Assembly: GCA_026416455.1 (NCBI GenBank)
Contig: JAOAFE010000002.1
Location: forward strand, 88,212-152,211
Reading direction: 5' to 3'
Source: Syntrophales bacterium
GTDB taxonomy: Bacteria; Desulfobacterota; Syntrophia; Syntrophales; UBA8958
DNA: 64,000 nucleotides
Shown here: positions 1 through 64,000 of the stretch, piece after piece
How the letters are laid out: each line of letters opens with the position of its first letter
Position numbering within the stretch: the first letter of the stretch is position 1
Notes under the pieces: generated by a model
Databases searched by the model: none
Told to the model about the DNA's origin: nothing
What the model saw: only the letters and a program-made list of their open reading frames with translations
Program-made: the position numbers and the translations under genes

Positions 1-1145
1 TGGGCAATGATCATTGACATGACTTCACTTGTTCCCGTCCAGATAGTAGCGAGGCGTATGTCACGATAAATACGCTCTAAAGGGAACACGTTCGTATATC
101 CAATACCACCTACCACCTGCATGGAGTTGTGCACCACCTTTTGGCACGCCTCGGTGATGAACTTCTTTGATTCAGACACCATTCGCCGGATACGATTCAT
201 CTCTATCTTTGCGTCCACCGCTCGACAGGTGGCATAGCCCATGGCTCGGGCAGCATCTAGGAGCATTGCCGCTTCAGCTACCTGAAAGCTTACTCCCTGA
301 AATTGGTTGATCGTTTTACCAAAGGCCTTCCTTCGGCTCGTGTAATGAGTGGCGATTTCGAGAGCTGTCCTCGCAGACCCGATCGTCATAATAGCCGTAC
401 CCAATCGCTCCGGTATCATCATGGTGTTGAATACATCGTACGCTCCATTTATCTCACCGAGGACGTTTTCTTTGGGCACCTTGACATCCCGAAAAACGAG
501 GCGGGCGGTGCCTCCTCCTCGACATCCCATAAGGTTGTAAAGATATTTTGTCTCCACTCCCGGTCCCCGATCGACGATGAAGGCCGTGATTGATTCCTGG
601 GGTTTGGCCGTGGGTGAAAAATTCGTACGCGCGTAGACGAGGAAATAGTCGGCCCCTTCCCCGCCTACGATGAACCTTTTTTGTCCGTTCAAGAGGAAGT
701 ACTCCCCTTTATCTTCTGCCCGTGTGGTGGCGCCAAAGAAATCGGAACCACCCCGGGGTTCAGTTAGACATTCGGCGGCAAAAATTTCGCCTTTCAAAAG
801 TGGTTTTACGTATTTTTCCTTCTGTTCATCCGTTCCATGTTGAATAATGGCGTCGCAGACAAGTTCTGCTCCTACGCCAAAGACGCAGGCTAATTCATAA
901 CCGATGGAGCCCACCTCCTCCATGACAATGCCTGTACTCACCCAGTCCATCCCTCTACCACCCCATTGTTTGGGGTAGCGGCAACCCATCAGGTTCCTCC
1001 TTCCCGCTTCTTGGAGAAATTCCTTGGGGAAACGAACGATGTCTTTGTCCATATCCAAAATGAGCTGACGCGGTACCGATTTGATGAAATCCCGCACCTC
1101 CTCTCTTAACTTTTTCTGTTCCTCCGTCATAACGAAATCGAACAT
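1..1145 (-). CDS. acyl-CoA dehydrogenase (3' end beyond window)
   Basis: FAD-dependent acyl-CoA dehydrogenase, forming the alpha-beta double bond of an acyl-CoA and passing electrons to an electron-transfer flavoprotein. I translated the minus strand from ATG at 1145, preceded by GGGAGG, and it stays open for 381 codons to the window edge; the gene is about full length, missing only its last residues. Seen: the flavin/substrate motif CLTEPRGGSD near residues 125-134, the C-terminal VVGGIGY segment, and WTGTSE near 369-374 where medium-chain enzymes have YEGT. Glu246, in PERLGTA, is placed where isovaleryl-CoA and long-chain enzymes carry their catalytic base, so it is probably active. Substrate cannot be told. 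Confidence 0.9.
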   Translation of the reverse strand, partial: MFDFVMTEEQKKLREEVRDFIKSVPRQLILDMDKDIVRFPKEFLQEAGRRNLMGCRYPKQWGGRGMDWVSTGIVMEEVGSIGYELACVFGVGAELVCDAIIQHGTDEQKEKYVKPLLKGEIFAAECLTEPRGGSDFFGATTRAEDKGEYFLLNGQKRFIVGGEGADYFLVYARTNFSPTAKPQESITAFIVDRGPGVETKYLYNLMGCRGGGTARLVFRDVKVPKENVLGEINGAYDVFNTMMIPERLGTAIMTIGSARTALEIATHYTSRRKAFGKTINQFQGVSFQVAEAAMLLDAARAMGYATCRAVDAKIEMNRIRRMVSESKKFITEACQKVVHNSMQVVGGIGYTNVFPLERIYRDIRLATIWTGTSEVMSMIIA

Positions 1146-1240
1146 AAGAGCCTCCCTCTACCTTTTAGTCTGGCTGCTTTCTTACCCCTTTTGCCGTTTA
1201 TTACAAGCATTTTTTCTTAATCTTTTGGTTAGAAACTTCA

Positions 1241-1990
1241 CTAGGCGGCCGAGGCACCTACGGCTCCCCCGATAGGAGGTGAAAAGGGGGAAAAAACGCT
1301 CACAATATGAAGGTTAATTTTTTCACTTCTTCCATGGTCTAAAAGGGAAAAACCGTCCGGTTCTCCACAGATATCCATACCTATCACTTTCTGCTTCGGG
1401 AGGGCGGAAAGGATTCTAAGCAGGGTATCGAGAGAAATACTTCCCTGATCGAAACTGGTCTTAATGTAAGCGGGATCGATGGCATCTTTATCAATACTTA
1501 TATAAACAGGATCTTGATCTAACCGTTTCATGATGTCATCTTCACTGCATACAAAGTATATCTTATCGAAATATGTCTTCTTCTCCTGACCATCACCGAT
1601 GAAGATGACCCTTCTTAAGTGGGGTAACTCAATTGCCTCCTTAAGCCAGGAGCCACAACTTACGTATCCTTCGAAGGTATCCTTGATATCCAAGTGATTG
1701 TCTATCAACAAGAGGGTAAAAGGGAAGGAAAAGCGTCGCAAAAAAACGAAAGTTATATAATGGAAATCCCCTTTACCAATGAAGGTGATGCATTTCTCCT
1801 GTTCCTCTATCCTCTTATTAATCATTTCCATCGTCTCCCGAGCACACAGATAACGGGTGCCTTTTATGTCTCGAAGGTCGACCGCGTGTCCAAGCTGTAG
1901 AAGACGAGGTTGAAAGAAATACGTATCGTCAAAATTTAGAATTAAAACTCTCCATCCCACCGGGTGAAGAGGGGTACATTTATTCGGCAT
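1241..1990 (-). CDS. divergent arginase/ureohydrolase-family protein
   Basis: 249 aa protein with the metal-site motifs of the arginase/agmatinase fold, in altered form. Seen: GDFHY at 74-78 in place of the usual GGDHS, D97-x-H99-x-D101, and D167-x-D169-x-x-D172-P (family SxDxDxxDP), then GMDICGEPD near 204-212. All dimetal ligand positions appear occupied, so hydrolase activity on a guanidino, ureido or formimino-like substrate is plausible, but the substrate is unknown and the rest of the chain is poorly conserved. It may share a transcript with the acyl-CoA dehydrogenase 95 bases downstream. The start is ATG at 1990, with only a weak ribosome site. Confidence 0.7.
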   Translation of the reverse strand: MPNKCTPLHPVGWRVLILNFDDTYFFQPRLLQLGHAVDLRDIKGTRYLCARETMEMINKRIEEQEKCITFIGKGDFHYITFVFLRRFSFPFTLLLIDNHLDIKDTFEGYVSCGSWLKEAIELPHLRRVIFIGDGQEKKTYFDKIYFVCSEDDIMKRLDQDPVYISIDKDAIDPAYIKTSFDQGSISLDTLLRILSALPKQKVIGMDICGEPDGFSLLDHGRSEKINLHIVSVFSPFSPPIGGAVGASAA

Positions 1991-2095
1991 GGAGACGACC
2001 TAAACTATCATAAGTAAAGTATTTTCTTAAAAATACATGTTAGCTGTATCGTGTCAAGGGGTGATGGTTGACACCAGTGCTTTATTTGGCTAACG

Positions 2096-2692
2096 TTGGA
2101 ATTCATGCATTTCAGGGAAATCATACATTTGCTTATTTTACGAATAAAATTTCATTTTCTTCTTCTGTGCGCCCCGTTTTTGTCTCTACCCCGTCGAAGG
2201 GAATGGGAAATCTCCCTCGTCAGGGAAGGTAACAGACTCTTTGAGGCGGCTTTTCAAACCGTGCCGCTTGAACAGCGAGCGATCTTTCTTCCCCATTGTC
2301 TGATCCATCGAGATTGTCCCGCCAAATTTTCCAAAGAACTGGGGATTATGTGCATTAATTGCAAACGTTGTCGCTGTGGAGAAATAAAGGCATTAGCTGA
2401 AAATTTGGGCTATCAGTTTTACATAACGCCTAGCACTGGCTTTACCCGCAGACTGGCCCAGCGAAGAGATATAAGAGCGGCCATTGGAACTACCTGTCTT
2501 TATGAGATCGAACGGGGTCTAAAAATGGAAAAGATAACGTTAAATGGGGTCGACCTTAAAGCAAAGAAGGTTATTCCCCAGGTGCACCTGACCGACGATA
2601 ACGATTGTGTGAACAACGGAACCAACTGGGAGGTCTTGATAACCAATATCTTCCGCTTATCTCGAACCGACAGGTATTTTAGTCCCCAATAA
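2096..2692 (+). CDS. DUF116-family cysteine-rich protein
   Basis: About 198 aa. The pattern [13 protein letters not shown] (Cys68, Cys74) followed by C86-x2-C89-x2-C92-x-C94 and then GY(Q)F...STGF is that of the DUF116 family, whose function is not established; the six clustered cysteines suggest a metal or Fe-S site. A hydrophobic N-terminal stretch (about residues 8-30) suggests membrane attachment. The TTG at 2096 or the ATG at 2105 could start it; no strong ribosome site separates them. The 3' end overlaps the convergent yjbQ by 14 bases. Confidence 0.7.
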
Positions 2693-3098
2693 TTTTTACT
2701 AGTACTCTCTTCGGACGACGGCCGTCGAATTCCCCATAAAATATCTGTTCCCATGGACCAAAATCAAGACGCCCTTCCGTTAAAGCTACGACGACCTCTC
2801 TTCCCATTACCGTTCTTTTTAGATGGGCATCGGCGTTATCTTCCCCCGTCATGTTGTGTTTATATCGATGAGTAGGTGCATGGGGAGCCAGGTTTTCCAA
2901 CCAGTTTTCAAAATCCCGATGTAACCCAGGTTCATCATCGTTAATGAAAACTGAAGCCGTTATGTGCATGGCGTTTATCAAAACAAGGCCTTCCTTTATT
3001 CCACTTTCCTGTACGCATGCCTCTATTTGAGGTGTAATATTGATAAAAGCAATGCGCTCTGGCGTGTGAAACCACAATTCTTTGCGGTAACTCTTCAT
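2679..3098 (-). CDS. yjbQ: YjbQ/UPF0047 family protein
   Basis: 139 aa, the usual length for the YjbQ (UPF0047) family, a small trimeric beta-fold protein sometimes named secondary thiamine-phosphate synthase because it can complement thiE at a low level; its true role is uncertain. Seen: [19 protein letters not shown] near 40-58, HRYKHN and the terminal [21 protein letters not shown] block, all family hallmarks. GGAGG lies about ten bases upstream of the ATG. It follows the ABC permease by 15 bases, so it is probably the last gene of that operon. Confidence 0.88.
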
Positions 3099-3113
3099 CT
3101 CTTTGGTTCCTCC

Positions 3114-3869
3114 CTATATCTTCATGCGGGAAAAAAGGAAACTTCCCGTCATAACCATAAAGAAAGCGAAGGTAGATACCACTATGAAATCTATCATCAG
3201 GGGGTGGTGATGGATGCCCATGAGGGAGCCGCGGACACCGTCGACTGTGTAACTTAGGGGATTGAGCATGACCAGAACATCGAGCCAAGAAGGAAGTTGA
3301 CGATCGACGGGGAAGAGGGCACCTGAGGAGAAGTAGAGGGGGAAAATGACGAAGGCCGATATGAGCTGGAATCCCTCTAGACTTTTGAGGAGAGAGCCGA
3401 TGGCCAAACCCAGGGAAACAAAGGCGACGGAGCTCAAGAAAAGAAAAAGAAAGGCCTGAGGGAGACCCCGGGGGTCGATGGCAGAAAAGAGAAAAGAGAA
3501 TAGGAAAAGTACCATCACTTGTAGGAGGACGTCCGTGCAACCCCCTAAGACTTTTCCCAGAAATATGCTGGTGCGAGACAGAGGTGCCACAAGCACAGCC
3601 TTAAATACATCTATCTTTCTGTCCCAGACGATGTAGAGTCCAAAAAAAACGGAACCGAAAATGACGGTCATCGCAAGTATTCCTGGATAGATGAAATCGC
3701 GGTAAGAGACACCGGCTACAGAGTAATGGGCTCCCACACCGCTACCAAAGATAAAAAGCCACATGAGGGGCGAGATGATACTGGCCACAATCCGGCTTCG
3801 TTCCCGCCAAAAGACCTTGAACTCTCTCCACCATACGCCGGTAAGTCCCGATAATTCTCTCAAAATCAT
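3114..3869 (-). CDS. ABC-2 type transporter permease (DrrB-like)
   Basis: 251 aa integral membrane permease with about six hydrophobic helices and the ABC-2 layout: amphipathic start (WWREFKVFWRERSR), SPLMWLFIFGSG first helix, and a final ALFPVD...LNPLSYTVDGVRG loop typical of DrrB/NodJ exporters. The start is put at the ATG at 3869, which overlaps the stop of the ATPase gene (ATGA) and is preceded by GGGGAAGG. An in-frame upstream ATG at 3911 lies inside the ATPase gene and lacks support. It exports an unknown small molecule or lipid with the ATPase encoded just upstream. Confidence 0.88.
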   Translation of the reverse strand: MILRELSGLTGVWWREFKVFWRERSRIVASIISPLMWLFIFGSGVGAHYSVAGVSYRDFIYPGILAMTVIFGSVFFGLYIVWDRKIDVFKAVLVAPLSRTSIFLGKVLGGCTDVLLQVMVLFLFSFLFSAIDPRGLPQAFLFLFLSSVAFVSLGLAIGSLLKSLEGFQLISAFVIFPLYFSSGALFPVDRQLPSWLDVLVMLNPLSYTVDGVRGSLMGIHHHPLMIDFIVVSTFAFFMVMTGSFLFSRMKI

Positions 3870-4849
3870 GACCTTCCCCTTTGGTCTTGCCGAAAAGCCT
3901 CTTCCAGCCATCCTCCGGCGTCTTCTTGTGCTTCATCCCTTATATGACGTCCCGTAAGTTTCAAAAACACGTCGTTCAAAGTAGGACGTCGTAGTTCAAG
4001 TTGATTTATAGGTCCTACTCTTTTAAGCAGGAGCGGGAGGTTTTTGAAAGTATCATTTAAGGATATTTCCCATTTGCCATGGGAGTGATTTGCCCTTTCT
4101 ACGAAGGGCATGTCCTTTAGTATTGATTCAGTCAAAGTGGGGGCATCTAAAATGATAACGACGCCACCTAAGGAGTCAACAAGCCGAGACGGTTTATCCA
4201 TGGCGATGACCTTTCCGTCATCCAGGATAGCGACACGGTCGCACATCTCTTCCGCTTCTTCTAGATAGTGAGTTGTAAGTAAAACGGTAGTCCCTTCCTT
4301 TCCTACCATCGTTCTTATATATTCCCAGGTACGTGCTCTCGTTTGAGCATCCAAACCGAGGGTCGGTTCGTCTAGAAAAAGGACTGTCGGCCGATGGAGC
4401 AGGCCCCGGATCAGTTCGAGCCGTCTCCTCATCCCGCCAGAATACGTTCTCACCAAATGATCCGCTCGGTCTTTAAGATGTACAAGCTGAAGCAGTTCTT
4501 CGATGCGCTTTATATAATCCCGTTTTTTCATCCCATACAGTCTGGCATGCAACAGTAAATTTTCCCTCCCTGTGAGCATCGTGTCTAAAGTCGGGTCTTG
4601 GAAGACGACGCCTACTTGGGAGCGCACTTTCGCCGCCTCTCTTACAATGTCGAAACCGGAAATGCGAGCTTGTCCTGCCGTGGGGGGTAAGATCGTGATA
4701 AGCATGTTGATGATAGTTGTTTTTCCTGCTCCATTGGGACCTAAGAGACCGAATATTTCTCCTCTTTCGATCGTGACCGAAAAGTCTGAAACCGCTTGGA
4801 TGCGACCGAATCTTCGGGAAAGACCTTCCGCTTCTATTGCGTTTGTCAT
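3866..4849 (-). CDS. ABC transporter ATP-binding protein (DrrA-like)
   Basis: 327 aa nucleotide-binding subunit. Seen: Walker A GPNGAGKTT near 38-46, Q-loop in GVVFQDPTLD, signature YSGGMRRRLE, Walker B LFLDEPTLGLD and the TTHYLEEAE switch histidine. The long C-terminal extension after the ATPase core ends in LRRPTLNDVFLKLTGR, the DrrA-type tail found in daunorubicin-like exporters. It is translationally coupled (ATGA) to the permease. Energises export; substrate not identifiable from sequence. Confidence 0.92.
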   Translation of the reverse strand: MTNAIEAEGLSRRFGRIQAVSDFSVTIERGEIFGLLGPNGAGKTTIINMLITILPPTAGQARISGFDIVREAAKVRSQVGVVFQDPTLDTMLTGRENLLLHARLYGMKKRDYIKRIEELLQLVHLKDRADHLVRTYSGGMRRRLELIRGLLHRPTVLFLDEPTLGLDAQTRARTWEYIRTMVGKEGTTVLLTTHYLEEAEEMCDRVAILDDGKVIAMDKPSRLVDSLGGVVIILDAPTLTESILKDMPFVERANHSHGKWEISLNDTFKNLPLLLKRVGPINQLELRRPTLNDVFLKLTGRHIRDEAQEDAGGWLEEAFRQDQRGRS

Positions 4850-5039
4850 TATTTCAGACCCCGATTAAGTATAGCATTACATCGTCATGCATGATAACGT
4901 GTTTGTCAAGACGGTTTGGAACATGCGGTGTTTCTTTGGTAAATTAACTTAACCGGCATTAGCTGCATATTTTTTGAGAAACGTCATAAAGGGAGCCAAA
5001 TTTAGTCGAATTAAGTATATATTTTGAAGGTAGATTCCC

Positions 5040-5951
5040 ATGGGGAGATTAATTTTTCATCGAAATGTCCTTCTGCCACTTGCCATCATCCTCGGCTTTC
5101 TCTACCCAGGGCCTTCGTCACGATTAATTCCTTTCGTCATACCCATCCTGGCAGTGGCCATGGTGATGGCCTCTGTTCATATTCCAAACTCAATATTCGA
5201 GGATATAAAGAGGTTACTTAACGGAGCCTGGGTTGGATTAGTGATGACTTACGGTGTCTTAGGGGTATTCTTGACCCTGGCTGGCTTTTGGGGACCTTTT
5301 CCAGAAAAGGTCGGAGCAGGTCTTGTTCTTATAGGAATTTCACCTCCCGCCGTAGCAGTTATGCCTTTCACTGCTGCCCTGAAAGGTGACCTTTCATTTA
5401 CCTTGGCGGGAATGGTGGTGTCTTATTTGGGAGCCCTGTTAATCATCCCCCTCGCTCTCTTTGTCATCTTGGGTTCGGGGAACTATAATGTGGCAAGTCT
5501 TATTTCCATTCTCTTTTGGGTGGTGATAGTACCCATCGCTCTTTCCCGTTTGATCCTGTTTTTAAGGTGGGAGGAACGCATAAAAAGCATTGACGGGCCG
5601 GTTACGAACGCGAGCTTTTTTCTTGTCCTCTACGCCATTGTGGGTATGAACCGAGGGGCGTTTTTGGCTGAATCGGCATTTCTTCTGCCTTTGATGGCCG
5701 TTGCTTTTTTTTCCACATTCTTGATGGGAGAGATAGTGAACCTGGCGGGGAAGGTACTGAAAGTAGGTGGGGGTAAAAGAATCAGTGCGGTTCTCATGGC
5801 GACTTTGAAAAATCAGGGGGTAGCCGGGGGGCTGGCCTTGACTCTCTTTGATCATGAAGCGGCTTTACCATCGGCCATCTACGCCGTTTTTATGATGCTT
5901 TCTTTCCTCTGGTTCTCCTTTCGCTTGAAAGATGCCAAAGAATCAAGCTGA
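5040..5951 (+). CDS. BASS-family (bile acid:sodium symporter-like) transporter
   Basis: 303 aa, about ten predicted membrane helices. The segment GISPPAVAVMPFTAALKGDLSF (about 97-118) matches the first helix-crossover of bile-acid:sodium symporter relatives, and a second GVAGGLALTL segment sits in the second repeat. In bacteria such proteins move organic anions with sodium; the substrate here is unknown. It is transcribed divergently from the ABC operon and convergently with trpF; no partner gene indicates its job. Confidence 0.7.
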   Translation: MGRLIFHRNVLLPLAIILGFLYPGPSSRLIPFVIPILAVAMVMASVHIPNSIFEDIKRLLNGAWVGLVMTYGVLGVFLTLAGFWGPFPEKVGAGLVLIGISPPAVAVMPFTAALKGDLSFTLAGMVVSYLGALLIIPLALFVILGSGNYNVASLISILFWVVIVPIALSRLILFLRWEERIKSIDGPVTNASFFLVLYAIVGMNRGAFLAESAFLLPLMAVAFFSTFLMGEIVNLAGKVLKVGGGKRISAVLMATLKNQGVAGGLALTLFDHEAALPSAIYAVFMMLSFLWFSFRLKDAKESS

Positions 5952-6051
5952 TGGGTGCATGAGGTTGAGCCTTAGCTTCAGACGAAAGACGGGAGGCCCG
6001 ATATGGAGAATGGGGGTAAAAAAGGGATAAGTAGTGCGGGCTTTAGGTAAA

Positions 6052-6714
6052 CTAAAGTTCCTTTGCCAGGGTAACAATTTCCTCTATCTTTTTTTTGTCT
6101 TTCACACCAGGTGAAATTTCCACACCGCTATTTACGTCTATTGCCTCGGGAGCGACGATGTGGATGGCATTGCTTACATTTTCGGCTTTTATTCCTCCGG
6201 AAAGGATTATGGGGTGGTATTTTTTTGCTTCCCGGGCGAGATCCCAGTCGGCTTTCGTTCCCGTACCCCCGAAGAGATGGGGATGATAGGCATCGATTAA
6301 AGCGGCATGGATGAGATAAAGAGGCAATAAAGATAAGTCTTCTCGATTATGAAGGGGGAAGTTCTTTATCACTTTGGAGGGCGGGAAAACCTTTACGTAT
6401 TGTGGCGACTCGGTGCCGTGGAATTGTACAAAATCTAGTCCACAGAAACTCATGACCGCCTCCACCTTCTTGATATCCTCGTTTACAAAGACCCCACAGA
6501 TAGCAGGTCGGCGGCGGGAAGAAAAAATATTCCTCTCTCTAGGGGAAAGAAACCCGACCTTTTCCATCTCGTGGATGATCTTTTTTGCCTCCTCCGGAGT
6601 GATGAATCGCAGGCTTTGGGGGTAGAAGATGAAGCCTATGGCATCGACACCTAACGAGAGGCAGGCCAAAGCATCTTCAAGGCGGGTAATGCCGCAAACT
6701 TTAATGGCTACCAT
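6052..6714 (-). CDS. trpF: phosphoribosylanthranilate isomerase
   Basis: 220 aa TIM barrel that isomerises phosphoribosylanthranilate to CdRP in tryptophan synthesis. Seen: KVCGIT at 5-10 (catalytic Cys7), GFIFYPQSLR, VQFHGTE, LIDAYHPHLFGGTGTKADWD with the catalytic Asp, and SGGI...DVNSGVE phosphate-binding ends. It overlaps trpC by 14 bases and is the last gene of the trp block. No trpB or trpA follows; the next gene is an unrelated convergent transporter. Confidence 0.95.
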   Translation of the reverse strand: MVAIKVCGITRLEDALACLSLGVDAIGFIFYPQSLRFITPEEAKKIIHEMEKVGFLSPRERNIFSSRRRPAICGVFVNEDIKKVEAVMSFCGLDFVQFHGTESPQYVKVFPPSKVIKNFPLHNREDLSLLPLYLIHAALIDAYHPHLFGGTGTKADWDLAREAKKYHPIILSGGIKAENVSNAIHIVAPEAIDVNSGVEISPGVKDKKKIEEIVTLAKEL

Positions 6715-7492
6715 CTTCTTCCTTTTTACCCAGGAGTGTACGGAGTATTTTCCCTGGATCAGGTGCGGTCATAAGGGTTTCTCCAATGAGAAAGGCTTTA
6801 ACCCCGGCTTTTGAAAGCTCTTCTATCTCTTTCCTTGTCCTAATGCCACTTTCGCTAACTATTGTTATCCCCTTTGGAACGAGAGGGAGTAATTCTAAGG
6901 TGGTCTTGATGTCTACTTCAAAGGTCTTCAAATCCCGATTGTTTATACCGATAAGATTTGCCCCACAATTTAAGGCACGATCTAAGGAGTCTCGGTTGTG
7001 CACTTCCACCAAACATTCGATACCGAGATAGGCGGCTCGGGCCAAGAAACTTGAAAGGCTTTCCTCGCTTAAAATATCGGCGATAAGTAATATGCAATCG
7101 GCGCCTATTAGGCGGGATTCATAGATCTGATAAGGATCGATAATGAAGTCTTTGCGCAGAACTGGAAGATTTACCTTTTTTCTCGAGGTGCTAAGATCGT
7201 CCAGGCTACCTCCAAAATATTCCTTGTCCGTAAGAACGGAGATAGCTTTGGCCCCGTTTTTTTCGTAAAGAGAGGCGAGCTTTTCTACATCTACGTGAGG
7301 GGCTAACATTCCTCGGGAGGGAGAGCGGCGCTTTATTTCTGCGATGATGGCCTCGCCAGAAGAAAGAGCGCTTAACATGGACCTAACGGGAGGAAGGTTT
7401 TCTGCCATCTCGACGAGCATATTCATGGATAGTCTTTCTTTTGCTGCGGCAATTTCTAATTTTTTGGTCTCAATTATCTTTTCTAAGTACAT
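6701..7492 (-). CDS. trpC: indole-3-glycerol phosphate synthase
   Basis: 263 aa TIM barrel converting CdRP to indole-3-glycerol phosphate. Seen: AEIKRRSPSRG (catalytic Lys, about 52-62), LTDKEYFGGS, LPVLRKDFIIDPYQIYE, GINNRDLKTFEVD and SESGI phosphate site. The start is put at the ATG at 7492 with GGGGAAAGGA just upstream, 8 bases past the trpD stop; a longer reading starting at 7561 would lie inside trpD and adds unconserved residues. Its product needs TrpAB, which are not encoded in this window. Confidence 0.95.
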   Translation of the reverse strand: MYLEKIIETKKLEIAAAKERLSMNMLVEMAENLPPVRSMLSALSSGEAIIAEIKRRSPSRGMLAPHVDVEKLASLYEKNGAKAISVLTDKEYFGGSLDDLSTSRKKVNLPVLRKDFIIDPYQIYESRLIGADCILLIADILSEESLSSFLARAAYLGIECLVEVHNRDSLDRALNCGANLIGINNRDLKTFEVDIKTTLELLPLVPKGITIVSESGIRTRKEIEELSKAGVKAFLIGETLMTAPDPGKILRTLLGKKEEDGSH

Positions 7493-7502
7493 TTCCTTTC
7501 CC

Positions 7503-8516
7503 CTAACGGTTGGTAATTTCAATGAGCCTTTCCAGTTTTTTTCTGGCTTTCCCGCTATCAATGGAATCCCTTGCGATGGAAATTCCTTCTTCTATTCTCT
7601 TTGCCTTTCCTGCCGCTACGATAGCTAGAGCCGCGTTCAATAAGACAATATCCCTTTTTGCTCCTTGCTCTCGACCATCTAGGATGGCCTGCGTGATCTC
7701 TGCATTCTCCTGCGCTGATCCTCCTATCAGAGAGTCAGGGGGATAGGTTTGCCCAAAGTAGTCGACGGGATCTAAATTAAAGGTGGTGATTAGTCCATCT
7801 CTCAGCTCCGTAACCCTCGTTTCGCAAGTTACCGTTGCTTCATCCAGGCCATCCAGACCGTGCACTATAAAGGCGCGTTTGGTTCCCAGCTCTTTGAGGA
7901 CGGAAGCAAACATTTCGGTCAGCTTTCCGTCGTAAACCCCGATGAGTTGGTTGGTGGCGCCAGCCGGGTTGGTCAAGGGCCCCAACATATTAAAAATCGT
8001 TCTAATTCCGATTTCCCGACGGGGTCCGATGGCGTGTTTCATGGCGCCATGAAGTAGAGGGGCAAATAGAAAACCAATGCCTTCTTCGACGATGGCCTCC
8101 TCCACGACCTCTGGACCCGCGTTAATGTTTACTCCAAGGGCTTCGAGAAGGTCCGCACTGCCACATCCACTGGAGACTGCTCGGTTGCCATGTTTGGCTA
8201 CGGTGATCCCGGCCGCTGCTACCACGAACGCACAGGTCGTAGAGATGTTGAAAGTTCCCTTTCCATCTCCGCCTGTGCCACAGGTGTCAACTATTACGGA
8301 AGCCCTTGCATCTATACGGGTTGCTTTTCTCCGCATGACGCGCGCCGCACCTGTGATTTCTCCTACCGTTTCCCCCTTCATTCTAAGTGCGGTGATAAAG
8401 GCCCCGATCTGGGCAGGTGTAGCCTCTCCCTCCATTATTATTTCCATTATGTGCATCATTTCTTCTTCACGAAGATCGAGCCCGCTTACTAGCTTGGCAA
8501 TACCCTCCTTAATCAT
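7503..8516 (-). CDS. trpD: anthranilate phosphoribosyltransferase
   Basis: 337 aa, full length. Transfers phosphoribose from PRPP to anthranilate. Seen: the PRPP-binding [14 protein letters not shown] loop near 80-93, [21 protein letters not shown] anthranilate/metal region, and [35 protein letters not shown]. It sits three bases after trpG and is a free-standing protein, not a TrpGD fusion. Confidence 0.97.
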
Positions 8517-8519
8517 TTT

Positions 8520-9101
8520 CTAACCTCCTTTCGTGCAGTAGTATTCTAAGAAGTTTTTAAGAATCCGTTTACCTGACGGTGTAAGAACTGACTCGGGGTG
8601 AAATTGCACTCCTTCCACAGGTGAAGTGCGGTGGCGCAGTCCCATGATTTCACCCTCCGCTGTCTCAGCGCTAATTTCTAAACAATCGGGTAGTGATTTA
8701 CGATCTACGAGCAAGGAATGGTAACGGCCAGCGGTGAAGGGGTTTCCCACACCACGGTAAATGGTGCGCCCATCGTTTATAATAGATGAAGTTTTCCCAT
8801 GCATGATTCGTTCGGCCCGGATTATGCGCCCACCAAACGCATAACCGATCGCTTGGTGTCCTAGGCAGACACCTAAGATAGGTACACGAGAATGAAGTGT
8901 TTTTATGGTCTCGACGCTTATTCCCGCATGTTCCGGTGAGCGGGGACCGGGAGAAATAACAATTCCCAGAGGCTTTAGAGCCTCTATTTCCTTTGCCGTT
9001 ATAGAATCGTTGCGGAAAACCCTCAGTTCAGCACCGAGCTGCCATAGATATTGGACAAGGTTATACGTGAAAGAATCGTAATTATCTATTACTACGATCA
9101 T
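8520..9101 (-). CDS. trpG: anthranilate synthase glutamine amidotransferase component
   Basis: 193 aa class I glutamine amidotransferase supplying ammonia to TrpE. Seen: [10 protein letters not shown] at the start, [11 protein letters not shown] oxyanion strand, nucleophile Cys79 in GVCLGHQ, and the His/Glu of GVQFHPES near the end. In many bacteria this subunit is shared with PabB for folate synthesis; no pabB is nearby. It follows trpE by 11 bases. Confidence 0.96.
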
Positions 9102-9112
9102 ATTTCCCCCTT

Positions 9113-10597
9113 TTAAATTTTGAATCCTGCCTTAACAAGGCGGACGGCCTGCATCATGCCTTGTGCCTTATTTAAAGTTTCTTCATACTCGGACTGTGGA
9201 TCCGAGTCTGCTACAATGCCTGCACCGGCTTGTAGAAAAAGGCGTCCCCTTTGTTTGACGAGGGTACGGATTGTGATACAAAAGTCCATGTTGCCTGTGT
9301 AGCTGAAATAACCGACTGCACCTCCATAAATATTTCTTCTCGTCGGCTCTAGTTCGTCTATGATTTCCATGGCCCTAATTTTAGGTGCACCCGTCAGTGT
9401 ACCAGCAGGGAAGCAAGAGGCTAAGACGTCAAAACAGTCTTTGTCTGGCGCGACCTGGGCTTGGACGAGAGAGACAAGGTGCATCACATGAGAATACCTT
9501 TCCACCGTCATGAACTGATTGACCTGAACGCTGCCCTTACGGGCGATTCTTCCTAAATCGTTTCTTCCCAAATCGACGAGCATTACATGTTCGGCTCGCT
9601 CTTTCGGATCTTGAAGGAGTTCATCAGCGAGTTTCCTGTCCTCTTGTTCGGTTCGCCCCCTTTTCTTAGTTCCTGCGATTGGCTTCACTTCGGCCAGACC
9701 CTCTTCCATGCGAACAAGGACTTCGGGAGAAGAGCCGATTAAGTGGAGATCGTCTATTTTCAGGAAAAAAAGATAGGGGGAGGGGTTGATGAAACGTAAT
9801 GCCCGATATAGGTCCACGGGTGAGACGTTTTCGTGAATTTCGAATCGTTGGGAGAGGACAACTTGAATGATGTCACCAGCGAAAATGTACTCCTTGGCGC
9901 GGCGCACAATATCTTTGAATGCTTCGGGTGATAGGTTGGAAGAGTATCTAATTTCCTTTTCCTCTGGGCTAGCCTCGAAGGTAGGAAATTCACAAGGGTT
10001 GAGCAGAGAGATTTCTTGTTCTATTCGATCTACCGTCTCATCGTAAAGGGTATCCAAGTCTGTTTTTTCGTCTATATGGGCGCAGGCTAAAACTTTTACC
10101 GTATGGCGTATATTATCGAAAATGAAGAGGGTATCAGTCAAAAGGAATACGGCTTCATCCGTGGGGAGATCGTTTAAGGTATTATCCGGCAGATGTTCGA
10201 AGTAACGCACCATGTCGTAGCTAAAAAAGCCTACTGCCCCGCCGAAAAATCGAGGCAGCCCAGGAGTTTTGACGGGTTTAGACGATAAGATCTCGCGACG
10301 GAGGAAGTCGAGAGGTTTCCCATCGTGGGGGATGACAGACACCCCTTGGGCATTCTCAACAATACCGTTTTCCTTTTGAATACGAATGATTTTTTTTGGT
10401 TTTGAACCGAGGAACGTGTAGCGCCCCCATTTTTCTCCCCCTTCTACACTTTCCAAGAGAAACACCTGTCGTTCCCGCGCTATTTTAAGAAGGAGGGATA
10501 CGGGAGTTTCGGTGTCGGCGATAATTTCCCGGAAAACGGGTACTAAGGTACCCTGTTTTGCTAATTCTTTAAAGGTTTTGCGATCGGGGTGATACAT
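9113..10597 (-). CDS. trpE: anthranilate synthase component I
   Basis: 494 aa. Converts chorismate and ammonia to anthranilate, the first committed step to tryptophan. The N-terminal regulatory part contains LLES at 47-50, the motif of Trp-feedback-inhibited enzymes, so allosteric control is probably kept in addition to attenuation. The C-terminal chorismate-binding domain shows [61 protein letters not shown] and GAVGY. GAGGAGG lies four bases before the ATG, directly downstream of the attenuator hairpins. Confidence 0.97.
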
Positions 10598-10626
10598 GAA
10601 ACCTCCTCGTTTTGTATTTTCCAGCT

Positions 10627-10660
10627 AATAAAAAAGGCCGTGAGTTTCTCTCACGGCCTT
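10627..10660 (-). terminator. trp attenuator terminator hairpin
   Basis: On the minus strand a perfect 11-bp stem AAGGCCGTGAG / CTCACGGCCTT with a 5-base loop is followed by a run of T (TTTTTTATTA), a textbook intrinsic terminator, 30 bases before trpE. Its 5' arm is also perfectly complementary to the 3' arm of the preceding hairpin, so it can be pre-empted by an antiterminator. Confidence 0.9.
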
Positions 10661-10669
10661 GAAAGCATA

Positions 10670-10706
10670 AAGGCCGTGAGGACCACCGGGAGGTCCCCAC
10701 GGCCTT
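10670..10706 (-). promoter_or_regulatory. trp leader hairpin / antiterminator arm
   Basis: 15-bp stem (one G-U wobble) with a 7-base loop, between the leader peptide stop and the terminator hairpin. Its 3' arm in RNA ends CUCACGGCCUU and can pair instead with AAGGCCGUGAG of the terminator (11 bp, 9-base loop). Part of its 5' arm and loop (GACCTCCC) is complementary to GGGAGGTC in codons 20-22 of the leader peptide, giving a ribosome-dependent switch. The pairings are read directly; the switching order is inferred. Confidence 0.8.
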
Positions 10707-10719
10707 AATTTCTATTTTT

Positions 10720-10803
10720 TTATCCGATGCGGTGGATAGACCTCCCCTTTATGTTCCAGGTCCACCACCAGCTCACATTATTGATCTTCACCCGATAATC
10801 CAT
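10720..10803 (-). CDS. trpL: trp operon leader peptide
   Basis: 27-codon reading frame on the minus strand, ATG at 10803, stop TAA at 10720-10722, with AAAGGTG upstream. Tryptophan codons occupy positions 12, 13, 14 and 16 (W-W-W-T-W). It lies between a good promoter and two alternative hairpins in front of trpE, which is the arrangement of ribosome-mediated trp attenuation. Scarce charged tRNA-Trp should stall the ribosome and favour read-through. Confidence 0.92.
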   Translation of the reverse strand: MDYRVKINNVSWWWTWNIKGRSIHRIG

Positions 10804-10831
10804 GCAGGTTTCACCTTTCGATGTTAATCTA

Positions 10832-10860
10832 TTAATAGCGCAAGGGTTTACCTTTGTCAA
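10832..10860 (-). promoter_or_regulatory. promoter of the trp leader and trpEGDCF
   Basis: Minus strand TTGACA (10860-10855), 17-base spacer, TATTAA (10837-10832), about 30 bases before the trpL start. The -35 box overlaps the tyrA stop codon (TGT-TGA-CA), so the trp genes have their own promoter inside the aro-trp supercluster. Confidence 0.8.
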
Positions 10861-11639
10861 CAAGCTTTTTTATCTTTGCTTAATCTCCTGAGGGCGCTTG
10901 AAATGTCGCTGGTGTTTTTTTGTTCTACCATTTTCATAAAGTCCTCTAGATGTTGTTTATAGGTCGCAAGGATAGATGGCAAATGGGGATTTAGACCGAT
11001 AATATCTCCTAAAAGCACAGGGTCTTGAGAGATTAATCGCTGGAGGAGCTCCAGTTTGGTGCGGAAAACAGGGGTAGAATAGGGCCATAGTTCTTTTATG
11101 TTTAAACCGGCCTCTTTGATGGTGAGACCCAGAAGTATCGTATTGAGATGATTCATCCCCTGCACGATCGCCATGATCATGTCGTGCCTTTCGGGCGTGG
11201 TCTCAATCACGCTGGCGCCGGCGTGGATGAAAACGCGGCGAAGCCATGGGAGCCATTTCTCACCTCGGGCAGGGCACAGAACTACATTTTGCCCCTTAAT
11301 ATTAGGCACGTCCGGCCCAAAAAGAGGATGAACACCGATAACCTCTGCCTTACTGAACGCCAGCATGGTCTGAACCGGTTGGGTCTTCAAGGAAGTCAAG
11401 TCCATAAGGAGGCTTTCGGTGCCCACGTAAGGCCCCACCTGTTTGATGACCTCGCATGTGATGCCAATGGGTACGCTCACGATGACGACAGATGATTTTT
11501 CTGCCAATTCTTCCAATTTTAGGGTTGTATCTAGATCGTAGATAAGAACCTCATATCCTTCTTGGGTAAAAAAGTGGTTAAACCAGCTCCCCATGGCTCC
11601 TTTTCCACCAATGATACCTATTATCGGTCTAGGCATCAT
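10857..11639 (-). CDS. tyrA: prephenate dehydrogenase family protein
   Basis: 260 aa NAD(P)-dependent dehydrogenase making 4-hydroxyphenylpyruvate from prephenate for tyrosine. Seen: Rossmann motif GGKGAMG at 11-17, VSVPI, LMDLTSLKT, and GVHPLFGPD around 102-110, the signature of TyrA. It has neither a fused chorismate mutase nor a C-terminal ACT domain, so Tyr feedback through an ACT domain is absent. It overlaps the aroC stop and ends inside the -35 box of the trp promoter. The alternative arogenate specificity cannot be excluded. Confidence 0.87.
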   Translation of the reverse strand: MMPRPIIGIIGGKGAMGSWFNHFFTQEGYEVLIYDLDTTLKLEELAEKSSVVIVSVPIGITCEVIKQVGPYVGTESLLMDLTSLKTQPVQTMLAFSKAEVIGVHPLFGPDVPNIKGQNVVLCPARGEKWLPWLRRVFIHAGASVIETTPERHDMIMAIVQGMNHLNTILLGLTIKEAGLNIKELWPYSTPVFRTKLELLQRLISQDPVLLGDIIGLNPHLPSILATYKQHLEDFMKMVEQKNTSDISSALRRLSKDKKAC

Positions 11640-12685
11640 TTCAGCGCCTCATGGCGAAGGAGATGATCGGCTATGACTATATTTACCATTGCTTTACATA
11701 CGGGGACAATGCGGGGGATGGCACACACGTCATGTCGTCCTTCTATGGTAACAATCCTCTGGCGACCGTGGGTGTCTATCGTCTGCTGGGGTTGAGAAAT
11801 AGATGGGATGGGCTTGACAGCTACCCGAACGACGATTTCCTGTCCCGTCGAAATACCGGCCAGAATGCCACCGGCATGGTTACTAAGAAAACCGTGAGGT
11901 GTAATGGGGTCATTATTTTCCGACCCTTTGAGCCTTGCGGCCTGGAAACCTGCTCCTATTTCCACTCCCTTGACGGTGCCTATACTCATGAGAGCATAGG
12001 CTATTTCCGCATCGAGCTTATCGAACACCGGCTCTCCCAGTCCGGCTGGGCAACCAATTACTCTAATCTCAACAATACCCCCAATGGAATCCCCCTCTTT
12101 TCTTGCCTTCTCGAGACAGGAGGCCATGCTCTCCGATGCTGCCACATCAGGGCAGAAAAAGGGATCTTCTTCGACCCTGGTGAGGTCTATTGCACTTACC
12201 TCGATCCCTCCCAATTCCCTCGTGAAGGCGACGACTTTGATCCCTGCTCGGGCCGTCACTTTGGAGGCCACCACACCGGCAGCGACCCGCGCGGCCGTTT
12301 CTCGACCGGACGCCCTGCCTCCTCCTCGATAATCACGAATGCCGAACTTTTTCTCGTATGTGAAGTCGCCGTGTCCCGGACGGTAGATGTCTCTCAATTG
12401 ACTATAATCACTACTTTTTGCGTCTCGATTCCAGATAAGGAGGGAAATGGGGGTTCCCAACGTTTTCCCTTCGAAGACGCCGGAGAGAATTTCCACTCGG
12501 TCTTCCTCTTTTCTTGGAGAGGAGAGGGCCTCTCCAGGTCGGCGACGCCTAAGCTCTTCTTCTATTTCTTCCTCCGTCAGAGTTATTGAAGGCGGACATC
12601 CGTCTATTACAGCCCCAATGGCTCTTCCGTGCGACTCTCCCCAGGTGGTCACACGAAAGAGTTTTCCTATGGTATTACCGGCCAT
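11636..12685 (-). CDS. aroC: chorismate synthase
   Basis: 349 aa FMN-dependent enzyme making chorismate from EPSP. Seen: TTWGESHG near 13-20, RPGHGDFTYEKKFGIRDYRGGGRASGRETAARVAAG (FMN/phosphate region), and the terminal GRHDVCAIPRIVPVCKAM block. Overlaps the patatin gene before it by 11 bases and tyrA after it by 4, so it is translated within the operon. A long antisense reading frame here is a shadow. Confidence 0.98.
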   Translation of the reverse strand: MAGNTIGKLFRVTTWGESHGRAIGAVIDGCPPSITLTEEEIEEELRRRRPGEALSSPRKEEDRVEILSGVFEGKTLGTPISLLIWNRDAKSSDYSQLRDIYRPGHGDFTYEKKFGIRDYRGGGRASGRETAARVAAGVVASKVTARAGIKVVAFTRELGGIEVSAIDLTRVEEDPFFCPDVAASESMASCLEKARKEGDSIGGIVEIRVIGCPAGLGEPVFDKLDAEIAYALMSIGTVKGVEIGAGFQAARLKGSENNDPITPHGFLSNHAGGILAGISTGQEIVVRVAVKPIPSISQPQQTIDTHGRQRIVTIEGRHDVCAIPRIVPVCKAMVNIVIADHLLRHEALK

Positions 12686-13619
12686 GAGCTTGACCTCCTA
12701 ATTGCTTTAGATTGTAAATAAGAGAAGCCCAAAGGGACATTTTCTTCTTTATTTGCGGTATGCTCTCTCGAGCCGCCTTTTCTCCCTCCCCTATGAGGTC
12801 CAGGGCACGGGAGAAGTTAATCCAATGTAAATCTTTCACGTTGGGACGGATGATGACGTCCGCCTGTTCGAGCTCATGTTTTTCCACGATACGGCACGTA
12901 ATTTCTGCGGCTTGATAAAAGATATCCTTGGCCGTTTTGAACTCTTCGTGAATAGGTAAAGAGCGATCCACAGGTACGGCAATCACCAAATCTGCTCCTT
13001 CTTTCCTTGCTGTCTCCACAGGAACGGGGCTCACGATGCCTCCGTCCGACAGCAGCTGGCCCTCGTAAGGAATGGGTTCGATCGCTCCCGGTACAGCGCT
13101 ACTGGCCAGGACGGCTGTTCTCAAGGGTCCCGATGAGAAGATAACCGGTTCTCCAGAGGTGAGATTGGTGGCTACGGCCCGAAAAGGAATCGGACAGTCT
13201 TCGATATTAATGTCTGGAATAAAATATTCGATGATGGTCTTCAGTTGATCGGCCGAGAGTATAGAGGGACGAAGTAACATCTGGATGAGGAAAATTTGGC
13301 TTTTCAAGAACGATCGTATCTTCCGGAAGAAATTTTCGTCTTCGCCGGCCAAAGCGGACTCCACGGATTTTAAGGCGGAAGACTGAAATTCACGGCTGCT
13401 GATCAAATTTTCAACTTTTTCCCCTATCCTTTCTGGAGAAGTACCGCTGGCATAGGCACCACCTACGAGGGCGCCAATGCTGGTACCGACGATAACGTGG
13501 ATGGGGATGTTTTCCTCTTCTAAGACCTTTAGTACCCCAATGTGACTCACCCCCCGCGCCCCACCTCCTCCCAGGGCCAGGCCAATTTTTTTCTTAAAAA
13601 AATTACGCCCCATCCTCAC
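12675..13619 (-). CDS. patatin-like phospholipase (RssA/YchK type)
   Basis: 314 aa serine acyl hydrolase with the Ser-Asp dyad of patatins: oxyanion loop GGGGARG at 17-23, nucleophile Ser47 in GTSIG, and Asp192 in DGG. Bacterial RssA-like proteins are thought to cleave lipid esters, with unknown physiological role. It lies inside the shikimate operon, joined to aroK by a GTGA overlap and to aroC by 11 bases, so it must be co-expressed with chorismate synthesis although no metabolic link is obvious. The start is GTG at 13619 or ATG at 13613. Confidence 0.9.
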   Translation of the reverse strand: MRMGRNFFKKKIGLALGGGGARGVSHIGVLKVLEEENIPIHVIVGTSIGALVGGAYASGTSPERIGEKVENLISSREFQSSALKSVESALAGEDENFFRKIRSFLKSQIFLIQMLLRPSILSADQLKTIIEYFIPDINIEDCPIPFRAVATNLTSGEPVIFSSGPLRTAVLASSAVPGAIEPIPYEGQLLSDGGIVSPVPVETARKEGADLVIAVPVDRSLPIHEEFKTAKDIFYQAAEITCRIVEKHELEQADVIIRPNVKDLHWINFSRALDLIGEGEKAARESIPQIKKKMSLWASLIYNLKQLGGQAHGR

Positions 13620-14149
13620 TGGTTGCCCCCCGTTGGATGTTTGATATGAAAGATAATGTCATTAACCACCTCTTCGGGCCCTTTCCCCTCCGTACTTATG
13701 ACCACATTCGCTATCTGCTGATAATAAGGTTCCCTTAATATTAGCAGATCACCGGTTTCCTCAACCAGATCTCGATCCGTCAGAGAAGGGCGTACATCTT
13801 TCGTCTTGTCGTCGAGAGTTAATCTTTCGAGAATGGTATTTAATCCTGCCGTAAGCCAGACGAAGAAGCCTTTGTCTTGTAGCCTTCTTACGTTTTCCGG
13901 ATCTAGAATTGCCCCCCCTCCTAGGGCGATGACGCAATTATCGTGCAGGGAAAGAAGCCCGATGACGTTTTTTTCCAATTGGCGGAAAGTAAACCATCCC
14001 TCGGTCGCGACAATATCCCGAATGGTTTTCCCCGTTTCTTCTTGAATGAAGGTGTCGGTGTCAAAGAAAGGAAGTCTCAGGCTTTGGGCGAGGAGCCGCC
14101 CTACTGTTGTTTTCCCAGTACCGCGAAAGCCGATGAGGATTATATTCAT
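13616..14149 (-). CDS. aroK: shikimate kinase
   Basis: 177 aa P-loop kinase phosphorylating shikimate. Seen: GFRGTGKTT at 7-15, FDTDTFIQEETG with the Mg/shikimate aspartates, FRQLEKN, ALGGGAI substrate loop, and RPSLTD lid arginine. The start at 14149 overlaps the aroA stop as ATGA; the longer frame up to 14257 lies inside aroA and has no conserved residues. Confidence 0.95.
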   Translation of the reverse strand: MNIILIGFRGTGKTTVGRLLAQSLRLPFFDTDTFIQEETGKTIRDIVATEGWFTFRQLEKNVIGLLSLHDNCVIALGGGAILDPENVRRLQDKGFFVWLTAGLNTILERLTLDDKTKDVRPSLTDRDLVEETGDLLILREPYYQQIANVVISTEGKGPEEVVNDIIFHIKHPTGGNQ

Positions 14150-15423
14150 ATTTGTCCTGTCCTCAAGGATCCGAATTTTTCCCAGAAATCGGGAAAAGAT
14201 TTGGCTACACATTCGCTGTCTTTTATTACAATGCCCGGAATTAAGAGACCGAGACAAGCAAAGCTCATGGCCAGACGATGGTCTTGGTATGTTTCTATTT
14301 CTCCCCCATGGATATTTCCTCCGGAGATGATGAGTCCATCATCTATTTCTTTCACCTTGACCCCAATTTTATTTAATTCCGTGGCCAAAGCATGAAGACG
14401 ATCACTTTCTTTGTACCTTAAGTGAGCTACGTCTACGATAGTGGTGGTTCCCTCACGAGCGGCAGCGAGCATGGCCAACGTGGGGACCATGTCCGGAATA
14501 TCTCCCAACGGAAATGTGAAGTCGCCTTTTGCTAGAGGCCGTCCTATCACTTCAATGCCCTGGTCATCCCTTACGACACTCACACCCATTTGCTCCATTA
14601 TATCGAGGAGGCGGAGATCACCCTGCCGACTATGGATATTGATGTTTCTTACCCGTACTCGTCCTTTTGTGAGGGCCGCCGCCAAGAAAAAGTAGGAAGC
14701 GGAGGAGGCATCTCCTTCGACCCAATAATGGGTTGCGCGGTAATTATGGCCCGGTCTGATCCGATAGCGACTTGGCGCTTCGGACTCTACTTGTACCCCA
14801 AAGGCTTTCATAATCTCGCAAGTCATTTCAATATAGGGGTAAGAGGGTATCCTTCCTTGGAGCTCAAGTTCGAGGCCTTCAGGCATGCAAGGGGCGGCGA
14901 TCAAGAGCGCCGATACATACTGACTACTTTCGATTTCATGTAGGACTACTTTCCCCCCTTTTATACCGGAAGCAAAAATTTCGACAGGGGGTGTACCTAG
15001 CTGACCGTGGCAGGTTACCCTAACTCCTATGGTCTGCATAGCTTGGATGAGCGGGCCAATGGGTCGCTCACACAGCCTCGAATCACCAGTTAAGAAAAAC
15101 TTTCCCGTCCCGAGGGCGCAAAAAGTGGTCAGAAGGCGAAGCCCAGTGCCGTTGTTACCTAAATAAATGGGTTTTTCCGGGGCGAGAGGCCCTCTTCCCA
15201 GTCCCCGGACCCTGAGATGGTCACCGTCTTTTTGGAGTATAACCCCTAAGGAGCTCAGAGCCTCCATGAGAAGGTAGGTGTCTTCCGAGAAAAGGGGTTG
15301 ATAGAGAACACTTTCTCCTTCAGCCAAGGAGGCGATGACCAAGGCACGTTGAGTAAAGCTTTTGGACCCCGGTACCGTGACCTCCGCCTGTAAGTTTGAA
15401 AGAGGGGAGATTTCACGCCTCAT
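14146..15423 (-). CDS. aroA: 3-phosphoshikimate 1-carboxyvinyltransferase (EPSP synthase)
   Basis: 425 aa. Joins PEP to shikimate-3-phosphate. Seen: VPGSKSFTQRAL near 17-28, YLGNNGTGLRLL (family GNAGTxxR, here with Asn for Ala), ESSQYVSALLIAAP, and YKESDRLHALATEL near the C terminus. The family usually has LGNAGTAMR; the NNGTGLR form resembles class variants and could change glyphosate response, but this was not tested. Overlaps aroE by 11 bases and aroK by 4. Confidence 0.96.
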   Translation of the reverse strand: MRREISPLSNLQAEVTVPGSKSFTQRALVIASLAEGESVLYQPLFSEDTYLLMEALSSLGVILQKDGDHLRVRGLGRGPLAPEKPIYLGNNGTGLRLLTTFCALGTGKFFLTGDSRLCERPIGPLIQAMQTIGVRVTCHGQLGTPPVEIFASGIKGGKVVLHEIESSQYVSALLIAAPCMPEGLELELQGRIPSYPYIEMTCEIMKAFGVQVESEAPSRYRIRPGHNYRATHYWVEGDASSASYFFLAAALTKGRVRVRNINIHSRQGDLRLLDIMEQMGVSVVRDDQGIEVIGRPLAKGDFTFPLGDIPDMVPTLAMLAAAREGTTTIVDVAHLRYKESDRLHALATELNKIGVKVKEIDDGLIISGGNIHGGEIETYQDHRLAMSFACLGLLIPGIVIKDSECVAKSFPDFWEKFGSLRTGQI

Positions 15424-16231
15424 CTTTCAAAGCCTCCATTACCGCTTGATGCATGACCTCTATGGGGGGTTCCAGTCCTGTCCAGAGGCGAAACTGTTCC
15501 GCTCCCTGATAAATGAACATGTCGACTCCACTTAGGGTTTTAAGACCAGCATGGTGAGCCAGCCGGATCAGTTTCGTCTCTACGGGATGATAGATAATAT
15601 CGACAACCAAGTTAAACCGGGAGAGATGTGAAGCGTCGACAGGCGTCTCGTCCGTGTGGGGATACATACCGACGGGAGTAGTATTCACTATCATGTCTCC
15701 CTCTATTGTATCTTTTTGTTCCCACGAGGCAAAAGAACAAGAAAATTCTTGGGCTAATTTCTCTCCCTTCTCTCTTGTCCGGTTTAGGATGGTAACCTGC
15801 GCGCCCTGGGTAACTAAAGCGTAAACTATCGCCCGCGCAGCCCCTCCGGCCCCTAAAACGATTACCTTTTTTCCTTTTGGGTTTTCAACCCTCCTCAAGG
15901 CACGCATAAATCCCTGACTATCCGTATTGAATCCCACTAGCTGTCCTTCTTGATTAAGGATGGTATTTGCGGCTCCGATGCGCCTTACATTTTCGTCGAT
16001 GTTGTCTAAATAAGGAATAACCGCTTCTTTAAAAGGAATCGTTACCGATACTCCCGAGATACCAAGACTTCGGATCCCTTTAATTGCTCCTGCCAGGTCA
16101 GAGACAAGGAAGGCGTGATAGCAAGCATGAAAATGTATGGCTTCGAAGGCGGCCCGATGCATGACAGGCGATAGGCTGTGAGAGACAGGATTTCCGATGA
16201 GACAGAATAGCTTTTCCTGTGTTTTCTTCAT
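15413..16231 (-). CDS. aroE: shikimate dehydrogenase
   Basis: 272 aa NADPH-dependent reduction of 3-dehydroshikimate. Seen: GNPVSHSLSPVMHRAAF near 13-29 (shikimate site), VTIPFKEAVIPYLD with catalytic Lys, GAANTI, GFNTDSQGF with catalytic Asp, GAGGAARAI Rossmann loop and NRTREKGEKLA. ATGA overlap with aroD. Confidence 0.96.
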   Translation of the reverse strand: MKKTQEKLFCLIGNPVSHSLSPVMHRAAFEAIHFHACYHAFLVSDLAGAIKGIRSLGISGVSVTIPFKEAVIPYLDNIDENVRRIGAANTILNQEGQLVGFNTDSQGFMRALRRVENPKGKKVIVLGAGGAARAIVYALVTQGAQVTILNRTREKGEKLAQEFSCSFASWEQKDTIEGDMIVNTTPVGMYPHTDETPVDASHLSRFNLVVDIIYHPVETKLIRLAHHAGLKTLSGVDMFIYQGAEQFRLWTGLEPPIEVMHQAVMEALKDEA

Positions 16232-16902
16232 CTCAGTATTCTCCTGATGTCCTCAAATTCATCTATTGTCAACTGTCCAGGTGCGGTCTCACAGTCCGCT
16301 GCTGGGGAGACGTAAGTCAAATTTGAACCGATGAAACCAGCCAAGAGTCGAGATGGTTTCCCCAACCGCCCCATGGCAAAGGAAATGATCTCCTTCCCTT
16401 GCCGCCGGGCATAAGGTATGAGATTGAGGACGGGAAGATTGTCTTCGTAGCTACATGCAGTAGTGACAATTTTAATTAAATCAGGATGATAGTTTGCCAT
16501 CCGATGAAAACGTTTTTTTAGGCTGTAGAGGGAAGGTGTGCCGTTCACATCATGCCAGGAAAGGATTATACGGGTCTTATCTTTTATTCTACTGGGCAAT
16601 ACCTTTTTCAGGTAGGTCTCGGGTGTTTCTACCTCAAGGTCAAGGTAATCTGCCCCTCTCTCAGCCGCTTCCAAGAGGATATTAATTCGGTCTTCTTCCT
16701 TTCCCTGGTAGAATCCTCCTTCTTCTCTCCGGCGGTTGGTTGCAATGACAGGTCCCGGTTTCTCCCTAAAGAGGGAGTTTAGGTTCAGTTCTGACAGGAT
16801 ATCGAGGCGAATTTCTACGAGGTCAACTCGGTTGGCAAAATATTCCCAGCTCTGCCTTACCTCATCAACCGTCTTAAATCCTAAGGACAGACATATTTTC
16901 AT
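16228..16902 (-). CDS. aroD: type I 3-dehydroquinate dehydratase
   Basis: 224 aa class I enzyme forming a Schiff base with 3-dehydroquinate. Seen: VEIRLDILSE near 25-34, ILSWHDVNGTP with the catalytic His, KIVTTACSYEDN with the Schiff-base Lys, and AMGRLGKPSR...TYVSPA. The start is put at the ATG at 16902, overlapping the pheA stop (ATGA) and preceded by AGGAGAAG; residues upstream in frame are not conserved. Confidence 0.94.
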   Translation of the reverse strand: MKICLSLGFKTVDEVRQSWEYFANRVDLVEIRLDILSELNLNSLFREKPGPVIATNRRREEGGFYQGKEEDRINILLEAAERGADYLDLEVETPETYLKKVLPSRIKDKTRIILSWHDVNGTPSLYSLKKRFHRMANYHPDLIKIVTTACSYEDNLPVLNLIPYARRQGKEIISFAMGRLGKPSRLLAGFIGSNLTYVSPAADCETAPGQLTIDEFEDIRRILR

Positions 16903-17978
16903 GACTCTTCTCCTGAAGGATAAGACCCTAGGTGCTTGACAAAAGAGGTCATAGATCTGATTTCTGAAAGACATGTACGGGCGGGTTCTTCTTCCGAGTG
17001 GCCAAGGAAGTCTACAAAGAAAACATACTCCCACAGGCGGTCCCGGATCGGATAAGAAGCGATGCGTGTTAAATTAATTTCCCGGTGGGCAAAAGGAGCT
17101 AGCGCTCGGTGAAGGGAGCCGGGGATGTGGGGGGTACCAAAGATGATACTCGTTTTGTCTCGTCCCGAGGGGGGATTGGTGCCGTAACCGACAACAAGAA
17201 AGCGCGTCGTGTTCATGGGATGGTCTTCTATTCCCTCTGCTGCCACCTGTAAGCCATTTCTTTCGGCAGCCATGGATGTGCAAATGGCCCCAGCATCTTT
17301 CTGTCTTGCTGCCATCACTGCCGCTTCCGAAGTGCTAATTATTTCATGCCATACCGCATGGGGGAGGTTTTTTTTGAGCCATTCCTGACATTGAGCCAAA
17401 GCCTGGGGATGAGAAAAGATGTGCTTAATTTTTTTTAACTCCCCTTCTTTTGAATATAAATTATGTGAAATGCGTAAGAAAATTTCCGCCCGAATGGAAA
17501 GGGAGGTAGTGATGAGCCGATCCAACGTGGGCTTCACTGGTCCTTCCATAGAATTTTCTATCGGTACAACTCCCCAGGCCGCCTTTCCCTTTTCCACGGT
17601 ATTGAATACCTCGCCAATTGAGGTCACGGGAAGATAGGAGGTACTCTTACCGAAGTGGTTAAGGGCGGCCAGATGGGAAAAGGAGGCCTCCGGCCCTAGG
17701 AAAGTAACCGTTATGGGCGATTGGAGCGAACGGGCGGCAGAGATGATTTCTTTATATATTCCCTTCAGGCTCTCATGGCTTAGGGGTCCCCGATTAAGGG
17801 ATATAAGACGTTCGTAAACCTTTGCCTCCTGCGCAGGGTCGTAAATTTCTTTGCCCATTTTTCTTTTGCTTTCGCCAATTAAACGAGCTACTTCCGCTCT
17901 CTCATTAAGCAAGGAAACAATCTTCTCATCGAGGGAGAACAGTTTCGCTCTTAGTTGTTCAAGCCCCTTGTCTTTCAT
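16899..17978 (-). CDS. pheA: chorismate mutase / prephenate dehydratase (P-protein)
   Basis: 359 aa, three domains: AroQ-type chorismate mutase (about 1-88), prephenate dehydratase (about 90-270, with VPIENSMEG and the catalytic TTRF at 257-260) and a C-terminal ACT domain (about 274-355). Makes phenylpyruvate from chorismate. The two ACT motifs known to bind Phe in P-proteins, GALV and ESRP, read GSLH (287-290) and ASYP (307-310) here, so Phe feedback may be weakened or changed. ATGA overlaps both with aroB and aroD. Confidence 0.96.
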   Translation of the reverse strand: MKDKGLEQLRAKLFSLDEKIVSLLNERAEVARLIGESKRKMGKEIYDPAQEAKVYERLISLNRGPLSHESLKGIYKEIISAARSLQSPITVTFLGPEASFSHLAALNHFGKSTSYLPVTSIGEVFNTVEKGKAAWGVVPIENSMEGPVKPTLDRLITTSLSIRAEIFLRISHNLYSKEGELKKIKHIFSHPQALAQCQEWLKKNLPHAVWHEIISTSEAAVMAARQKDAGAICTSMAAERNGLQVAAEGIEDHPMNTTRFLVVGYGTNPPSGRDKTSIIFGTPHIPGSLHRALAPFAHREINLTRIASYPIRDRLWEYVFFVDFLGHSEEEPARTCLSEIRSMTSFVKHLGSYPSGEES

Positions 17979-19069
17979 GTTATCAATGTTTCCAGGATAT
18001 TCTTGATTAATTCATCTTCTACCTGCGCGCGTAAGAATGGCAGTCCTATATCTTTAAGGAGAACGAAGTTTATCTGCCCCTTTGCTTTTTTCTTGTCCGT
18101 TTGGATACCCGTTAAAATAGATTCGTAAGTCAGACCGGGAGGTAACCGACGAGGTAAATCAAAGTCTGCCAGGAGTTGCTCAATTCGATGACAGACTTGA
18201 GTATCAAGGTATCCCATCGCTTCCGATAAACGAGACTCAGCTAATATACCTATGGAAACGGCGTGACCATGGGGGTATCGGTAGTTGGAGGCTCGCTCAA
18301 TGGCATGGCCAATTGTGTGACCGAAATTGAGAACCTTTCTTATACCGGCTTCACACTCGTCTAGTTCGACAATATTTTTCTTTATACGACAAGACTCGCC
18401 GATCGCGTAGTCCAGCACCTCTGCCTTCCGACTTAAGATCTCCTCTCTTTTTTCTTCCAAGAATTGGAATAGTCCACGACTTTCTATCAGCCCGTACTTT
18501 ACGATCTCCGCGAGACCGTTTTTGAATTCCTCATCGGGCAGAGTAGAAAGGAAAAACGTATCTATAAAGACAGCCCTCGGTTGGTGGAAGGTACCGATGA
18601 GGTTTTTCCCTTCTTTTATGTCGACCCCGGTCTTACCTCCAATGCTACTGTCCACCTGCGCCAGGAGGGTGGTGGGTACTTGCAGGTAAGCAATGCCTCG
18701 CATGAAGATGGAGGCAAGAAAACCTGCCATATCACCTACTACCCCACCACCGAGAGCGATAAGACAGGAACCTCGATCGCACCCGAGTCCAATGAGTTTT
18801 TCCGCCAATCCGATTAAGATGTTTATGTTCTTTGATTTTTCTCCCGCTGGGAAAGATAAAATTTCTACCGGTATACCCGCTTTTGACAAATGAGAAACGA
18901 ATTCCTTTCCGTGTAATTCGTAAACCGTTTCATCGGTGATGACGACGTAGCGGTCCCCCCACTTATGTCGAGCCAGAAGAGGTGGCATGCGGTCTAAGAT
19001 ATGGTGGCCTATGTATATATCATAAGATTTATTTACCCTTTTTCTCAAATCTACACTGATTTGCTTCAT
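17975..19069 (-). CDS. aroB: 3-dehydroquinate synthase
   Basis: 364 aa NAD- and metal-dependent cyclase converting DAHP to 3-dehydroquinate. Seen: ALGGGVVGDMAGFLASIFMRGI around 104-125 (NAD/substrate), PTTLLAQVDSSIGGKTGVD, GLAEIVKYGLI with metal Glu, LNFGHTIGHAIE and YPHGHAVSIG with metal His. It is full length and starts four bases inside the end of aroF. Confidence 0.97.
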   Translation of the reverse strand: MKQISVDLRKRVNKSYDIYIGHHILDRMPPLLARHKWGDRYVVITDETVYELHGKEFVSHLSKAGIPVEILSFPAGEKSKNINILIGLAEKLIGLGCDRGSCLIALGGGVVGDMAGFLASIFMRGIAYLQVPTTLLAQVDSSIGGKTGVDIKEGKNLIGTFHQPRAVFIDTFFLSTLPDEEFKNGLAEIVKYGLIESRGLFQFLEEKREEILSRKAEVLDYAIGESCRIKKNIVELDECEAGIRKVLNFGHTIGHAIERASNYRYPHGHAVSIGILAESRLSEAMGYLDTQVCHRIEQLLADFDLPRRLPPGLTYESILTGIQTDKKKAKGQINFVLLKDIGLPFLRAQVEDELIKNILETLIT

Positions 19070-20094
19070 CTTTTTCCCTCGATGTGCATCTCCATAAAAT
19101 TATTTAGTTTTGTAACCTCTTCCATCAGCTGGTAGAATTTCTCAGGTTTCAGCGATTGAGGTCCATCGGAGAAGGCCTTTTCCGGCTCTGGGTGTACTTC
19201 GATCATTACTCCGTGGGCTCCGACGGCGCGAGAAGCTAGGGTAAGAGGTCGGACGTATTGCCAATATCCAGCCGCGTGGCTGGGGTCTACGATGATGGGT
19301 AGATGGGTTAATTCTTTCAGAACGACGACGGCGCTAATGTCGAGAGTATTTCTCGTTGCCGTCTCGAAAGTTCTTATTCCCCTTTCACATAGAATGACCT
19401 GGCTGTTACCGGATGACAAGATGTATTCAGCCGACATGAGAAGTTCCTCTATGGTAGTCATCATGCCCCTCTTGAGAAGGACGGGCTTTTCTTTTTGCCC
19501 CACCTTCTTAAGTAAGGGGAAATTTTGTACATTGCGGGCTCCGATTTGTAGGATGTCGGCATAAGCGGCCACAAGGTCAACATCCTGAGGATTCATCACT
19601 TCCGTGATGACGGGAAGTCCCATCTTTTCACCGACTTTTTTGAGGATTTTGAGACCCTCTTCTTCCATGCCCTGAAAACTGTAAGGGGATGTTCTCGGTT
19701 TGAAGGCCCCCCCGCGCAGCACATGGGCACCTGATTTTTTGATAACGAATCCGCATTCCATGAGTTGTTCCTCACTTTCAATGGAGCAGGGACCGGCCAT
19801 GACGACAAAATGCCCGGGTCCAATCTTTACTCCGTTCACTTCGATTACCGTATCTCCCTCGTGTGACTCCCGGCTGGCAAGTTTATACGGTTTGAGAATG
19901 GGGATAACCTTTTCCACCCCGGGGAGATATTGAGCCCCCTGAAGCTGGGCTTTGCCTCTTTCGTCTCCAATGGCGCCGATAATGGTTCTTTCCACTCCCC
20001 GCGAAGGATGGGCACGGTATCCAACCGATTCGATCCACTCTATTACTCGTTGGATATCCTCTTCTGTGGCCGATTTTTTCATTACGATAACCAT
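19066..20094 (-). CDS. aroF: 3-deoxy-7-phosphoheptulonate synthase (type I-beta)
   Basis: 342 aa DAHP synthase, the entry step of the shikimate pathway. An N-terminal ferredoxin-like domain (about 1-70, VIVMKKSATEEDI...) precedes the barrel; in this subfamily it mediates feedback by Tyr or Phe. Barrel motifs seen: AGPCSIES, GGAFKPRTSPYSFQG, QIGARNVQNF, LLKRGM, ERGIRTFE and VDPSHAAGYW metal/phosphate residues. The ATG at 20094 has GGAGG seven bases upstream. First structural gene behind the aromatic leader peptide. Confidence 0.97.
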   Translation of the reverse strand: MVIVMKKSATEEDIQRVIEWIESVGYRAHPSRGVERTIIGAIGDERGKAQLQGAQYLPGVEKVIPILKPYKLASRESHEGDTVIEVNGVKIGPGHFVVMAGPCSIESEEQLMECGFVIKKSGAHVLRGGAFKPRTSPYSFQGMEEEGLKILKKVGEKMGLPVITEVMNPQDVDLVAAYADILQIGARNVQNFPLLKKVGQKEKPVLLKRGMMTTIEELLMSAEYILSSGNSQVILCERGIRTFETATRNTLDISAVVVLKELTHLPIIVDPSHAAGYWQYVRPLTLASRAVGAHGVMIEVHPEPEKAFSDGPQSLKPEKFYQLMEEVTKLNNFMEMHIEGKR

Positions 20095-20100
20095 CTTTTT

Positions 20101-20146
20101 ACCTCCAAAATTTTAGGCCATGGAGCTTGATGCCGCCATGGCCTAA
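20101..20146 (-). promoter_or_regulatory. aro leader hairpin 2
   Basis: Perfect 11-bp stem TTAGGCCATGG / CCATGGCCTAA (20113-20146) with a 12-base loop, followed on the minus strand by AATTTTGGAGG, the last part being the aroF ribosome site. Its 5' arm can alternatively pair about 9 bp (one wobble) with the 3' arm of hairpin 1. The short T-run makes it a weak terminator candidate. Confidence 0.75.
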
Positions 20147-20190
20147 AAAATGAGAAAGCCATGGGCGGCTTCTTGTCCACCCATGGCTTT
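20145..20190 (-). terminator. aro leader hairpin 1, terminator-like
   Basis: Perfect 11-bp stem AAAGCCATGGG / CCCATGGCTTT (20155-20190), 14-base loop, then CTCATTTTTT on the minus strand. GC content of the stem and the T6 run suit intrinsic termination between the leader peptide and aroF. Its 3' arm competes with hairpin 2, so read-through is likely conditional. Confidence 0.75.
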
Positions 20191-20212
20191 GAGTCCCTTT
20201 ATTATACGCCCT

Positions 20213-20308
20213 TTAGGTCCTGCAAAGCAACGGGCAGACCTCCGCGGCAAAATAAAAGTACCCAAACCAATAGCTGTTTAGATTGTGAGTCATACCCGTA
20301 GCTTTCAT
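20213..20308 (-). CDS. aromatic leader peptide of the shikimate operon
   Basis: 31-codon frame on the minus strand, ATG at 20308, stop TAA at 20213-20215. Residues 13-20 are Y-W-F-G-Y-F-Y-F: three Tyr, three Phe and one Trp in eight codons. It sits between a promoter and two mutually exclusive hairpins ahead of aroF. By analogy with the Phe and Trp leader peptides of enteric bacteria it should make aro operon expression respond to charging of all three aromatic tRNAs. The ribosome site is weak (GAAGAAG), and an internal ATG at codon 6 is an alternative start. Confidence 0.85.
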   Translation of the reverse strand: MKATGMTHNLNSYWFGYFYFAAEVCPLLCRT

Positions 20309-20328
20309 CTTCTTCGACTTTCGCGCTC

Positions 20329-20357
20329 CTTTTAATTCATATGTGGCCTTAAGTCAA
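20329..20357 (-). promoter_or_regulatory. promoter of the aro operon
   Basis: Minus strand TTGACT (20357-20352), 17-base spacer, TAAAAG (20334-20329), placing the transcript start just before the leader peptide ATG at 20308. It lies between the end of the NTPase gene and the leader. Confidence 0.65.
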
Positions 20358-20371
20358 GCTTTTTTTTGCGG

Positions 20372-20914
20372 TCATTGTTTTTTGATAAAGGGCTCAATTT
20401 TTTCTAAAATTTTCATAGGCAACGTGTCTCGATTGGCCGGAGTTACTTCCCAGATCTGTATATCTTTTCGGGCCTTGACTTCGGCAATGATGCCTCCCCC
20501 CCTTAGGGCTATGGTACCAATTATGGGTATCTCACGTGAAAGTAGTTCTCTTACGGCCGTGCAGAAAGGAAGAGAAAGACACTCCATCTTTCCTATTTCG
20601 TCGATGACATATAGAGAAGAGGATTTGCCCAGCAAGCATGGAAGAACGATTCTCTCAAAGCCCGCTAGATCGACTCCATAGCGACCCACTTTGTATTTGC
20701 TTTTAAAATTAATGTGAGCCAGGATACCTTCTTTGCCATCGGTGGTCGTGATGGAAAACCCCACCCTTGTGTGCTCCGTCCTGATTTCAGAGGTAAAGAA
20801 CCCGGAGATGGGCAGGTGCGGGCCTATTTTTTCTATCACATTCTTTATGATCGTTGTCTTCCCGCAGCCGGGAAGGCCGGTGAGGAAAATGCGGATCGGG
20901 GATAAGACGTACAT
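20372..20914 (-). CDS. THEP1-type nucleoside-triphosphatase
   Basis: 180 aa P-loop NTPase of the THEP1 (NTPase_1) family. Seen: Walker A GLPGCGKTT at 13-21, GFFTSEIR, Walker B VIDEIGKMEC and a basic C-terminal region. Family members hydrolyse NTPs in vitro; the cellular role is unclear. Starts two bases after the CoA-transferase stop, so it is the last gene of the ribD transcript, although no functional link is evident. Confidence 0.85.
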   Translation of the reverse strand: MYVLSPIRIFLTGLPGCGKTTIIKNVIEKIGPHLPISGFFTSEIRTEHTRVGFSITTTDGKEGILAHINFKSKYKVGRYGVDLAGFERIVLPCLLGKSSSLYVIDEIGKMECLSLPFCTAVRELLSREIPIIGTIALRGGGIIAEVKARKDIQIWEVTPANRDTLPMKILEKIEPFIKKQ

Positions 20915-20915
20915 G

Positions 20916-22679
20916 TTATTTCAGGTAATACCGGTGGGGATCGAACATCCTCAGGAAGGATAACTCTTCCGGTTCGGGAGACTCGATGACCTCTAGATGG
21001 GGGGCGACTTTTAAATCCCATCCGCAGGTTTCTCTAATTCTCCTTATCGCTGCCTCTTCCCTTATATCGGGAGGCCACCTGATGAAGCCGGTGAGCGTAA
21101 ATTCGTTTTCGCCGGGTAGCTTTTCGTATACTCCGTATTGAGAAATCAAAGTCATAACCTTCTGCCCTGGAGCCGTGATAAAAGGTACACGTGTAAGCAG
21201 CCGATCTCGTGATTGGCTTACGATAACCATAGTTTCCGCTGCTCCTGAAGAAACGTCGTTCGCTCCGCCTGAGCCAGTAAGATATTTTGTTTTGTCGATC
21301 CAACTGGAATTTATGTTTCCTGTTTTATCAACCTGACCACCACCTAGCACACCTATGCATTTGTTGTGGCGGCCACCAGTAAAAATACCGAGCGTGTCTA
21401 GGGTGTCGGTCATCATTTTACACGTGTGGAAGTTTCCGTAATTAAGAAGGAAAGGTTCCCCCGGTCGGGGAAAGTTGCCAAAGTAACCTAACTCTACCAT
21501 GAGCTCGGCCGTATAGCCTTTCTCCTCCAGGAGATATTTTGCCATCCAGGCGGCTAGATTGGCCGTACCGGCACCTGCTAGGATAGTTCGATACCCTTTA
21601 AGGGGGATGAGTTGAAGGAGCTTTCGTGCGGCCGTAATTACCATTATCTCTGATGGGCTGGGCTCTCTCTCGCACGTAGCGGCCGCAATCTCTTTTATGT
21701 TCCTGTGCCAGAAATCAGGTTGAGTAGCCTCACGGAGCTCTGCGAGACGGTTTTTACCCAGCTTCTCCAAATACGCCGCAAAAGAGGGCACACCGAGAAT
21801 CCATTCGTCAATCCAGCGATCCAGATCTGGAGGGTTCTGGCACAGGGGGTTGAACTCTTTCATAAAAGCATAGTCTTCTCCATATCCCTTCACACCCTCG
21901 ACGTTTTGGACCCACATACCGCCTGGATGCGCGCCAAAAGGTTCTAACGAAACGGAACGCACCATATAGGCAGGAATCTTGACGAGGTGAGAGTATTTGC
22001 GGATGAATTCAGTAGTCACTATTTTCTCTACCGTAACAATGACCCCTTCTCTGCTGGCTTTGGCACCCCAGACACTTTCACTGTAGGGTGCCGTAAGAAT
22101 TGTGTTTCCCGCCCGATCGGCGGCCAGACCATGGACGATAGAGATATCGGGCACCAGGGCTCTTACGAGGCCTATCGGCTCTCCAGCGAAGGGATCATTT
22201 TGAATAAGAAAATCTGCTGAGGTAACCGTCGGTAGATCGCTATTTAAGAGGGATCGTGTTGGGAGATAAGGAAGTCCCAAGGCAGCGGCCATGAGCCTCA
22301 GGGGGAGGGTCAGGATAGTCCACTCTTCCAGTTCTATTTCTCTTCTTTCATAAGCTTCTCTGATTATGGGATTAGGAGCATACCAGGGATAAACATTGCC
22401 CGAAAAGGCAGTAATGACTTTTTTTATCAGGCCAAGCCGAAGAAGGCAGATGGCCGTGTCTCTGATGCCCCTCATTATGAGGGTAAACTGGGGGTTACGG
22501 CGATGAAAGCGGCGCATGATTTCGTGTAGGGCCGCGTAGGAGCAGTTGTGGGTTACCGCGACATGGATCTTTTGACCCGGTCGGATGAAGCGTTGAATAG
22601 CCTCGGAGGTGGGCATAACCTTATCTTCCCTCTCCTCCGGAAGGGCAAAGGATTTAATTATTTCATCTACCCCTTTCAT
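20916..22679 (-). CDS. fused alpha-beta class I CoA-transferase
   Basis: 587 aa protein fusing both halves of a class I CoA-transferase, like glutaconate CoA-transferase subunits GctA and GctB. The alpha half covers about 20-300 (GQKIHVAVTHNCSYAAL, DISIVHGLAADRAGN), the beta half about 335-587 with ILAGAGTANLAAWMA and Glu396 in VELGYFG, placed as the glutamate that carries the CoA thioester. GGANDVSSGAAETMVIV is also family-like. Probable role: CoA exchange between organic acids in anaerobic degradation; substrates unknown. ATGA overlap with ribD. Confidence 0.8.
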   Translation of the reverse strand: MKGVDEIIKSFALPEEREDKVMPTSEAIQRFIRPGQKIHVAVTHNCSYAALHEIMRRFHRRNPQFTLIMRGIRDTAICLLRLGLIKKVITAFSGNVYPWYAPNPIIREAYERREIELEEWTILTLPLRLMAAALGLPYLPTRSLLNSDLPTVTSADFLIQNDPFAGEPIGLVRALVPDISIVHGLAADRAGNTILTAPYSESVWGAKASREGVIVTVEKIVTTEFIRKYSHLVKIPAYMVRSVSLEPFGAHPGGMWVQNVEGVKGYGEDYAFMKEFNPLCQNPPDLDRWIDEWILGVPSFAAYLEKLGKNRLAELREATQPDFWHRNIKEIAAATCEREPSPSEIMVITAARKLLQLIPLKGYRTILAGAGTANLAAWMAKYLLEEKGYTAELMVELGYFGNFPRPGEPFLLNYGNFHTCKMMTDTLDTLGIFTGGRHNKCIGVLGGGQVDKTGNINSSWIDKTKYLTGSGGANDVSSGAAETMVIVSQSRDRLLTRVPFITAPGQKVMTLISQYGVYEKLPGENEFTLTGFIRWPPDIREEAAIRRIRETCGWDLKVAPHLEVIESPEPEELSFLRMFDPHRYYLK

Positions 22680-23776
22680 TTCTCATCCCTTTTGGGTTCG
22701 AGGATAAATATCCGATCTGTTCCCCTTTTTAGTAGTCGACGGATGGTAAACTTCTTCGCCTCTTCTACGTACTTAACGCCCAAATTTCCCACCGCCGATT
22801 TTCCTACCCCGATAATACAGGGTGAGATGATAATAACCAGGCGATCGACCAGATCTCCCTTTAGAAAGGAAGTAATAACTTCCTCCCCGCCTTCAACCAG
22901 CAAAGAAGACATGTGCCTTTGACCAAGGAGGGTGAGTAGATCTTTCAAGTCCAGGTATCCAGGCTGCACTTCCCTTACTTCAAGTATCTCCAAGCCTAGG
23001 GCCTTTAATTTTTCTTTCCTCTCTGAAGGCGCGTTATGCGATGTTGCGACTAACGTCGGAATTTCACATGCCGTCGCAAAGAGACGACGGGAGAAAGGAA
23101 GGGTAAGATGAGCATCCAACACTATCCGACAGGGGTTCTTGCCCTTCACGAGACGGGTCGAGAGCTCGGGATCATCTTGGAGAACGGTCCCTTTGCCGAC
23201 GAGGATCGCGTCATGTTCTTTTCTTAAGGTATGGGCAAATTTAAGAGCGGCGGGGGAACTGATCCACCGTGAGTGACCGGTCGGGGTCGCTATTTTCCCA
23301 TCCAGGCTTTGGGCATATTTAACGGTGACAAAGGGTATTCTCTCAGTCATGAATTTGAAAAACGGGGCGTTGAGTTCTCGACAGTCTTCTGCCAAAACCC
23401 CTACGGTAACCTCTATGCCATTTTCTTTTAGCTTGGCAATTCCTTGCCCTTTAACTATGGGATTGGGGTCCTCAACTCCTATGACAACGCGGGATGGTCG
23501 CTCAGCGATGAGGCGTTCCACGCAAGGAGGGGTGCGTCCGAAATGGGTACATGGCTCCAGGGTGATGTAGAAGGTGGCATCTCGAACGGATTCCTTTGCG
23601 TTTGAAAGGGCATTTATTTCCGCGTGGGCTTCTCCACAGCAAGCATGCCAGCCTTCTCCGATGATACGGCCTTCTTTTACGATGACGCAACCTACCATCG
23701 GGTTAGGACTTACCCGACCCGCCCCGCGACGGGCCAACTTTAGGGCCCTCTTCATATAGAATTCATCGTCCATCAC
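22676..23776 (-). CDS. ribD: bifunctional riboflavin deaminase-reductase
   Basis: 366 aa. The N-terminal zinc deaminase (about 1-145) shows H51-A-E53 and PCTHFGRTPPC with Cys76 and Cys85; the C-terminal reductase (about 150-360) shows TVKYAQSLDGKIAT, LVGKGTVLQDDPELSTR and LLVEGGEEVI. It performs the second and third steps of riboflavin synthesis. Other rib genes are not beside it. Start at 23776 or the adjacent ATG at 23773. Confidence 0.96.
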   Translation of the reverse strand: MMDDEFYMKRALKLARRGAGRVSPNPMVGCVIVKEGRIIGEGWHACCGEAHAEINALSNAKESVRDATFYITLEPCTHFGRTPPCVERLIAERPSRVVIGVEDPNPIVKGQGIAKLKENGIEVTVGVLAEDCRELNAPFFKFMTERIPFVTVKYAQSLDGKIATPTGHSRWISSPAALKFAHTLRKEHDAILVGKGTVLQDDPELSTRLVKGKNPCRIVLDAHLTLPFSRRLFATACEIPTLVATSHNAPSERKEKLKALGLEILEVREVQPGYLDLKDLLTLLGQRHMSSLLVEGGEEVITSFLKGDLVDRLVIIISPCIIGVGKSAVGNLGVKYVEEAKKFTIRRLLKRGTDRIFILEPKRDEK

Positions 23777-23893
23777 TGTTCGCCTGATAACACCCTATAG
23801 CACGATTCTTTTTGATCGGAAATGAGCATTTTCCCATTGACCATGATTAATCATTATTGTACGGAACTATCACCATGCTCCAGGAGGTAGCAC

Positions 23894-24625
23894 ATGAAAG
23901 GCATTGTCCTCGCAGGTGGACTTGGTACGAGGATGTATCCCTTGACCAAGGTGACGAATAAGCATCTTTTACCTGTCTACAACAAACCCATGATCTATTA
24001 TCCTATTAGAACTCTCGTCAACGCCGGCATTGACGAAATCCTAATCGTGACGGGTGGAAACAACGCTGGTGATTTCCTTCGACTTCTGGGCAACGGGAAA
24101 GAATTCGGCCTCAAGCATTTGAATTATACTTATCAGGAAGGTGAAGGAGGAATTGCTGCCGCTTTGAGCCTGGCCGAGTTTTTTGCTGATGGTGAGAAAA
24201 TATGCGTTGTTTTGGGGGACAACATCATAGAAAAAAACATCCGCGCCGCCGTCAAGGCCTTTGAGGAACAACCACGAGGGGCCCGCATCCTGCTCAAAGA
24301 AGTGCCTGATCCACAAAGGTTTGGTGTGCCTGTGTTCGAGAATGGTCGGATCATAAGAATTGATGAAAAGCCGTCCGTACCTGCTTCCAATTATGCCGTA
24401 ATCGGTATCTATATGTACGACCATCGGGTTTTTGACTTTATCCGCAATCTAAAGCCTTCCGACCGAGGAGAGTTGGAAATCACGGATGTGAACAATTTCT
24501 ACATTCAGGAAGGCACACTGGAATGGAGCGTGTTGGATGGGTGGTGGACGGATGCAGGTACCTTCGATTCTCTCCTCTATGCATGCAACATGGTGAAAAA
24601 GACAGGGGCAAACAGGCTTGACTGA
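23894..24625 (+). CDS. RmlA-type sugar-nucleotidyltransferase
   Basis: 243 aa nucleotidyltransferase resembling glucose-1-phosphate thymidylyltransferase. Seen: LAGGLGTRMYPLT near 6-18, NKHLLPVYNKPMIYYPI, VLGDNI metal-binding loop, EKPSVPASNYAVIGIYMYD, GELEITDVNN and WWTDAGTFDSL. It is shorter than classical RmlA (about 290 aa), lacking the C-terminal helices of the allosteric site, like archaeal-type short forms. No other dTDP-rhamnose genes are adjacent. AGGAGG precedes the ATG. Confidence 0.85.
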   Translation: MKGIVLAGGLGTRMYPLTKVTNKHLLPVYNKPMIYYPIRTLVNAGIDEILIVTGGNNAGDFLRLLGNGKEFGLKHLNYTYQEGEGGIAAALSLAEFFADGEKICVVLGDNIIEKNIRAAVKAFEEQPRGARILLKEVPDPQRFGVPVFENGRIIRIDEKPSVPASNYAVIGIYMYDHRVFDFIRNLKPSDRGELEITDVNNFYIQEGTLEWSVLDGWWTDAGTFDSLLYACNMVKKTGANRLD

Positions 24626-25377
24626 TGTATGTCATCGCGTTCATCATTGGAGCAATTGTTGGGAGCTTTCTCAACGTTTGCATCAGTCGCATTCCTCGCG
24701 GGGAATCTATCATTCGCCCCCCGTCTCATTGTGTCACCTGTGCTACCCCGCTAAGTTGGTATGAAAATATACCTATTTTTAGCTACCTCTTCCTCCGCGG
24801 AAAATGTCGACACTGTGGTACTTCCATTTCTGTTCGCTATCTTTTAGTGGAAATCTTTGCGGCCTTAGGGGCGGTGGGGACTTGGATTCGATTCGGACCT
24901 GGAACGGAAGGGCTTATCGCCTTTGTTTTTTTCTCTACCCTCCTTGTGGTGTCCGTCATCGATTTTGAACATCACATAATTCCGCATATTATTACCCTGC
25001 CGGGGATCCCCTTCTTCCTGGTAGGGGGTGTACTTTTTATGGGGGTGAAACTCACAGATGCTCTCATTGGGCTGGCGGCGGGCATTTCTATCCTCTATCT
25101 GGTCGCCGTTTATTACGAAGCCATCACCGGTATTGAGGGAATGGGAGGAGGGGACGTAAATCTCATAGGTATGATTACAGCTTTCTTTGGATGGCAGTCT
25201 TTGCCGGTGGTACTTTTCTTTGCTGCCTTTATCGGTGCCTGTTGTGGTTTGATCTTTATTCTGGCAAAGGGGCGCACCTTAAAAGAAGCCATACCGTTTG
25301 GTCCCTTTCTTTCTTTGGGAGCCATCATTTATCTTTTCTCCGGTCGGGAAATTTTGGGATTCTTCTTGACGACTTAG
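24625..25377 (+). CDS. pilD: type 4 prepilin peptidase / N-methyltransferase
   Basis: 250 aa membrane aspartyl protease that trims and N-methylates type IV prepilins and type II pseudopilins. Seen: cytoplasmic zinc loop Cys36, Cys39, Cys61, Cys64; first catalytic Asp113 in VIDFEHHIIP; second Asp177 in GGGDVNL (usual GGGDxKL, here Asn for Lys). About seven hydrophobic helices. TGATG stop-start coupling with the upstream nucleotidyltransferase. The pilus genes it serves are elsewhere. Confidence 0.92.
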   Translation: MYVIAFIIGAIVGSFLNVCISRIPRGESIIRPPSHCVTCATPLSWYENIPIFSYLFLRGKCRHCGTSISVRYLLVEIFAALGAVGTWIRFGPGTEGLIAFVFFSTLLVVSVIDFEHHIIPHIITLPGIPFFLVGGVLFMGVKLTDALIGLAAGISILYLVAVYYEAITGIEGMGGGDVNLIGMITAFFGWQSLPVVLFFAAFIGACCGLIFILAKGRTLKEAIPFGPFLSLGAIIYLFSGREILGFFLTT

Positions 25378-25432
25378 CCAATCGTAGATAATTAAAAAGT
25401 CTTTTTGTGAGAAAAGAAAGGCGGGGTCTTAT

Positions 25433-27097
25433 ATGCGTTCGGAACTTTTTTTTATACTCGATGGAGCGGTTAAGACAGCTCAAGCAGAGGCTTCCTTACC
25501 GAAAGTAGAGCTTCCCCCCTGGGAGCTGACTCCTTCTAAAGAAGAATCTCACGGCGATTATGCCTCCAATGTAGCACTCGTTTCTGCCCCCTATTTTAAA
25601 ATGTCGCCCCGTAAGATTGCTGAGATCTTGGTTGAGCATTTAGACGACACGAATAATATGATAGAAAAAGTAGAGATCGCTGGACCAGGTTTTATCAATT
25701 TTTTCATCCGAGAAGAGCGATGGTTGATGGAGCTGGCGGGAATCCCGGAGGCGGGTGACGATTGGGGACGGATCAATCTAGGACAGGGAGAAAAGGTACA
25801 GGTAGAATTTGTAAGCGCCAACCCCACGGGACCACTTCATATCGGACATGCCCGGGGAGCAGTTATCGGTGATGTGATTGCCAACATCCTCGCCTCGGCT
25901 GGCTATGATGTATGGCGGGAATACTATATTAACGATGCGGGGAACCAGATGCAAACCCTCGGTCGCTCCGTCTTTTACCGTTATCGAGAATTGGGGGGGG
26001 AAAAGTTGGTTTTCCCGGAGAATTGCTACCAAGGCGAATATGTGAGAGAATTGGCGAAAGAAATTTGGGAGAGGGAAGGAGGAAAGTTCCTCTCCCAGCC
26101 AGAGGAAGAAGCCATTAACTTTTTTGCCGATTACTCCGGGCAGAAGATATTGGAAGGAATCAGAGCCGATCTTAAAGCCTTTGGTGTTGAGTTTGATTGC
26201 TATTTCAGCGAAAGGGAACTCTACCGACAAGGGGCGGTGGAGGTTTTGTTGCAAGAACTTACGGAGAAAAATTTTATTTACGAGGAGGACGGAAGTCGCT
26301 GGTTTCGTTCAACTCTTTACGGAGATGACAAAGACCGGGTGGTGGTAAGGAGAACAGGCGAGCCGACGTACTTTGCGGCCGACTTGGCATATCATTTAAA
26401 CAAACTCTCTCGCGGCTTTAAAAAACTTATCGACATTTGGGGAGCCGATCATCATGGGTACGTACCACGGATAAAAGCGGGCCTCCGTGCCCTCGGTTAT
26501 AAAGAGGACACGCTTAGGGTCATTCTCGTTCAGCTGGTAAACCTGCTGCGGGATGGCGTTCCCGTTGCTATGTCGACGAGGTCAGGTGAATTCGTAACTC
26601 TGAGAGAGGTGCTCGATGAGGTTGGGAAGGATGCTGCGCGTTACAATTTTCTCATGCGTAGGTCTGACAGTCACCTCGATTTCGATTTGGAGGTGGCCAA
26701 GAGGCAATCTATGGAAAATCCGGTCTATTATGTCCAGTATGCCCATGCGAGAATATGTAGTATCCTCCGAATGGCCGAGGAACGGGGAATAGAAACGACG
26801 GGTTGTATCGAAAAGAGTAGCTATAGACTTCATCTGCCGGAAGAGCGGGCCTTGATAAAGGCAGCCGTGAGATTCCCGGAAATTGTAGAGGGGGCTGCTC
26901 TTATGTTGGAACCGCATCGGGTTACATTCTATCTTAACGAAGTGGCTGGTTTATTTCATAGTTATTACAATCGATATCGGGTCTTGGGGGAAAACGAGGA
27001 AGAAACACAGGCACGTCTGTTCCTGATTAATGCTTTACGGGTTGTCTTCCGAAACGGTTTAACATTGTTGGGTGTTTCGGCACCGGAAAGAATGTAA
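25433..27097 (+). CDS. argS: arginyl-tRNA synthetase
   Basis: 554 aa class I synthetase. Seen: N-terminal tRNA D-loop-recognition domain (1-95), [17 protein letters not shown] with HIGH at 136-139, [36 protein letters not shown] replacing the KMSK motif as usual for ArgRS, and a C-terminal helical anticodon-binding domain beginning near 440. Full length. The SPOR gene starts three bases after its stop. Confidence 0.97.
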
Positions 27098-27100
27098 GGG

Positions 27101-27799
27101 ATGAAGGCAAAAAATACCCGCCCTTTTGAGCTGAAGTTGGGAAAAATGGCCATTGTCCTGACCATTATGGGTTTTTCCGTGCTCGTTTTCTTGAGTTTTC
27201 TCTTGGGGGTAAAGGTGGGCATGAATATAGAGACTTACCCGAAGGAAATCGCCTGGGGAATACCGGCCAAAGTTGTGCGATTACTAGGTCTACCTAGGTC
27301 ACCCGGTAAAGTAGAGGTGCCCCCTATTGTACCTGCTCCGTCCGTTCCAACGGAGTCGGAATCGCCACCTACTGCCCGCGAGGTGCCGTCACCTACCGCT
27401 GAGCCGGTAAAATCGGCCATATCTCCTAGCACGGAGATAGGAAAAACGGCGCTTGAGGCCCCTCCCGCGCCGGGTGCGCCTGTGGTGAGTGAAGAGCCAG
27501 TTAAATCGGCGGAACCCCCTCTTCCTAAGACGGGTAAAGCGGCTCCCGAGGGGGTGTTTATAGTGCAAGTCGGGTCTTTCAAAGACGAAAGAAAGGCCCG
27601 AGAGGTAAGCGGAAAGATAAAAAGCCTGGGGTTTCAATCCCGCATCCGTACAGTAGATATCACAGGTAAAGGCCGATGGCATCAGGTTACGATTGAGAGA
27701 TTTACGAGCAAGGCCGAGGCGGAGAAAGCGATGGAAAAGGTGATGGCCCAGATCAAGGGGTTAGATTGCGTCATCAGAAGGGTAGACAGGGGACAGTAA
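27101..27799 (+). CDS. SPOR-domain membrane protein
   Basis: 232 aa. One N-terminal membrane helix (about 16-40, IVLTIMGFSVLVFLSFLLG), a Pro/Ala/Glu-rich periplasmic linker (about 70-145) with the repeated unit PVKSAxxPxxxxGK, and a C-terminal SPOR domain (about 150-228, FIVQVGSFKDERKARE...) that binds denuded septal peptidoglycan. Likely a cell-division or envelope protein. The argS-SPOR-ffh arrangement suggests one transcript. Confidence 0.88.
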   Translation: MKAKNTRPFELKLGKMAIVLTIMGFSVLVFLSFLLGVKVGMNIETYPKEIAWGIPAKVVRLLGLPRSPGKVEVPPIVPAPSVPTESESPPTAREVPSPTAEPVKSAISPSTEIGKTALEAPPAPGAPVVSEEPVKSAEPPLPKTGKAAPEGVFIVQVGSFKDERKAREVSGKIKSLGFQSRIRTVDITGKGRWHQVTIERFTSKAEAEKAMEKVMAQIKGLDCVIRRVDRGQ

Positions 27800-27802
27800 G
27801 AA

Positions 27803-29137
27803 ATGTTCGAGACATTGACTGAAAAATTGGACAACATTTTTAAGAAACTAAGAGGCCGCGGGAGATTGGATGAGGAGCAAGTAAACGAGGCCCTACGAGA
27901 AATAAGAATGGCCCTCCTGGAGGCAGATGTTAATTTTAAAGTGGTTAAAGACTTCATTGAGGATGTGCGGAAAAAGGCTGTGGGTCAAGAAATTCTAGAT
28001 AGCATCGCTCCAGGGCAGCAAGTGGTGAAAATCGTTTACGATAGGTTGGTTGAGCTCATGGGTGGAACCACGAGTTTTATCCGTTTTGGAAACCGCATTC
28101 CTGCCCCGATTATGTTGGTGGGGTTGCAAGGTAGCGGGAAGACGACGACGGCCATAAAACTAGCCCTCCACCTGGCAAAACAACAAAAGAGAGTAGCAGT
28201 AACCTCTGTAGATGTCTATCGGCCGGCTGCCAGGGAACAGCTAATACAGCTGGGTAGGTCGTCGGGTGTGTATGTCGTCGAGGTAGAGGGAGGACAAGAT
28301 CCGGTGGGCATGAGTGAGAGGGCTGTTTTTGAAGCTCGCCGGCGTGGCTATGAAGTACTTATTCTCGATACGGCCGGGCGTCTTCATATCGATAACGACA
28401 TGATGGAAGAACTGAAAAGAATTAAAGACGCTATCCATCCCGCTGAGATACTGTTTGTGGCAGATGCTATGACGGGACAGGAAGCGGTGAACGTCGCTGC
28501 CCGTTTTGATGAATTACTGGCTATTGATGGGGTCATTATGACGAAGCTGGACGGAGATGCTCGGGGTGGTGCGGCTCTTTCCCTCCGAGCGGTGATAGAT
28601 AAACCGATCAAATTCGTTGGCGTAGGGGAGAAAACGGATGCCTTGGAGGTCTTTCATCCTGAGCGCATGGCCTCACGCATCCTGGGAATGGGTGACATCG
28701 TATCGTTGGTGGAGAAGGCCCAAGCCCACGTGGATGAGAAAAAAGCACGGGAGCTTGAGCAAAAGATACGGAAACAGGAGTTCACCTTGGAAGACTATCG
28801 TGAACAGCTCCTTCAAATAAGGAAAATGGGTTCCTTGCGGGAACTCCTGGGTATGATTCCCGGTTTTGGTCGGATCAAGGCAATGGGCAATCTAGACCTG
28901 GACGAGCGAGAGCTGGTAAAAATTACTGCGATTATAGATTCTATGACGCGCAAGGAGCGCTTGAATTACCATATAATAGACGGCGAGAGGAGGAGAAGGA
29001 TAGCAAAAGGAAGCGGAACCACCGTTCAAGACGTAAATCGCGTACTTAGGAGTTACGAAGAGCTGAGGAAGATGATGAAAAAGCTCTCGACGAAAGAAGG
29101 CAAGAAGGCATTAAAGAGGCACAAATTTCCCTTTTAA
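27803..29137 (+). CDS. ffh: signal recognition particle GTPase Ffh
   Basis: 444 aa SRP54. N domain 1-90, G domain with P-loop GLQGSGKTTT at 107-116, DVYRPAAREQL, DTAGRLHID, TKLDGDARGG and GVGEKTDALEVF, then a Met-rich M domain from about 300 (IRKMGSL..., GMIPGFG, SMTRKER). Targets membrane proteins with 4.5S RNA, not seen in this window. It heads the ribosomal-protein/tRNA-modification block. Confidence 0.97.
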   Translation: MFETLTEKLDNIFKKLRGRGRLDEEQVNEALREIRMALLEADVNFKVVKDFIEDVRKKAVGQEILDSIAPGQQVVKIVYDRLVELMGGTTSFIRFGNRIPAPIMLVGLQGSGKTTTAIKLALHLAKQQKRVAVTSVDVYRPAAREQLIQLGRSSGVYVVEVEGGQDPVGMSERAVFEARRRGYEVLILDTAGRLHIDNDMMEELKRIKDAIHPAEILFVADAMTGQEAVNVAARFDELLAIDGVIMTKLDGDARGGAALSLRAVIDKPIKFVGVGEKTDALEVFHPERMASRILGMGDIVSLVEKAQAHVDEKKARELEQKIRKQEFTLEDYREQLLQIRKMGSLRELLGMIPGFGRIKAMGNLDLDERELVKITAIIDSMTRKERLNYHIIDGERRRRIAKGSGTTVQDVNRVLRSYEELRKMMKKLSTKEGKKALKRHKFPF

Positions 29138-29211
29138 AGAAAAACGCTTTGTGTTATAAGTAAACTTTACGCAAGTTGAACATGACTTTTAGGAGGTGGT
29201 AAGAGGCGGAG

Positions 29212-29460
29212 ATGGCTGTTAAAATTAGACTTACGAGAATGGGGGGGCACAAGAGGCCATTTTATAGGCTTATTGTAGCCGATTCCCGTGCGCCCCGGGA
29301 TGGACGCGCCTTAGAAGTGGTTGGGCATTACGATCCCCAGAAGGATATGGAGGAGGTAGTAATTAAAGAGGAACGCATTCGGGAGTGGCTCGCTAAGGGA
29401 GCACGTCCTACGCCCATCGTTTCTCAGATTTTGGAAAAGAAAGGTCTAAGGGTTAATTAA
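29212..29460 (+). CDS. rpsP: 30S ribosomal protein S16
   Basis: 82 aa, normal length. Seen: [30 protein letters not shown] at the start and the [17 protein letters not shown] tail. A strong AGGAGGTGG ribosome site lies about 14 bases upstream. Standard ffh-rpsP-rimM-trmD-rplS order with khpA inserted, as in many bacteria. Confidence 0.98.
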
Positions 29461-29504
29461 TATAATTTTACCTTGCGAAAAAAAATCCAGCGGAGGTGGT
29501 AGCG

Positions 29505-29735
29505 ATGAAGGATCTAATCAAATACATAGCCCAGGCTTTGGTGGACCATCCAGAACAGGTGGAAGTTTCGGAAGTGGTCGGCGAGCAGACATCGGTCATC
29601 GAGTTGAGAGTGGCAAAAGAGGATTTGGGGAAAGTAATAGGTAAACAAGGTAAAACGGCGAAGGCCATGCGAACCATTTTGAGCGCCGCCTCAACCAAGG
29701 TTCGCAAGAGGACCGTTCTGGAAATCATCGAGTAG
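29505..29735 (+). CDS. khpA: KH-domain RNA-binding protein KhpA
   Basis: 76 aa with a single type II KH fold; the [15 protein letters not shown] loop contains GxxG. KhpA proteins bind RNA with KhpB and affect cell division and translation. The start is put at the ATG at 29505, eight bases after GGAGG; a GTG at 29496 overlaps that ribosome site. rimM begins directly after its stop. Confidence 0.93.
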
Positions 29736-30245
29736 TTGGAAGGGTTCTTTGAAATAGGAAGAATCGTCAAGCCCCATGGACTCCGGGGCCGCCTGAAGGT
29801 AAGATCCTATCTATTGGAACCGGAGAAGATCTTGCCCCGCGTTCGGGAAGTGGTCCTCTCCCGCGCAGGTGAGTGGCAGGGTGTGTACGGCCTGAAGGAG
29901 TGGCATCGGCAGGGCAACTTCGTCGTTCTGGAAATAGAAAAAATAGTTGATATCGAGGCGGCAAAAGCCCTGGTGGGATGTCTCGTCTGGGGTGAGAGGG
30001 AATATCTCGAGCCGCTCCCGGAAGGGGAGTATTACTGGTGTGAGCTAATAGGCATGGAAGTGGTGACCGAGGAGGGGGAGGCAATCGGTCTCCTAAGGGC
30101 TGTTTTGCCTACGGGCAGTAATGATGTCTATGTGTGCACCTCGGAGACGGGCGAAATCCTCATTCCAGCCATAGCCGATTGCATCCGCGAGGTAGATCGA
30201 ACGAGTAGGCGAATGGTGGTACGTCTCCTTCCAGGGCTAAGATGA
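29736..30245 (+). CDS. rimM: 16S rRNA processing protein RimM
   Basis: 169 aa ribosome maturation factor for the 30S head. N-terminal RimM barrel ([17 protein letters not shown]) and C-terminal PRC-barrel ([20 protein letters not shown]...GSNDVYV...LIPAI...). TTG start immediately after the khpA TAG, 4-base overlap with trmD. Confidence 0.95.
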
Positions 30246-31000
30246 TGGGTATTATTTTTGACATCCTCACGATTTTTCCCGGGATGTTTGACTCGCCTTT
30301 TGGGCATAGTTTGATTAAAAAGGCGCAGGAACGACGTCTCGTGGAAATTCGCATCCACGATATCAGGGCGTATGCGACGGACAATCAACGCATGACCGAT
30401 GACTATCCTTACGGTGGGGGTAGTGGCATGGTCATGAAGGTTGAGCCCGTCGACCGCGCGTTAGAGGCCCTGAATCTTCCGGCCGAGGGGGAAGTTATAC
30501 TTCTTACTCCCCAGGGAGAGAGGTTCAACCAGGACTTGGCCCATAAACTCGCCGGCGTGCCGCGCATCGTCCTCATCTGTGGTCACTACGAAGGGGTAGA
30601 TGAGAGGGTGAGGGAACATTTGGCCACGCGAGAAATCTCAATAGGTGACTATATTCTTACGGGTGGAGAGTTGGCCGCCATGGTGATTGTGGATGCGGTT
30701 GCGAGATTAATTCCAGGTGTGGTGGGGAACCCTGATTCCATAAGGGATGATTCGTTTTCCGGTGGACTCCTGGAATACCCACAGTATACGCGCCCCGTCG
30801 AATATCGAGGTTGGCGAGTGCCGGAGGTGCTACTGTCCGGTCATCATGAAGAAATAAGGCGCTGGCGGAGGAAGGAATCCCTCAGAAGGACTTATCTGAG
30901 GCGTCCAGACATGCTTAAAGGCGTTGAGTTGAGTGAGGAGGATGTCAATTGGCTCAAAGCTCTCGGGTGGAGTCCAGAGGAGAATTCGCGATTGCCCTGA
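30242..31000 (+). CDS. trmD: tRNA (guanine37-N1)-methyltransferase
   Basis: 252 aa SPOUT enzyme with the deep trefoil knot. Seen: [68 protein letters not shown] and the flexible linker [16 protein letters not shown]. Prevents +1 frameshifting. The next gene starts within its last 52 bases. Confidence 0.97.
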
Positions 31001-31530
31001 TTCACTACCCTGTCTATAACCGAAAGGGTGAAATCTGCACCACATCCGTGGTAAATGTTGACATTCACGATCTATCGAGGCTAGGCCGAACATACGGGGC
31101 AATCAGATTTTATGTCGTGACTCCTCTTGAGGCTCAAAGAGAGCTCGTGCTGAAACTTATGAGGCACTGGACAGAAGGGTATGGGGCACGATTTAATCCT
31201 TCTCGAGCCGAGGCCCTGCTTCTGGTAGAAGTAAAGCCCGGACTTGATGATTGTGTGGAACACTTGGAAAGTATTACGGGGGCGCGGCCTTATATTTGTG
31301 TGACTGGTGCCGGCCTGAAGGACGATGTCGTTTCCTATGAGGAGATGAAAGAGATGTTAAAAAGAGGGAAGGCCCCCTTTTTGCTCGTTTTCGGTACCGG
31401 TTGGGGGTTGGCGGATGAGGTTGTAAGAAAGGCCCACTACCGTCTTGCCCCAGTGGAGGGGGTAAAAGGCTTTAATCACCTATCCGTCAGGTGCGCGGCC
31501 GCGATCATCCTCGATCGGTTGTTTAAGTAA
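30949..31530 (+). CDS. SPOUT-type RNA methyltransferase (Methyltrn_RNA_4 family)
   Basis: 193 aa, close in pattern to the Thermotoga TM1570 group (PF09936), knotted SAM-dependent methyltransferases beside trmD whose RNA target is undetermined. Seen: [54 protein letters not shown] (SAM loop) and [17 protein letters not shown]. The TTG at 30949 has AGGAGG seven bases upstream, giving a 52-base overlap with trmD; GTG at 30967 is an alternative. Confidence 0.85.
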
Positions 31531-31551
31531 AAAACATGAGGAGTTAGTACC

Positions 31552-31902
31552 ATGTCAGACATAATGGAAGTGATTGAAAAAGAAAACATGAGAACTGACA
31601 TTCCCCCCTTTAAGGCGGGAGATAATGTGAAGGTGTATGTACGCATTATCGAGGGTCAAAAGCAGAGAATTCAGGTCTTCGAAGGGGTTGTGATTCGTCG
31701 GACCAAAGGATTAAACCGGGCCAGTTTTACCGTTCGTAAGATTTCTTACGGTGTTGGGGTCGAAAGGACCTTTCCCCTCCATTCCCCAGTTATTGAAAGG
31801 ATTGAAGTGGTAAGTCGAGGCGCCGTCCGGCGGTCGCGTTTATACTATCTTAGGGGTTTGAGAGGTAAAAAGGCAAGGATCAAGGAAGAGGGTAAGATCT
31901 GA
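31552..31902 (+). CDS. rplS: 50S ribosomal protein L19
   Basis: 116 aa, full length. Seen: [37 protein letters not shown] and [11 protein letters not shown] / [25 protein letters not shown] upstream of the ATG. Located at the 30S-50S interface; standard end of the trmD operon. Confidence 0.98.
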
Positions 31903-31959
31903 AGGCATTTGAGGGATAGAAAGTAGGCCCTTCCGACCCAAGTAAGGGACGTAGAGGCA

Positions 31960-32583
31960 TTGGAATTAACCTTTTACGAAGCGTATCTTAACCGAGAAGG
32001 CTTCATCCATGTGGCTGGAGTGGACGAGGCGGGACGAGGCCCTTTGGCAGGGCCGGTAGTAGCGGCGGCCGTCATTCTCCCTGTTGGGTATTTCCATCCG
32101 GAGATTAGGGATTCCAAGCAATTAAATCGGAAAAAGAGGGAGGTTCTCTATCAAATAATCCATCAAGAGGCCGTTGCCGTAGGGGTGGGGGTAGTGGAAC
32201 CTTCCATCATTGACCGAGTCAATGTTCTCAAAGCCACCCTGATGGCCATGAGTGAAGCGGTTTACGGTCTTGAGGTGAAACCTGACTATCTACTCGTCGA
32301 CGGCAATATTCGTATCCCTTGTCCCCTGCCTCAGAAGGCGATCGTAAAAGGTGATAGGTTGAGCATCTCGATTGCAGCCGCCTCGATTGTGGCCAAGGTT
32401 TCCCGAGATTGGATCATGGAGATATACGACCGACAGTATCCCCACTACCTTTTCGGACGCCATAAGGGTTACGGGACGAAAGAACATTGGGAGGCCATAG
32501 AAAAATACGGCCTCTGTAAAATTCACCGTCGGTCATTCTGCCAGAAAGGGGCCGACGAGTTGCCAAAACTTCCTTTCGAATGA
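31960..32583 (+). CDS. rnhB: ribonuclease HII
   Basis: 207 aa endonuclease cutting RNA in RNA-DNA hybrids. Catalytic DEAGRG at 22-27, later Asp in LLVDGN and SIAAASIVAKVSRD, and the C-terminal HKGYGTKEHWEAIEKYG block. TTG start, chosen because conserved residues begin soon after; only a weak GAGG lies upstream. ATGA overlap with the next gene. Confidence 0.96.
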   Translation: MELTFYEAYLNREGFIHVAGVDEAGRGPLAGPVVAAAVILPVGYFHPEIRDSKQLNRKKREVLYQIIHQEAVAVGVGVVEPSIIDRVNVLKATLMAMSEAVYGLEVKPDYLLVDGNIRIPCPLPQKAIVKGDRLSISIAAASIVAKVSRDWIMEIYDRQYPHYLFGRHKGYGTKEHWEAIEKYGLCKIHRRSFCQKGADELPKLPFE

Positions 32584-32957
32584 CATCAGAAAAGAGGACA
32601 TCCAGAAAAGGGTTCCAGGGAGAGGAAACGGCGGCAAAATTTTTGAGAGAAAAGGGACTAAAAGTATTAGAGCGGAACTATCGGTGTCCCTTAGGTGAAT
32701 TGGATATTATCGCTCGAGAGGGGCAAACGATTGTTTTTATAGAAGTAAAATCCAGATGTTCGGACCGGTTCGGTCTCCCTATCGAAGGGGTCGACGAGAG
32801 GAAATGTAGGCGATTATCTCGCCTGGCCCTGTATTATCTGAAAGAAAAGGGTTGGGAAGGGTGTAAAGCTCGTTTTGATGTGATAGGCATCATGATGGGT
32901 AATGAGGGAAAAGTGGAGATCGATTGGGTCCGAGATGCTTTTGATTTTCGATCGTAG
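32580..32957 (+). CDS. YraN/UPF0102 family nuclease-like protein
   Basis: 125 aa with the restriction-endonuclease-like core of UPF0102: GFQGEETAAKFLREKG, ERNYRCPLGELDIIAREG and FIEVKSR, i.e. the E...D...ExK catalytic pattern. Function is unproven. Its place behind rnhB is the common arrangement for this family. Confidence 0.9.
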   Translation: MTSEKRTSRKGFQGEETAAKFLREKGLKVLERNYRCPLGELDIIAREGQTIVFIEVKSRCSDRFGLPIEGVDERKCRRLSRLALYYLKEKGWEGCKARFDVIGIMMGNEGKVEIDWVRDAFDFRS

Positions 32958-32973
32958 TGGCAGGGGGTGCGAA

Positions 32974-33843
32974 GTGAAAGAAAGAAAAAAGGATGACATT
33001 GCCGGTGGGCAGGCCCTCATTGAAGGGGTAATGATGAGGCAGGAAAATAGGATTGCCTCGGCCGTAAGGGCGCCCAGTGGCGACATCATCATCCAGGAGG
33101 AAAATTATACATCGTTAACTAAGAGGTATCGGCTATTGGGATTGATGTTCATTCGGGGTTTTGTGACGCTCATGGAGATGATGTGGGTGGGAATGAAGGC
33201 CCTTATGTTTTCGGCAGAAATCGCCCTTTCAGAAGAGAAAAAAAAACCTTCCCGTTGGGAACTTCCTCTTTCCCTCGCCATGAGTATCCTCTTGGTCATC
33301 GTTTTTTTTGTGGCTGTCCCGGCTTATTTTTTCACCCTTCTTAAGGCACACGTAGGTAGCATCCTTCTTCTCAATTTCATAGAAGGCGTCATTCGACTTA
33401 CCATTTTCCTTCTTTTCCTTCTTTCCACCCTCTTCATGGCCGATATGAGAAGGGTTTTCATGTACCACGGGGCTGAACATAAGACGGTCTTCGCTTGGGA
33501 AGCTGGAGAGGAGCTAACAGTTGAGAATGTGAGAAGATACCCTACTCGACACCCACGTTGCGGCACAAGTTTCATTCTCATCGTTATGGTCGTCTCAATA
33601 TTGGTTTTCTCCCTTTTGGGGCGCCCCGATTTTCTTACGCGGGTGATTTTAAAGCTGACGCTACTCCCTTTGATATCCGGCATCTCTTATGAGATCATCC
33701 GTTTTACGGGAAGGTACCAAAACTGGGCATGGGTAAAGTGGCTTAGTTGGCCAGGACTATGGCTTCAACATATCACAACCCGAGAGCCAACGGATGATCA
33801 AATAGAGGTAGCCATAAAGGCAATGAGAAAAGTGATCAATTAG
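32974..33843 (+). CDS. DUF1385 membrane protein
   Basis: 289 aa. The opening GGQALIEGVMMR and the central MYHGAEHKTVFAWEAGEELTVENVRRYPTRHPRCGTSF are the DUF1385 signature, with four or five hydrophobic helices around them. In Gram-positives members are linked to metal-dependent processes; function here unknown. The GTG at 32974 follows GGGGG and lies just past the previous stop; an upstream ATG at 32902 falls inside yraN. Its stop overlaps the convergent lipoprotein gene by 4 bases. Confidence 0.88.
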   Translation: MKERKKDDIAGGQALIEGVMMRQENRIASAVRAPSGDIIIQEENYTSLTKRYRLLGLMFIRGFVTLMEMMWVGMKALMFSAEIALSEEKKKPSRWELPLSLAMSILLVIVFFVAVPAYFFTLLKAHVGSILLLNFIEGVIRLTIFLLFLLSTLFMADMRRVFMYHGAEHKTVFAWEAGEELTVENVRRYPTRHPRCGTSFILIVMVVSILVFSLLGRPDFLTRVILKLTLLPLISGISYEIIRFTGRYQNWAWVKWLSWPGLWLQHITTREPTDDQIEVAIKAMRKVIN

Positions 33844-34475
33844 CGATATAAACGCTCATGTATGACTTTTTCTAAATCTTTCGTCACTTCTCGGCTCAAT
33901 CTCTCGAGCACGACACTCATTCCCCTTGCGAGTTCCGAGGGAGTGCGCGATGAGAGTTTATCTTCCCCTCCATAGGCCTTTTGCAGGACGATACGTTTGA
34001 TCGGGTCTCTTTCGTCCGTGTCGATCAGGATGAGATGAAGGGAAAGACGGGCAAAGGAAACCCCTTCTCGCTCCTCTCCGAGAAATTCCATTATCCTTCC
34101 TTCTAAGACGAATCTCCCGTTTTCCATATCTTCTCGGGATAGGACGATGAGTGATGGCAGGGCTTGTTTTAAATCCCTGAGGAATAGATGTTCTACCATG
34201 ACGTTGGGTGGCGCCAACCAGCGTTGGCGTCGAAGGATTTCCCTACTGTAAGGTCTGTTTTGCCACACCATTTCCGGATGGGTAAAGGGGGTCAGGGATG
34301 AAATGAATTCCAGTTTCAATGTTGTTTTTTTATCCCATTTTTTTATCATGGGTGGTGTTGGATAATCGATTGCGTGATATTGGGTCACGGCCGAGGGAGG
34401 TGGGGAGGAAGTAAAACATCCGTAAAGGAAAAAAACAGCCAATATAATGGAGAAGAACTTATTTTTTATCATCAT
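33840..34475 (-). CDS. PqiC-like ABC transport auxiliary lipoprotein
   Basis: 211 aa. Lipoprotein signal with lipobox FLYGC near residue 20, then an ABC_trans_aux fold (QYHAIDYPTPP..., VLEGRIMEFLGEE..., SSRTPSELARGMSVVLERLSREV). Such PqiC-type proteins partner MCE lipid transporters at the outer membrane. The start is put at the ATG at 34475, seven bases after GGGAG. It replaces an MlaC-type carrier, which is absent from this operon. Confidence 0.82.
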   Translation of the reverse strand: MMIKNKFFSIILAVFFLYGCFTSSPPPSAVTQYHAIDYPTPPMIKKWDKKTTLKLEFISSLTPFTHPEMVWQNRPYSREILRRQRWLAPPNVMVEHLFLRDLKQALPSLIVLSREDMENGRFVLEGRIMEFLGEEREGVSFARLSLHLILIDTDERDPIKRIVLQKAYGGEDKLSSRTPSELARGMSVVLERLSREVTKDLEKVIHERLYR

Positions 34476-34479
34476 ACCT

Positions 34480-35400
34480 TCACTCCCTTTCAATGGGTTG
34501 GCCGAACAGGAGGTCAGCGGGATTATTCTCCAGTCTCTCCAATAGTAAGCGCATCTGGTAAGAGGTTTGTTCCAAGGAACGCAAAAGCCTTTCCGCTTGT
34601 GTCCCGAGGCGTCGCCCCTGTTGATCCAGATTTTCCATTAACTTATCCGCCTTCTCTCCTTTCTCGGCAAGACGGAGCGTGTTAATCTCTTTTTGTAGAG
34701 AATCGATCAAGACTCTCACCTCTGCGAGAGTTTGACTAGCTTCGTCCAGTAGGCGATTGGTTTTTCCTAAAGATATGAAGGATTCTATTTTTTTTGCCAT
34801 TTCTTCTATGTTACGGGTGGCGCTTTCGAGATGATCGATGGTTTGAGCGAGTTTTTCATTTCGGAAAAAGCTGTTTATACCTGCCGCGGCATGCTTGAAC
34901 TCTTCCGTTAAGCCCTCGAAGTCTATAGCCTTTATTTTATTGTATATCTCCGCCACCCCCTGCATGATTTGTTTGATGTCCGAAGGCCTGGTGACGATGA
35001 CGGGATAGGGGGGATCGAAGGTAAGGTTGCGACCCGTCACATTTTCTCCTCCCTCTAAACGGTCGAGTTCAATAAATACAATACCGGTAATGCCAGCCGT
35101 TTTCAACTGGGCTACTATTTTCTCCTTCTCCTCCATTTTGAACCGCAACTTCATGATAACCTCCACGAGACGGTGGTCAGGAGCTACACTGATGGATACC
35201 ACTCGGCCTACTTCAACTCCCCTATATTTAACGCTTGAGTCAACCTGCAATCCTTGAACTGACTCGTCGAAATAGGATGCATAGAGGTCTCCTTTTTCGA
35301 AGTAACGAGCGGCCCCGAGCCATATTACCAATACAAGCCCTAAAAGAAGTCCGAAGGTGACAAAGAGGCCGAGCAAAAATCGAGAATATCTTTTGGTCAT
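34480..35400 (-). CDS. mlaD: MlaD/MCE-domain periplasmic lipid-binding protein
   Basis: 306 aa. Single N-terminal membrane helix (about 7-30), MCE domain (about 38-118, ASYFDESVQGLQVDSSVKYRGVEVGRV... and AGITGIVFIELD), then long amphipathic helices (about 150-295) likely to form a hexameric tube. Longer than E. coli MlaD (183 aa), nearer to the tail-bearing MCE proteins. Carries phospholipid between membranes with MlaE and MlaF. Confidence 0.9.
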   Translation of the reverse strand: MTKRYSRFLLGLFVTFGLLLGLVLVIWLGAARYFEKGDLYASYFDESVQGLQVDSSVKYRGVEVGRVVSISVAPDHRLVEVIMKLRFKMEEKEKIVAQLKTAGITGIVFIELDRLEGGENVTGRNLTFDPPYPVIVTRPSDIKQIMQGVAEIYNKIKAIDFEGLTEEFKHAAAGINSFFRNEKLAQTIDHLESATRNIEEMAKKIESFISLGKTNRLLDEASQTLAEVRVLIDSLQKEINTLRLAEKGEKADKLMENLDQQGRRLGTQAERLLRSLEQTSYQMRLLLERLENNPADLLFGQPIERE

Positions 35401-35411
35401 ATCCTTCCCCC

Positions 35412-36161
35412 TTAAGGCGATTTCCTCTGAAAGAAATTCATGACGCGGCGGTCAGCCTCAAACTCGGCCAGCTGTTTGGGTGTGCCGTAGGCAATGATCC
35501 CTTTTTCTTCGCTATGGAGTAAAATGACCTCGTGGGCCAGGCGGAAGATGAGTTCCAGATCGTGGGTAACAATTACCATCGTCGTTTCCATTCCCTTATT
35601 GATGGTGGAAATGAGATCGTAAATTTCCCTCGCCGTGACAGGATCCAATCCCGCCGTGGGTTCATCAAAAAAGAGGATGGCCGGATCCAGGGCCATTGCC
35701 CGCGCGAGGCCTGCCCTCTTCCTCATTCCACCTGACAGTTCAGCGGGATAATGATTCTCATACCCAGCAAGATTCACCATACTTAATTTGGCTCGTATGA
35801 GCTGAGCAAGAAAAAAAGGGGGTATTTTTTTTACTTCTTTCAGGGGCAAGGCGATATTCTCCGCGAGGGTCATGGAGCCGATGAGACCTCCGGACTGAAA
35901 GAGAACACCGAACCTTTTGCGGTGGGCATTTATCGTTTCATCATCGGCGGTTGCCATATCCACACCCTCGACGATAATACGCCCCACATGGGGACGCATG
36001 AGACCGATCAAATACTTAAGTAGGGTAGACTTCCCACATCCACTGCCTCCCACGATGGCAAAGATTTCCCCCCTCTTAACTTGGAAACTCACGTCACTGA
36101 GAATGACATTTTCTCCGTAGGCAGCCTGCAGGTTTTCGACGACGATTACTTCTTCCACCAT
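35412..36161 (-). CDS. mlaF: MlaF-type ABC transporter ATPase
   Basis: 249 aa. Walker A GGSGCGKSTLL near 38-48, GVLFQSGGL, signature LSGGMRKRAGLARA, Walker B ILFFDEPTAGLDP, switch THD. The SGGL and MRKRAGLARA variants are those of the Mla/Mkl subfamily. Drives MlaE; ends 11 bases before mlaD. Confidence 0.94.
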   Translation of the reverse strand: MVEEVIVVENLQAAYGENVILSDVSFQVKRGEIFAIVGGSGCGKSTLLKYLIGLMRPHVGRIIVEGVDMATADDETINAHRKRFGVLFQSGGLIGSMTLAENIALPLKEVKKIPPFFLAQLIRAKLSMVNLAGYENHYPAELSGGMRKRAGLARAMALDPAILFFDEPTAGLDPVTAREIYDLISTINKGMETTMVIVTHDLELIFRLAHEVILLHSEEKGIIAYGTPKQLAEFEADRRVMNFFQRKSP

Positions 36162-36162
36162 C

Positions 36163-37278
36163 TTACCCTAAGTAGTGAAGTAAAACCGCATAAGCGGCAT
36201 CGGCAGCGATGATCAGAAAAATGGAGGTAACCACGGCTGAAGTAGTGGCTTCTCCGACAGCCTCCGCTCCACCCACTACCTGAAATCCACGGTGACAACC
36301 GATACCGGCGATGAGGATGGCAAAGGTGAAGGCTTTAAGGAGGCTGGTTATCACATCCCACAGCTCTACGCCGCGAAAAGATTCTTTCAGGTAGGTAGTA
36401 AGGGTGATATCGAGGCCGATGATACCTACTATGAGACCGCCGAGAATGCCGAACATCATGGCATACAGGGTTAAAAGGGGAACAACGATGGAAGTGGCGA
36501 TTATTTTGGGAATGGCCAAGAAGCGGATAGGATGAAATCCCATGGTGGTAAGAGCGTCAACTTCTTCATTCACGATCATCGTGCCTATCTCGGCAGCAAA
36601 GGACGATCCGGAACGGCCGGCCACAATGATGGCCGTCATCATAGGACCTAACTCTTTTACGATGGCAATGCCAACAAGGGAGGCAACATATATGTTAGCT
36701 CCCAGTTGTCGAAGCTGAAGGGAAGACATAAAGGCCATGATCAGTCCGATCAGTAGACTGAGGAGACCTACTATCGGTAAGGCATCGGCACCCGTACGCC
36801 GCATGTTAACAAGGATATCACCCCATCTCAATGAGCGAGGATGGAGGAGACAGTAAGGGATTGAAACCAGGAGCTCTCCGACGAACGTTAAAATAGTATA
36901 GAAATCATGCGCTATTTTAACGCACAGATCTCCCGTCGCTTCGAAGAAAGATACCCTTTTTTCGATTTCGTGGAGAGGAGGCAGATTGAGGGCTTGGCGA
37001 TCTATAAGGTTTAAGACCTTCCTTACATCGTCGTTCATCCCCTTCCAGGCGACGACGAGCGATCTTTTCCGCGACTCTTCTTCTATATGGGTTAGGGCGA
37101 GGGCACCAGCTGAATCCACCTTTTTTAGATCCGTAAGATTTATTTCCAGGGATGTTGAATTTTTTTGTTTCAGAATGCCCTCAATTTCTTCCAAGAAGGA
37201 CGGTACGTCGGGAAGGAGAAGCTCTCCCGCCATTAATATCCTGTCCGCTTTCTGTTCCATTCGGTATCCTTTGGTCAC
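36163..37278 (-). CDS. mlaE: MlaE-type permease with N-terminal STAS domain
   Basis: 371 aa. An N-terminal STAS domain (about 8-100, LTDLKKVDSAGALALTHIEEE), equivalent to free MlaB in E. coli, is fused to an MlaE permease (about 115-371) with ELGPMMTAIIVAGRSGSSFAAEIGTM and MGFHPIRFLAIPK. GTG start overlapping the mutS stop (GTGA), so lipid transport is co-transcribed with mismatch repair. Confidence 0.94.
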   Translation of the reverse strand: MTKGYRMEQKADRILMAGELLLPDVPSFLEEIEGILKQKNSTSLEINLTDLKKVDSAGALALTHIEEESRKRSLVVAWKGMNDDVRKVLNLIDRQALNLPPLHEIEKRVSFFEATGDLCVKIAHDFYTILTFVGELLVSIPYCLLHPRSLRWGDILVNMRRTGADALPIVGLLSLLIGLIMAFMSSLQLRQLGANIYVASLVGIAIVKELGPMMTAIIVAGRSGSSFAAEIGTMIVNEEVDALTTMGFHPIRFLAIPKIIATSIVVPLLTLYAMMFGILGGLIVGIIGLDITLTTYLKESFRGVELWDVITSLLKAFTFAILIAGIGCHRGFQVVGGAEAVGEATTSAVVTSIFLIIAADAAYAVLLHYLG

Positions 37279-39905
37279 GTCCTGCCCTCTTTTTCCTCCT
37301 TTTTTAGACGTGTCTGCCAGTCGTTTATCATATTTATAGCCTCGATGGGAGTCAGGCGAGAGATATCAAGTTCCTTTATTTCTTCCCCAATTTTCTCTTT
37401 TTCATCCATGAAGAGGGGGAGCTGATTGATTTCTTTTTCTCTCCTTCGGTGCTTGGGTTTCAGGCGGTTTAAGTGGTTAGTTTCCTCTTGCTCCAGCTGG
37501 GAAAGAATCTCTTGCGCTCGATTGATGACCTCATCGGGAAGGCCGGCCAATTTGGCTACGTAGATGCCGTAGCTTCGGCTCGTTCCACCCTCCGCAATCC
37601 GATGGAGAAAGATAATCTTATCACCCCATTCCCGGACGGCAACGTGATAATTCTTCACACCCGACCGGTTGTGGGCCAGTTCTATGAGCTGATGATAGTG
37701 GGTGGCAAACAGGGTGCGGGCGCCTAACCGCTCTGGGTCCGATATGTACTCCGCTACGGCCCACGCGATACTGAAGCCGTCAAAGGTGCTTGTTCCACGG
37801 CCTACTTCGTCCAAGATGATGAGACTTCTAGGGGAGGCGTGTTTCAAGATATTGGCCACTTCCATCATTTCCACCATGAAGGTACTCTGACCTCGGGCCA
37901 GATTGTCGGCAGAGCCAATCCGGGTAAATATTCTATCGACGATACCGATGCGGGCTTCTGCTGCGGGCACAAAACTCCCCATCTGGGCTAAGATGGTTAT
38001 AAGTGCAACCTGACGGATGTAGGTAGATTTTCCTGACATGTTAGGGCCGGTAATGACAAGAAACCTGTTCTCCTCCGTATCCAGGAGAGTATCGTTTGGA
38101 ACAAACCTCTCTTCCCTCATCGTTTGCTCTATGACTGGATGGCGGCCCTCTCGGATGTATATAACTGGGCTATAGTCGATAAAAGGACAGGTGTAGTCGT
38201 ATTTTTCTGCCACGTGCGCCAGAGTAGCTAATGCATCAAGATCGGCTAAGGCCGAGGCTGTTTCCTGTATCCTTCCAATATGGGGTATAAGCTCACGACG
38301 AAAGGAGACAAACAGATCGTATTCGAGAGATTTGCGCCTCTCTTCGCTGGTGAGGACTGCATGCTCGTAATTTTTCAAGGCTTGATTCGTATACCTTTCG
38401 GCATTGACCAGCGTTTGTTTCCTCACATAATCGGGAGGGACGAGGTGCGTATTGGCTTTGGTCACCTCGATATAATAGCCGAAAACAGAGTTGAATCCTA
38501 TCTTGAGAGAAGAAATGCCGGTCCTTTTTCTTTCCCACTCCTCAAGGGAAGCGATCCCGTTCTTTCCATCGCTGGAGATAGCGATAAGTTCGTCCAGTTC
38601 CTTATAGAAGCCCGGTCGGAAGATGCCTCCCTCCTTGAGGCCGATGGGAGGTGTTTCTACCAGGGCGACATCGATTTTGTTGTGAATGTCCGTAAGTTCG
38701 TCTATCCGAGAGTCAATAGACTGGAGAAGACTTGATCCCAGAGGCCTAAGGAGATTTTTTATTTCCCGTAAGCGGGCAAGTGAATTTTTGAGGGCAATCA
38801 CATCCCTTGGGTTGGCCGCCTCCAGTCCTATTTTACCGGCTATGCGCTCTAAATCCTGCATTTGTCCCAACAGGTGCCTTATATCGGTACGTATGAGGTG
38901 TTTTTCCTTTAATTCTCGAACGGCATCGAGACGTTCCCTGATGCGCTCGGGATTCGTGAGAGGAGAGCGCAGCCACCACCGAATGCGACGCCCACCCATG
39001 GCAGTCACCGTTTCGTCCAGAAGACTGATGAGGGTACCCTTTCTTCCCCCCTCTTGAAGATTGAAAAAAAGTTCTAGAGTCGCTTGGCAGGCTTCATCGA
39101 GTACGAGGTAATCCGTGGGGCGGAATTCTTGCAGGTAATTGATGTGGGAAAGATGCTCTCTTTGGGTTTCTTCCACGTACCTAAGTAACGCCTGCAGAGG
39201 AGGCAAAAGCCAGGGCCTATGCTTTAGGCGGAGGGTTTCTATATTTTCACGGGAAAAGTATCGCTCATAACACGGTGCTTCCCTGTTCACAGAGAAGTAC
39301 TCTGTCTTTAGTCTATTTACCAAAGCGTTGGGCCATAGACGGCGGATAGATATGTCATCAGTTTCCTCCGGCACCAGTATCTCTTTTACATTCAGAGAGG
39401 TAAAGTCTTGCAGGCGTGAGGGAAGATCGAGGTTCGAGATGTATATCTCACCCGTTGAGATATCAGTGAAGGCAAAGCCACCAGTATCTCCATTTCGGTA
39501 GTAGGCAGCAAGGAAGTTGTTTTCCTTGGCCTCGAGGGTTTCTGTGTCCACGACACAACCGGGGGTAATTATCCTCACCACGTCCCTTTTTACTATACCT
39601 TTGGCCTTCTGTGGGTCTTCTAGTTGCTCGCAGATGGCTACTTTGTAACCTTTTTCTACCAATCGTGCGATGTAGGAATGGGCAGCGTGGTAGGGAAAGC
39701 CACATAATGGAACGGCATCAGCTTTATTCTTATCCCGACTGGTCAGGGCAATTTCGAGAAGACGGGACGCCTCAATGGCATCTTCGAAGAACATCTCGTA
39801 GAAATCACCCATGCGAAAGAGGAGAATACAGTCTTGGTATCGCTCCTTTAAAGAGAGATACTGTTTCATGGCCGGTGTGAGGGTGTCTCGATCCATGCTA
39901 TCCAC
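37275..39905 (-). CDS. mutS: DNA mismatch repair protein MutS
   Basis: 876 aa, full length. Mismatch-reading N terminus with RMGDFYEMFFEDA (Phe-x-Glu motif), connector and clamp domains, ATPase with ITGPNMSGKSTYIRQVA, STFMVEMMEVA, LIILDEVGRGTSTFDG and ATHYHQL, and a C-terminal dimer tail. No mutL is adjacent. Its start overlaps the end of the holin-like gene by 8 bases. Confidence 0.98.
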   Translation of the reverse strand: MDSMDRDTLTPAMKQYLSLKERYQDCILLFRMGDFYEMFFEDAIEASRLLEIALTSRDKNKADAVPLCGFPYHAAHSYIARLVEKGYKVAICEQLEDPQKAKGIVKRDVVRIITPGCVVDTETLEAKENNFLAAYYRNGDTGGFAFTDISTGEIYISNLDLPSRLQDFTSLNVKEILVPEETDDISIRRLWPNALVNRLKTEYFSVNREAPCYERYFSRENIETLRLKHRPWLLPPLQALLRYVEETQREHLSHINYLQEFRPTDYLVLDEACQATLELFFNLQEGGRKGTLISLLDETVTAMGGRRIRWWLRSPLTNPERIRERLDAVRELKEKHLIRTDIRHLLGQMQDLERIAGKIGLEAANPRDVIALKNSLARLREIKNLLRPLGSSLLQSIDSRIDELTDIHNKIDVALVETPPIGLKEGGIFRPGFYKELDELIAISSDGKNGIASLEEWERKRTGISSLKIGFNSVFGYYIEVTKANTHLVPPDYVRKQTLVNAERYTNQALKNYEHAVLTSEERRKSLEYDLFVSFRRELIPHIGRIQETASALADLDALATLAHVAEKYDYTCPFIDYSPVIYIREGRHPVIEQTMREERFVPNDTLLDTEENRFLVITGPNMSGKSTYIRQVALITILAQMGSFVPAAEARIGIVDRIFTRIGSADNLARGQSTFMVEMMEVANILKHASPRSLIILDEVGRGTSTFDGFSIAWAVAEYISDPERLGARTLFATHYHQLIELAHNRSGVKNYHVAVREWGDKIIFLHRIAEGGTSRSYGIYVAKLAGLPDEVINRAQEILSQLEQEETNHLNRLKPKHRRREKEINQLPLFMDEKEKIGEEIKELDISRLTPIEAINMINDWQTRLKKEEKEGRT

Positions 39906-40245
39906 GTTCAGGGATAAAAACGGATAGGGCCCAGTTGATGATGCTGATAACTATGGCCCCCAAAATGGCCGGCCAGAAGCCCTGTACTTCAAAACCGGAA
40001 ATGACACCGGTGGTCATCTTGAGAAGAAAGGCGTTGATGATGAATGTGAAGAGTCCCAAGGTAAGAAGGTTAATGGGGAGGGTCAGGATAAGTAGGAGAG
40101 GTTTTAGGAGCGCATTCAAAATGCCCAAAACTGCTGCGGCCAGGAAGGCCGTGGGGAAACCGGCTATTTTTATGCCCTCAATGAGGTAGGAAGCGGTTAG
40201 AATCGCTGCTGTAAGGATCAGCCATCTAGCGACTAATATCCTCAC
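39898..40245 (-). CDS. phage holin family 4 / YvlD-like membrane protein
   Basis: 115 aa with four closely spaced hydrophobic helices and the family motifs AAVLGILNALLKPLLLILTLPIN and LGLFTFIINAFLL. Despite the Pfam name this family is chromosomal and not phage-borne; function unknown. It lies between rubrerythrin and mutS on the same strand. Confidence 0.88.
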   Translation of the reverse strand: MRILVARWLILTAAILTASYLIEGIKIAGFPTAFLAAAVLGILNALLKPLLLILTLPINLLTLGLFTFIINAFLLKMTTGVISGFEVQGFWPAILGAIVISIINWALSVFIPERG

Positions 40246-40266
40246 GCTCTAATACTCCTTAAATTT

Positions 40267-40761
40267 CTATCCGAAGTTAACGAAGAGCTCTTTTTTAGCG
40301 CCGCAGATAGGACATTCTTCCGGAAGGATACCGTCGGATACGTATCCGCAGAGAGTGCACACATAATAAATGGTTTCCCTTTCTTCCAGTAGGTGGTTCA
40401 TGGCCTCTTTGTAAAGTTTGGCGTGAATTTCTTCTACATCTCTGCTCTGGCTAAAATGTATTGACGCCGCTCGATCTCCTTCGGCCTCAGCTATTTTTAC
40501 GAAATTTCCATATGCCACCTCTGCGACCGTTTGTTCCGATTCGAAACTGGCCTTTAGGTTTTCTTCCGTAGATTTTGCCGCTCTTAAAAGCCGGAGGGCC
40601 CTTTTGCCGTGTATTTCTTCTGAGAAGGCTATAACAGAAAAGAGCTTTGCTATCTGCGGCAAACCTTCTTTTTCCGCTATTTCTGCATAGAGTTTAAGTC
40701 TAAGGGCAGCTTTTGCTTCCCCCGTGTATGCTTGATGAAGGGCTTCTTCGACTTTCGTCAT
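40267..40761 (-). CDS. rubrerythrin
   Basis: 164 aa. A four-helix ferritin-like domain (about 1-130) holds the di-iron glutamates (GEAKA, FSEEIHGKR, AEAEGDRAAS, RDVEEIHAKLY), followed by a rubredoxin-like site CTLCGY...CPICGA. Reduces hydrogen peroxide with electrons from rubredoxin; cytoplasmic. Third gene of the oxygen-defence run. Confidence 0.95.
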   Translation of the reverse strand: MTKVEEALHQAYTGEAKAALRLKLYAEIAEKEGLPQIAKLFSVIAFSEEIHGKRALRLLRAAKSTEENLKASFESEQTVAEVAYGNFVKIAEAEGDRAASIHFSQSRDVEEIHAKLYKEAMNHLLEERETIYYVCTLCGYVSDGILPEECPICGAKKELFVNFG

Positions 40762-40780
40762 CGTGCATTACCTCGGACAT

Positions 40781-40939
40781 TTATTCTGGAGAAAAATCAT
40801 CTTTCGATGAACCGCAGATGGGACAGACCCAATCGTCTGGTAGATCTTCAAAGGCCGTGCCGGGGGGGATACCTCCTTCTGGATCGCCCTGGGCAGGGTC
40901 GTAAACGTAACCGCAGACGTTGCAGACATATCTTTTCAT
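40781..40939 (-). CDS. rubredoxin
   Basis: 52 aa Fe(Cys)4 electron carrier. Cys6-x2-Cys9 in [12 protein letters not shown] and Cys39-x2-Cys42 in WVCPICGS; the [11 protein letters not shown] loop is standard. AAAGGAGG lies five bases before the ATG at 40939. Longer in-frame upstream sequence lies in the flavodiiron gene and is not part of it. It presumably passes electrons both to the flavodiiron protein upstream and the rubrerythrin downstream. Confidence 0.96.
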
Positions 40940-40950
40940 TATTGCCTCCT

Positions 40951-42165
40951 TTAGCTGATTTCTTTTACTCTCTTTTCGATTTCGGTGGCTATTCTCTCTC
41001 CTAAATGTCGGCAGGAAAGAAGATCGAAAGCCGCCGGTACATGCTTGACCCGAATCGGCTCTTCCTGAATTTCTACCTTCATTTCTTTTAAAATTTCCAT
41101 GGCCTGGAGAGCACCTTCTCCACTCCACCCATAAGAGCCGAAGGTGGCACCGATGAGGTTTTGAGGTCTTAAGCCTTTCGCGTAAGTGAGCAGGTCGGCG
41201 ACGGCGGGGAGCATATTGTTGTTCAAGGTAGATGTGCCTACGATGAAGGCGCCGCATTCTAAAAGTTCATAGATCACATCGCTCCGGTGAAAGACGTCAC
41301 AGGACATGATGGCGACCTTAACCCCTTTCGATGCCAATCCCTCCCCAATGTGTCTTGCCATCTTTTCCGTACTCTGCCACATAGTTCCGTAGGCAATCAC
41401 CGCTTTCATGGAAGGTTTCTGGAGAGCCCATCTACTGTAGTTTCCGATGATATGGTCTAGGTTTTTTCGCCAAATAGGTCCGTGATCGGGGGCGATCATG
41501 CGAAAAGTAAGGCCCAAAGCGGAGACCCGGTTTATGAGCTTGGTCACCAAAGGAGAATAGGGCAGAATGATATTGGCAAAGTATGTGGCCGCTTCGTAAT
41601 TTAAGATGTCATAATCTATTTCGTCGGCAAACCTCTCTTGGGTGGCAAGGTGCATCCCAAAGGCGTCTTGGGAAAAGAGGATTTCCTCTTCATGGAGGTA
41701 GGAAAACATACTATCTGGCCAATGGAGCATGCGCGTTTCTAGGAAAGAGAGAGTCATGTTGCCTAATGACACCTTCTCACCATCGGCTACGGGTTTAACC
41801 TCTGAGAAGTTCGGGAATATCTCCTTCAGCGTCTTTACGCCCATTGGCGAGGCATATATTTCTTTGGGGGCCAATTCTCTGGCGACCTCTTCCAGACAAC
41901 CGCTGTGATCCATCTCGGAATGATTGGAGATGATTATTTCTATGCGGCGTGGGTCGACAACAGAGGCGATGCGGGACAGCATCTCCTCCTTAAATGGTTT
42001 TTTCACCGTATCAATGAGGGTTATTCGGTCGGCGAGAATGAGGTAGGCATTGTAGGAAGTTCCTCGGTGGGTGGTGTACCCATGGAAATCCCGTAGATTC
42101 CAGTCAATCGCCCCTACCCAATACACCCTTTCCGTGAGAGGTATAGCGCGGTATTCTTCCTTCAT
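40951..42165 (-). CDS. flavodiiron protein (rubredoxin:oxygen oxidoreductase type)
   Basis: 404 aa. Beta-lactamase-like di-iron domain (about 1-250) with NHSEMDHSG giving the H-x-E-x-D-H iron ligands near 82-87, and DHGPIW; flavodoxin domain (about 250-400) with [16 protein letters not shown] loop. Reduces O2 to water, or NO to N2O. The ATG at 42165 is preferred because AGGAG lies ten bases upstream; the ATG at 42174 is too near that site. Confidence 0.94.
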
Positions 42166-42212
42166 AATCGCCATTCTCCTTACAAATATTTAATGTTTAT
42201 CTCCTCTAACAT

Positions 42213-43007
42213 CTACGGCAATGATATGTCAATTGGTGCTTCCGGATTTTGTATCTCTCCCTCTAAGGGAGAGGGTTCTTTGGCTGGCCCAGTCATCACT
42301 TCATCGTATTCCGGTATGACGATACCTCTTTTAACCATGATTTGATAAATACGCTCAGCCCGTTTCGCTACGTATCCGGTTTCACTTAAGGGGTGGTATT
42401 TAAGGGGGTTGGGGAGTATGGCGGCGAGTTTCGCTCCTTCCATGGCGGTGAGTTCAGCCGCCGGCTTACCAAAGTAACGGCGGGCGGCCGCTTCTATGCC
42501 GAAAATGCCATCCCCCCATTCGGCATAGTTTAGATACAGTTCTATGATTCTCCTCTTCGGGAGTTGACGTTCTAATCGCCACGTGAGGATAGCCTCTTTT
42601 ATTTTTCGCACAATGCTTTTTTTGGGGGTAAGAAATAGATTTTTGGCCAACTGTTGGCTGATGGTACTTCCCCCGATGGAGAAGGCTTTTTTTTCTAAGT
42701 CCTTTTTTAAGGCCTTTTGTATGGCTTCGTAGTCAAATCCTTCGTGTCGCCAAAATTTATCGTCTTCGGCAATGATTACGGCTTTCACCGCGTAAGGCGA
42801 AATCTGGGAGAGGGGTACCCATATCTGATGGGGCTTTTTTCTTTTTCCCTCTTGGGCCCATTGTTTTTCTCTGAATTCCATGAAGGCTGTTTTTTTGGGA
42901 TTTTGCCATTTCAACTGGGAGATATCCGGGTAGAAAAGGTACACGGCTATCTGCCCCAGGAAGGCTAAGAGAAGCAAAATTATAAAAAATAGAATAATTT
43001 TTTTCAT
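42213..43007 (-). CDS. mtgA: monofunctional peptidoglycan transglycosylase
   Basis: 264 aa. One N-terminal membrane helix (about 3-26) then a GT51 domain: catalytic Glu81 in AEDDKFWRHEGFD, GGSTISQQLAKNL at 112-124, RKIKEAILTWRLE, and IIELYLNYAEWG. No penicillin-binding domain. Polymerises lipid II glycan. The C terminus has a Pro/Glu-rich tail of about 25 residues beyond the domain. Confidence 0.95.
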   Translation of the reverse strand: MKKIILFFIILLLLAFLGQIAVYLFYPDISQLKWQNPKKTAFMEFREKQWAQEGKRKKPHQIWVPLSQISPYAVKAVIIAEDDKFWRHEGFDYEAIQKALKKDLEKKAFSIGGSTISQQLAKNLFLTPKKSIVRKIKEAILTWRLERQLPKRRIIELYLNYAEWGDGIFGIEAAARRYFGKPAAELTAMEGAKLAAILPNPLKYHPLSETGYVAKRAERIYQIMVKRGIVIPEYDEVMTGPAKEPSPLEGEIQNPEAPIDISLP

Positions 43008-43030
43008 TTGCCCTCAGAAAAAGCAGGGCT

Positions 43031-43059
43031 AATTTAAAACTGCCCCCGTCGTTTGACAA
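43031..43059 (-). promoter_or_regulatory. candidate promoter upstream of mtgA
   Basis: Minus strand TTGTCA (43059-43054), 17-base spacer, TAAATT (43036-43031), about 25 bases before mtgA. Could serve the whole minus run from mtgA towards mlaD. Found by eye only. Confidence 0.4.
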
Positions 43060-43088
43060 GGCTAAATATCATGTGACATGTAGTCATT

Positions 43089-44381
43089 ATGGATTTAAAA
43101 TACGGGTTAGAAGATAGACTTCCTCTCCGAGATGCATTTCTCAACGGCCTTCAGTGGTTTGTTGTTATCCTGCCCGTAATTGTCGTTTTGGGAAAAGTAA
43201 CGGGTGACTTCCAAAGCCTGGGTATGGGCGGCCAGGTCATTTATATGCAGCGTTTGATGTTCATGATGGGCATTGTGATCTTGGCCCAGATTCTGGTGGG
43301 TCATGGCCTTCCCCTCGTTGTTGGACCGTCGGCCGCCCTTTTGGTCGGCCTGATCTCGTCAGCTGGAAATTCTTCACCGGCAGCGGTTTATTCAGCCATC
43401 ATGTTGGGCGGAGGGTGCGTCGCCATCTTGGGGCTCATGGGAGCCTTCCGATATCTTAAGTTTATCTTTACCCATCGGGTAGTAAATACCATTATTTTCC
43501 TGATCGCGGCCTCTCTTTTGCCCCTGGTGTTAAGGTTGATCCTTTCGTCTGAGGGAGTACCATTTTTTAATCTTCTGTTCGCATTAGCGGTGATCATGCT
43601 CACGGTGGTATTACATAATTTGTTTACCGGCGTAGTGAGATCGACCGTTATTATCTGGGTGATGATGGGGGCCAGTCTCTTTTTCTTCTTTGTTTATGAA
43701 CCATTAGAAAAAATTATCTTTACCTCGCCCTTTTTTTCTCCTCCTTTTACTTCTTTCAAGGGAATACCTGTTGCGTTCGATCTTGGCGTTTTTGTTTCGT
43801 TCTTTTTCTGTTTTCTGGCCCTGGTAGTAAACGATGTAGCATCCGTTCAATCGGTAAACGAGTTTATCTCTCCGGCGCATCGAGAGGCGCGGGTTTCGAG
43901 ATCCCTGCTCGTCACGGGATTGGCCAACCTCCTATCTGGTTTTTTTGGAATCATAGGACCCGTAAACTATTCTCTGTCTCCCGGGGTGATCTCCTCTTCC
44001 CGTTGTGCTTCTCGTTTCCCGTTATTCATCACTGCGGGATTATTAGTCGTCTTCTCGTGTTTTCCATGTGCAATCGGCATATTAAACCACCTACCCGGAC
44101 CCATCGTCGGGGCAATCCTCGCTTACCTATTAGGGGCTCAGGTGATGGCTGGTATCTCCATGTGGAGGGAGGGGAACGAAGAAATGGATTTCGATCGGGG
44201 TCTTACGATGGCGATACCAGTGGTGATAACTATTATAGTGTCTTTTATGCCTTCTTCCGTGTTCTCTGATCTTTCTCCCTCCGTCCGCCCCGTCGCACAA
44301 AATGGGTTCTTGATGGGTCTTCTGTCATCTGTCTTCCTGGAGGGGATAGGGTGGGTCCGTCGCAGGTTTAATTCTAAGTAA
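43089..44381 (+). CDS. NCS2-family nucleobase permease
   Basis: 430 aa, about 12-14 hydrophobic helices, of the uracil/xanthine permease (NCS2) family. Seen: GLPLVVGPSAALLVG in the first half, NDVASVQSVNEF and TGLANLLSGFFGIIGPVNYSLSPGVISSSRCASR in the second (family G...Y..s.G.i...SR). It takes up a purine or pyrimidine with a cation; which one is not certain. No base-salvage gene is adjacent. Confidence 0.85.
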   Translation: MDLKYGLEDRLPLRDAFLNGLQWFVVILPVIVVLGKVTGDFQSLGMGGQVIYMQRLMFMMGIVILAQILVGHGLPLVVGPSAALLVGLISSAGNSSPAAVYSAIMLGGGCVAILGLMGAFRYLKFIFTHRVVNTIIFLIAASLLPLVLRLILSSEGVPFFNLLFALAVIMLTVVLHNLFTGVVRSTVIIWVMMGASLFFFFVYEPLEKIIFTSPFFSPPFTSFKGIPVAFDLGVFVSFFFCFLALVVNDVASVQSVNEFISPAHREARVSRSLLVTGLANLLSGFFGIIGPVNYSLSPGVISSSRCASRFPLFITAGLLVVFSCFPCAIGILNHLPGPIVGAILAYLLGAQVMAGISMWREGNEEMDFDRGLTMAIPVVITIIVSFMPSSVFSDLSPSVRPVAQNGFLMGLLSSVFLEGIGWVRRRFNSK

Positions 44382-44427
44382 TTATTATGCTATTTTGTGA
44401 TTGTGTGAAAAAATTTAAAAATTTTTT

Positions 44428-44456
44428 TTGACAGGGCGTTTTTTTTTCGGTAAAGC
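44428..44456 (+). promoter_or_regulatory. candidate promoter upstream of the LysM-NlpC gene
   Basis: TTGACA (44428-44433), 17-base spacer, TAAAGC (44451-44456), in the 170-base gap before the hydrolase gene; the spacer includes a T9 tract. The leader up to the ATG would be about 90 bases. Confidence 0.5.
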
Positions 44457-44551
44457 AGCACATATTCGTGTGCAGACAGGAACATCCATGATGGGATTCT
44501 GTGCACCGTTAATAAGTGGGGATTCTCCCTATCTAAAAGAAGGAGGTACTC

Positions 44552-45508
44552 ATGATGGAACGGCGGATATTCCTATGGATGGGGCTAATTGTCCTGTTCT
44601 TATCCTTCGTTTTTTCCGGTTCGGCCCGGGCAGATATAAAGTATACAGTGCAAAAAGGTGACCGACTCCTTACGATTGCGAAGAAATTTAACGTCGATGC
44701 CCTGGCCATTAAAAGTGCAAACAACATGACCAATTCTCACAGCCTAAAGGTTGGGCAAGTATTAATCATTCCCGGACAAGGGCAGAAGAAAGAGATAGCT
44801 AAGAAAGAACCAAAGAGTAACTCTATGACCTATACGGTGAAGAGGGGTGATACCCTTGCCTCCATCGCCCAAAAACATGGACTGACCGTGGCCCAGCTCA
44901 AGGAGCTGAATCGTTTGAAATCTAATCAGCTAAAAGTGGGGGCAAAGCTCATTATCCGCAAACCCGTCGAGGTTGCGAAGGTCAAGCCCCGCATAGAAGA
45001 GGAATTGGAAGAAGAGGATGATGAAGCCTTAGAAGAAGGGACGCCGCCGGTCATCAGTGACAAATGGTTGAAGGAATCCTCCGTTCCCCTCGGTAAATGG
45101 AATAGTCCATATGAACGTTCCCTTTTTGTCAAGGTAGTCAAGAGTTTTCTCGGTGCCCCGTATCGTTTCGGTGGAGATTCGTTGAAAGGACTAGATTGTT
45201 CGGCCTTCGTACGGCGTATCTATCAGATTTTCGATATTCAGCTACCGAGGACTGCCATCGAACAAGCCCAGGTGGGGGTGAGAGTAGAGAGGGATGAACT
45301 CAAAGAAGGTGACCTCGTATTCTTTAATACACGTCGCCCCTTTGGGCATGTAGGTATTTACATCGGTAACAATCAGTTCATCCATGCCTCCTCTTCCCGC
45401 GGTGAGAGACAGGTTAGGATAGATCGGTTGGATGCCCCTTATTACAATAAAAGATTCGTCAAAGCGGTTCGCCTCTTGGAGATTAAGGACGGGGACGATA
45501 CCACCTAA
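44552..45508 (+). CDS. secreted LysM - NlpC/P60 peptidoglycan endopeptidase
   Basis: 318 aa. Signal peptide (about 1-27, ending SARA), two LysM wall-binding repeats (about 30-74 and 93-136), an acidic linker (about 148-163, EEELEEEDDEALEE), and an NlpC/P60 domain (about 190-312) with catalytic Cys216 in GLDCSAF, His266 in GHVGIYIG and His278 in FIHASS. Cuts peptide stems of peptidoglycan. GGAGG upstream of the ATG; ends just before an intrinsic terminator. Confidence 0.93.
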   Translation: MMERRIFLWMGLIVLFLSFVFSGSARADIKYTVQKGDRLLTIAKKFNVDALAIKSANNMTNSHSLKVGQVLIIPGQGQKKEIAKKEPKSNSMTYTVKRGDTLASIAQKHGLTVAQLKELNRLKSNQLKVGAKLIIRKPVEVAKVKPRIEEELEEEDDEALEEGTPPVISDKWLKESSVPLGKWNSPYERSLFVKVVKSFLGAPYRFGGDSLKGLDCSAFVRRIYQIFDIQLPRTAIEQAQVGVRVERDELKEGDLVFFNTRRPFGHVGIYIGNNQFIHASSSRGERQVRIDRLDAPYYNKRFVKAVRLLEIKDGDDTT

Positions 45509-45535
45509 GGAAAAAGTAAAAGTCAAGGGAGGAAA

Positions 45536-45560
45536 AACGCCCTTCCGGGGCGTTTTTTTA
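45536..45560 (+). terminator. terminator after the LysM-NlpC gene
   Basis: ACGCCC-TTCCG-GGGCGT stem-loop followed by TTTTTTT, about 28 bases after the hydrolase stop. The T-tract runs into TATAAT (45559-45564), six bases before the aconitase ATG. Confidence 0.88.
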
Positions 45561-45564
45561 TAAT
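45559..45564 (+). promoter_or_regulatory. TATAAT -10 box just before the aconitase ATG
   Basis: Consensus -10 hexamer ending five bases before the ATG at 45570. A transcript starting at the normal distance would begin at or next to the ATG, giving a leaderless mRNA. No recognisable -35 is seen 17 bases upstream, where the terminator stem lies. Confidence 0.45.
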
Positions 45565-45569
45565 TTTTT

Positions 45570-47507
45570 ATGGGTCAATCAGTTACGGAAAAATTGATCG
45601 CCAGCCACTTAGTGGCGGGTAAATGTCTACCCGGAGAGGAAGTAGGGATACGGATCGATCAAACCTTGACTCAGGATGCAACCGGTACAATGGCCTATTT
45701 GGAATTCGAGGCCATGGGTGTATCCGAGGTAAAAACGGAGTTGTCCGTAAGTTATGTGGATCATAACACTATTCAATTAGGTTTTGAAAACGCCGATGAC
45801 CATCGTTATCTTCAGAGTGTAGCTGAGAAATTCGGGATTTACTTCTCCCGAGCCGGGAACGGTATATGCCATCAGGTACATTTGGAGCGGTTTGGTCGGC
45901 CAGGGAAAACCCTCATCGGCTCAGATTCCCATACTCCAACGGCGGGGGCGCTAGGAATGCTCGCTATCGGTGCAGGGGGGTTAGATGTGGCCTTGGCCAT
46001 GGCGGGGGAGCCTTTTTATTTCACCTATCCTCGTGTCGCACGGGTAAACCTACACGGTTTTCTCCCGCCTTGGGTCACGGCCAAAGACGTTATCCTGTAT
46101 TTGCTCAAGATACTAACCACGCGGGGAAATGTCGGATGGGTACTGGAGTACGGTGGAGAGGGAGTAGGCCGCTTGAGCGTGCCCGAGCGGGCCACAATTG
46201 CCAATATGGGGGCCGAGCTAGGGGTAACGACCTCCATTTTCCCCAGTGATGAAATAACGGAGAAATTTCTGCTCTCCCAGGGAAGAAAAGAAGATTGGAT
46301 GCCCCTGGTGGCCGATGCAGGGACAATTTACGATCGGGTTTTGGATATTGATCTTTCTGCTCTAGAGCCGTTGGCAGCATGTCCTCACAGCCCTGACAAT
46401 GTTAAGCCCGTAAGGGAAATCGGGCTCGTTGAGGTAGATCAGGTATGTATTGGCAGTTGCACGAATTCTTCCTATAAGGATTTGGCCACCGTGGCGTCAA
46501 TCTTGAAGGGTAAGAAAGTGCATCCTCGCGTGAGCCTTGTGATCGCTCCCGGTTCACGTCAGGTTCTTTCAGCTATTTCGCGTGACGGGTATCTCACCTA
46601 TCTCATCGAGGCGGGTGCCAGAATTATGGAAAGTGCGTGCGGTTTCTGCATCGGTGTCGGTCAGAGTCCTCCCTCGGGTGGCGTTTCATTACGTACCTCG
46701 AACAGGAATTTTTATGGTCGTTCAGGAACGAGGGATGCTCAAGTATATCTTGTGAGCCCGGAAGTCGCAGCGGTTGCTGCCTTGACCGGGAAGATCCTCG
46801 ATCCTCGGGAGGCAGGGATAACGTATCCCCAAGTAATGCTGCCCGACTTTTTCCCCATCGATGATGGTATGATTATTCCGCCCAAAACGCCGCAGGAACG
46901 TGAGCGGGTAGAAATAATCAGGGGACCCAATATTGGGCTTCCACCTGTAAATGAACCTCTCTCCCGAGATATCTCCGGAATTGTGACCATCAAATTGGGG
47001 GATAAGATTACGACCGATCATATCATCCCCGGAGGGGAACGCATGAAGTACCGCTCTAACATCGCTCGGTACGCCGATTTCGTTTTCGAGGTCATAGATT
47101 CCTCTTTCTCTACTCGGGCGAAGGCGATAAAAGAGAAGGGGTACGCCAATATCATCGTTGCCGGTCTTTCTTACGGTCAAGGTTCATCAAGGGAGCATGC
47201 GGCCATCTGCCCTATGTATTTGGGAGTAAAGGTTGTTTTGGCCCGGTCATTTGAAAGGATTCATGCGGCCAACCTGGTCAATTTTGGAATTCTTCCCCTT
47301 ACGTTTTTGAACGAGGGAGATTACTTTAGAATTCGGGAGGGAGATGCTCTGAATATAACAGATATCAAGGGTCGTTTGGAAAGATCGGAAGAGATAGTCA
47401 TCGAGAATGTTACCCAAGGTGTTTCTTTTTCCGTAGGTTACACCTTGACGGAGAGAGAGAAAAATTTAATTATAGCCGGTGGTGCACTGAATGCGAGGAA
47501 GAAATGA
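45570..47507 (+). CDS. acn: aconitate hydratase (short, mitochondrial/LeuC-like type)
   Basis: 645 aa, shorter than AcnA/AcnB (about 890), typical of many Desulfobacterota. Isomerises citrate to isocitrate. [4Fe-4S] ligands Cys297 (GSCTNSS), Cys357 and Cys360 (SACGFCIG); SDSHTPTAGALG near 118-129; swivel domain from about 480 with KITTDHIIPGG, GLSYGQGSSREHAAICPMYLG. No ribosome site precedes the ATG at 45570, yet the conserved N terminus starts there. ATGA overlap with icd. Confidence 0.95.
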   Translation: MGQSVTEKLIASHLVAGKCLPGEEVGIRIDQTLTQDATGTMAYLEFEAMGVSEVKTELSVSYVDHNTIQLGFENADDHRYLQSVAEKFGIYFSRAGNGICHQVHLERFGRPGKTLIGSDSHTPTAGALGMLAIGAGGLDVALAMAGEPFYFTYPRVARVNLHGFLPPWVTAKDVILYLLKILTTRGNVGWVLEYGGEGVGRLSVPERATIANMGAELGVTTSIFPSDEITEKFLLSQGRKEDWMPLVADAGTIYDRVLDIDLSALEPLAACPHSPDNVKPVREIGLVEVDQVCIGSCTNSSYKDLATVASILKGKKVHPRVSLVIAPGSRQVLSAISRDGYLTYLIEAGARIMESACGFCIGVGQSPPSGGVSLRTSNRNFYGRSGTRDAQVYLVSPEVAAVAALTGKILDPREAGITYPQVMLPDFFPIDDGMIIPPKTPQERERVEIIRGPNIGLPPVNEPLSRDISGIVTIKLGDKITTDHIIPGGERMKYRSNIARYADFVFEVIDSSFSTRAKAIKEKGYANIIVAGLSYGQGSSREHAAICPMYLGVKVVLARSFERIHAANLVNFGILPLTFLNEGDYFRIREGDALNITDIKGRLERSEEIVIENVTQGVSFSVGYTLTEREKNLIIAGGALNARKK

Positions 47508-48730
47508 AAGAGAAGATAAAGGTTAAGACCCCTTTGGTCGAGATGGACGGCGATGAGATGACCCGAGTCATGTGGCATATGATTCGGGAGAAGTTAATAC
47601 TGCCCTATCTCGACATTAAATTGGACTACTACGACCTCCATATTAAACATCGGGATGAGACGAACGATGAAGTGACCTTGGCGGCCGCAGCAGCGACCCG
47701 CAAGTACGGGGTTAGCGTTAAGTGTGCAACGATTACAGCGACTGATGATCGGGTAAAGGAGTACAAATTGAAGCGAAAGTTGCCCAGTCCCAACGCCACG
47801 ATTCGAGCGGCCTTAGATGGTACCATCTTTCGAGAGCCCATCTTGGTTAAAAACATTGAGCCCTTCATAAAAACATGGGAAAGGCCTATCATAATAGGTC
47901 GTCATGCCTATGGGGATGTGTATAGTGGAACGGAAATTAGGATCGACGTACCGGGAAGGGCGGAATTGACCTTCACTCCAGAAGGAGAAGGAGAATCGGT
48001 ACGCCGGCTTATTCATGATTTTAAAGGGGCCGGGATTATTCAGGGTATCCATAATACAGCTTCTTCCATTGCCAGCTTTGCTCGCACATGTTTTTCATAC
48101 GCCTATGAAAGAAAGGTAGATCTCTGGTTCAGTGCCAAGGACACCATCTCGGGGACATACGATGCGTACTTTCGTTCTTTTTTTGAGGAGGAGTATAACC
48201 GCAACTGGAAAGAAAAATTCAATGAAGCGGGCATAGAGTATTTCTTTACCCTAATAGATGATGCGGTGGCACGGGTTGTGAGGTCCAAAGGCGGGTTTTT
48301 ATGGGCCTTGAAGAACTACGATGGAGATGTCATGTCCGACCTGGTTGCCTCCGCTGTAGGTAGCCTCGCTATGATGACATCTGTTCTCGTCTCCCCCAAC
48401 GGTTGTTATGAGTTTGAAGCTGCCCATGGGACCGTTCAACGTCATTATTACCGTTATTTAAAAGGAGAAAAAACGTCCTCCAACCCCATGGCCCTTATTT
48501 TTGCCTGGACGGGGGGGTTAAGGAAAAGGGGACAGATGGACGAAACGTCTGAGGTGGTAAGGTTCGCCAATTGTTTAGAAGAGGCAGCGAAGGAAACGAT
48601 CGAAGGCGGTATTATGACGGGAGACCTCCTCGCTGTGGCGCATCCCTCCCCTACTAATCGACAGGTCACAACGGAAGAGTTCTTGGAGGAAGTTTCCCGC
48701 CGACTCAGGGAAAAACTAGAGATCAGATAA
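47504..48730 (+). CDS. icd: NADP-dependent isocitrate dehydrogenase (homodimeric, eukaryote-like type II)
   Basis: 408 aa. Oxidative decarboxylation of isocitrate to 2-oxoglutarate. Seen: VEMDGDEMTRVMW, KCATITATDDRV, KLPSPNATIRAALDGTIFREPI (substrate Ser/Asn), RHAYGDVYSGTE, LIDDAVARVVRSKGGFLWALKNYDGDVMSD metal aspartates, and EAAHGTVQRHYYRYLKG...TSSNP with NADP-type residues. Coupled to aconitase, so two consecutive citrate-branch steps share a transcript. Confidence 0.96.
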   Translation: MKEKIKVKTPLVEMDGDEMTRVMWHMIREKLILPYLDIKLDYYDLHIKHRDETNDEVTLAAAAATRKYGVSVKCATITATDDRVKEYKLKRKLPSPNATIRAALDGTIFREPILVKNIEPFIKTWERPIIIGRHAYGDVYSGTEIRIDVPGRAELTFTPEGEGESVRRLIHDFKGAGIIQGIHNTASSIASFARTCFSYAYERKVDLWFSAKDTISGTYDAYFRSFFEEEYNRNWKEKFNEAGIEYFFTLIDDAVARVVRSKGGFLWALKNYDGDVMSDLVASAVGSLAMMTSVLVSPNGCYEFEAAHGTVQRHYYRYLKGEKTSSNPMALIFAWTGGLRKRGQMDETSEVVRFANCLEEAAKETIEGGIMTGDLLAVAHPSPTNRQVTTEEFLEEVSRRLREKLEIR

Positions 48731-48744
48731 AAGGAGGGAAAGAA

Positions 48745-49506
48745 TTGTTAAGGCAGATTGCGGAAAAAATTGTCCAGGCCCAACGGACGGTCGTGTTTGT
48801 AGGAGCGGGTGTGAGCACCGAGTCAGGTATTCCCGATTTCCGTAGCCCCGGTGGGATCTGGACGCGCTTTGACCCGGAAGAATTTACTTATCAAAATTTT
48901 CTAGCGAGCGAGCGGGCACGGGAACGTTACTGGCAATTAGGAAGGGAGATATATGCCTTAATCAAGGCAGCCCAACCAAATGCCGCGCATCTAGCCATCG
49001 CAGAGATGGAGCGAATGGGCCTTCTCGATTGCCTGATTACGCAAAACATCGATGGTCTCCATTTTAAGGCGGGCAATACCCCGGAAAAGGTAATAGAAAT
49101 ACATGGGACCGTCATGTACGTTCTTTGTCTTACGTGTAGAAAGAGATATAGTCGAGATGAAATAGAATTGCGCCTCGCGGCGGGAGAAAAGGTGCCGCGT
49201 TGCGACGAGTGTGGGGGGCTGCTCAAGCCGGCGACGGTGGCTTTCGGTCAACCCATGCCCGAGAGGGAAACGGCTGAGGCCTTCCGCCGATCGGCAGCAT
49301 CAGACTTGTTCATCTGTATCGGTTCTTCCTTGGTAGTTCACCCGGCGGCACAATTGCCTGTAGTTGCGAAAGATAACGGTGCCTTTCTTGTGATTATAAA
49401 CCGTGATCCCACAACCTGCGATTCCATCGCCGACGTGGTTCATCGAGGCCTCGCCGGTCCGGCGATGGAAGAAATTATGAGGTACGTCAAGGAGATGAAG
49501 CCGTGA
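48745..49506 (+). CDS. cobB: Sir2-family NAD-dependent protein deacylase
   Basis: 253 aa sirtuin. Seen: GAGVSTESGIPDFRS at 20-34, TQNIDGLH at 99-106, catalytic His120, zinc Cys128, Cys131, Cys153, Cys156, and GSSLVVHPA, INRD NAD-binding ends. Removes acyl groups from lysines, plausible given acyl-CoA-rich metabolism. TTG start with AAGGAGGG seven bases upstream. Confidence 0.94.
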   Translation: MLRQIAEKIVQAQRTVVFVGAGVSTESGIPDFRSPGGIWTRFDPEEFTYQNFLASERARERYWQLGREIYALIKAAQPNAAHLAIAEMERMGLLDCLITQNIDGLHFKAGNTPEKVIEIHGTVMYVLCLTCRKRYSRDEIELRLAAGEKVPRCDECGGLLKPATVAFGQPMPERETAEAFRRSAASDLFICIGSSLVVHPAAQLPVVAKDNGAFLVIINRDPTTCDSIADVVHRGLAGPAMEEIMRYVKEMKP

Positions 49507-50279
49507 GAAGGATAGTAGATTTGAGCATTACCATGGAAGCGGGGCTACCTTCCGATCCACCGGGCATGATTCCAGAGATAAAATACCATGACCATGAGGA
49601 GGGGGCCAAACAGATGCAATCCTTCTTCCCGGGGTTGGAATCGAGACATTTGCCGAAAGGATTGGGATGGGCAACGGAGACGTTGACATTGGGCACCCAC
49701 AGCGGCACTCATCTCGATGCACCTTATCACTACCATCCAACTCAAGATGGGGGGAAGAAGGCCCTGACCATTGATGAGATTCCTCTCGAATGGTGTTTTT
49801 CCGATGGAGTGCTCCTTGATTTTCGCCACAAAAAAGATGGAGAGGGGATAACCGCCGCGGAAGTAGAGGAGGCTTTGAAGGAAATAAAATATGATCTCAA
49901 ACCGCTGGACATCGTGCTTATCCAAACAGGGGCCGATAGTGCTTGGGGGACACCGGAATATCTCTTTAAAGGGGCGGGGATGACCCGAGAAAGTACCCTG
50001 TACCTGACGGCACGTGGCGTGCGGGTAGTGGGTATTGATGCCTGGAGTTGGGATCGGCCTCTTCCTTTCATCGCCGAAGAATTCAAGAAAACGATGGATC
50101 CGAAGGTAATCTGGGCGGCCCATTTTTCCGGCATCGATGTGGGATACTGCCACATGGAGAAAATGGCTAACCTTTCTTCAATCGGACGCCCCTTCGGTTT
50201 TAGGGTCTGCTGTTTTCCTATCAAGATCAAGGGGGCGTCGGCGGGTTGGTGCCGGCCCGTGGCCATCATCGAGGAATGA
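49503..50279 (+). CDS. cyclase-family metal hydrolase (KynB-like)
   Basis: 258 aa. The HSGTHLDAPYHYHP block (His66, His70, Asp72, His76) is the metal site of the cyclase family, which includes N-formylkynurenine formamidase and isatin hydrolase. Other family parts: VDLSITMEAGLPSDPPG start, VLIQTGAD, RGVRVVGIDAWSWDRP. Substrate unknown; no kynurenine genes nearby. GTG start inside the sirtuin stop (GTGA). Confidence 0.88.
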   Translation: MRRIVDLSITMEAGLPSDPPGMIPEIKYHDHEEGAKQMQSFFPGLESRHLPKGLGWATETLTLGTHSGTHLDAPYHYHPTQDGGKKALTIDEIPLEWCFSDGVLLDFRHKKDGEGITAAEVEEALKEIKYDLKPLDIVLIQTGADSAWGTPEYLFKGAGMTRESTLYLTARGVRVVGIDAWSWDRPLPFIAEEFKKTMDPKVIWAAHFSGIDVGYCHMEKMANLSSIGRPFGFRVCCFPIKIKGASAGWCRPVAIIEE

Positions 50280-51322
50280 GAAGTGAGGGGAAAGTCCATC
50301 TGAAGGACATGACCCTCCCGGAGCTGGAGACCTTCATTTCCAGTTTGGGGAAGGAAAAGTACCGGGCACGTCAGCTCATGCGTTGGATGTACCAGGCGGG
50401 GGTGTTGCAGTTTTCCGAAATGACGGACCTCGCCCGGGACGTGAGGGAACATCTATCAGCCATTGCGACCCTTGAGGATCCGCATGTGGTGCGAGTTAAA
50501 GCCGCCCACGACGGGACCAAAAAGCTCCTCTTCCGTCTGGAAGATGGTCTTCTCATAGAGGGAGTTTTGATTCCCGGACGAAATCATTGGACCGCCTGTC
50601 TCTCTACCCAGGTGGGATGTCGGATGGGATGCCGCTTTTGCCTAACGGGAGCTCAGGGTTTTCAACGCAACCTGCATGCCGGGGAGATCACGGGTCAGCT
50701 ACTGGCGATGAAACGCCAAACGGAAGAAGGCAGGAAAGTGAGGAATGTAGTACTCATGGGGATGGGGGAGCCCCTTGACAACTATGAAGCGACCGTCAAG
50801 GCGATAAAAAACCTAACGGAAGATCACGGGTTCGGCCTATCCAACAGACGTATTACCGTCTCTACCTGTGGCCTCGTACCAGAGATACTGCGCTTAGGCG
50901 AAGATGTATGCGTAAACCTGGCTGTTTCTTTAAATGCATCCAACGATCAGGTGAGGAGCGACATCATGCCGATAAACAAGCGTTATCCTATTACAAAGCT
51001 TCTTGAAGCGTGCCGAAATTATCCTATGCCGGGGCGTCGTATGATCACTTTCGAGTATATTTTAATGGCCGATGTGAACGATTCTCCCGCTCAGGCTGAG
51101 GAACTTGCCCGACTCCTCAAAGGCATCCGTTGCAAACTCAATCTGATTGCCTTTAACGAGTATCCTGGTTCCCCTTTTCACACGCCGCAAAGAGAAAAAA
51201 TTCGTCGGTTTCAACAGATTCTTCTCGATCACCATTACACGGCTATCTTGAGGGCAAGCCATGGCTCAGAGATTCTGGCTGCCTGCGGTCAATTAAGCGG
51301 ATCAATGGCAAATTATGAATGA
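50276..51322 (+). CDS. rlmN: 23S rRNA (adenine2503-C2)-methyltransferase
   Basis: 348 aa radical-SAM methyltransferase also acting on tRNA A37. Cluster motif Cys115-x3-Cys119-x2-Cys122 (GCRMGCRFC), [10 protein letters not shown], the methyl-carrying Cys near residue 337 (AACGQL) and FNEYPGSPF. The ATG at 50276 overlaps the previous stop (ATGA) and lets conserved GKVHLKDM begin at residue 5. Confidence 0.96.
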
Positions 51323-53381
51323 ATTTCGTCTGGTCACAGATTTTCAGCCCCAAGGTGATCAACCTCGGGCAATCGAGGCCCTCGTTCGCGGTCTGGAACA
51401 GAAAATGCCGCATCAGGTCCTCTTGGGTGTTACTGGTTCAGGAAAGACGTTCACCATCGCGAACGTGATCAACGCTGTCCAAAGGCCAGCTTTGGTTATT
51501 GCCCATAACAAAACCCTGGCCGCTCAGCTTTACGGAGAATTCAAGGTTCTCTTCCCGGGGAACGCTGTTGAGTACTTCGTAAGTTACTATGATTACTATC
51601 AACCTGAGGCTTATATCCCGTCAACAGACACGTATATTGAGAAAGATTCCTCCATCAACGAAGAGATAGATAAGTTACGACATCGGGCTACCTACGCTCT
51701 CTTGGAGAGAAGAGATGTGATCATAGTGGCTAGTGTGTCTTGTATATACGGTATCGGTGCCCCGGAGGAGTATGGAGGCATGACGCTTCGCGTAGTGGCA
51801 GGGGTCGATTTTCCTCGCGACGAGCTGCTTCGCCGGCTGGTGGAAATGCAGTATCTACGAAATGATATCGATTTTCACCGAGGTACTTTCCGGGTGAGGG
51901 GTGATACAGTAGAGATTTTTCCCCCTTATGAGGAAGAAGAGGCCATCAGGGTGGATTATTTTGGGGATACGATTGAATCCATTACGGTCATCGATCCCCT
52001 TCGAGGTCGCGTTAAGGGTAAGTTAGCGCATCTTACCGTCTATCCAGGCAGCCATTACGTCACAGGTCGGGATAAGCTTTCCCGGGCAATTGAAGGTATT
52101 CGTAGCGAGCTGAAAGAACGATTGGCGGAGCTAAAAGGTCAGGGGAAGCTTTTGGAGGCTCAACGTTTAGAACAGAGAACAATGTTTGACCTGGAGATGT
52201 TGGAGGAGATGGGTTATTGTAAGGGCATTGAAAATTATTCCCGCCATCTCACGGGGCGAAGACCAGGTGAGCCACCTCCAACCCTCCTTGAGTATTTGCC
52301 TAAAGATGCAATCATCGTCATCGACGAGAGTCATGCCACCATTCCCCAGCTTATCGGTATGTATCGGGGTGACCGTTCCCGCAAAGAAACTCTTGTCGAA
52401 TACGGCTTCCGCCTGCCGTCCGCACTCGATAATCGACCTTTACGTTTCGAAGAGTTTGAGACCTTCCCGCAGCAGCGGATTTATGTGTCCGCGACCCCCG
52501 CGGAATACGAAGTTAAGAAATCCCGGGGAAGAGTAGTGGAGCAGATAATCAGACCCACGGGCTTGATGGATCCTGAGGTCATCGTGAAAAAAGCGGAGCA
52601 CCAGGTGGACGATCTCTTGGGTGAGATTAGAAAAAGAGTCGAGAGGAACGAGCGGGTCCTGGTCGTCACCCTGACCAAAAGAATGGCCGAAAATCTTACT
52701 ACCTACTATCAAGAATTGGGTATTCGTTGCCGTTACCTGCACTCCGATATCCATACTTTAGAGCGCGTCGATATCATACGGGAATTGCGTCTAGGGGAGT
52801 TTGATGTCCTCATCGGGGTAAATCTCTTACGGGAGGGGCTGGATATTCCCGAGGTGTCCTTGGTGGCGATTTTAGATGCAGATAAGGAAGGTTTTCTTCG
52901 TTCTGAGCGATCCCTCATGCAGACTAGTGGTAGGGCGGCGCGCAATGTGATGGGGCAGGTCATCATGTACGCCGATAAGATAACACCGGCGATAAAATTC
53001 TGTCTCGACGAAACTAATCGACGAAGGGCCATTCAGGCCAAATTCAACGCCGAACACGGTATTACTCCCGAAACGATAAGAAAGTCTATCAATCAGATCT
53101 TGAGTTCCGTCTATGAGGCCGATTATGTAACCGTTCCCATGCAGCCGCGAGAGATTGTGGAGGAAAAAGAGGAACTCCCCCAGTTGATTGAGCGATTGCG
53201 TAAGGAGATGAAAGAGGCAGCGGCCAAGTTGGAGTTTGAGAAGGCGGCAGAAATCAGGGATCGCATCAAATCCCTAACGGAGCTGGTCATGGCCATGGGA
53301 GACGAAATGGGAATAATCGTCCGACGGGAGGAGAAAGGAAAAAAGAACAAATCCCTTGGGAGGTTAAGGTATGCTAGATAG
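51315..53381 (+). CDS. uvrB: excinuclease ABC subunit B
   Basis: 688 aa nucleotide excision repair helicase. Seen: P-loop [10 protein letters not shown] at 38-47, damage-inserting hairpin [71 protein letters not shown], and a C-terminal UVR domain (about 630-665) for UvrA/UvrC contact. Overlaps rlmN by 8 bases. Confidence 0.98.
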
Positions 53382-53904
53382 AAGAAAGGCAGCAGTTTTA
53401 ATAATCGACTTGCAGGAGAGTCTCTTAAATGTCATGGCAGGAAAAGAAGATCTGCTGAAAAATATTGTCAAACTGGTAAAAGGGGCCCAGATACTAAATC
53501 TACCGTTGGTACTAACGGAACAAGTCAAACTAGGGCGCACCCATCAGGAGATTAGCTCTCTTTTTTCAGGATTTGAAGCCCTCGTGAAAGAAAGCTTCAG
53601 TTGTTGGAAAGAAGAGAAGTTCCGACAAGCAATTCTCCAATTGGGACGCAAGGAGATCATCGTAGCCGGAATAGAAGCCCATATCTGCGTCTATCAGACA
53701 GCGGTCGATATGGTTCGAGAGGGTTTCAGTGTTTTCGTCGCGGCGGATTGCACCTCTTCTCGGACGGAATTAAACAGGGAAATCGCCCTCAGACGTCTTG
53801 CGATGGAAGGAGTTCACTTGACTAGCGCCGAGATGGTTCTTTTTGAACTCCTAGAGACGGCGGGAGATCCTAAGGCGAAGGAGATCTTCCGCGTGGTGAA
53901 GTAA
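53371..53904 (+). CDS. isochorismatase-like cysteine hydrolase
   Basis: 177 aa. Catalytic triad seen as Asp13 (IIDLQ), Lys73 (VKESFSCW) and Cys106 ([11 protein letters not shown]). This subfamily (YcaC/nicotinamidase-like) hydrolyses amides or ureido compounds; substrate unknown. Starts 11 bases inside uvrB; its end overlaps the convergent peroxiredoxin-like gene by 35 bases. Confidence 0.88.
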
Positions 53905-54481
53905 CCTTTTCCAGTCCCCTTACGATCACCTCTAAGTCGGGGCGCTTGTTGATATCGGATACGTGAAAGAAGCGGATCACACCTTTTTTATCGATAATGA
54001 TTATAGCCCTTTCTGCCATACCGTCAGAGCGTAATATACCGTAGCGGCGAGCCACTTGGCCATGAGGATAAAAATCGGAGAGGACGGGAAACCATAAGCC
54101 TCCCATTTCCTTTAACCAGGCGTAGAGGGTAGGTATATTGTCGACACTGATGCCGATAAGAATTGCTTCGTATTCGTCAAACATGTCTTTTACGATGTTG
54201 TAGCCCGGCCATTGTTCAGAGCAGACGGGTGTCCAGGCGGCGGGAATGAAAGAAAGAACTACATTTTTCTTTCCTTGAAAGTCCTTTAACGATACGTGGC
54301 CTCCGTTGACAGCAGGTAAGGTAAAATTAGGTGCCCGTTGCCCAACTTTGAGATGGGTGTTACTGTCGCGGGGTTTTAATTTTTGAGGTGTATAGACCTT
54401 GTCCGAGAATTTGTCCGAAAGACCCCACGAAGGATGGGTCAGGAGAAAAGAAAGAGCAAGGATGATTAAAATTTTTTTCAT
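53870..54481 (-). CDS. exported peroxiredoxin-like (AhpC/TSA) protein
   Basis: 203 aa. Signal peptide (about 1-20), then a thioredoxin fold with GQRAPNFTLPAVNGGHVSLKDFQGKKNVVLSF and the peroxidatic Cys87 in TPVCSEQ (family TPVCTxE). No clear resolving cysteine, so 1-Cys type. A periplasmic peroxidase or reductase is likely. It follows a second exported thioredoxin-fold gene by 10 bases, downstream of formate dehydrogenase. Confidence 0.85.
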   Translation of the reverse strand: MKKILIILALSFLLTHPSWGLSDKFSDKVYTPQKLKPRDSNTHLKVGQRAPNFTLPAVNGGHVSLKDFQGKKNVVLSFIPAAWTPVCSEQWPGYNIVKDMFDEYEAILIGISVDNIPTLYAWLKEMGGLWFPVLSDFYPHGQVARRYGILRSDGMAERAIIIIDKKGVIRFFHVSDINKRPDLEVIVRGLEKVTSPRGRSPSP

Positions 54482-54491
54482 ATCTTTTTCC

Positions 54492-55076
54492 TCATTTCAT
54501 GTCTGCTAATTTGACTATTTCGGTCAGGAAATTATCAGCCCGATTAATCATGCCCAAGCGGCTGAGAATCACCCGGTGGGATCCATCTTTTTGAATTTTG
54601 ACCCCGATAAAATACGGGGTGCGTACTTCACCGAGGATTTTGTGTATCCTGAAATCGGGATCGGCAAGGAGGGGAAAAGGGATGCCGTACTTTTTCTTAA
54701 AAGTGGCTGCTTCGAATTCCGAGTTGCCGGCACCAATTCCTATTATCTTGACCTTCCCCTTCAATGCTTGGTTGCCTTCAATGAGCTTATATAACTCGTT
54801 CACATGGGGAGCATCCGCCTGGCAGTAAGAGCAGTACATGCTAAATACCTGAAGGATAACAAGCTCTGCCTTCAGTTCTGGGATGCGAAAACTACGGTTC
54901 AAAAAAGTCAGGCCCAAATAACTTCTATCACCGCTCTCTTTTGGAGCGGGTAAGGTAAAATCCGGCAGTTTATCTCCGACAGCGGGAGGACCAGCCCATC
55001 CCGTTTGAAAGAGGCAAAAAATCAGAATTGTGAAGATGAGACTTAACCCTAATGCCCGCTTTTTCCCCTTACCCAT
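54492..55076 (-). CDS. exported TlpA/thioredoxin-like protein
   Basis: 194 aa. Signal peptide or anchor (about 8-28), GDKLPDFTLPAP, then a redox CSYC at 82-85 (FSMYCSYCQADAP). Resembles TlpA/ResA-type reductases. The start at 55076 has GGGGGAG six bases upstream; a frame reaching 55241 runs into the formate dehydrogenase gamma gene. Could keep cysteines of the periplasmic formate dehydrogenase reduced, which is only inference from position. Confidence 0.82.
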   Translation of the reverse strand: MGKGKKRALGLSLIFTILIFCLFQTGWAGPPAVGDKLPDFTLPAPKESGDRSYLGLTFLNRSFRIPELKAELVILQVFSMYCSYCQADAPHVNELYKLIEGNQALKGKVKIIGIGAGNSEFEAATFKKKYGIPFPLLADPDFRIHKILGEVRTPYFIGVKIQKDGSHRVILSRLGMINRADNFLTEIVKLADMK

Positions 55077-55094
55077 CTCTTTGCTCCCCCGTTC

Positions 55095-55128
55095 AAAATT
55101 AAGAGGGCCTACTTTTTTCAGTAGGCCC
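55095..55128 (-). terminator. hairpin between fdn gamma and the TlpA-like gene
   Basis: Perfect 8-bp stem GGGCCTAC / GTAGGCCC with an 8-base loop (55105-55128), followed on the minus strand by TCTTAATTTT. The T-run is poor, so it may only partly terminate or may protect the transcript end. Confidence 0.5.
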
Positions 55129-55162
55129 CTAAGATAGCTTGATTTCCAACCTTTGTCCAGTG

Positions 55163-55840
55163 TCAATGATGTGAGGTTGACCCTTTCTCTTCTTCGCCAA
55201 AGACAACTAATTCGCCCTTTTCTTCCATTTCTTTCAGCCATTTACCATGCTGTTTTTTGAGCCAGGCCCTCGTTACCCAACCGGTCGTCATGGCGGAAAG
55301 TGAACCCGGAGACCCAATCGTCCCCAGGTACAGGTGAACGAAGAAAAACGGAAAAATAACGGCAAAGCCAAGGGCGTGAAGCATGTACATGAGGCGCACT
55401 AAACCAGGCGGGAAGAGGAGGGGAAACCACATGATCAATCCTGTGACAACCATGAGACTGCCGAAAATGGCAACGGCAAGGAAAAACATTTTCTGCCCCG
55501 GATTGTACTTTCCCACTTCCGGCACTTTATCTACATGCCAGAGGTAACCACCGGCTACCTTTATCCATTCCAAATCTTCGGGCATGGAGAAGACGCCCGC
55601 TTCTTTCCACCACATGCGAATGGCAAAGTAGAGGGAAACTAAAAACCATAGACCGGTAAAATTATGGACGTATTTAAGAGACTTGAGGCCTCCCATCAGC
55701 GTTCCGATGAAATTGAAAGAGTGAAACATCATACCCAGGCCCGTAATGCACAGAATGAGGCAGGAAATGGCCAAATTCCAATGAACGATTCTTTCAAAAG
55801 CGTCTGTGGCTTTGATCAGACCCTTTTTCATGTCATTCAC
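55163..55840 (-). CDS. fdnI: formate dehydrogenase gamma subunit (cytochrome b556)
   Basis: 225 aa with four membrane helices. Heme-b histidines are likely among His20 (IVHWN), His60 (YVHNFTG), and the pair in MLHALGF and FVHLYLG. Passes electrons from the periplasmic beta subunit to quinone on the cytoplasmic side, as in FdnI. Overlaps the beta gene by 8 bases. Confidence 0.93.
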   Translation of the reverse strand: MNDMKKGLIKATDAFERIVHWNLAISCLILCITGLGMMFHSFNFIGTLMGGLKSLKYVHNFTGLWFLVSLYFAIRMWWKEAGVFSMPEDLEWIKVAGGYLWHVDKVPEVGKYNPGQKMFFLAVAIFGSLMVVTGLIMWFPLLFPPGLVRLMYMLHALGFAVIFPFFFVHLYLGTIGSPGSLSAMTTGWVTRAWLKKQHGKWLKEMEEKGELVVFGEEEKGSTSHH

Positions 55841-56621
55841 CTCCTTTCCCCACCTTGTCGTTGTTTTCGTCGGGTAGCTTGGGACCGTGGATTATGTAAT
55901 GGAGCAAGGAGCCAGCGATGACGCCACCGGCAGCAATGAGGCTCAAGGGTTTGAGAATATCTTTCCAAATTACGATCGTAGCTGGTACGGACGGTTTTGA
56001 AGGCAAACCGTAAACCCGAGGTTTTTCTTCCAAAACGTAGACGACGTGTGTTCCTCCGACGAATTTGTCGCCATACACGCTCGCCTCACCTCCTAATTCT
56101 TTTGCCCTGGCATGGGCTTTCTTAAGCATTACCTGTTTTTCACCAAAAGTAACGGCTCCCGTTGGACATGCCTTGGCACAAGCTGGAATTAGGTCTGCCT
56201 TGATGCGAGAGTAACACAGGTCACACTTGTAGATTTTATCCGTTGCTTTATCGTACCTTGGTATATCGAAGGGGCAAGCGGAAATGCACTCTTTACAACC
56301 GATGCATTTTTCCGTGTTGACAGCGACGGTACCCACATCAGTATGGTACAGGGCCCCACTGGGACATACTTTTACGCACGCGGCGTCCGTACAGTGCATG
56401 CAACCGTCTTTTCTAAAAATCCACTTTACCCGATCTTTATCCGCTATTTCGCTAAAGCGGATGAGCGTCCAGGTGTTGGCCTGAAGATCCGGGGGGTTTT
56501 GATATGTGCCGTAATTAACGGTCTGTTTGGCAGGGAGTCCATTCCACTGTTTGCATGCCAGCTGACAACCCCGGCATCCCGTACATTTGGATACATCAAT
56601 GAGTTTGATATATTCCGTCAT
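55833..56621 (-). CDS. fdnH: formate dehydrogenase beta subunit (4x[4Fe-4S])
   Basis: 262 aa ferredoxin-like subunit with four cysteine clusters: CTGCRGCQLACKQWN, CMHCTDAACVKVCPSGA, CIGCKECISACPFDIPRY, and CDLCYSRI...ACAKACPTGA. A C-terminal membrane helix (about 222-245) anchors it as in FdnH. Wires the Mo/W site of the alpha subunit to cytochrome b. Sixteen bases after the alpha stop. Confidence 0.96.
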   Translation of the reverse strand: MTEYIKLIDVSKCTGCRGCQLACKQWNGLPAKQTVNYGTYQNPPDLQANTWTLIRFSEIADKDRVKWIFRKDGCMHCTDAACVKVCPSGALYHTDVGTVAVNTEKCIGCKECISACPFDIPRYDKATDKIYKCDLCYSRIKADLIPACAKACPTGAVTFGEKQVMLKKAHARAKELGGEASVYGDKFVGGTHVVYVLEEKPRVYGLPSKPSVPATIVIWKDILKPLSLIAAGGVIAGSLLHYIIHGPKLPDENNDKVGKGGE

Positions 56622-56637
56622 GGTTTATCTCACCCCC

Positions 56638-59600
56638 TTACTTTTTTATGACATTGACCATGAACGCCTTGGACTCGGGTATCATGGTGTTGGGATCGCC
56701 GATAAATGGAGTTAATAGATTCGCCGCGTCGCCTTCTGTGAAGATTTCCGGTTTTTTGTCTCCGGGGTAGTATTTCCGGTTTTTGGACGTAATCCAACCG
56801 AAGTGCCAGGGGATACCTACCTGGTGGATGATCTTACCATCAATATTTAGAGGCTTGAGGCGCGGTGTTACGATGGCAGTAGCTTCCACTTCTCCCCGGG
56901 CGGATTTGACGACGACTTTATCTCCATTAGAGATGCCCTTCTCTCTGGCAAGCTCTATACTAATTTCACAGAACATACCGGGCTGCATTTCGGCCAGCCA
57001 CGGGCACCACCTCGTTAATACGCCTGTCTGCCAGTGTTCGCTCACACGGTAGGTGGAACACACGAAGGGGAACCGTGGATCGCACGCATCAACACTGGCA
57101 AAGGCATCGAGATCGGAGCCGACCCCCGCTTTGTCGAAGCGTTTAATGACCGGATTGTGTTTCTGGGGAGATAGGATGTTCTTGTCCACAGGACATTCCA
57201 AGGGTTCGTAATGTTCTGGGAACGGACCATCCGCCAAACCGGGTCCGAAGAGACTGGCCACACCATCCGGCTTCATGATGAATGGGGGGCGGCCGGAGCC
57301 GGGATCGCCGACTCCATCTGGGACGTCACCAATCCATTTTTCACCATTCCAGATGATGACCGGAGTCTTCTTGTTCCAAGGCTCTCCTTTTAGGTCTACG
57401 GAGGCACCGTTGTAGAGGATGCGACGGTTGACAGGCCAGCACCACGCCCACTCAGAGTAAAGACCGATGCCGGAGGCGTCTTTGTTTATCCGCCTCATAG
57501 CCAGAATGCCTTTTTCTGATACGGAACCGCAGTATATCCAACAACCGGAAGAAGTAGAGCCATCGTCTTGGAGCCACGCGAAGGCAGGCACCAAATCGCC
57601 CTTCTTGAATTCTCTGAACTCTCCCTTCTTAAAGGGATTTTCCACTTTTTTATCTTCCAAGAAGTAGCCGTTTATTTCCGCGGCAACCATTCTCGGGTCG
57701 TAATGGAAGTGGCCAGTTAGAGTCTTCTTGCCGTAAGGCCAAGTTAATTTCGTGATTGCTTCTTTGTGGGGACCACCTTCCTTTTCGTAGAGTTCTTTGA
57801 CCCGGAAGAAAAGCTCACTCATAATATCTCCGTCCGGTTTAGCTTCTCCCGGCGGATCGATAGCCTTATACCGCCACTGTTGCCAGCGGCCACTGTTGGC
57901 TATGCTTCCCTCTTTCTCGATGGAAGAGGCGCAAGGAAGTAAGAATACTTCCGTTTTTATTTTAGTGGGATCCATACCAGGGCCTCGCCAGAAGGAACCT
58001 GTTTCATTGTCGAAGAGATTTACGTTCACGAGCCAATCGAGCTTTGTTAGGGCTTGACGTACCTTGTTTGAATGGGCACCGCTGCAGGCCGGGTTCATAC
58101 CCCAGGCAAAGAAGCCGGTGAATTTACCTTTGTACATTTGATCGAAAATCATGAGCCAGGAGTAATTAGCCCCGTCATCGAGTTTGGGCATGAGCTGGTA
58201 GGCTTCTTCCAGACTTACGTTGGTGCCGTACATGGCCCGCAAGAAGCTAGCCGAATATTTAGGAAAGTTTTTCCACCAGTTTAGACTTTTTTCTTCCTTC
58301 GTTTGCGGTGTTCTCTTTTCGTTAAAGTCCTTTAAGGTTTTCATTGAGGCCGTAGGCGCCCCTAAGTAGCCCGGCCAGATGTGAAAGAGGAGGCCATGGT
58401 CGGTTGAGCCCTGAACGTTAGATTCTCCTCTCATGGCCGCAATGCCACCTCCGGCAATTCCAATATTGCCTAAAAGCAGCTGAATGATAGCCATGGCCCT
58501 TACCGTCTGGGTGCCAGTTGTGTGCTGCGTCCAGCCCATAGCGTAGAGCTCGACTCCCGCCTTATCTGGACGACCCGTGGAGGCATAAAGCTTATAGATT
58601 TCTTCCAGTTTATCCTTGGGAGTGCCGGTAATCCGGGAGACGATGTCTAAGGTGTAACGGCCGTACTGCTTTTTCAGCAACTGGAACACGCAGTTGGGGT
58701 CCTGCAAGGTTGGATCTTTCTTAATGACCCCTTTCGCATCCGTTTGGTAGGACCACGTCTCTTTGTTGTACTTATTTCCTTACGTATTCTTCAAAGTAGA
58801 GATTGTTATCGAGGATGTATTTTATCATCCCACCCAAAAAGGCGATGTCCGTACCGGGACGGATAGGGGCATAGATATGAGCTCTCGCTGCCGATTGCGT
58901 AAAGCGGGGATCGACACAGATGATTTTAGCTCCCTTTTTGTCCACCGCTTCTTGAATCCATTTGAAGGCCACGGGATGGTTGGAGGCAGGGTTACTGCCC
59001 ATGATAAGAAACACGTCACTGTTCTTAAAATCAATCCAGTGATTGGTCATTGCGCCGCGTCCGAACGACTCTGCCAGAGCCGGTACAGTCGGGCTGTGTC
59101 AGATCCGGGCCTGGTGTTCTATGTATACCAGGCCCAATCCTCTCAAGAATTTTTGATAGGTAAAACATTCCTCCAAGTCGAGAGCAGCACTGCCCACGGA
59201 GGCGATGCCTTCTGTTCGATTGACGATTTCACCCTTTTCGTTGGTCGCGCGGAAGCTGGCATCCCGGCTTTTCTTTATGAGGTGCGCGATTTTGTCGAGA
59301 GCCCAATCCCAATCCACTTCTTTCCACTCCGTTGCGTATGGAGCTCGGTACAGGGGTTTGGTCAATCGGTTTTCGTTTACGGCTATTTGGTAAATGGATC
59401 CGCCCTTGCTACAGAGGGCACCACGATTGATGGGACTGTCGGGATCACCTTCCGTGTTTACCACCTTACCACGTCGAGTGGATACAATGATGCTGCATCC
59501 CACCGAGCAGTATGGACAGATCGTCGTCGTTTCCTTAGCATATTGGATCTTTAAGGGCTGGGCGTAAGCGGAGATAGGCTTCAAGCTCAAACCGATACCG

Positions 59601-59656
59601 CTACCCGCCAAGGCTGCCCCCGAGATCTTCAGGAAACCTCGCCTCGTGACATCCAT
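56638..59656 (-). CDS. fdnG: formate dehydrogenase alpha subunit: selenocysteine gene, broken by a frameshift
   Basis: Mo- or W-bis-MGD formate dehydrogenase. Tat signal RRGFLKISGAA at 5-15 (ATG at 59656, GGAG 11 bases upstream), first [4Fe-4S] CPYCSVGC...CSKG. In-frame TGA at 59099-59101 (codon 186) stands in RI-U-HSPTV, the selenocysteine site of FdnG, and the frame goes on through GRGAMTNHW. Near 58775 it ends at EEYVRK-stop; homology resumes in another frame (YNKETWSYQTD) and runs to 56638. About 30 residues normally between are missing. If real, no full protein is made; an assembly error is possible. Confidence 0.9.
58770..58785 (-). other. frameshift/deletion junction in fdnG
   Basis: Minus strand reads GAA-GAA-TAC-GTA-AGG-AAA-TAA in the upstream frame, while the downstream part needs AAG-TAC-AAC-AAA, shifted by one. 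FdnG proteins have about 30 residues here (the stretch ending in xTGYDxxKRKYDK) that are absent. A loss of about 80-95 bases, not a multiple of three, explains both. Confidence 0.75.
59067..59101 (-). promoter_or_regulatory. selenocysteine TGA with SECIS-like hairpin
   Basis: TGA at 59101-59099, then eight bases, then GACTGTACC - GGCTCT - GGCAGAGTC: two 9-base arms with seven pairs and two mismatches closing a loop that resembles the GGUCU loop of bacterial SECIS elements. Position matches bacterial selenocysteine insertion signals within coding sequence. Confidence 0.8.
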
Positions 59657-59740
59657 CGGCCAATGCTCCTTTCCTAAGATTTTATGGTTAGCAAATCTCA
59701 CAGGTGGGTTTTTCTGGCCACCGCGGAGATGTCGCCTTCA

Positions 59741-59767
59741 CCTATAACAACGTAAAAAAACTGTCAA
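59741..59767 (-). promoter_or_regulatory. candidate promoter of the formate dehydrogenase operon
   Basis: Minus strand TTGACA (59767-59762), 15-base spacer containing T7, TATAGG (59746-59741), about 85 bases before the fdnG start. The spacer is short, so this is tentative. Confidence 0.45.
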
Positions 59768-59880
59768 TCTCAATTTTCCCTCACGGTAAAATCATGACCG
59801 TCATCCAACTCATTTACAGGTTTCTATGACAGGGCAACTGTGGTATGCAAATGGGCGAGGTCAAAAGGGAGGAAGATAAG

Positions 59881-60633
59881 ATGAAAGAGTTAGAAGGTAA
59901 AGTGGCATTGGTGACGGGAGGAGGTTCTGGCATCGGCCGGGCGACGGCCGTCCTCTTGGCTCGGCGGGGTGCCCGGGTGGTGGTAAGTGACTACAACTGG
60001 GAGGCAGCCCGACAGACGTGTGGCATCATTGACGCGGAAGGGGGAGAAGCTCTACCCGTCCAGACGGATGTGAGAATCGCCCGTGAGGTAGAGGAAATGG
60101 TTAAGGAGACGGTAGATAAGTTCGGTCGACTCGATTGTGCTTTTAACAACGCAGGAGCAAGCCATCCGTGGGCGAGGCTCGCCCGTATTTCCGAGGAAGA
60201 TTTTGATCGAACAATGGACACGAACGTAAAAGGTGTTTTCCTGTCCATGAAGTATGAAATCCCGATTATGCAGCGCCAGGGAGGAGGGGTCATTATCAAT
60301 TGTGCCTCCTCTGCCGCCAACCGAGCCTCGGATCGACTTTCCGTCTACAGTGCGAGTAAATTCGCCGTCCTCGGTCTAACTAATGCAGCGGCGATAGAAT
60401 ACGGTAAGGATAACATCAGGATTGTAGCCATCTCTCCCGGTTGGATAGAGACACCACCGGTTCAAGAGTTGATGAACAAGGAGAAGACGGGAGAGATTCT
60501 CCAAAAGATGATTCCACTTGGGCGGTTGGGAAAGCCGGAAGAGGTGGCGGAATTAGTTTGTTGGCTTGCTTCGGATCGAGCCTCCTATATCTCCGGTGGG
60601 AATATCATGATTACAGCCGGTATGAACCTGTAA
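59881..60633 (+). CDS. short-chain dehydrogenase/reductase
   Basis: 250 aa classical SDR. TGGGSGIG at 12-19 (cofactor), NNAG at 89-92, catalytic Ser143, Tyr156 and Lys160 (YSASK), PGWIETP. The Asp37 after the second strand (VVVSDYN) favours NAD over NADP. The start at 59881 has GGGAGGAAG upstream; an ATG at 59845 is an alternative. Substrate unknown; TAATG junction with the MFS gene and thioesterase downstream suggests a three-gene unit. Confidence 0.92.
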   Translation: MKELEGKVALVTGGGSGIGRATAVLLARRGARVVVSDYNWEAARQTCGIIDAEGGEALPVQTDVRIAREVEEMVKETVDKFGRLDCAFNNAGASHPWARLARISEEDFDRTMDTNVKGVFLSMKYEIPIMQRQGGGVIINCASSAANRASDRLSVYSASKFAVLGLTNAAAIEYGKDNIRIVAISPGWIETPPVQELMNKEKTGEILQKMIPLGRLGKPEEVAELVCWLASDRASYISGGNIMITAGMNL

Positions 60634-61898
60634 TGGGAGAGAAAAGAATATTTTACGGCTGGATTATCGTCGCCGTCTCTTTTTTAAATCTAGCAGTAGT
60701 CTTCGGTATTTGGTACTCCTTCTCCGTTTTTCTCGTTGCCGTAGCCAAAGATTTCGGTTGGCAGAGGGCGGAGACATCGGGGGTGTTTTCAGTTTTCATG
60801 GTCGTCCAGTCCCTCGCGGCGGTAATCGTTGGGGCATTCATTGATCGGCTCGGACCCAGGATCGTTTTCCCGGCCGCCACAGTTTTGGTTGCCGGAGGGC
60901 TCTTACTTACGAGTACCATCAATAGTCTCCTTGAATATTATCTGTGGTACGGTTTTTTAACCCCGATTGGTATCTGCGCCATTGGCTATATTGCCCATAG
61001 TATTGTCTTGCCCCGGTGGTTCGAGAAAAAGAGAGGATTAGCCATCGGGATTGCTATGGCCGGCGTGGGAGTGGGGATGCAGCTCTTAGTTCCCCTCGCG
61101 CAGCACATGATCAACCTCTGGGGATGGAGGGAGGCCTATCGCGTTCTGGCGTGTTTTACCTTTTTGGCCCTGTTTTTTCCGAATGCCTTTCTTCAGAGGA
61201 GAAATCCCGAAGCGATGGGATTGACACCGGACGGAGGTACCCCTGCGTCAGAGATAACAGCTACTTCCCCAGTCCGACGCCACGTTACACAGCCGGTGGC
61301 AGGTACGATGGGGGAAGCGATACGTACTCTTTCTTTTTGGTTTCTTGTAGCGAGCTCTTTTTTCACCTCTTGGGCTATTCAGAGCACCCTCATTCACCAG
61401 GTAGCAGCTGTTGTGGAGAAGGGTTTTTCTGCAGCCCGAGGGGCTTTTTTCTTTGGTCTTGCTGGCATTATCGGCTCTATCGGGAAGATAGGTTTTGGCT
61501 ATCTTTCCGACCGCTTAGGTAGGGAACCGGCGTTCGCCTTGGGAATGGCATCGGCCATTTTGGGCGTTTTGAGTTTGGTCTTACTTTGCCCTCAGGCACC
61601 CATCTTCCTCTACCTTTATGCGATTTTATTCGGCCTCGGCTACGGCTCTATCGCCCCGATCTTTCCCGCCCGCTCGGCTGACTTTTTCTTAGGGCCCGAT
61701 TTCGGTAAGATTGTGGGCATCTTTTCCCTCATGGGTGGTATGGGAGGAGCATTGGGTGTTTGGTTGAGTGGAAAGATATTCGACCTCACAGGTGGTTATA
61801 ATGTTTCTCTTTTCGTTTCGATTGGTTGTATGATGGCAAACGTGGCCTTCTTTTCTCTCGCCGGCAAGAAGGCCAGAAGATTGCATTCCAGAGGGTGA
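60633..61898 (+). CDS. MFS transporter (oxalate/formate or monocarboxylate-type)
   Basis: 421 aa, 12 hydrophobic helices. The opening YGWIIVAVSFLNLAVVFGIWYSFSVF, GxFIDRLGPR loop, RWFEKKRGLAIGIAMAGVGVG and GYLSDRLGR second-half motif are those of the OFA/monocarboxylate MFS group. The ATG at 60633 overlaps the SDR stop; a longer frame from 60441 lies inside the SDR gene. It probably moves an organic acid handled by the neighbouring enzymes. Confidence 0.9.
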   Translation: MGEKRIFYGWIIVAVSFLNLAVVFGIWYSFSVFLVAVAKDFGWQRAETSGVFSVFMVVQSLAAVIVGAFIDRLGPRIVFPAATVLVAGGLLLTSTINSLLEYYLWYGFLTPIGICAIGYIAHSIVLPRWFEKKRGLAIGIAMAGVGVGMQLLVPLAQHMINLWGWREAYRVLACFTFLALFFPNAFLQRRNPEAMGLTPDGGTPASEITATSPVRRHVTQPVAGTMGEAIRTLSFWFLVASSFFTSWAIQSTLIHQVAAVVEKGFSAARGAFFFGLAGIIGSIGKIGFGYLSDRLGREPAFALGMASAILGVLSLVLLCPQAPIFLYLYAILFGLGYGSIAPIFPARSADFFLGPDFGKIVGIFSLMGGMGGALGVWLSGKIFDLTGGYNVSLFVSIGCMMANVAFFSLAGKKARRLHSRG

Positions 61899-61902
61899 TA
61901 TT

Positions 61903-62325
61903 ATGATGAAAGATTATCCATCTTACCTTTTGCGGCTTTTGCAGGGGGAGAAAGTTAATCCCTTTCTCGATTTTCTTCAGGTGGAAATAAGGGAACTAGG
62001 CGAAGGAAAAGCGGTTTTCTCCATGCCGATTCGTCGGGCCTATCTTCAAGGGGCCGGATATGTTCAGGGTGGAATCATGGTGGCCTTGGCGGATGAGACG
62101 ATTGCCCATGCCGTCATGACGCGCCTTACGGTGGGTGAGGGTCTTATGACGTTAGAGTTGAAAAGCGATTTTTTGGCGCCGGTAAAAGAAGGTAATCTCA
62201 TCGCTCACGCACAGGTGTTTAAAAAGGGACGAACGATTGCGATCGGTGATTGTCTCGTAAAAGATGAAGACGAACGCAACCTTCTGCGGGTTACGGCCAC
62301 ATTTATGATCTTTCGAGCAGAATAA
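61903..62325 (+). CDS. PaaI-type hotdog thioesterase
   Basis: 140 aa. Hotdog fold with GAGYVQGGIMVALADETIAHAVMTRL (family HGGxxxxLaDxa, here Gln for His) and a following LELKSDFLAPVKEG strand. Hydrolyses acyl-CoA thioesters. The usual HGG histidine is replaced, so the catalytic layout may differ. Starts four bases after the MFS stop. Confidence 0.87.
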   Translation: MMKDYPSYLLRLLQGEKVNPFLDFLQVEIRELGEGKAVFSMPIRRAYLQGAGYVQGGIMVALADETIAHAVMTRLTVGEGLMTLELKSDFLAPVKEGNLIAHAQVFKKGRTIAIGDCLVKDEDERNLLRVTATFMIFRAE

Positions 62326-62355
62326 AAAACGCCCCGTCCCTTTGGGAGCGGGGCG
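62324..62355 (-). terminator. terminator of atpZ
   Basis: On the minus strand CGCCCCG...CGGGGCG stem (62330-62355) followed by TTTTTTATT. Works for the minus-strand gene; on the plus strand no T-run follows. Confidence 0.85.
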
Positions 62356-62372
62356 AGGGAGAGAAGATATAT

Positions 62373-62615
62373 CTAAACCTCTTTCCTCTTTTGCCATGCC
62401 TCTTGGTAGAGACGCCCTACCGTAGTGACAATGGCGAGGAAGAAGAGTCCTAACATAAACGAAGGCGCCGTCCCAAACTGCTCATCCAGAAGATAACCAA
62501 TGTACAGAAACCCCACAGAAGCACAGGCAATTACCATCCCCCAGGCACTCAACATCAGGATATGCCCCCATCGAAAAATGCCTCCCATCTCCTGTCGTCG
62601 CATCCTCGTCGCCAT
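62373..62615 (-). CDS. atpZ: AtpZ/AtpI-like F1F0-ATPase-associated membrane protein
   Basis: 80 aa with two membrane helices (about 16-38 and 50-68) and the AtpZ pattern GYLLDEQFGTAPSFMLGLFFLAIVTTVGRLY. AtpZ usually precedes atpI-atpB and aids magnesium supply or assembly of ATP synthase. Here it stands alone with its own terminator and AAGGAGG ribosome site; no ATP synthase genes are nearby. Confidence 0.8.
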   Translation of the reverse strand: MATRMRRQEMGGIFRWGHILMLSAWGMVIACASVGFLYIGYLLDEQFGTAPSFMLGLFFLAIVTTVGRLYQEAWQKRKEV

Positions 62616-62752
62616 AACAACACCTCCTTAAAAATCATCACCGTCCGTTAACCATATTTAATGCTTAAAACATGCCAACGAGGAGATTGGTGGTAACCCA
62701 TTGAAAATAGGCAACATAACAATGAACGTTGGACATTTTGTCTATACGATTC

Positions 62753-62814
62753 GTTCAACCCATTGAACAAAACGAGCAAAATGACTTGACAGTGTTGGGA
62801 ATCGTCAGTAATTT
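62753..62814 (+). promoter_or_regulatory. promoter and palindrome before the hydrogenase-maturation genes
   Basis: TTGACA (62786-62791), 17-base spacer, TAATTT (62809-62814). Just upstream is a perfect palindrome GTTCAA-CCCA-TTGAAC (62753-62768), part of an 11-base direct repeat AACCCATTGAA also present at 62695-62705. Candidate operator for a regulator of [FeFe]-hydrogenase genes. The 263-base gap holds no gene. Confidence 0.5.
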
Positions 62815-62877
62815 TAAAATCACAAAAGGTGTTTTCCTGAGATCAAGGGAGAAACCTGAGATTGAGGGTGTAGGTAG

Positions 62878-63135
62878 ATGGAAAAGAAGGTTGGAATTGT
62901 CGGTATCGTAATCCGGGAGAGACAAAAGAATGCCTCCCGCGTCAATGCTATTCTCTCCGCCCATTCCGATATCATTATCGGGCGCATGGGCCTTCCGCAG
63001 AGGCACGAGGATATTGGGCTCATTTCTCTCTTTGTCGAAGGAAACACGGATAGAATAGGATCTCTAACGGGCAAACTGGGTACCATTGAGGGGGTCACGG
63101 TGAAGAGCCTCCTCATATCTCTGTCCGTCGAGTGA
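62878..63135 (+). CDS. TM1266-type iron-only hydrogenase system regulator
   Basis: 85 aa. KKVGIVGIVIRER...VNAILSAHSDIIIGRMGLPQRHEDIGLISLFVEG is the TM1266 family, small ACT/NikR-like proteins found with [FeFe]-hydrogenase maturation genes and presumed to regulate them. No DNA-binding domain is visible in so short a chain. 23 bases before hydG. Confidence 0.88.
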   Translation: MEKKVGIVGIVIRERQKNASRVNAILSAHSDIIIGRMGLPQRHEDIGLISLFVEGNTDRIGSLTGKLGTIEGVTVKSLLISLSVE

Positions 63136-63158
63136 GAACGGAGAGAAAGGAGAGGAGA

Positions 63159-64000
63159 ATGCTTACGGCGCTCACGAAGAGAGAGGAAGATTGGATGGCC
63201 GGGGTAATAAAGGAAGACGAATTCGCCAGGTACATGAGCGGTGGTCGAGATTTCATCGACGATGACCTTATTTGGCAAAAGCTCGCTTTAAATGCCAGAC
63301 CAGAAAAGAGGAAGGTCAGAGAAATTATTGAGAAATCTCTCAGTATTACCACTTTAGAGCCCGATGAGACGGCGACTTTGCTTAATGTGGAAGACCCGGA
63401 ACTTTGGCAGGAGATTTTCTACGCCGCGGCGGAGGTGAAGAAGAAGGTTTACGATAACCGCATTGTAACTTTTGCCCCTCTGTACGGTGGGGACTTGTGT
63501 GTAAACAATTGCCTCTACTGTGGGTTTCGGCGGGAAAACAAGGTCATAAAGAGAAGGGTTCTCACCCTGGAGGAGCTAAAAAGAGAGGCCGAGGTATTGG
63601 CCGGTCAGATTGGACATAAGCGGATTATTCTAGTCTATGGAGAACATCCGGCGACGGACGCCCATTTCATAGCCGATGCCATTAGGGCAATCTATGATGT
63701 CAAGGTGAAGACGAAAAATGGCTACGGACAGATAAGGCGGGTGAATGTCAATGTGGCTCCTCTGAATATAGGGGATCTTAAGCTCTTGCGGGATGTGGGA
63801 ATAGGCACTTATCAGGTCTTTCAGGAAACTTATCACCATGACACATATCGGTATGTTCATCCCGAAGGTACGTTGAAATCTCATTATCAGTGGAGATTAT
63901 ACTGCCACCATCGAGCCCTGGAGGCCGGGATAGATGATGTTGCCTTGGGTGTTCTCTTTGGGTTGTACGATTGGCGTTTCGAGGTTATGGGCCTTTTGTA
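63159..64000 (+). CDS. hydG: [FeFe]-hydrogenase maturase HydG (3' end beyond window)
   Basis: First 280 residues of a radical-SAM tyrosine lyase that makes the CO and CN ligands of the hydrogenase H-cluster. Seen: FIDDDLIWQKL, LYGGDLCVNNCLYCGFR with Cys114-x3-Cys118-x2-Cys121, ILVYGEHP, VNVNVAPL and TYQVFQETYHHDTYRYVHP. AGGAG lies just before the ATG. Its relative ThiH is excluded by these motifs and by the TM1266 neighbour. HydE, HydF and hydrogenase genes should lie to the right. Confidence 0.93.
   Translation, partial: MLTALTKREEDWMAGVIKEDEFARYMSGGRDFIDDDLIWQKLALNARPEKRKVREIIEKSLSITTLEPDETATLLNVEDPELWQEIFYAAAEVKKKVYDNRIVTFAPLYGGDLCVNNCLYCGFRRENKVIKRRVLTLEELKREAEVLAGQIGHKRIILVYGEHPATDAHFIADAIRAIYDVKVKTKNGYGQIRRVNVNVAPLNIGDLKLLRDVGIGTYQVFQETYHHDTYRYVHPEGTLKSHYQWRLYCHHRALEAGIDDVALGVLFGLYDWRFEVMGLL

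Follow-up and report, generated by a model that had tools for sequence, protein, structure and literature searches.

The closest described counterparts of the locus analyzed here are the alpha subunits of the FdnG type (TIGR01553), represented by E. coli FdnG (1KQF) and D. vulgaris FdhA (6SDR). The window, a DNA stretch of 64,000 nucleotides, is located in a contig of 245,704 nt from a Syntrophales MAG (2.1 Mb in 44 contigs, 95.8% complete, 0.4% contaminated) and carries an ordinary formate dehydrogenase-N (FDH-N) operon in the order alpha-beta-gamma, predicted to be Tat-exported and selenocysteine (Sec)-dependent. The locus shares with the FdnG type the Tat signal, the 4Fe-4S motif, the Sec codon with a SECIS-like hairpin and the beta and gamma genes downstream, and both parts of its alpha gene match the family in order, end to end. 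In contrast to FdnG, the alpha gene of the window lacks 28 residues and is out of frame.

The 5′ part of fdnG (58772..59656, minus strand) starts with the ATG at 59656 (MDVTRRGFLK), where a twin-arginine signal was recognized by inspection. It contains the [4Fe-4S] Cys motif and a TGA (59099..59101, minus strand) read as Sec at residue 186, the position of Sec in most orthologues, and ends after 294 codons at TAA 58774-58772. The hairpin 3′ of this TGA (59046..59104, minus strand) matches the full Rfam model SECIS_3 with 36.2 bits (E 3.4e-6), which does not reach the gathering score of 63; the genome also encodes selB and tRNA-Sec. The 3′ part (56638..58773, minus strand) lies in a different frame and is otherwise intact, with 712 residues read from 58776 to 56641 and a stop at 56640-56638. 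The two parts correspond to TIGR01553 positions 1-301 and 330-1009 in the same order, in agreement with the match of both parts to FdnG noted in the sequence-only reading, and the 3′ part exceeds the TIGR01553 cut-off by itself. The family profile is therefore matched along its length in two parts, whereas the single open frame of about 1,000 residues with Sec that is expected for an FDH-N alpha gene is interrupted by the TAA and the frame shift.

The genes for the beta (iron-sulfur) subunit (55833..56621, minus strand; TIGR01582 with E 5e-82, below the curated cut-off) and the gamma (cytochrome b) subunit (55163..55840, minus strand; TIGR01583 above cut-off) had been described as intact, which is borne out by these profile matches and by the conserved operon order. 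The fdnG of the sister genome L034/G001 (JAKPCH010000024.1) is located in the same operon and shows 85-86% protein identity across both parts of the window gene, but its frame is intact and encodes 1,033 residues. Genes for exported TlpA-like and peroxiredoxin-like proteins are found 3′ of the FDH-N operon (53870-55241) and follow in the same order in the sister genome.

The junction of the deletion was placed at 58773..58775 (minus strand). The anchor codons flanking the site are 1 nt apart in the window, compared to 84 nt in close and 81-90 nt in distant orthologues, as counted where both flanks align. Nearly all Syntrophales orthologues have exactly 28 codons (84 nt) at this site; the comparison set consisted of genomes of the family and order and includes no congener. 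Thus 83 nt (28 codons minus one base) are missing and the frame is shifted, 83 nt being a net figure, as the junction bases could stem from either side and the endpoints are not placed exactly. This confirms the broken frame near 58775 proposed earlier and sets the size of the loss, given as about 30 codons, to 28. The lost residues are TIGR01553 positions 302-329 and include Y, T, F, G and G, which are invariant in 32 orthologues. The missing stretch was not found elsewhere in the 2.1-Mb draft genome. One further sequence (L056) begins downstream of the site and has no alignable flanks there. Two others (L059 and L061) at first seemed to lack them as well, and both were found to be deleted elsewhere in fdnG. 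The alpha gene as assembled is a null allele, because the deletion takes away the segment typical of FdnG and moves the reading frame so that it runs into the TAA.

The lost stretch had been regarded as always present in the family. Among FdnG/TIGR01553 orthologues this is true, but the Mo/W formate dehydrogenases in the broader sense do not all have it. The genome itself encodes an intact, Sec-containing, NuoG-like cytosolic FdhA (TIGR01591; contig C41, 43020-45032), which belongs to the same catalytic superfamily and, unlike FdnG, naturally lacks the stretch, as seen from a gap in the alignment. FdhF-type enzymes lack it as well, and in the TIGR01591 profile only about four positions lie between the two anchors.

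Apart from the deletion, fdnG is free of decay. Within 28 close sequences, 2 of the 427 otherwise invariant columns were changed in the two parts of the window alpha, compared to 0-9 in the 27 orthologues. No second stop or frame shift was found in the gene. Decay of a pseudogene would be expected to leave several lesions or lost conserved residues, and here there is one lesion only. As the gene is otherwise constrained, the cells either do not have this lesion at all or acquired it very recently. Such a single clean lesion means an artefact of assembly or strain mixture, or a very recent deletion. The constraint test leaves both of the causes named in the sequence-only reading, very recent mutation and mis-assembly, and the deletions described below for other MAGs lend credibility to the latter.

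The alpha orthologues listed from 155 genomes of the order were nearly all open. The exceptions were the window, one gene with 46 nt deleted (G023/L021), one with an in-frame TAG (G109) and genes cut by contig ends. The 46-nt deletion of L021, around 1190-1198, breaks the frame about 20 codons past the Sec codon. In L059 (JAFDAR010000105.1, 52-2941) three deletions of 109, 38 and 41 nt were found, and in L061 (JAFDAS010000142.1, 2-2462) two of 40 and 85 nt. The three genes thus resemble that of the window in having deletions of 38-109 nt in an otherwise well-kept gene with intact neighbours, but the positions differ and L061 and L059 have two and three deletions per gene, respectively. L059 and L061 are two MAGs from one sample series; in both, the genes for beta and gamma and the one that follows them are intact, and the alpha gene shows no point decay. 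Several clean deletions of this kind point to assembly and would make natural decay unlikely. The arrangement seen in the window was common to no relative among the orthologues compared. The gene with the in-frame TAG (L097 in G109) has no Sec TGA in frame, and its TAG follows after about 394 codons at a position that is Lys/Arg-like in relatives.

An artefact of assembly or strain mixture is slightly favoured as the explanation of the fdnG deletion; the cells would then keep an intact fdnG. The single lesion, the 2 changed columns of 427, the intact beta and gamma genes and the deletions in three other MAGs slightly favour this explanation. Spurious frameshift pseudogenes are a common assembly product in isolate and RefSeq assemblies and depend on coverage and assembler (Cooley and Wright, 2024, PMC11017572). 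On the other hand, the assembly is of good quality, the lesion is located mid-contig and fdnG was the only gene with a frame split relative to the sister genome among the 37 genes compared at ≥50% identity or the 69 at ≥35%, in about 464 kb of the genome sampled as stretches. In addition, ten large window genes have full-length profile matches, so that the genome is not generally error-ridden. Two further apparent splits in this comparison were antisense shadow ORFs of the fdnG locus and were discarded. A collapse at unusually conserved cross-species DNA was rejected as well, since the window site lies at the 51st conservation percentile and the deleted stretches range from the 9th to the 88th.

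The isolated lesion, its mid-contig position and the quality of the MAG would fit a real, very recent deletion, with a probability somewhat below even. In that case fdnG would have become a pseudogene only recently, and the organism would lack the membrane formate dehydrogenase but retain the cytosolic activity. The second, still intact Sec-dependent formate dehydrogenase is consistent with this, and two sister genomes of the same family (G003 and G006, 97% complete) gave no match to the alpha query at E 1e-60, which suggests that the enzyme is dispensable there. However, the lack of other decay in the operon would require the deletion to be very recent, and the comparable losses in fdnG of other MAGs look like technical errors. 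That the gene still works, with a +1 frameshift at AAA-UAA-G or downstream reinitiation giving an enzyme without the 28-residue segment like the shorter FdhA, is very improbable. The remainder of fdnG is under constraint and the cytosolic FdhA lacks the corresponding segment, but the examined orthologues keep it with its five strictly invariant residues and no relative shares the arrangement. Furthermore, the 3′ part has no in-frame ATG before residue 80, and the Shine-Dalgarno-like TAAGGA is not located a few bases upstream of the putative shift codon but overlaps with it. A real and tolerated deletion, in which a +1 shift specifically at the AAA-UAA junction would yield a shorter FDH-N alpha devoid of the segment specific to FdnG, has hardly any probability.

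The broken fdnG is a correct but ordinary observation. No further FDH-N alpha gene was found in the genome assembly, and the lesion therefore bears on whether the organism has a working membrane formate dehydrogenase, as had been proposed. Formate metabolism as a whole is not decided by it, since the genome also has the cytosolic FdhA with Sec as well as selB and tRNA-Sec. A real deletion would remove the membrane enzyme but leave the Sec-dependent cytosolic one, a narrower consequence than previously stated. FdhE was not detected in the genome. The outcome decides the membrane formate dehydrogenase annotation of the organism and is relevant to modelling syntrophic electron transfer. As fdnG in MAGs can bear short, spurious-looking deletions, absence or pseudogene calls need read support.

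Elsewhere in the window, trpA and trpB are absent beside an extended series of genes for aromatic amino acids at 6052-20094, which comprises trpF, C, D, G and E, followed by aro genes, pheA and tyrA (names assigned partly by inspection).
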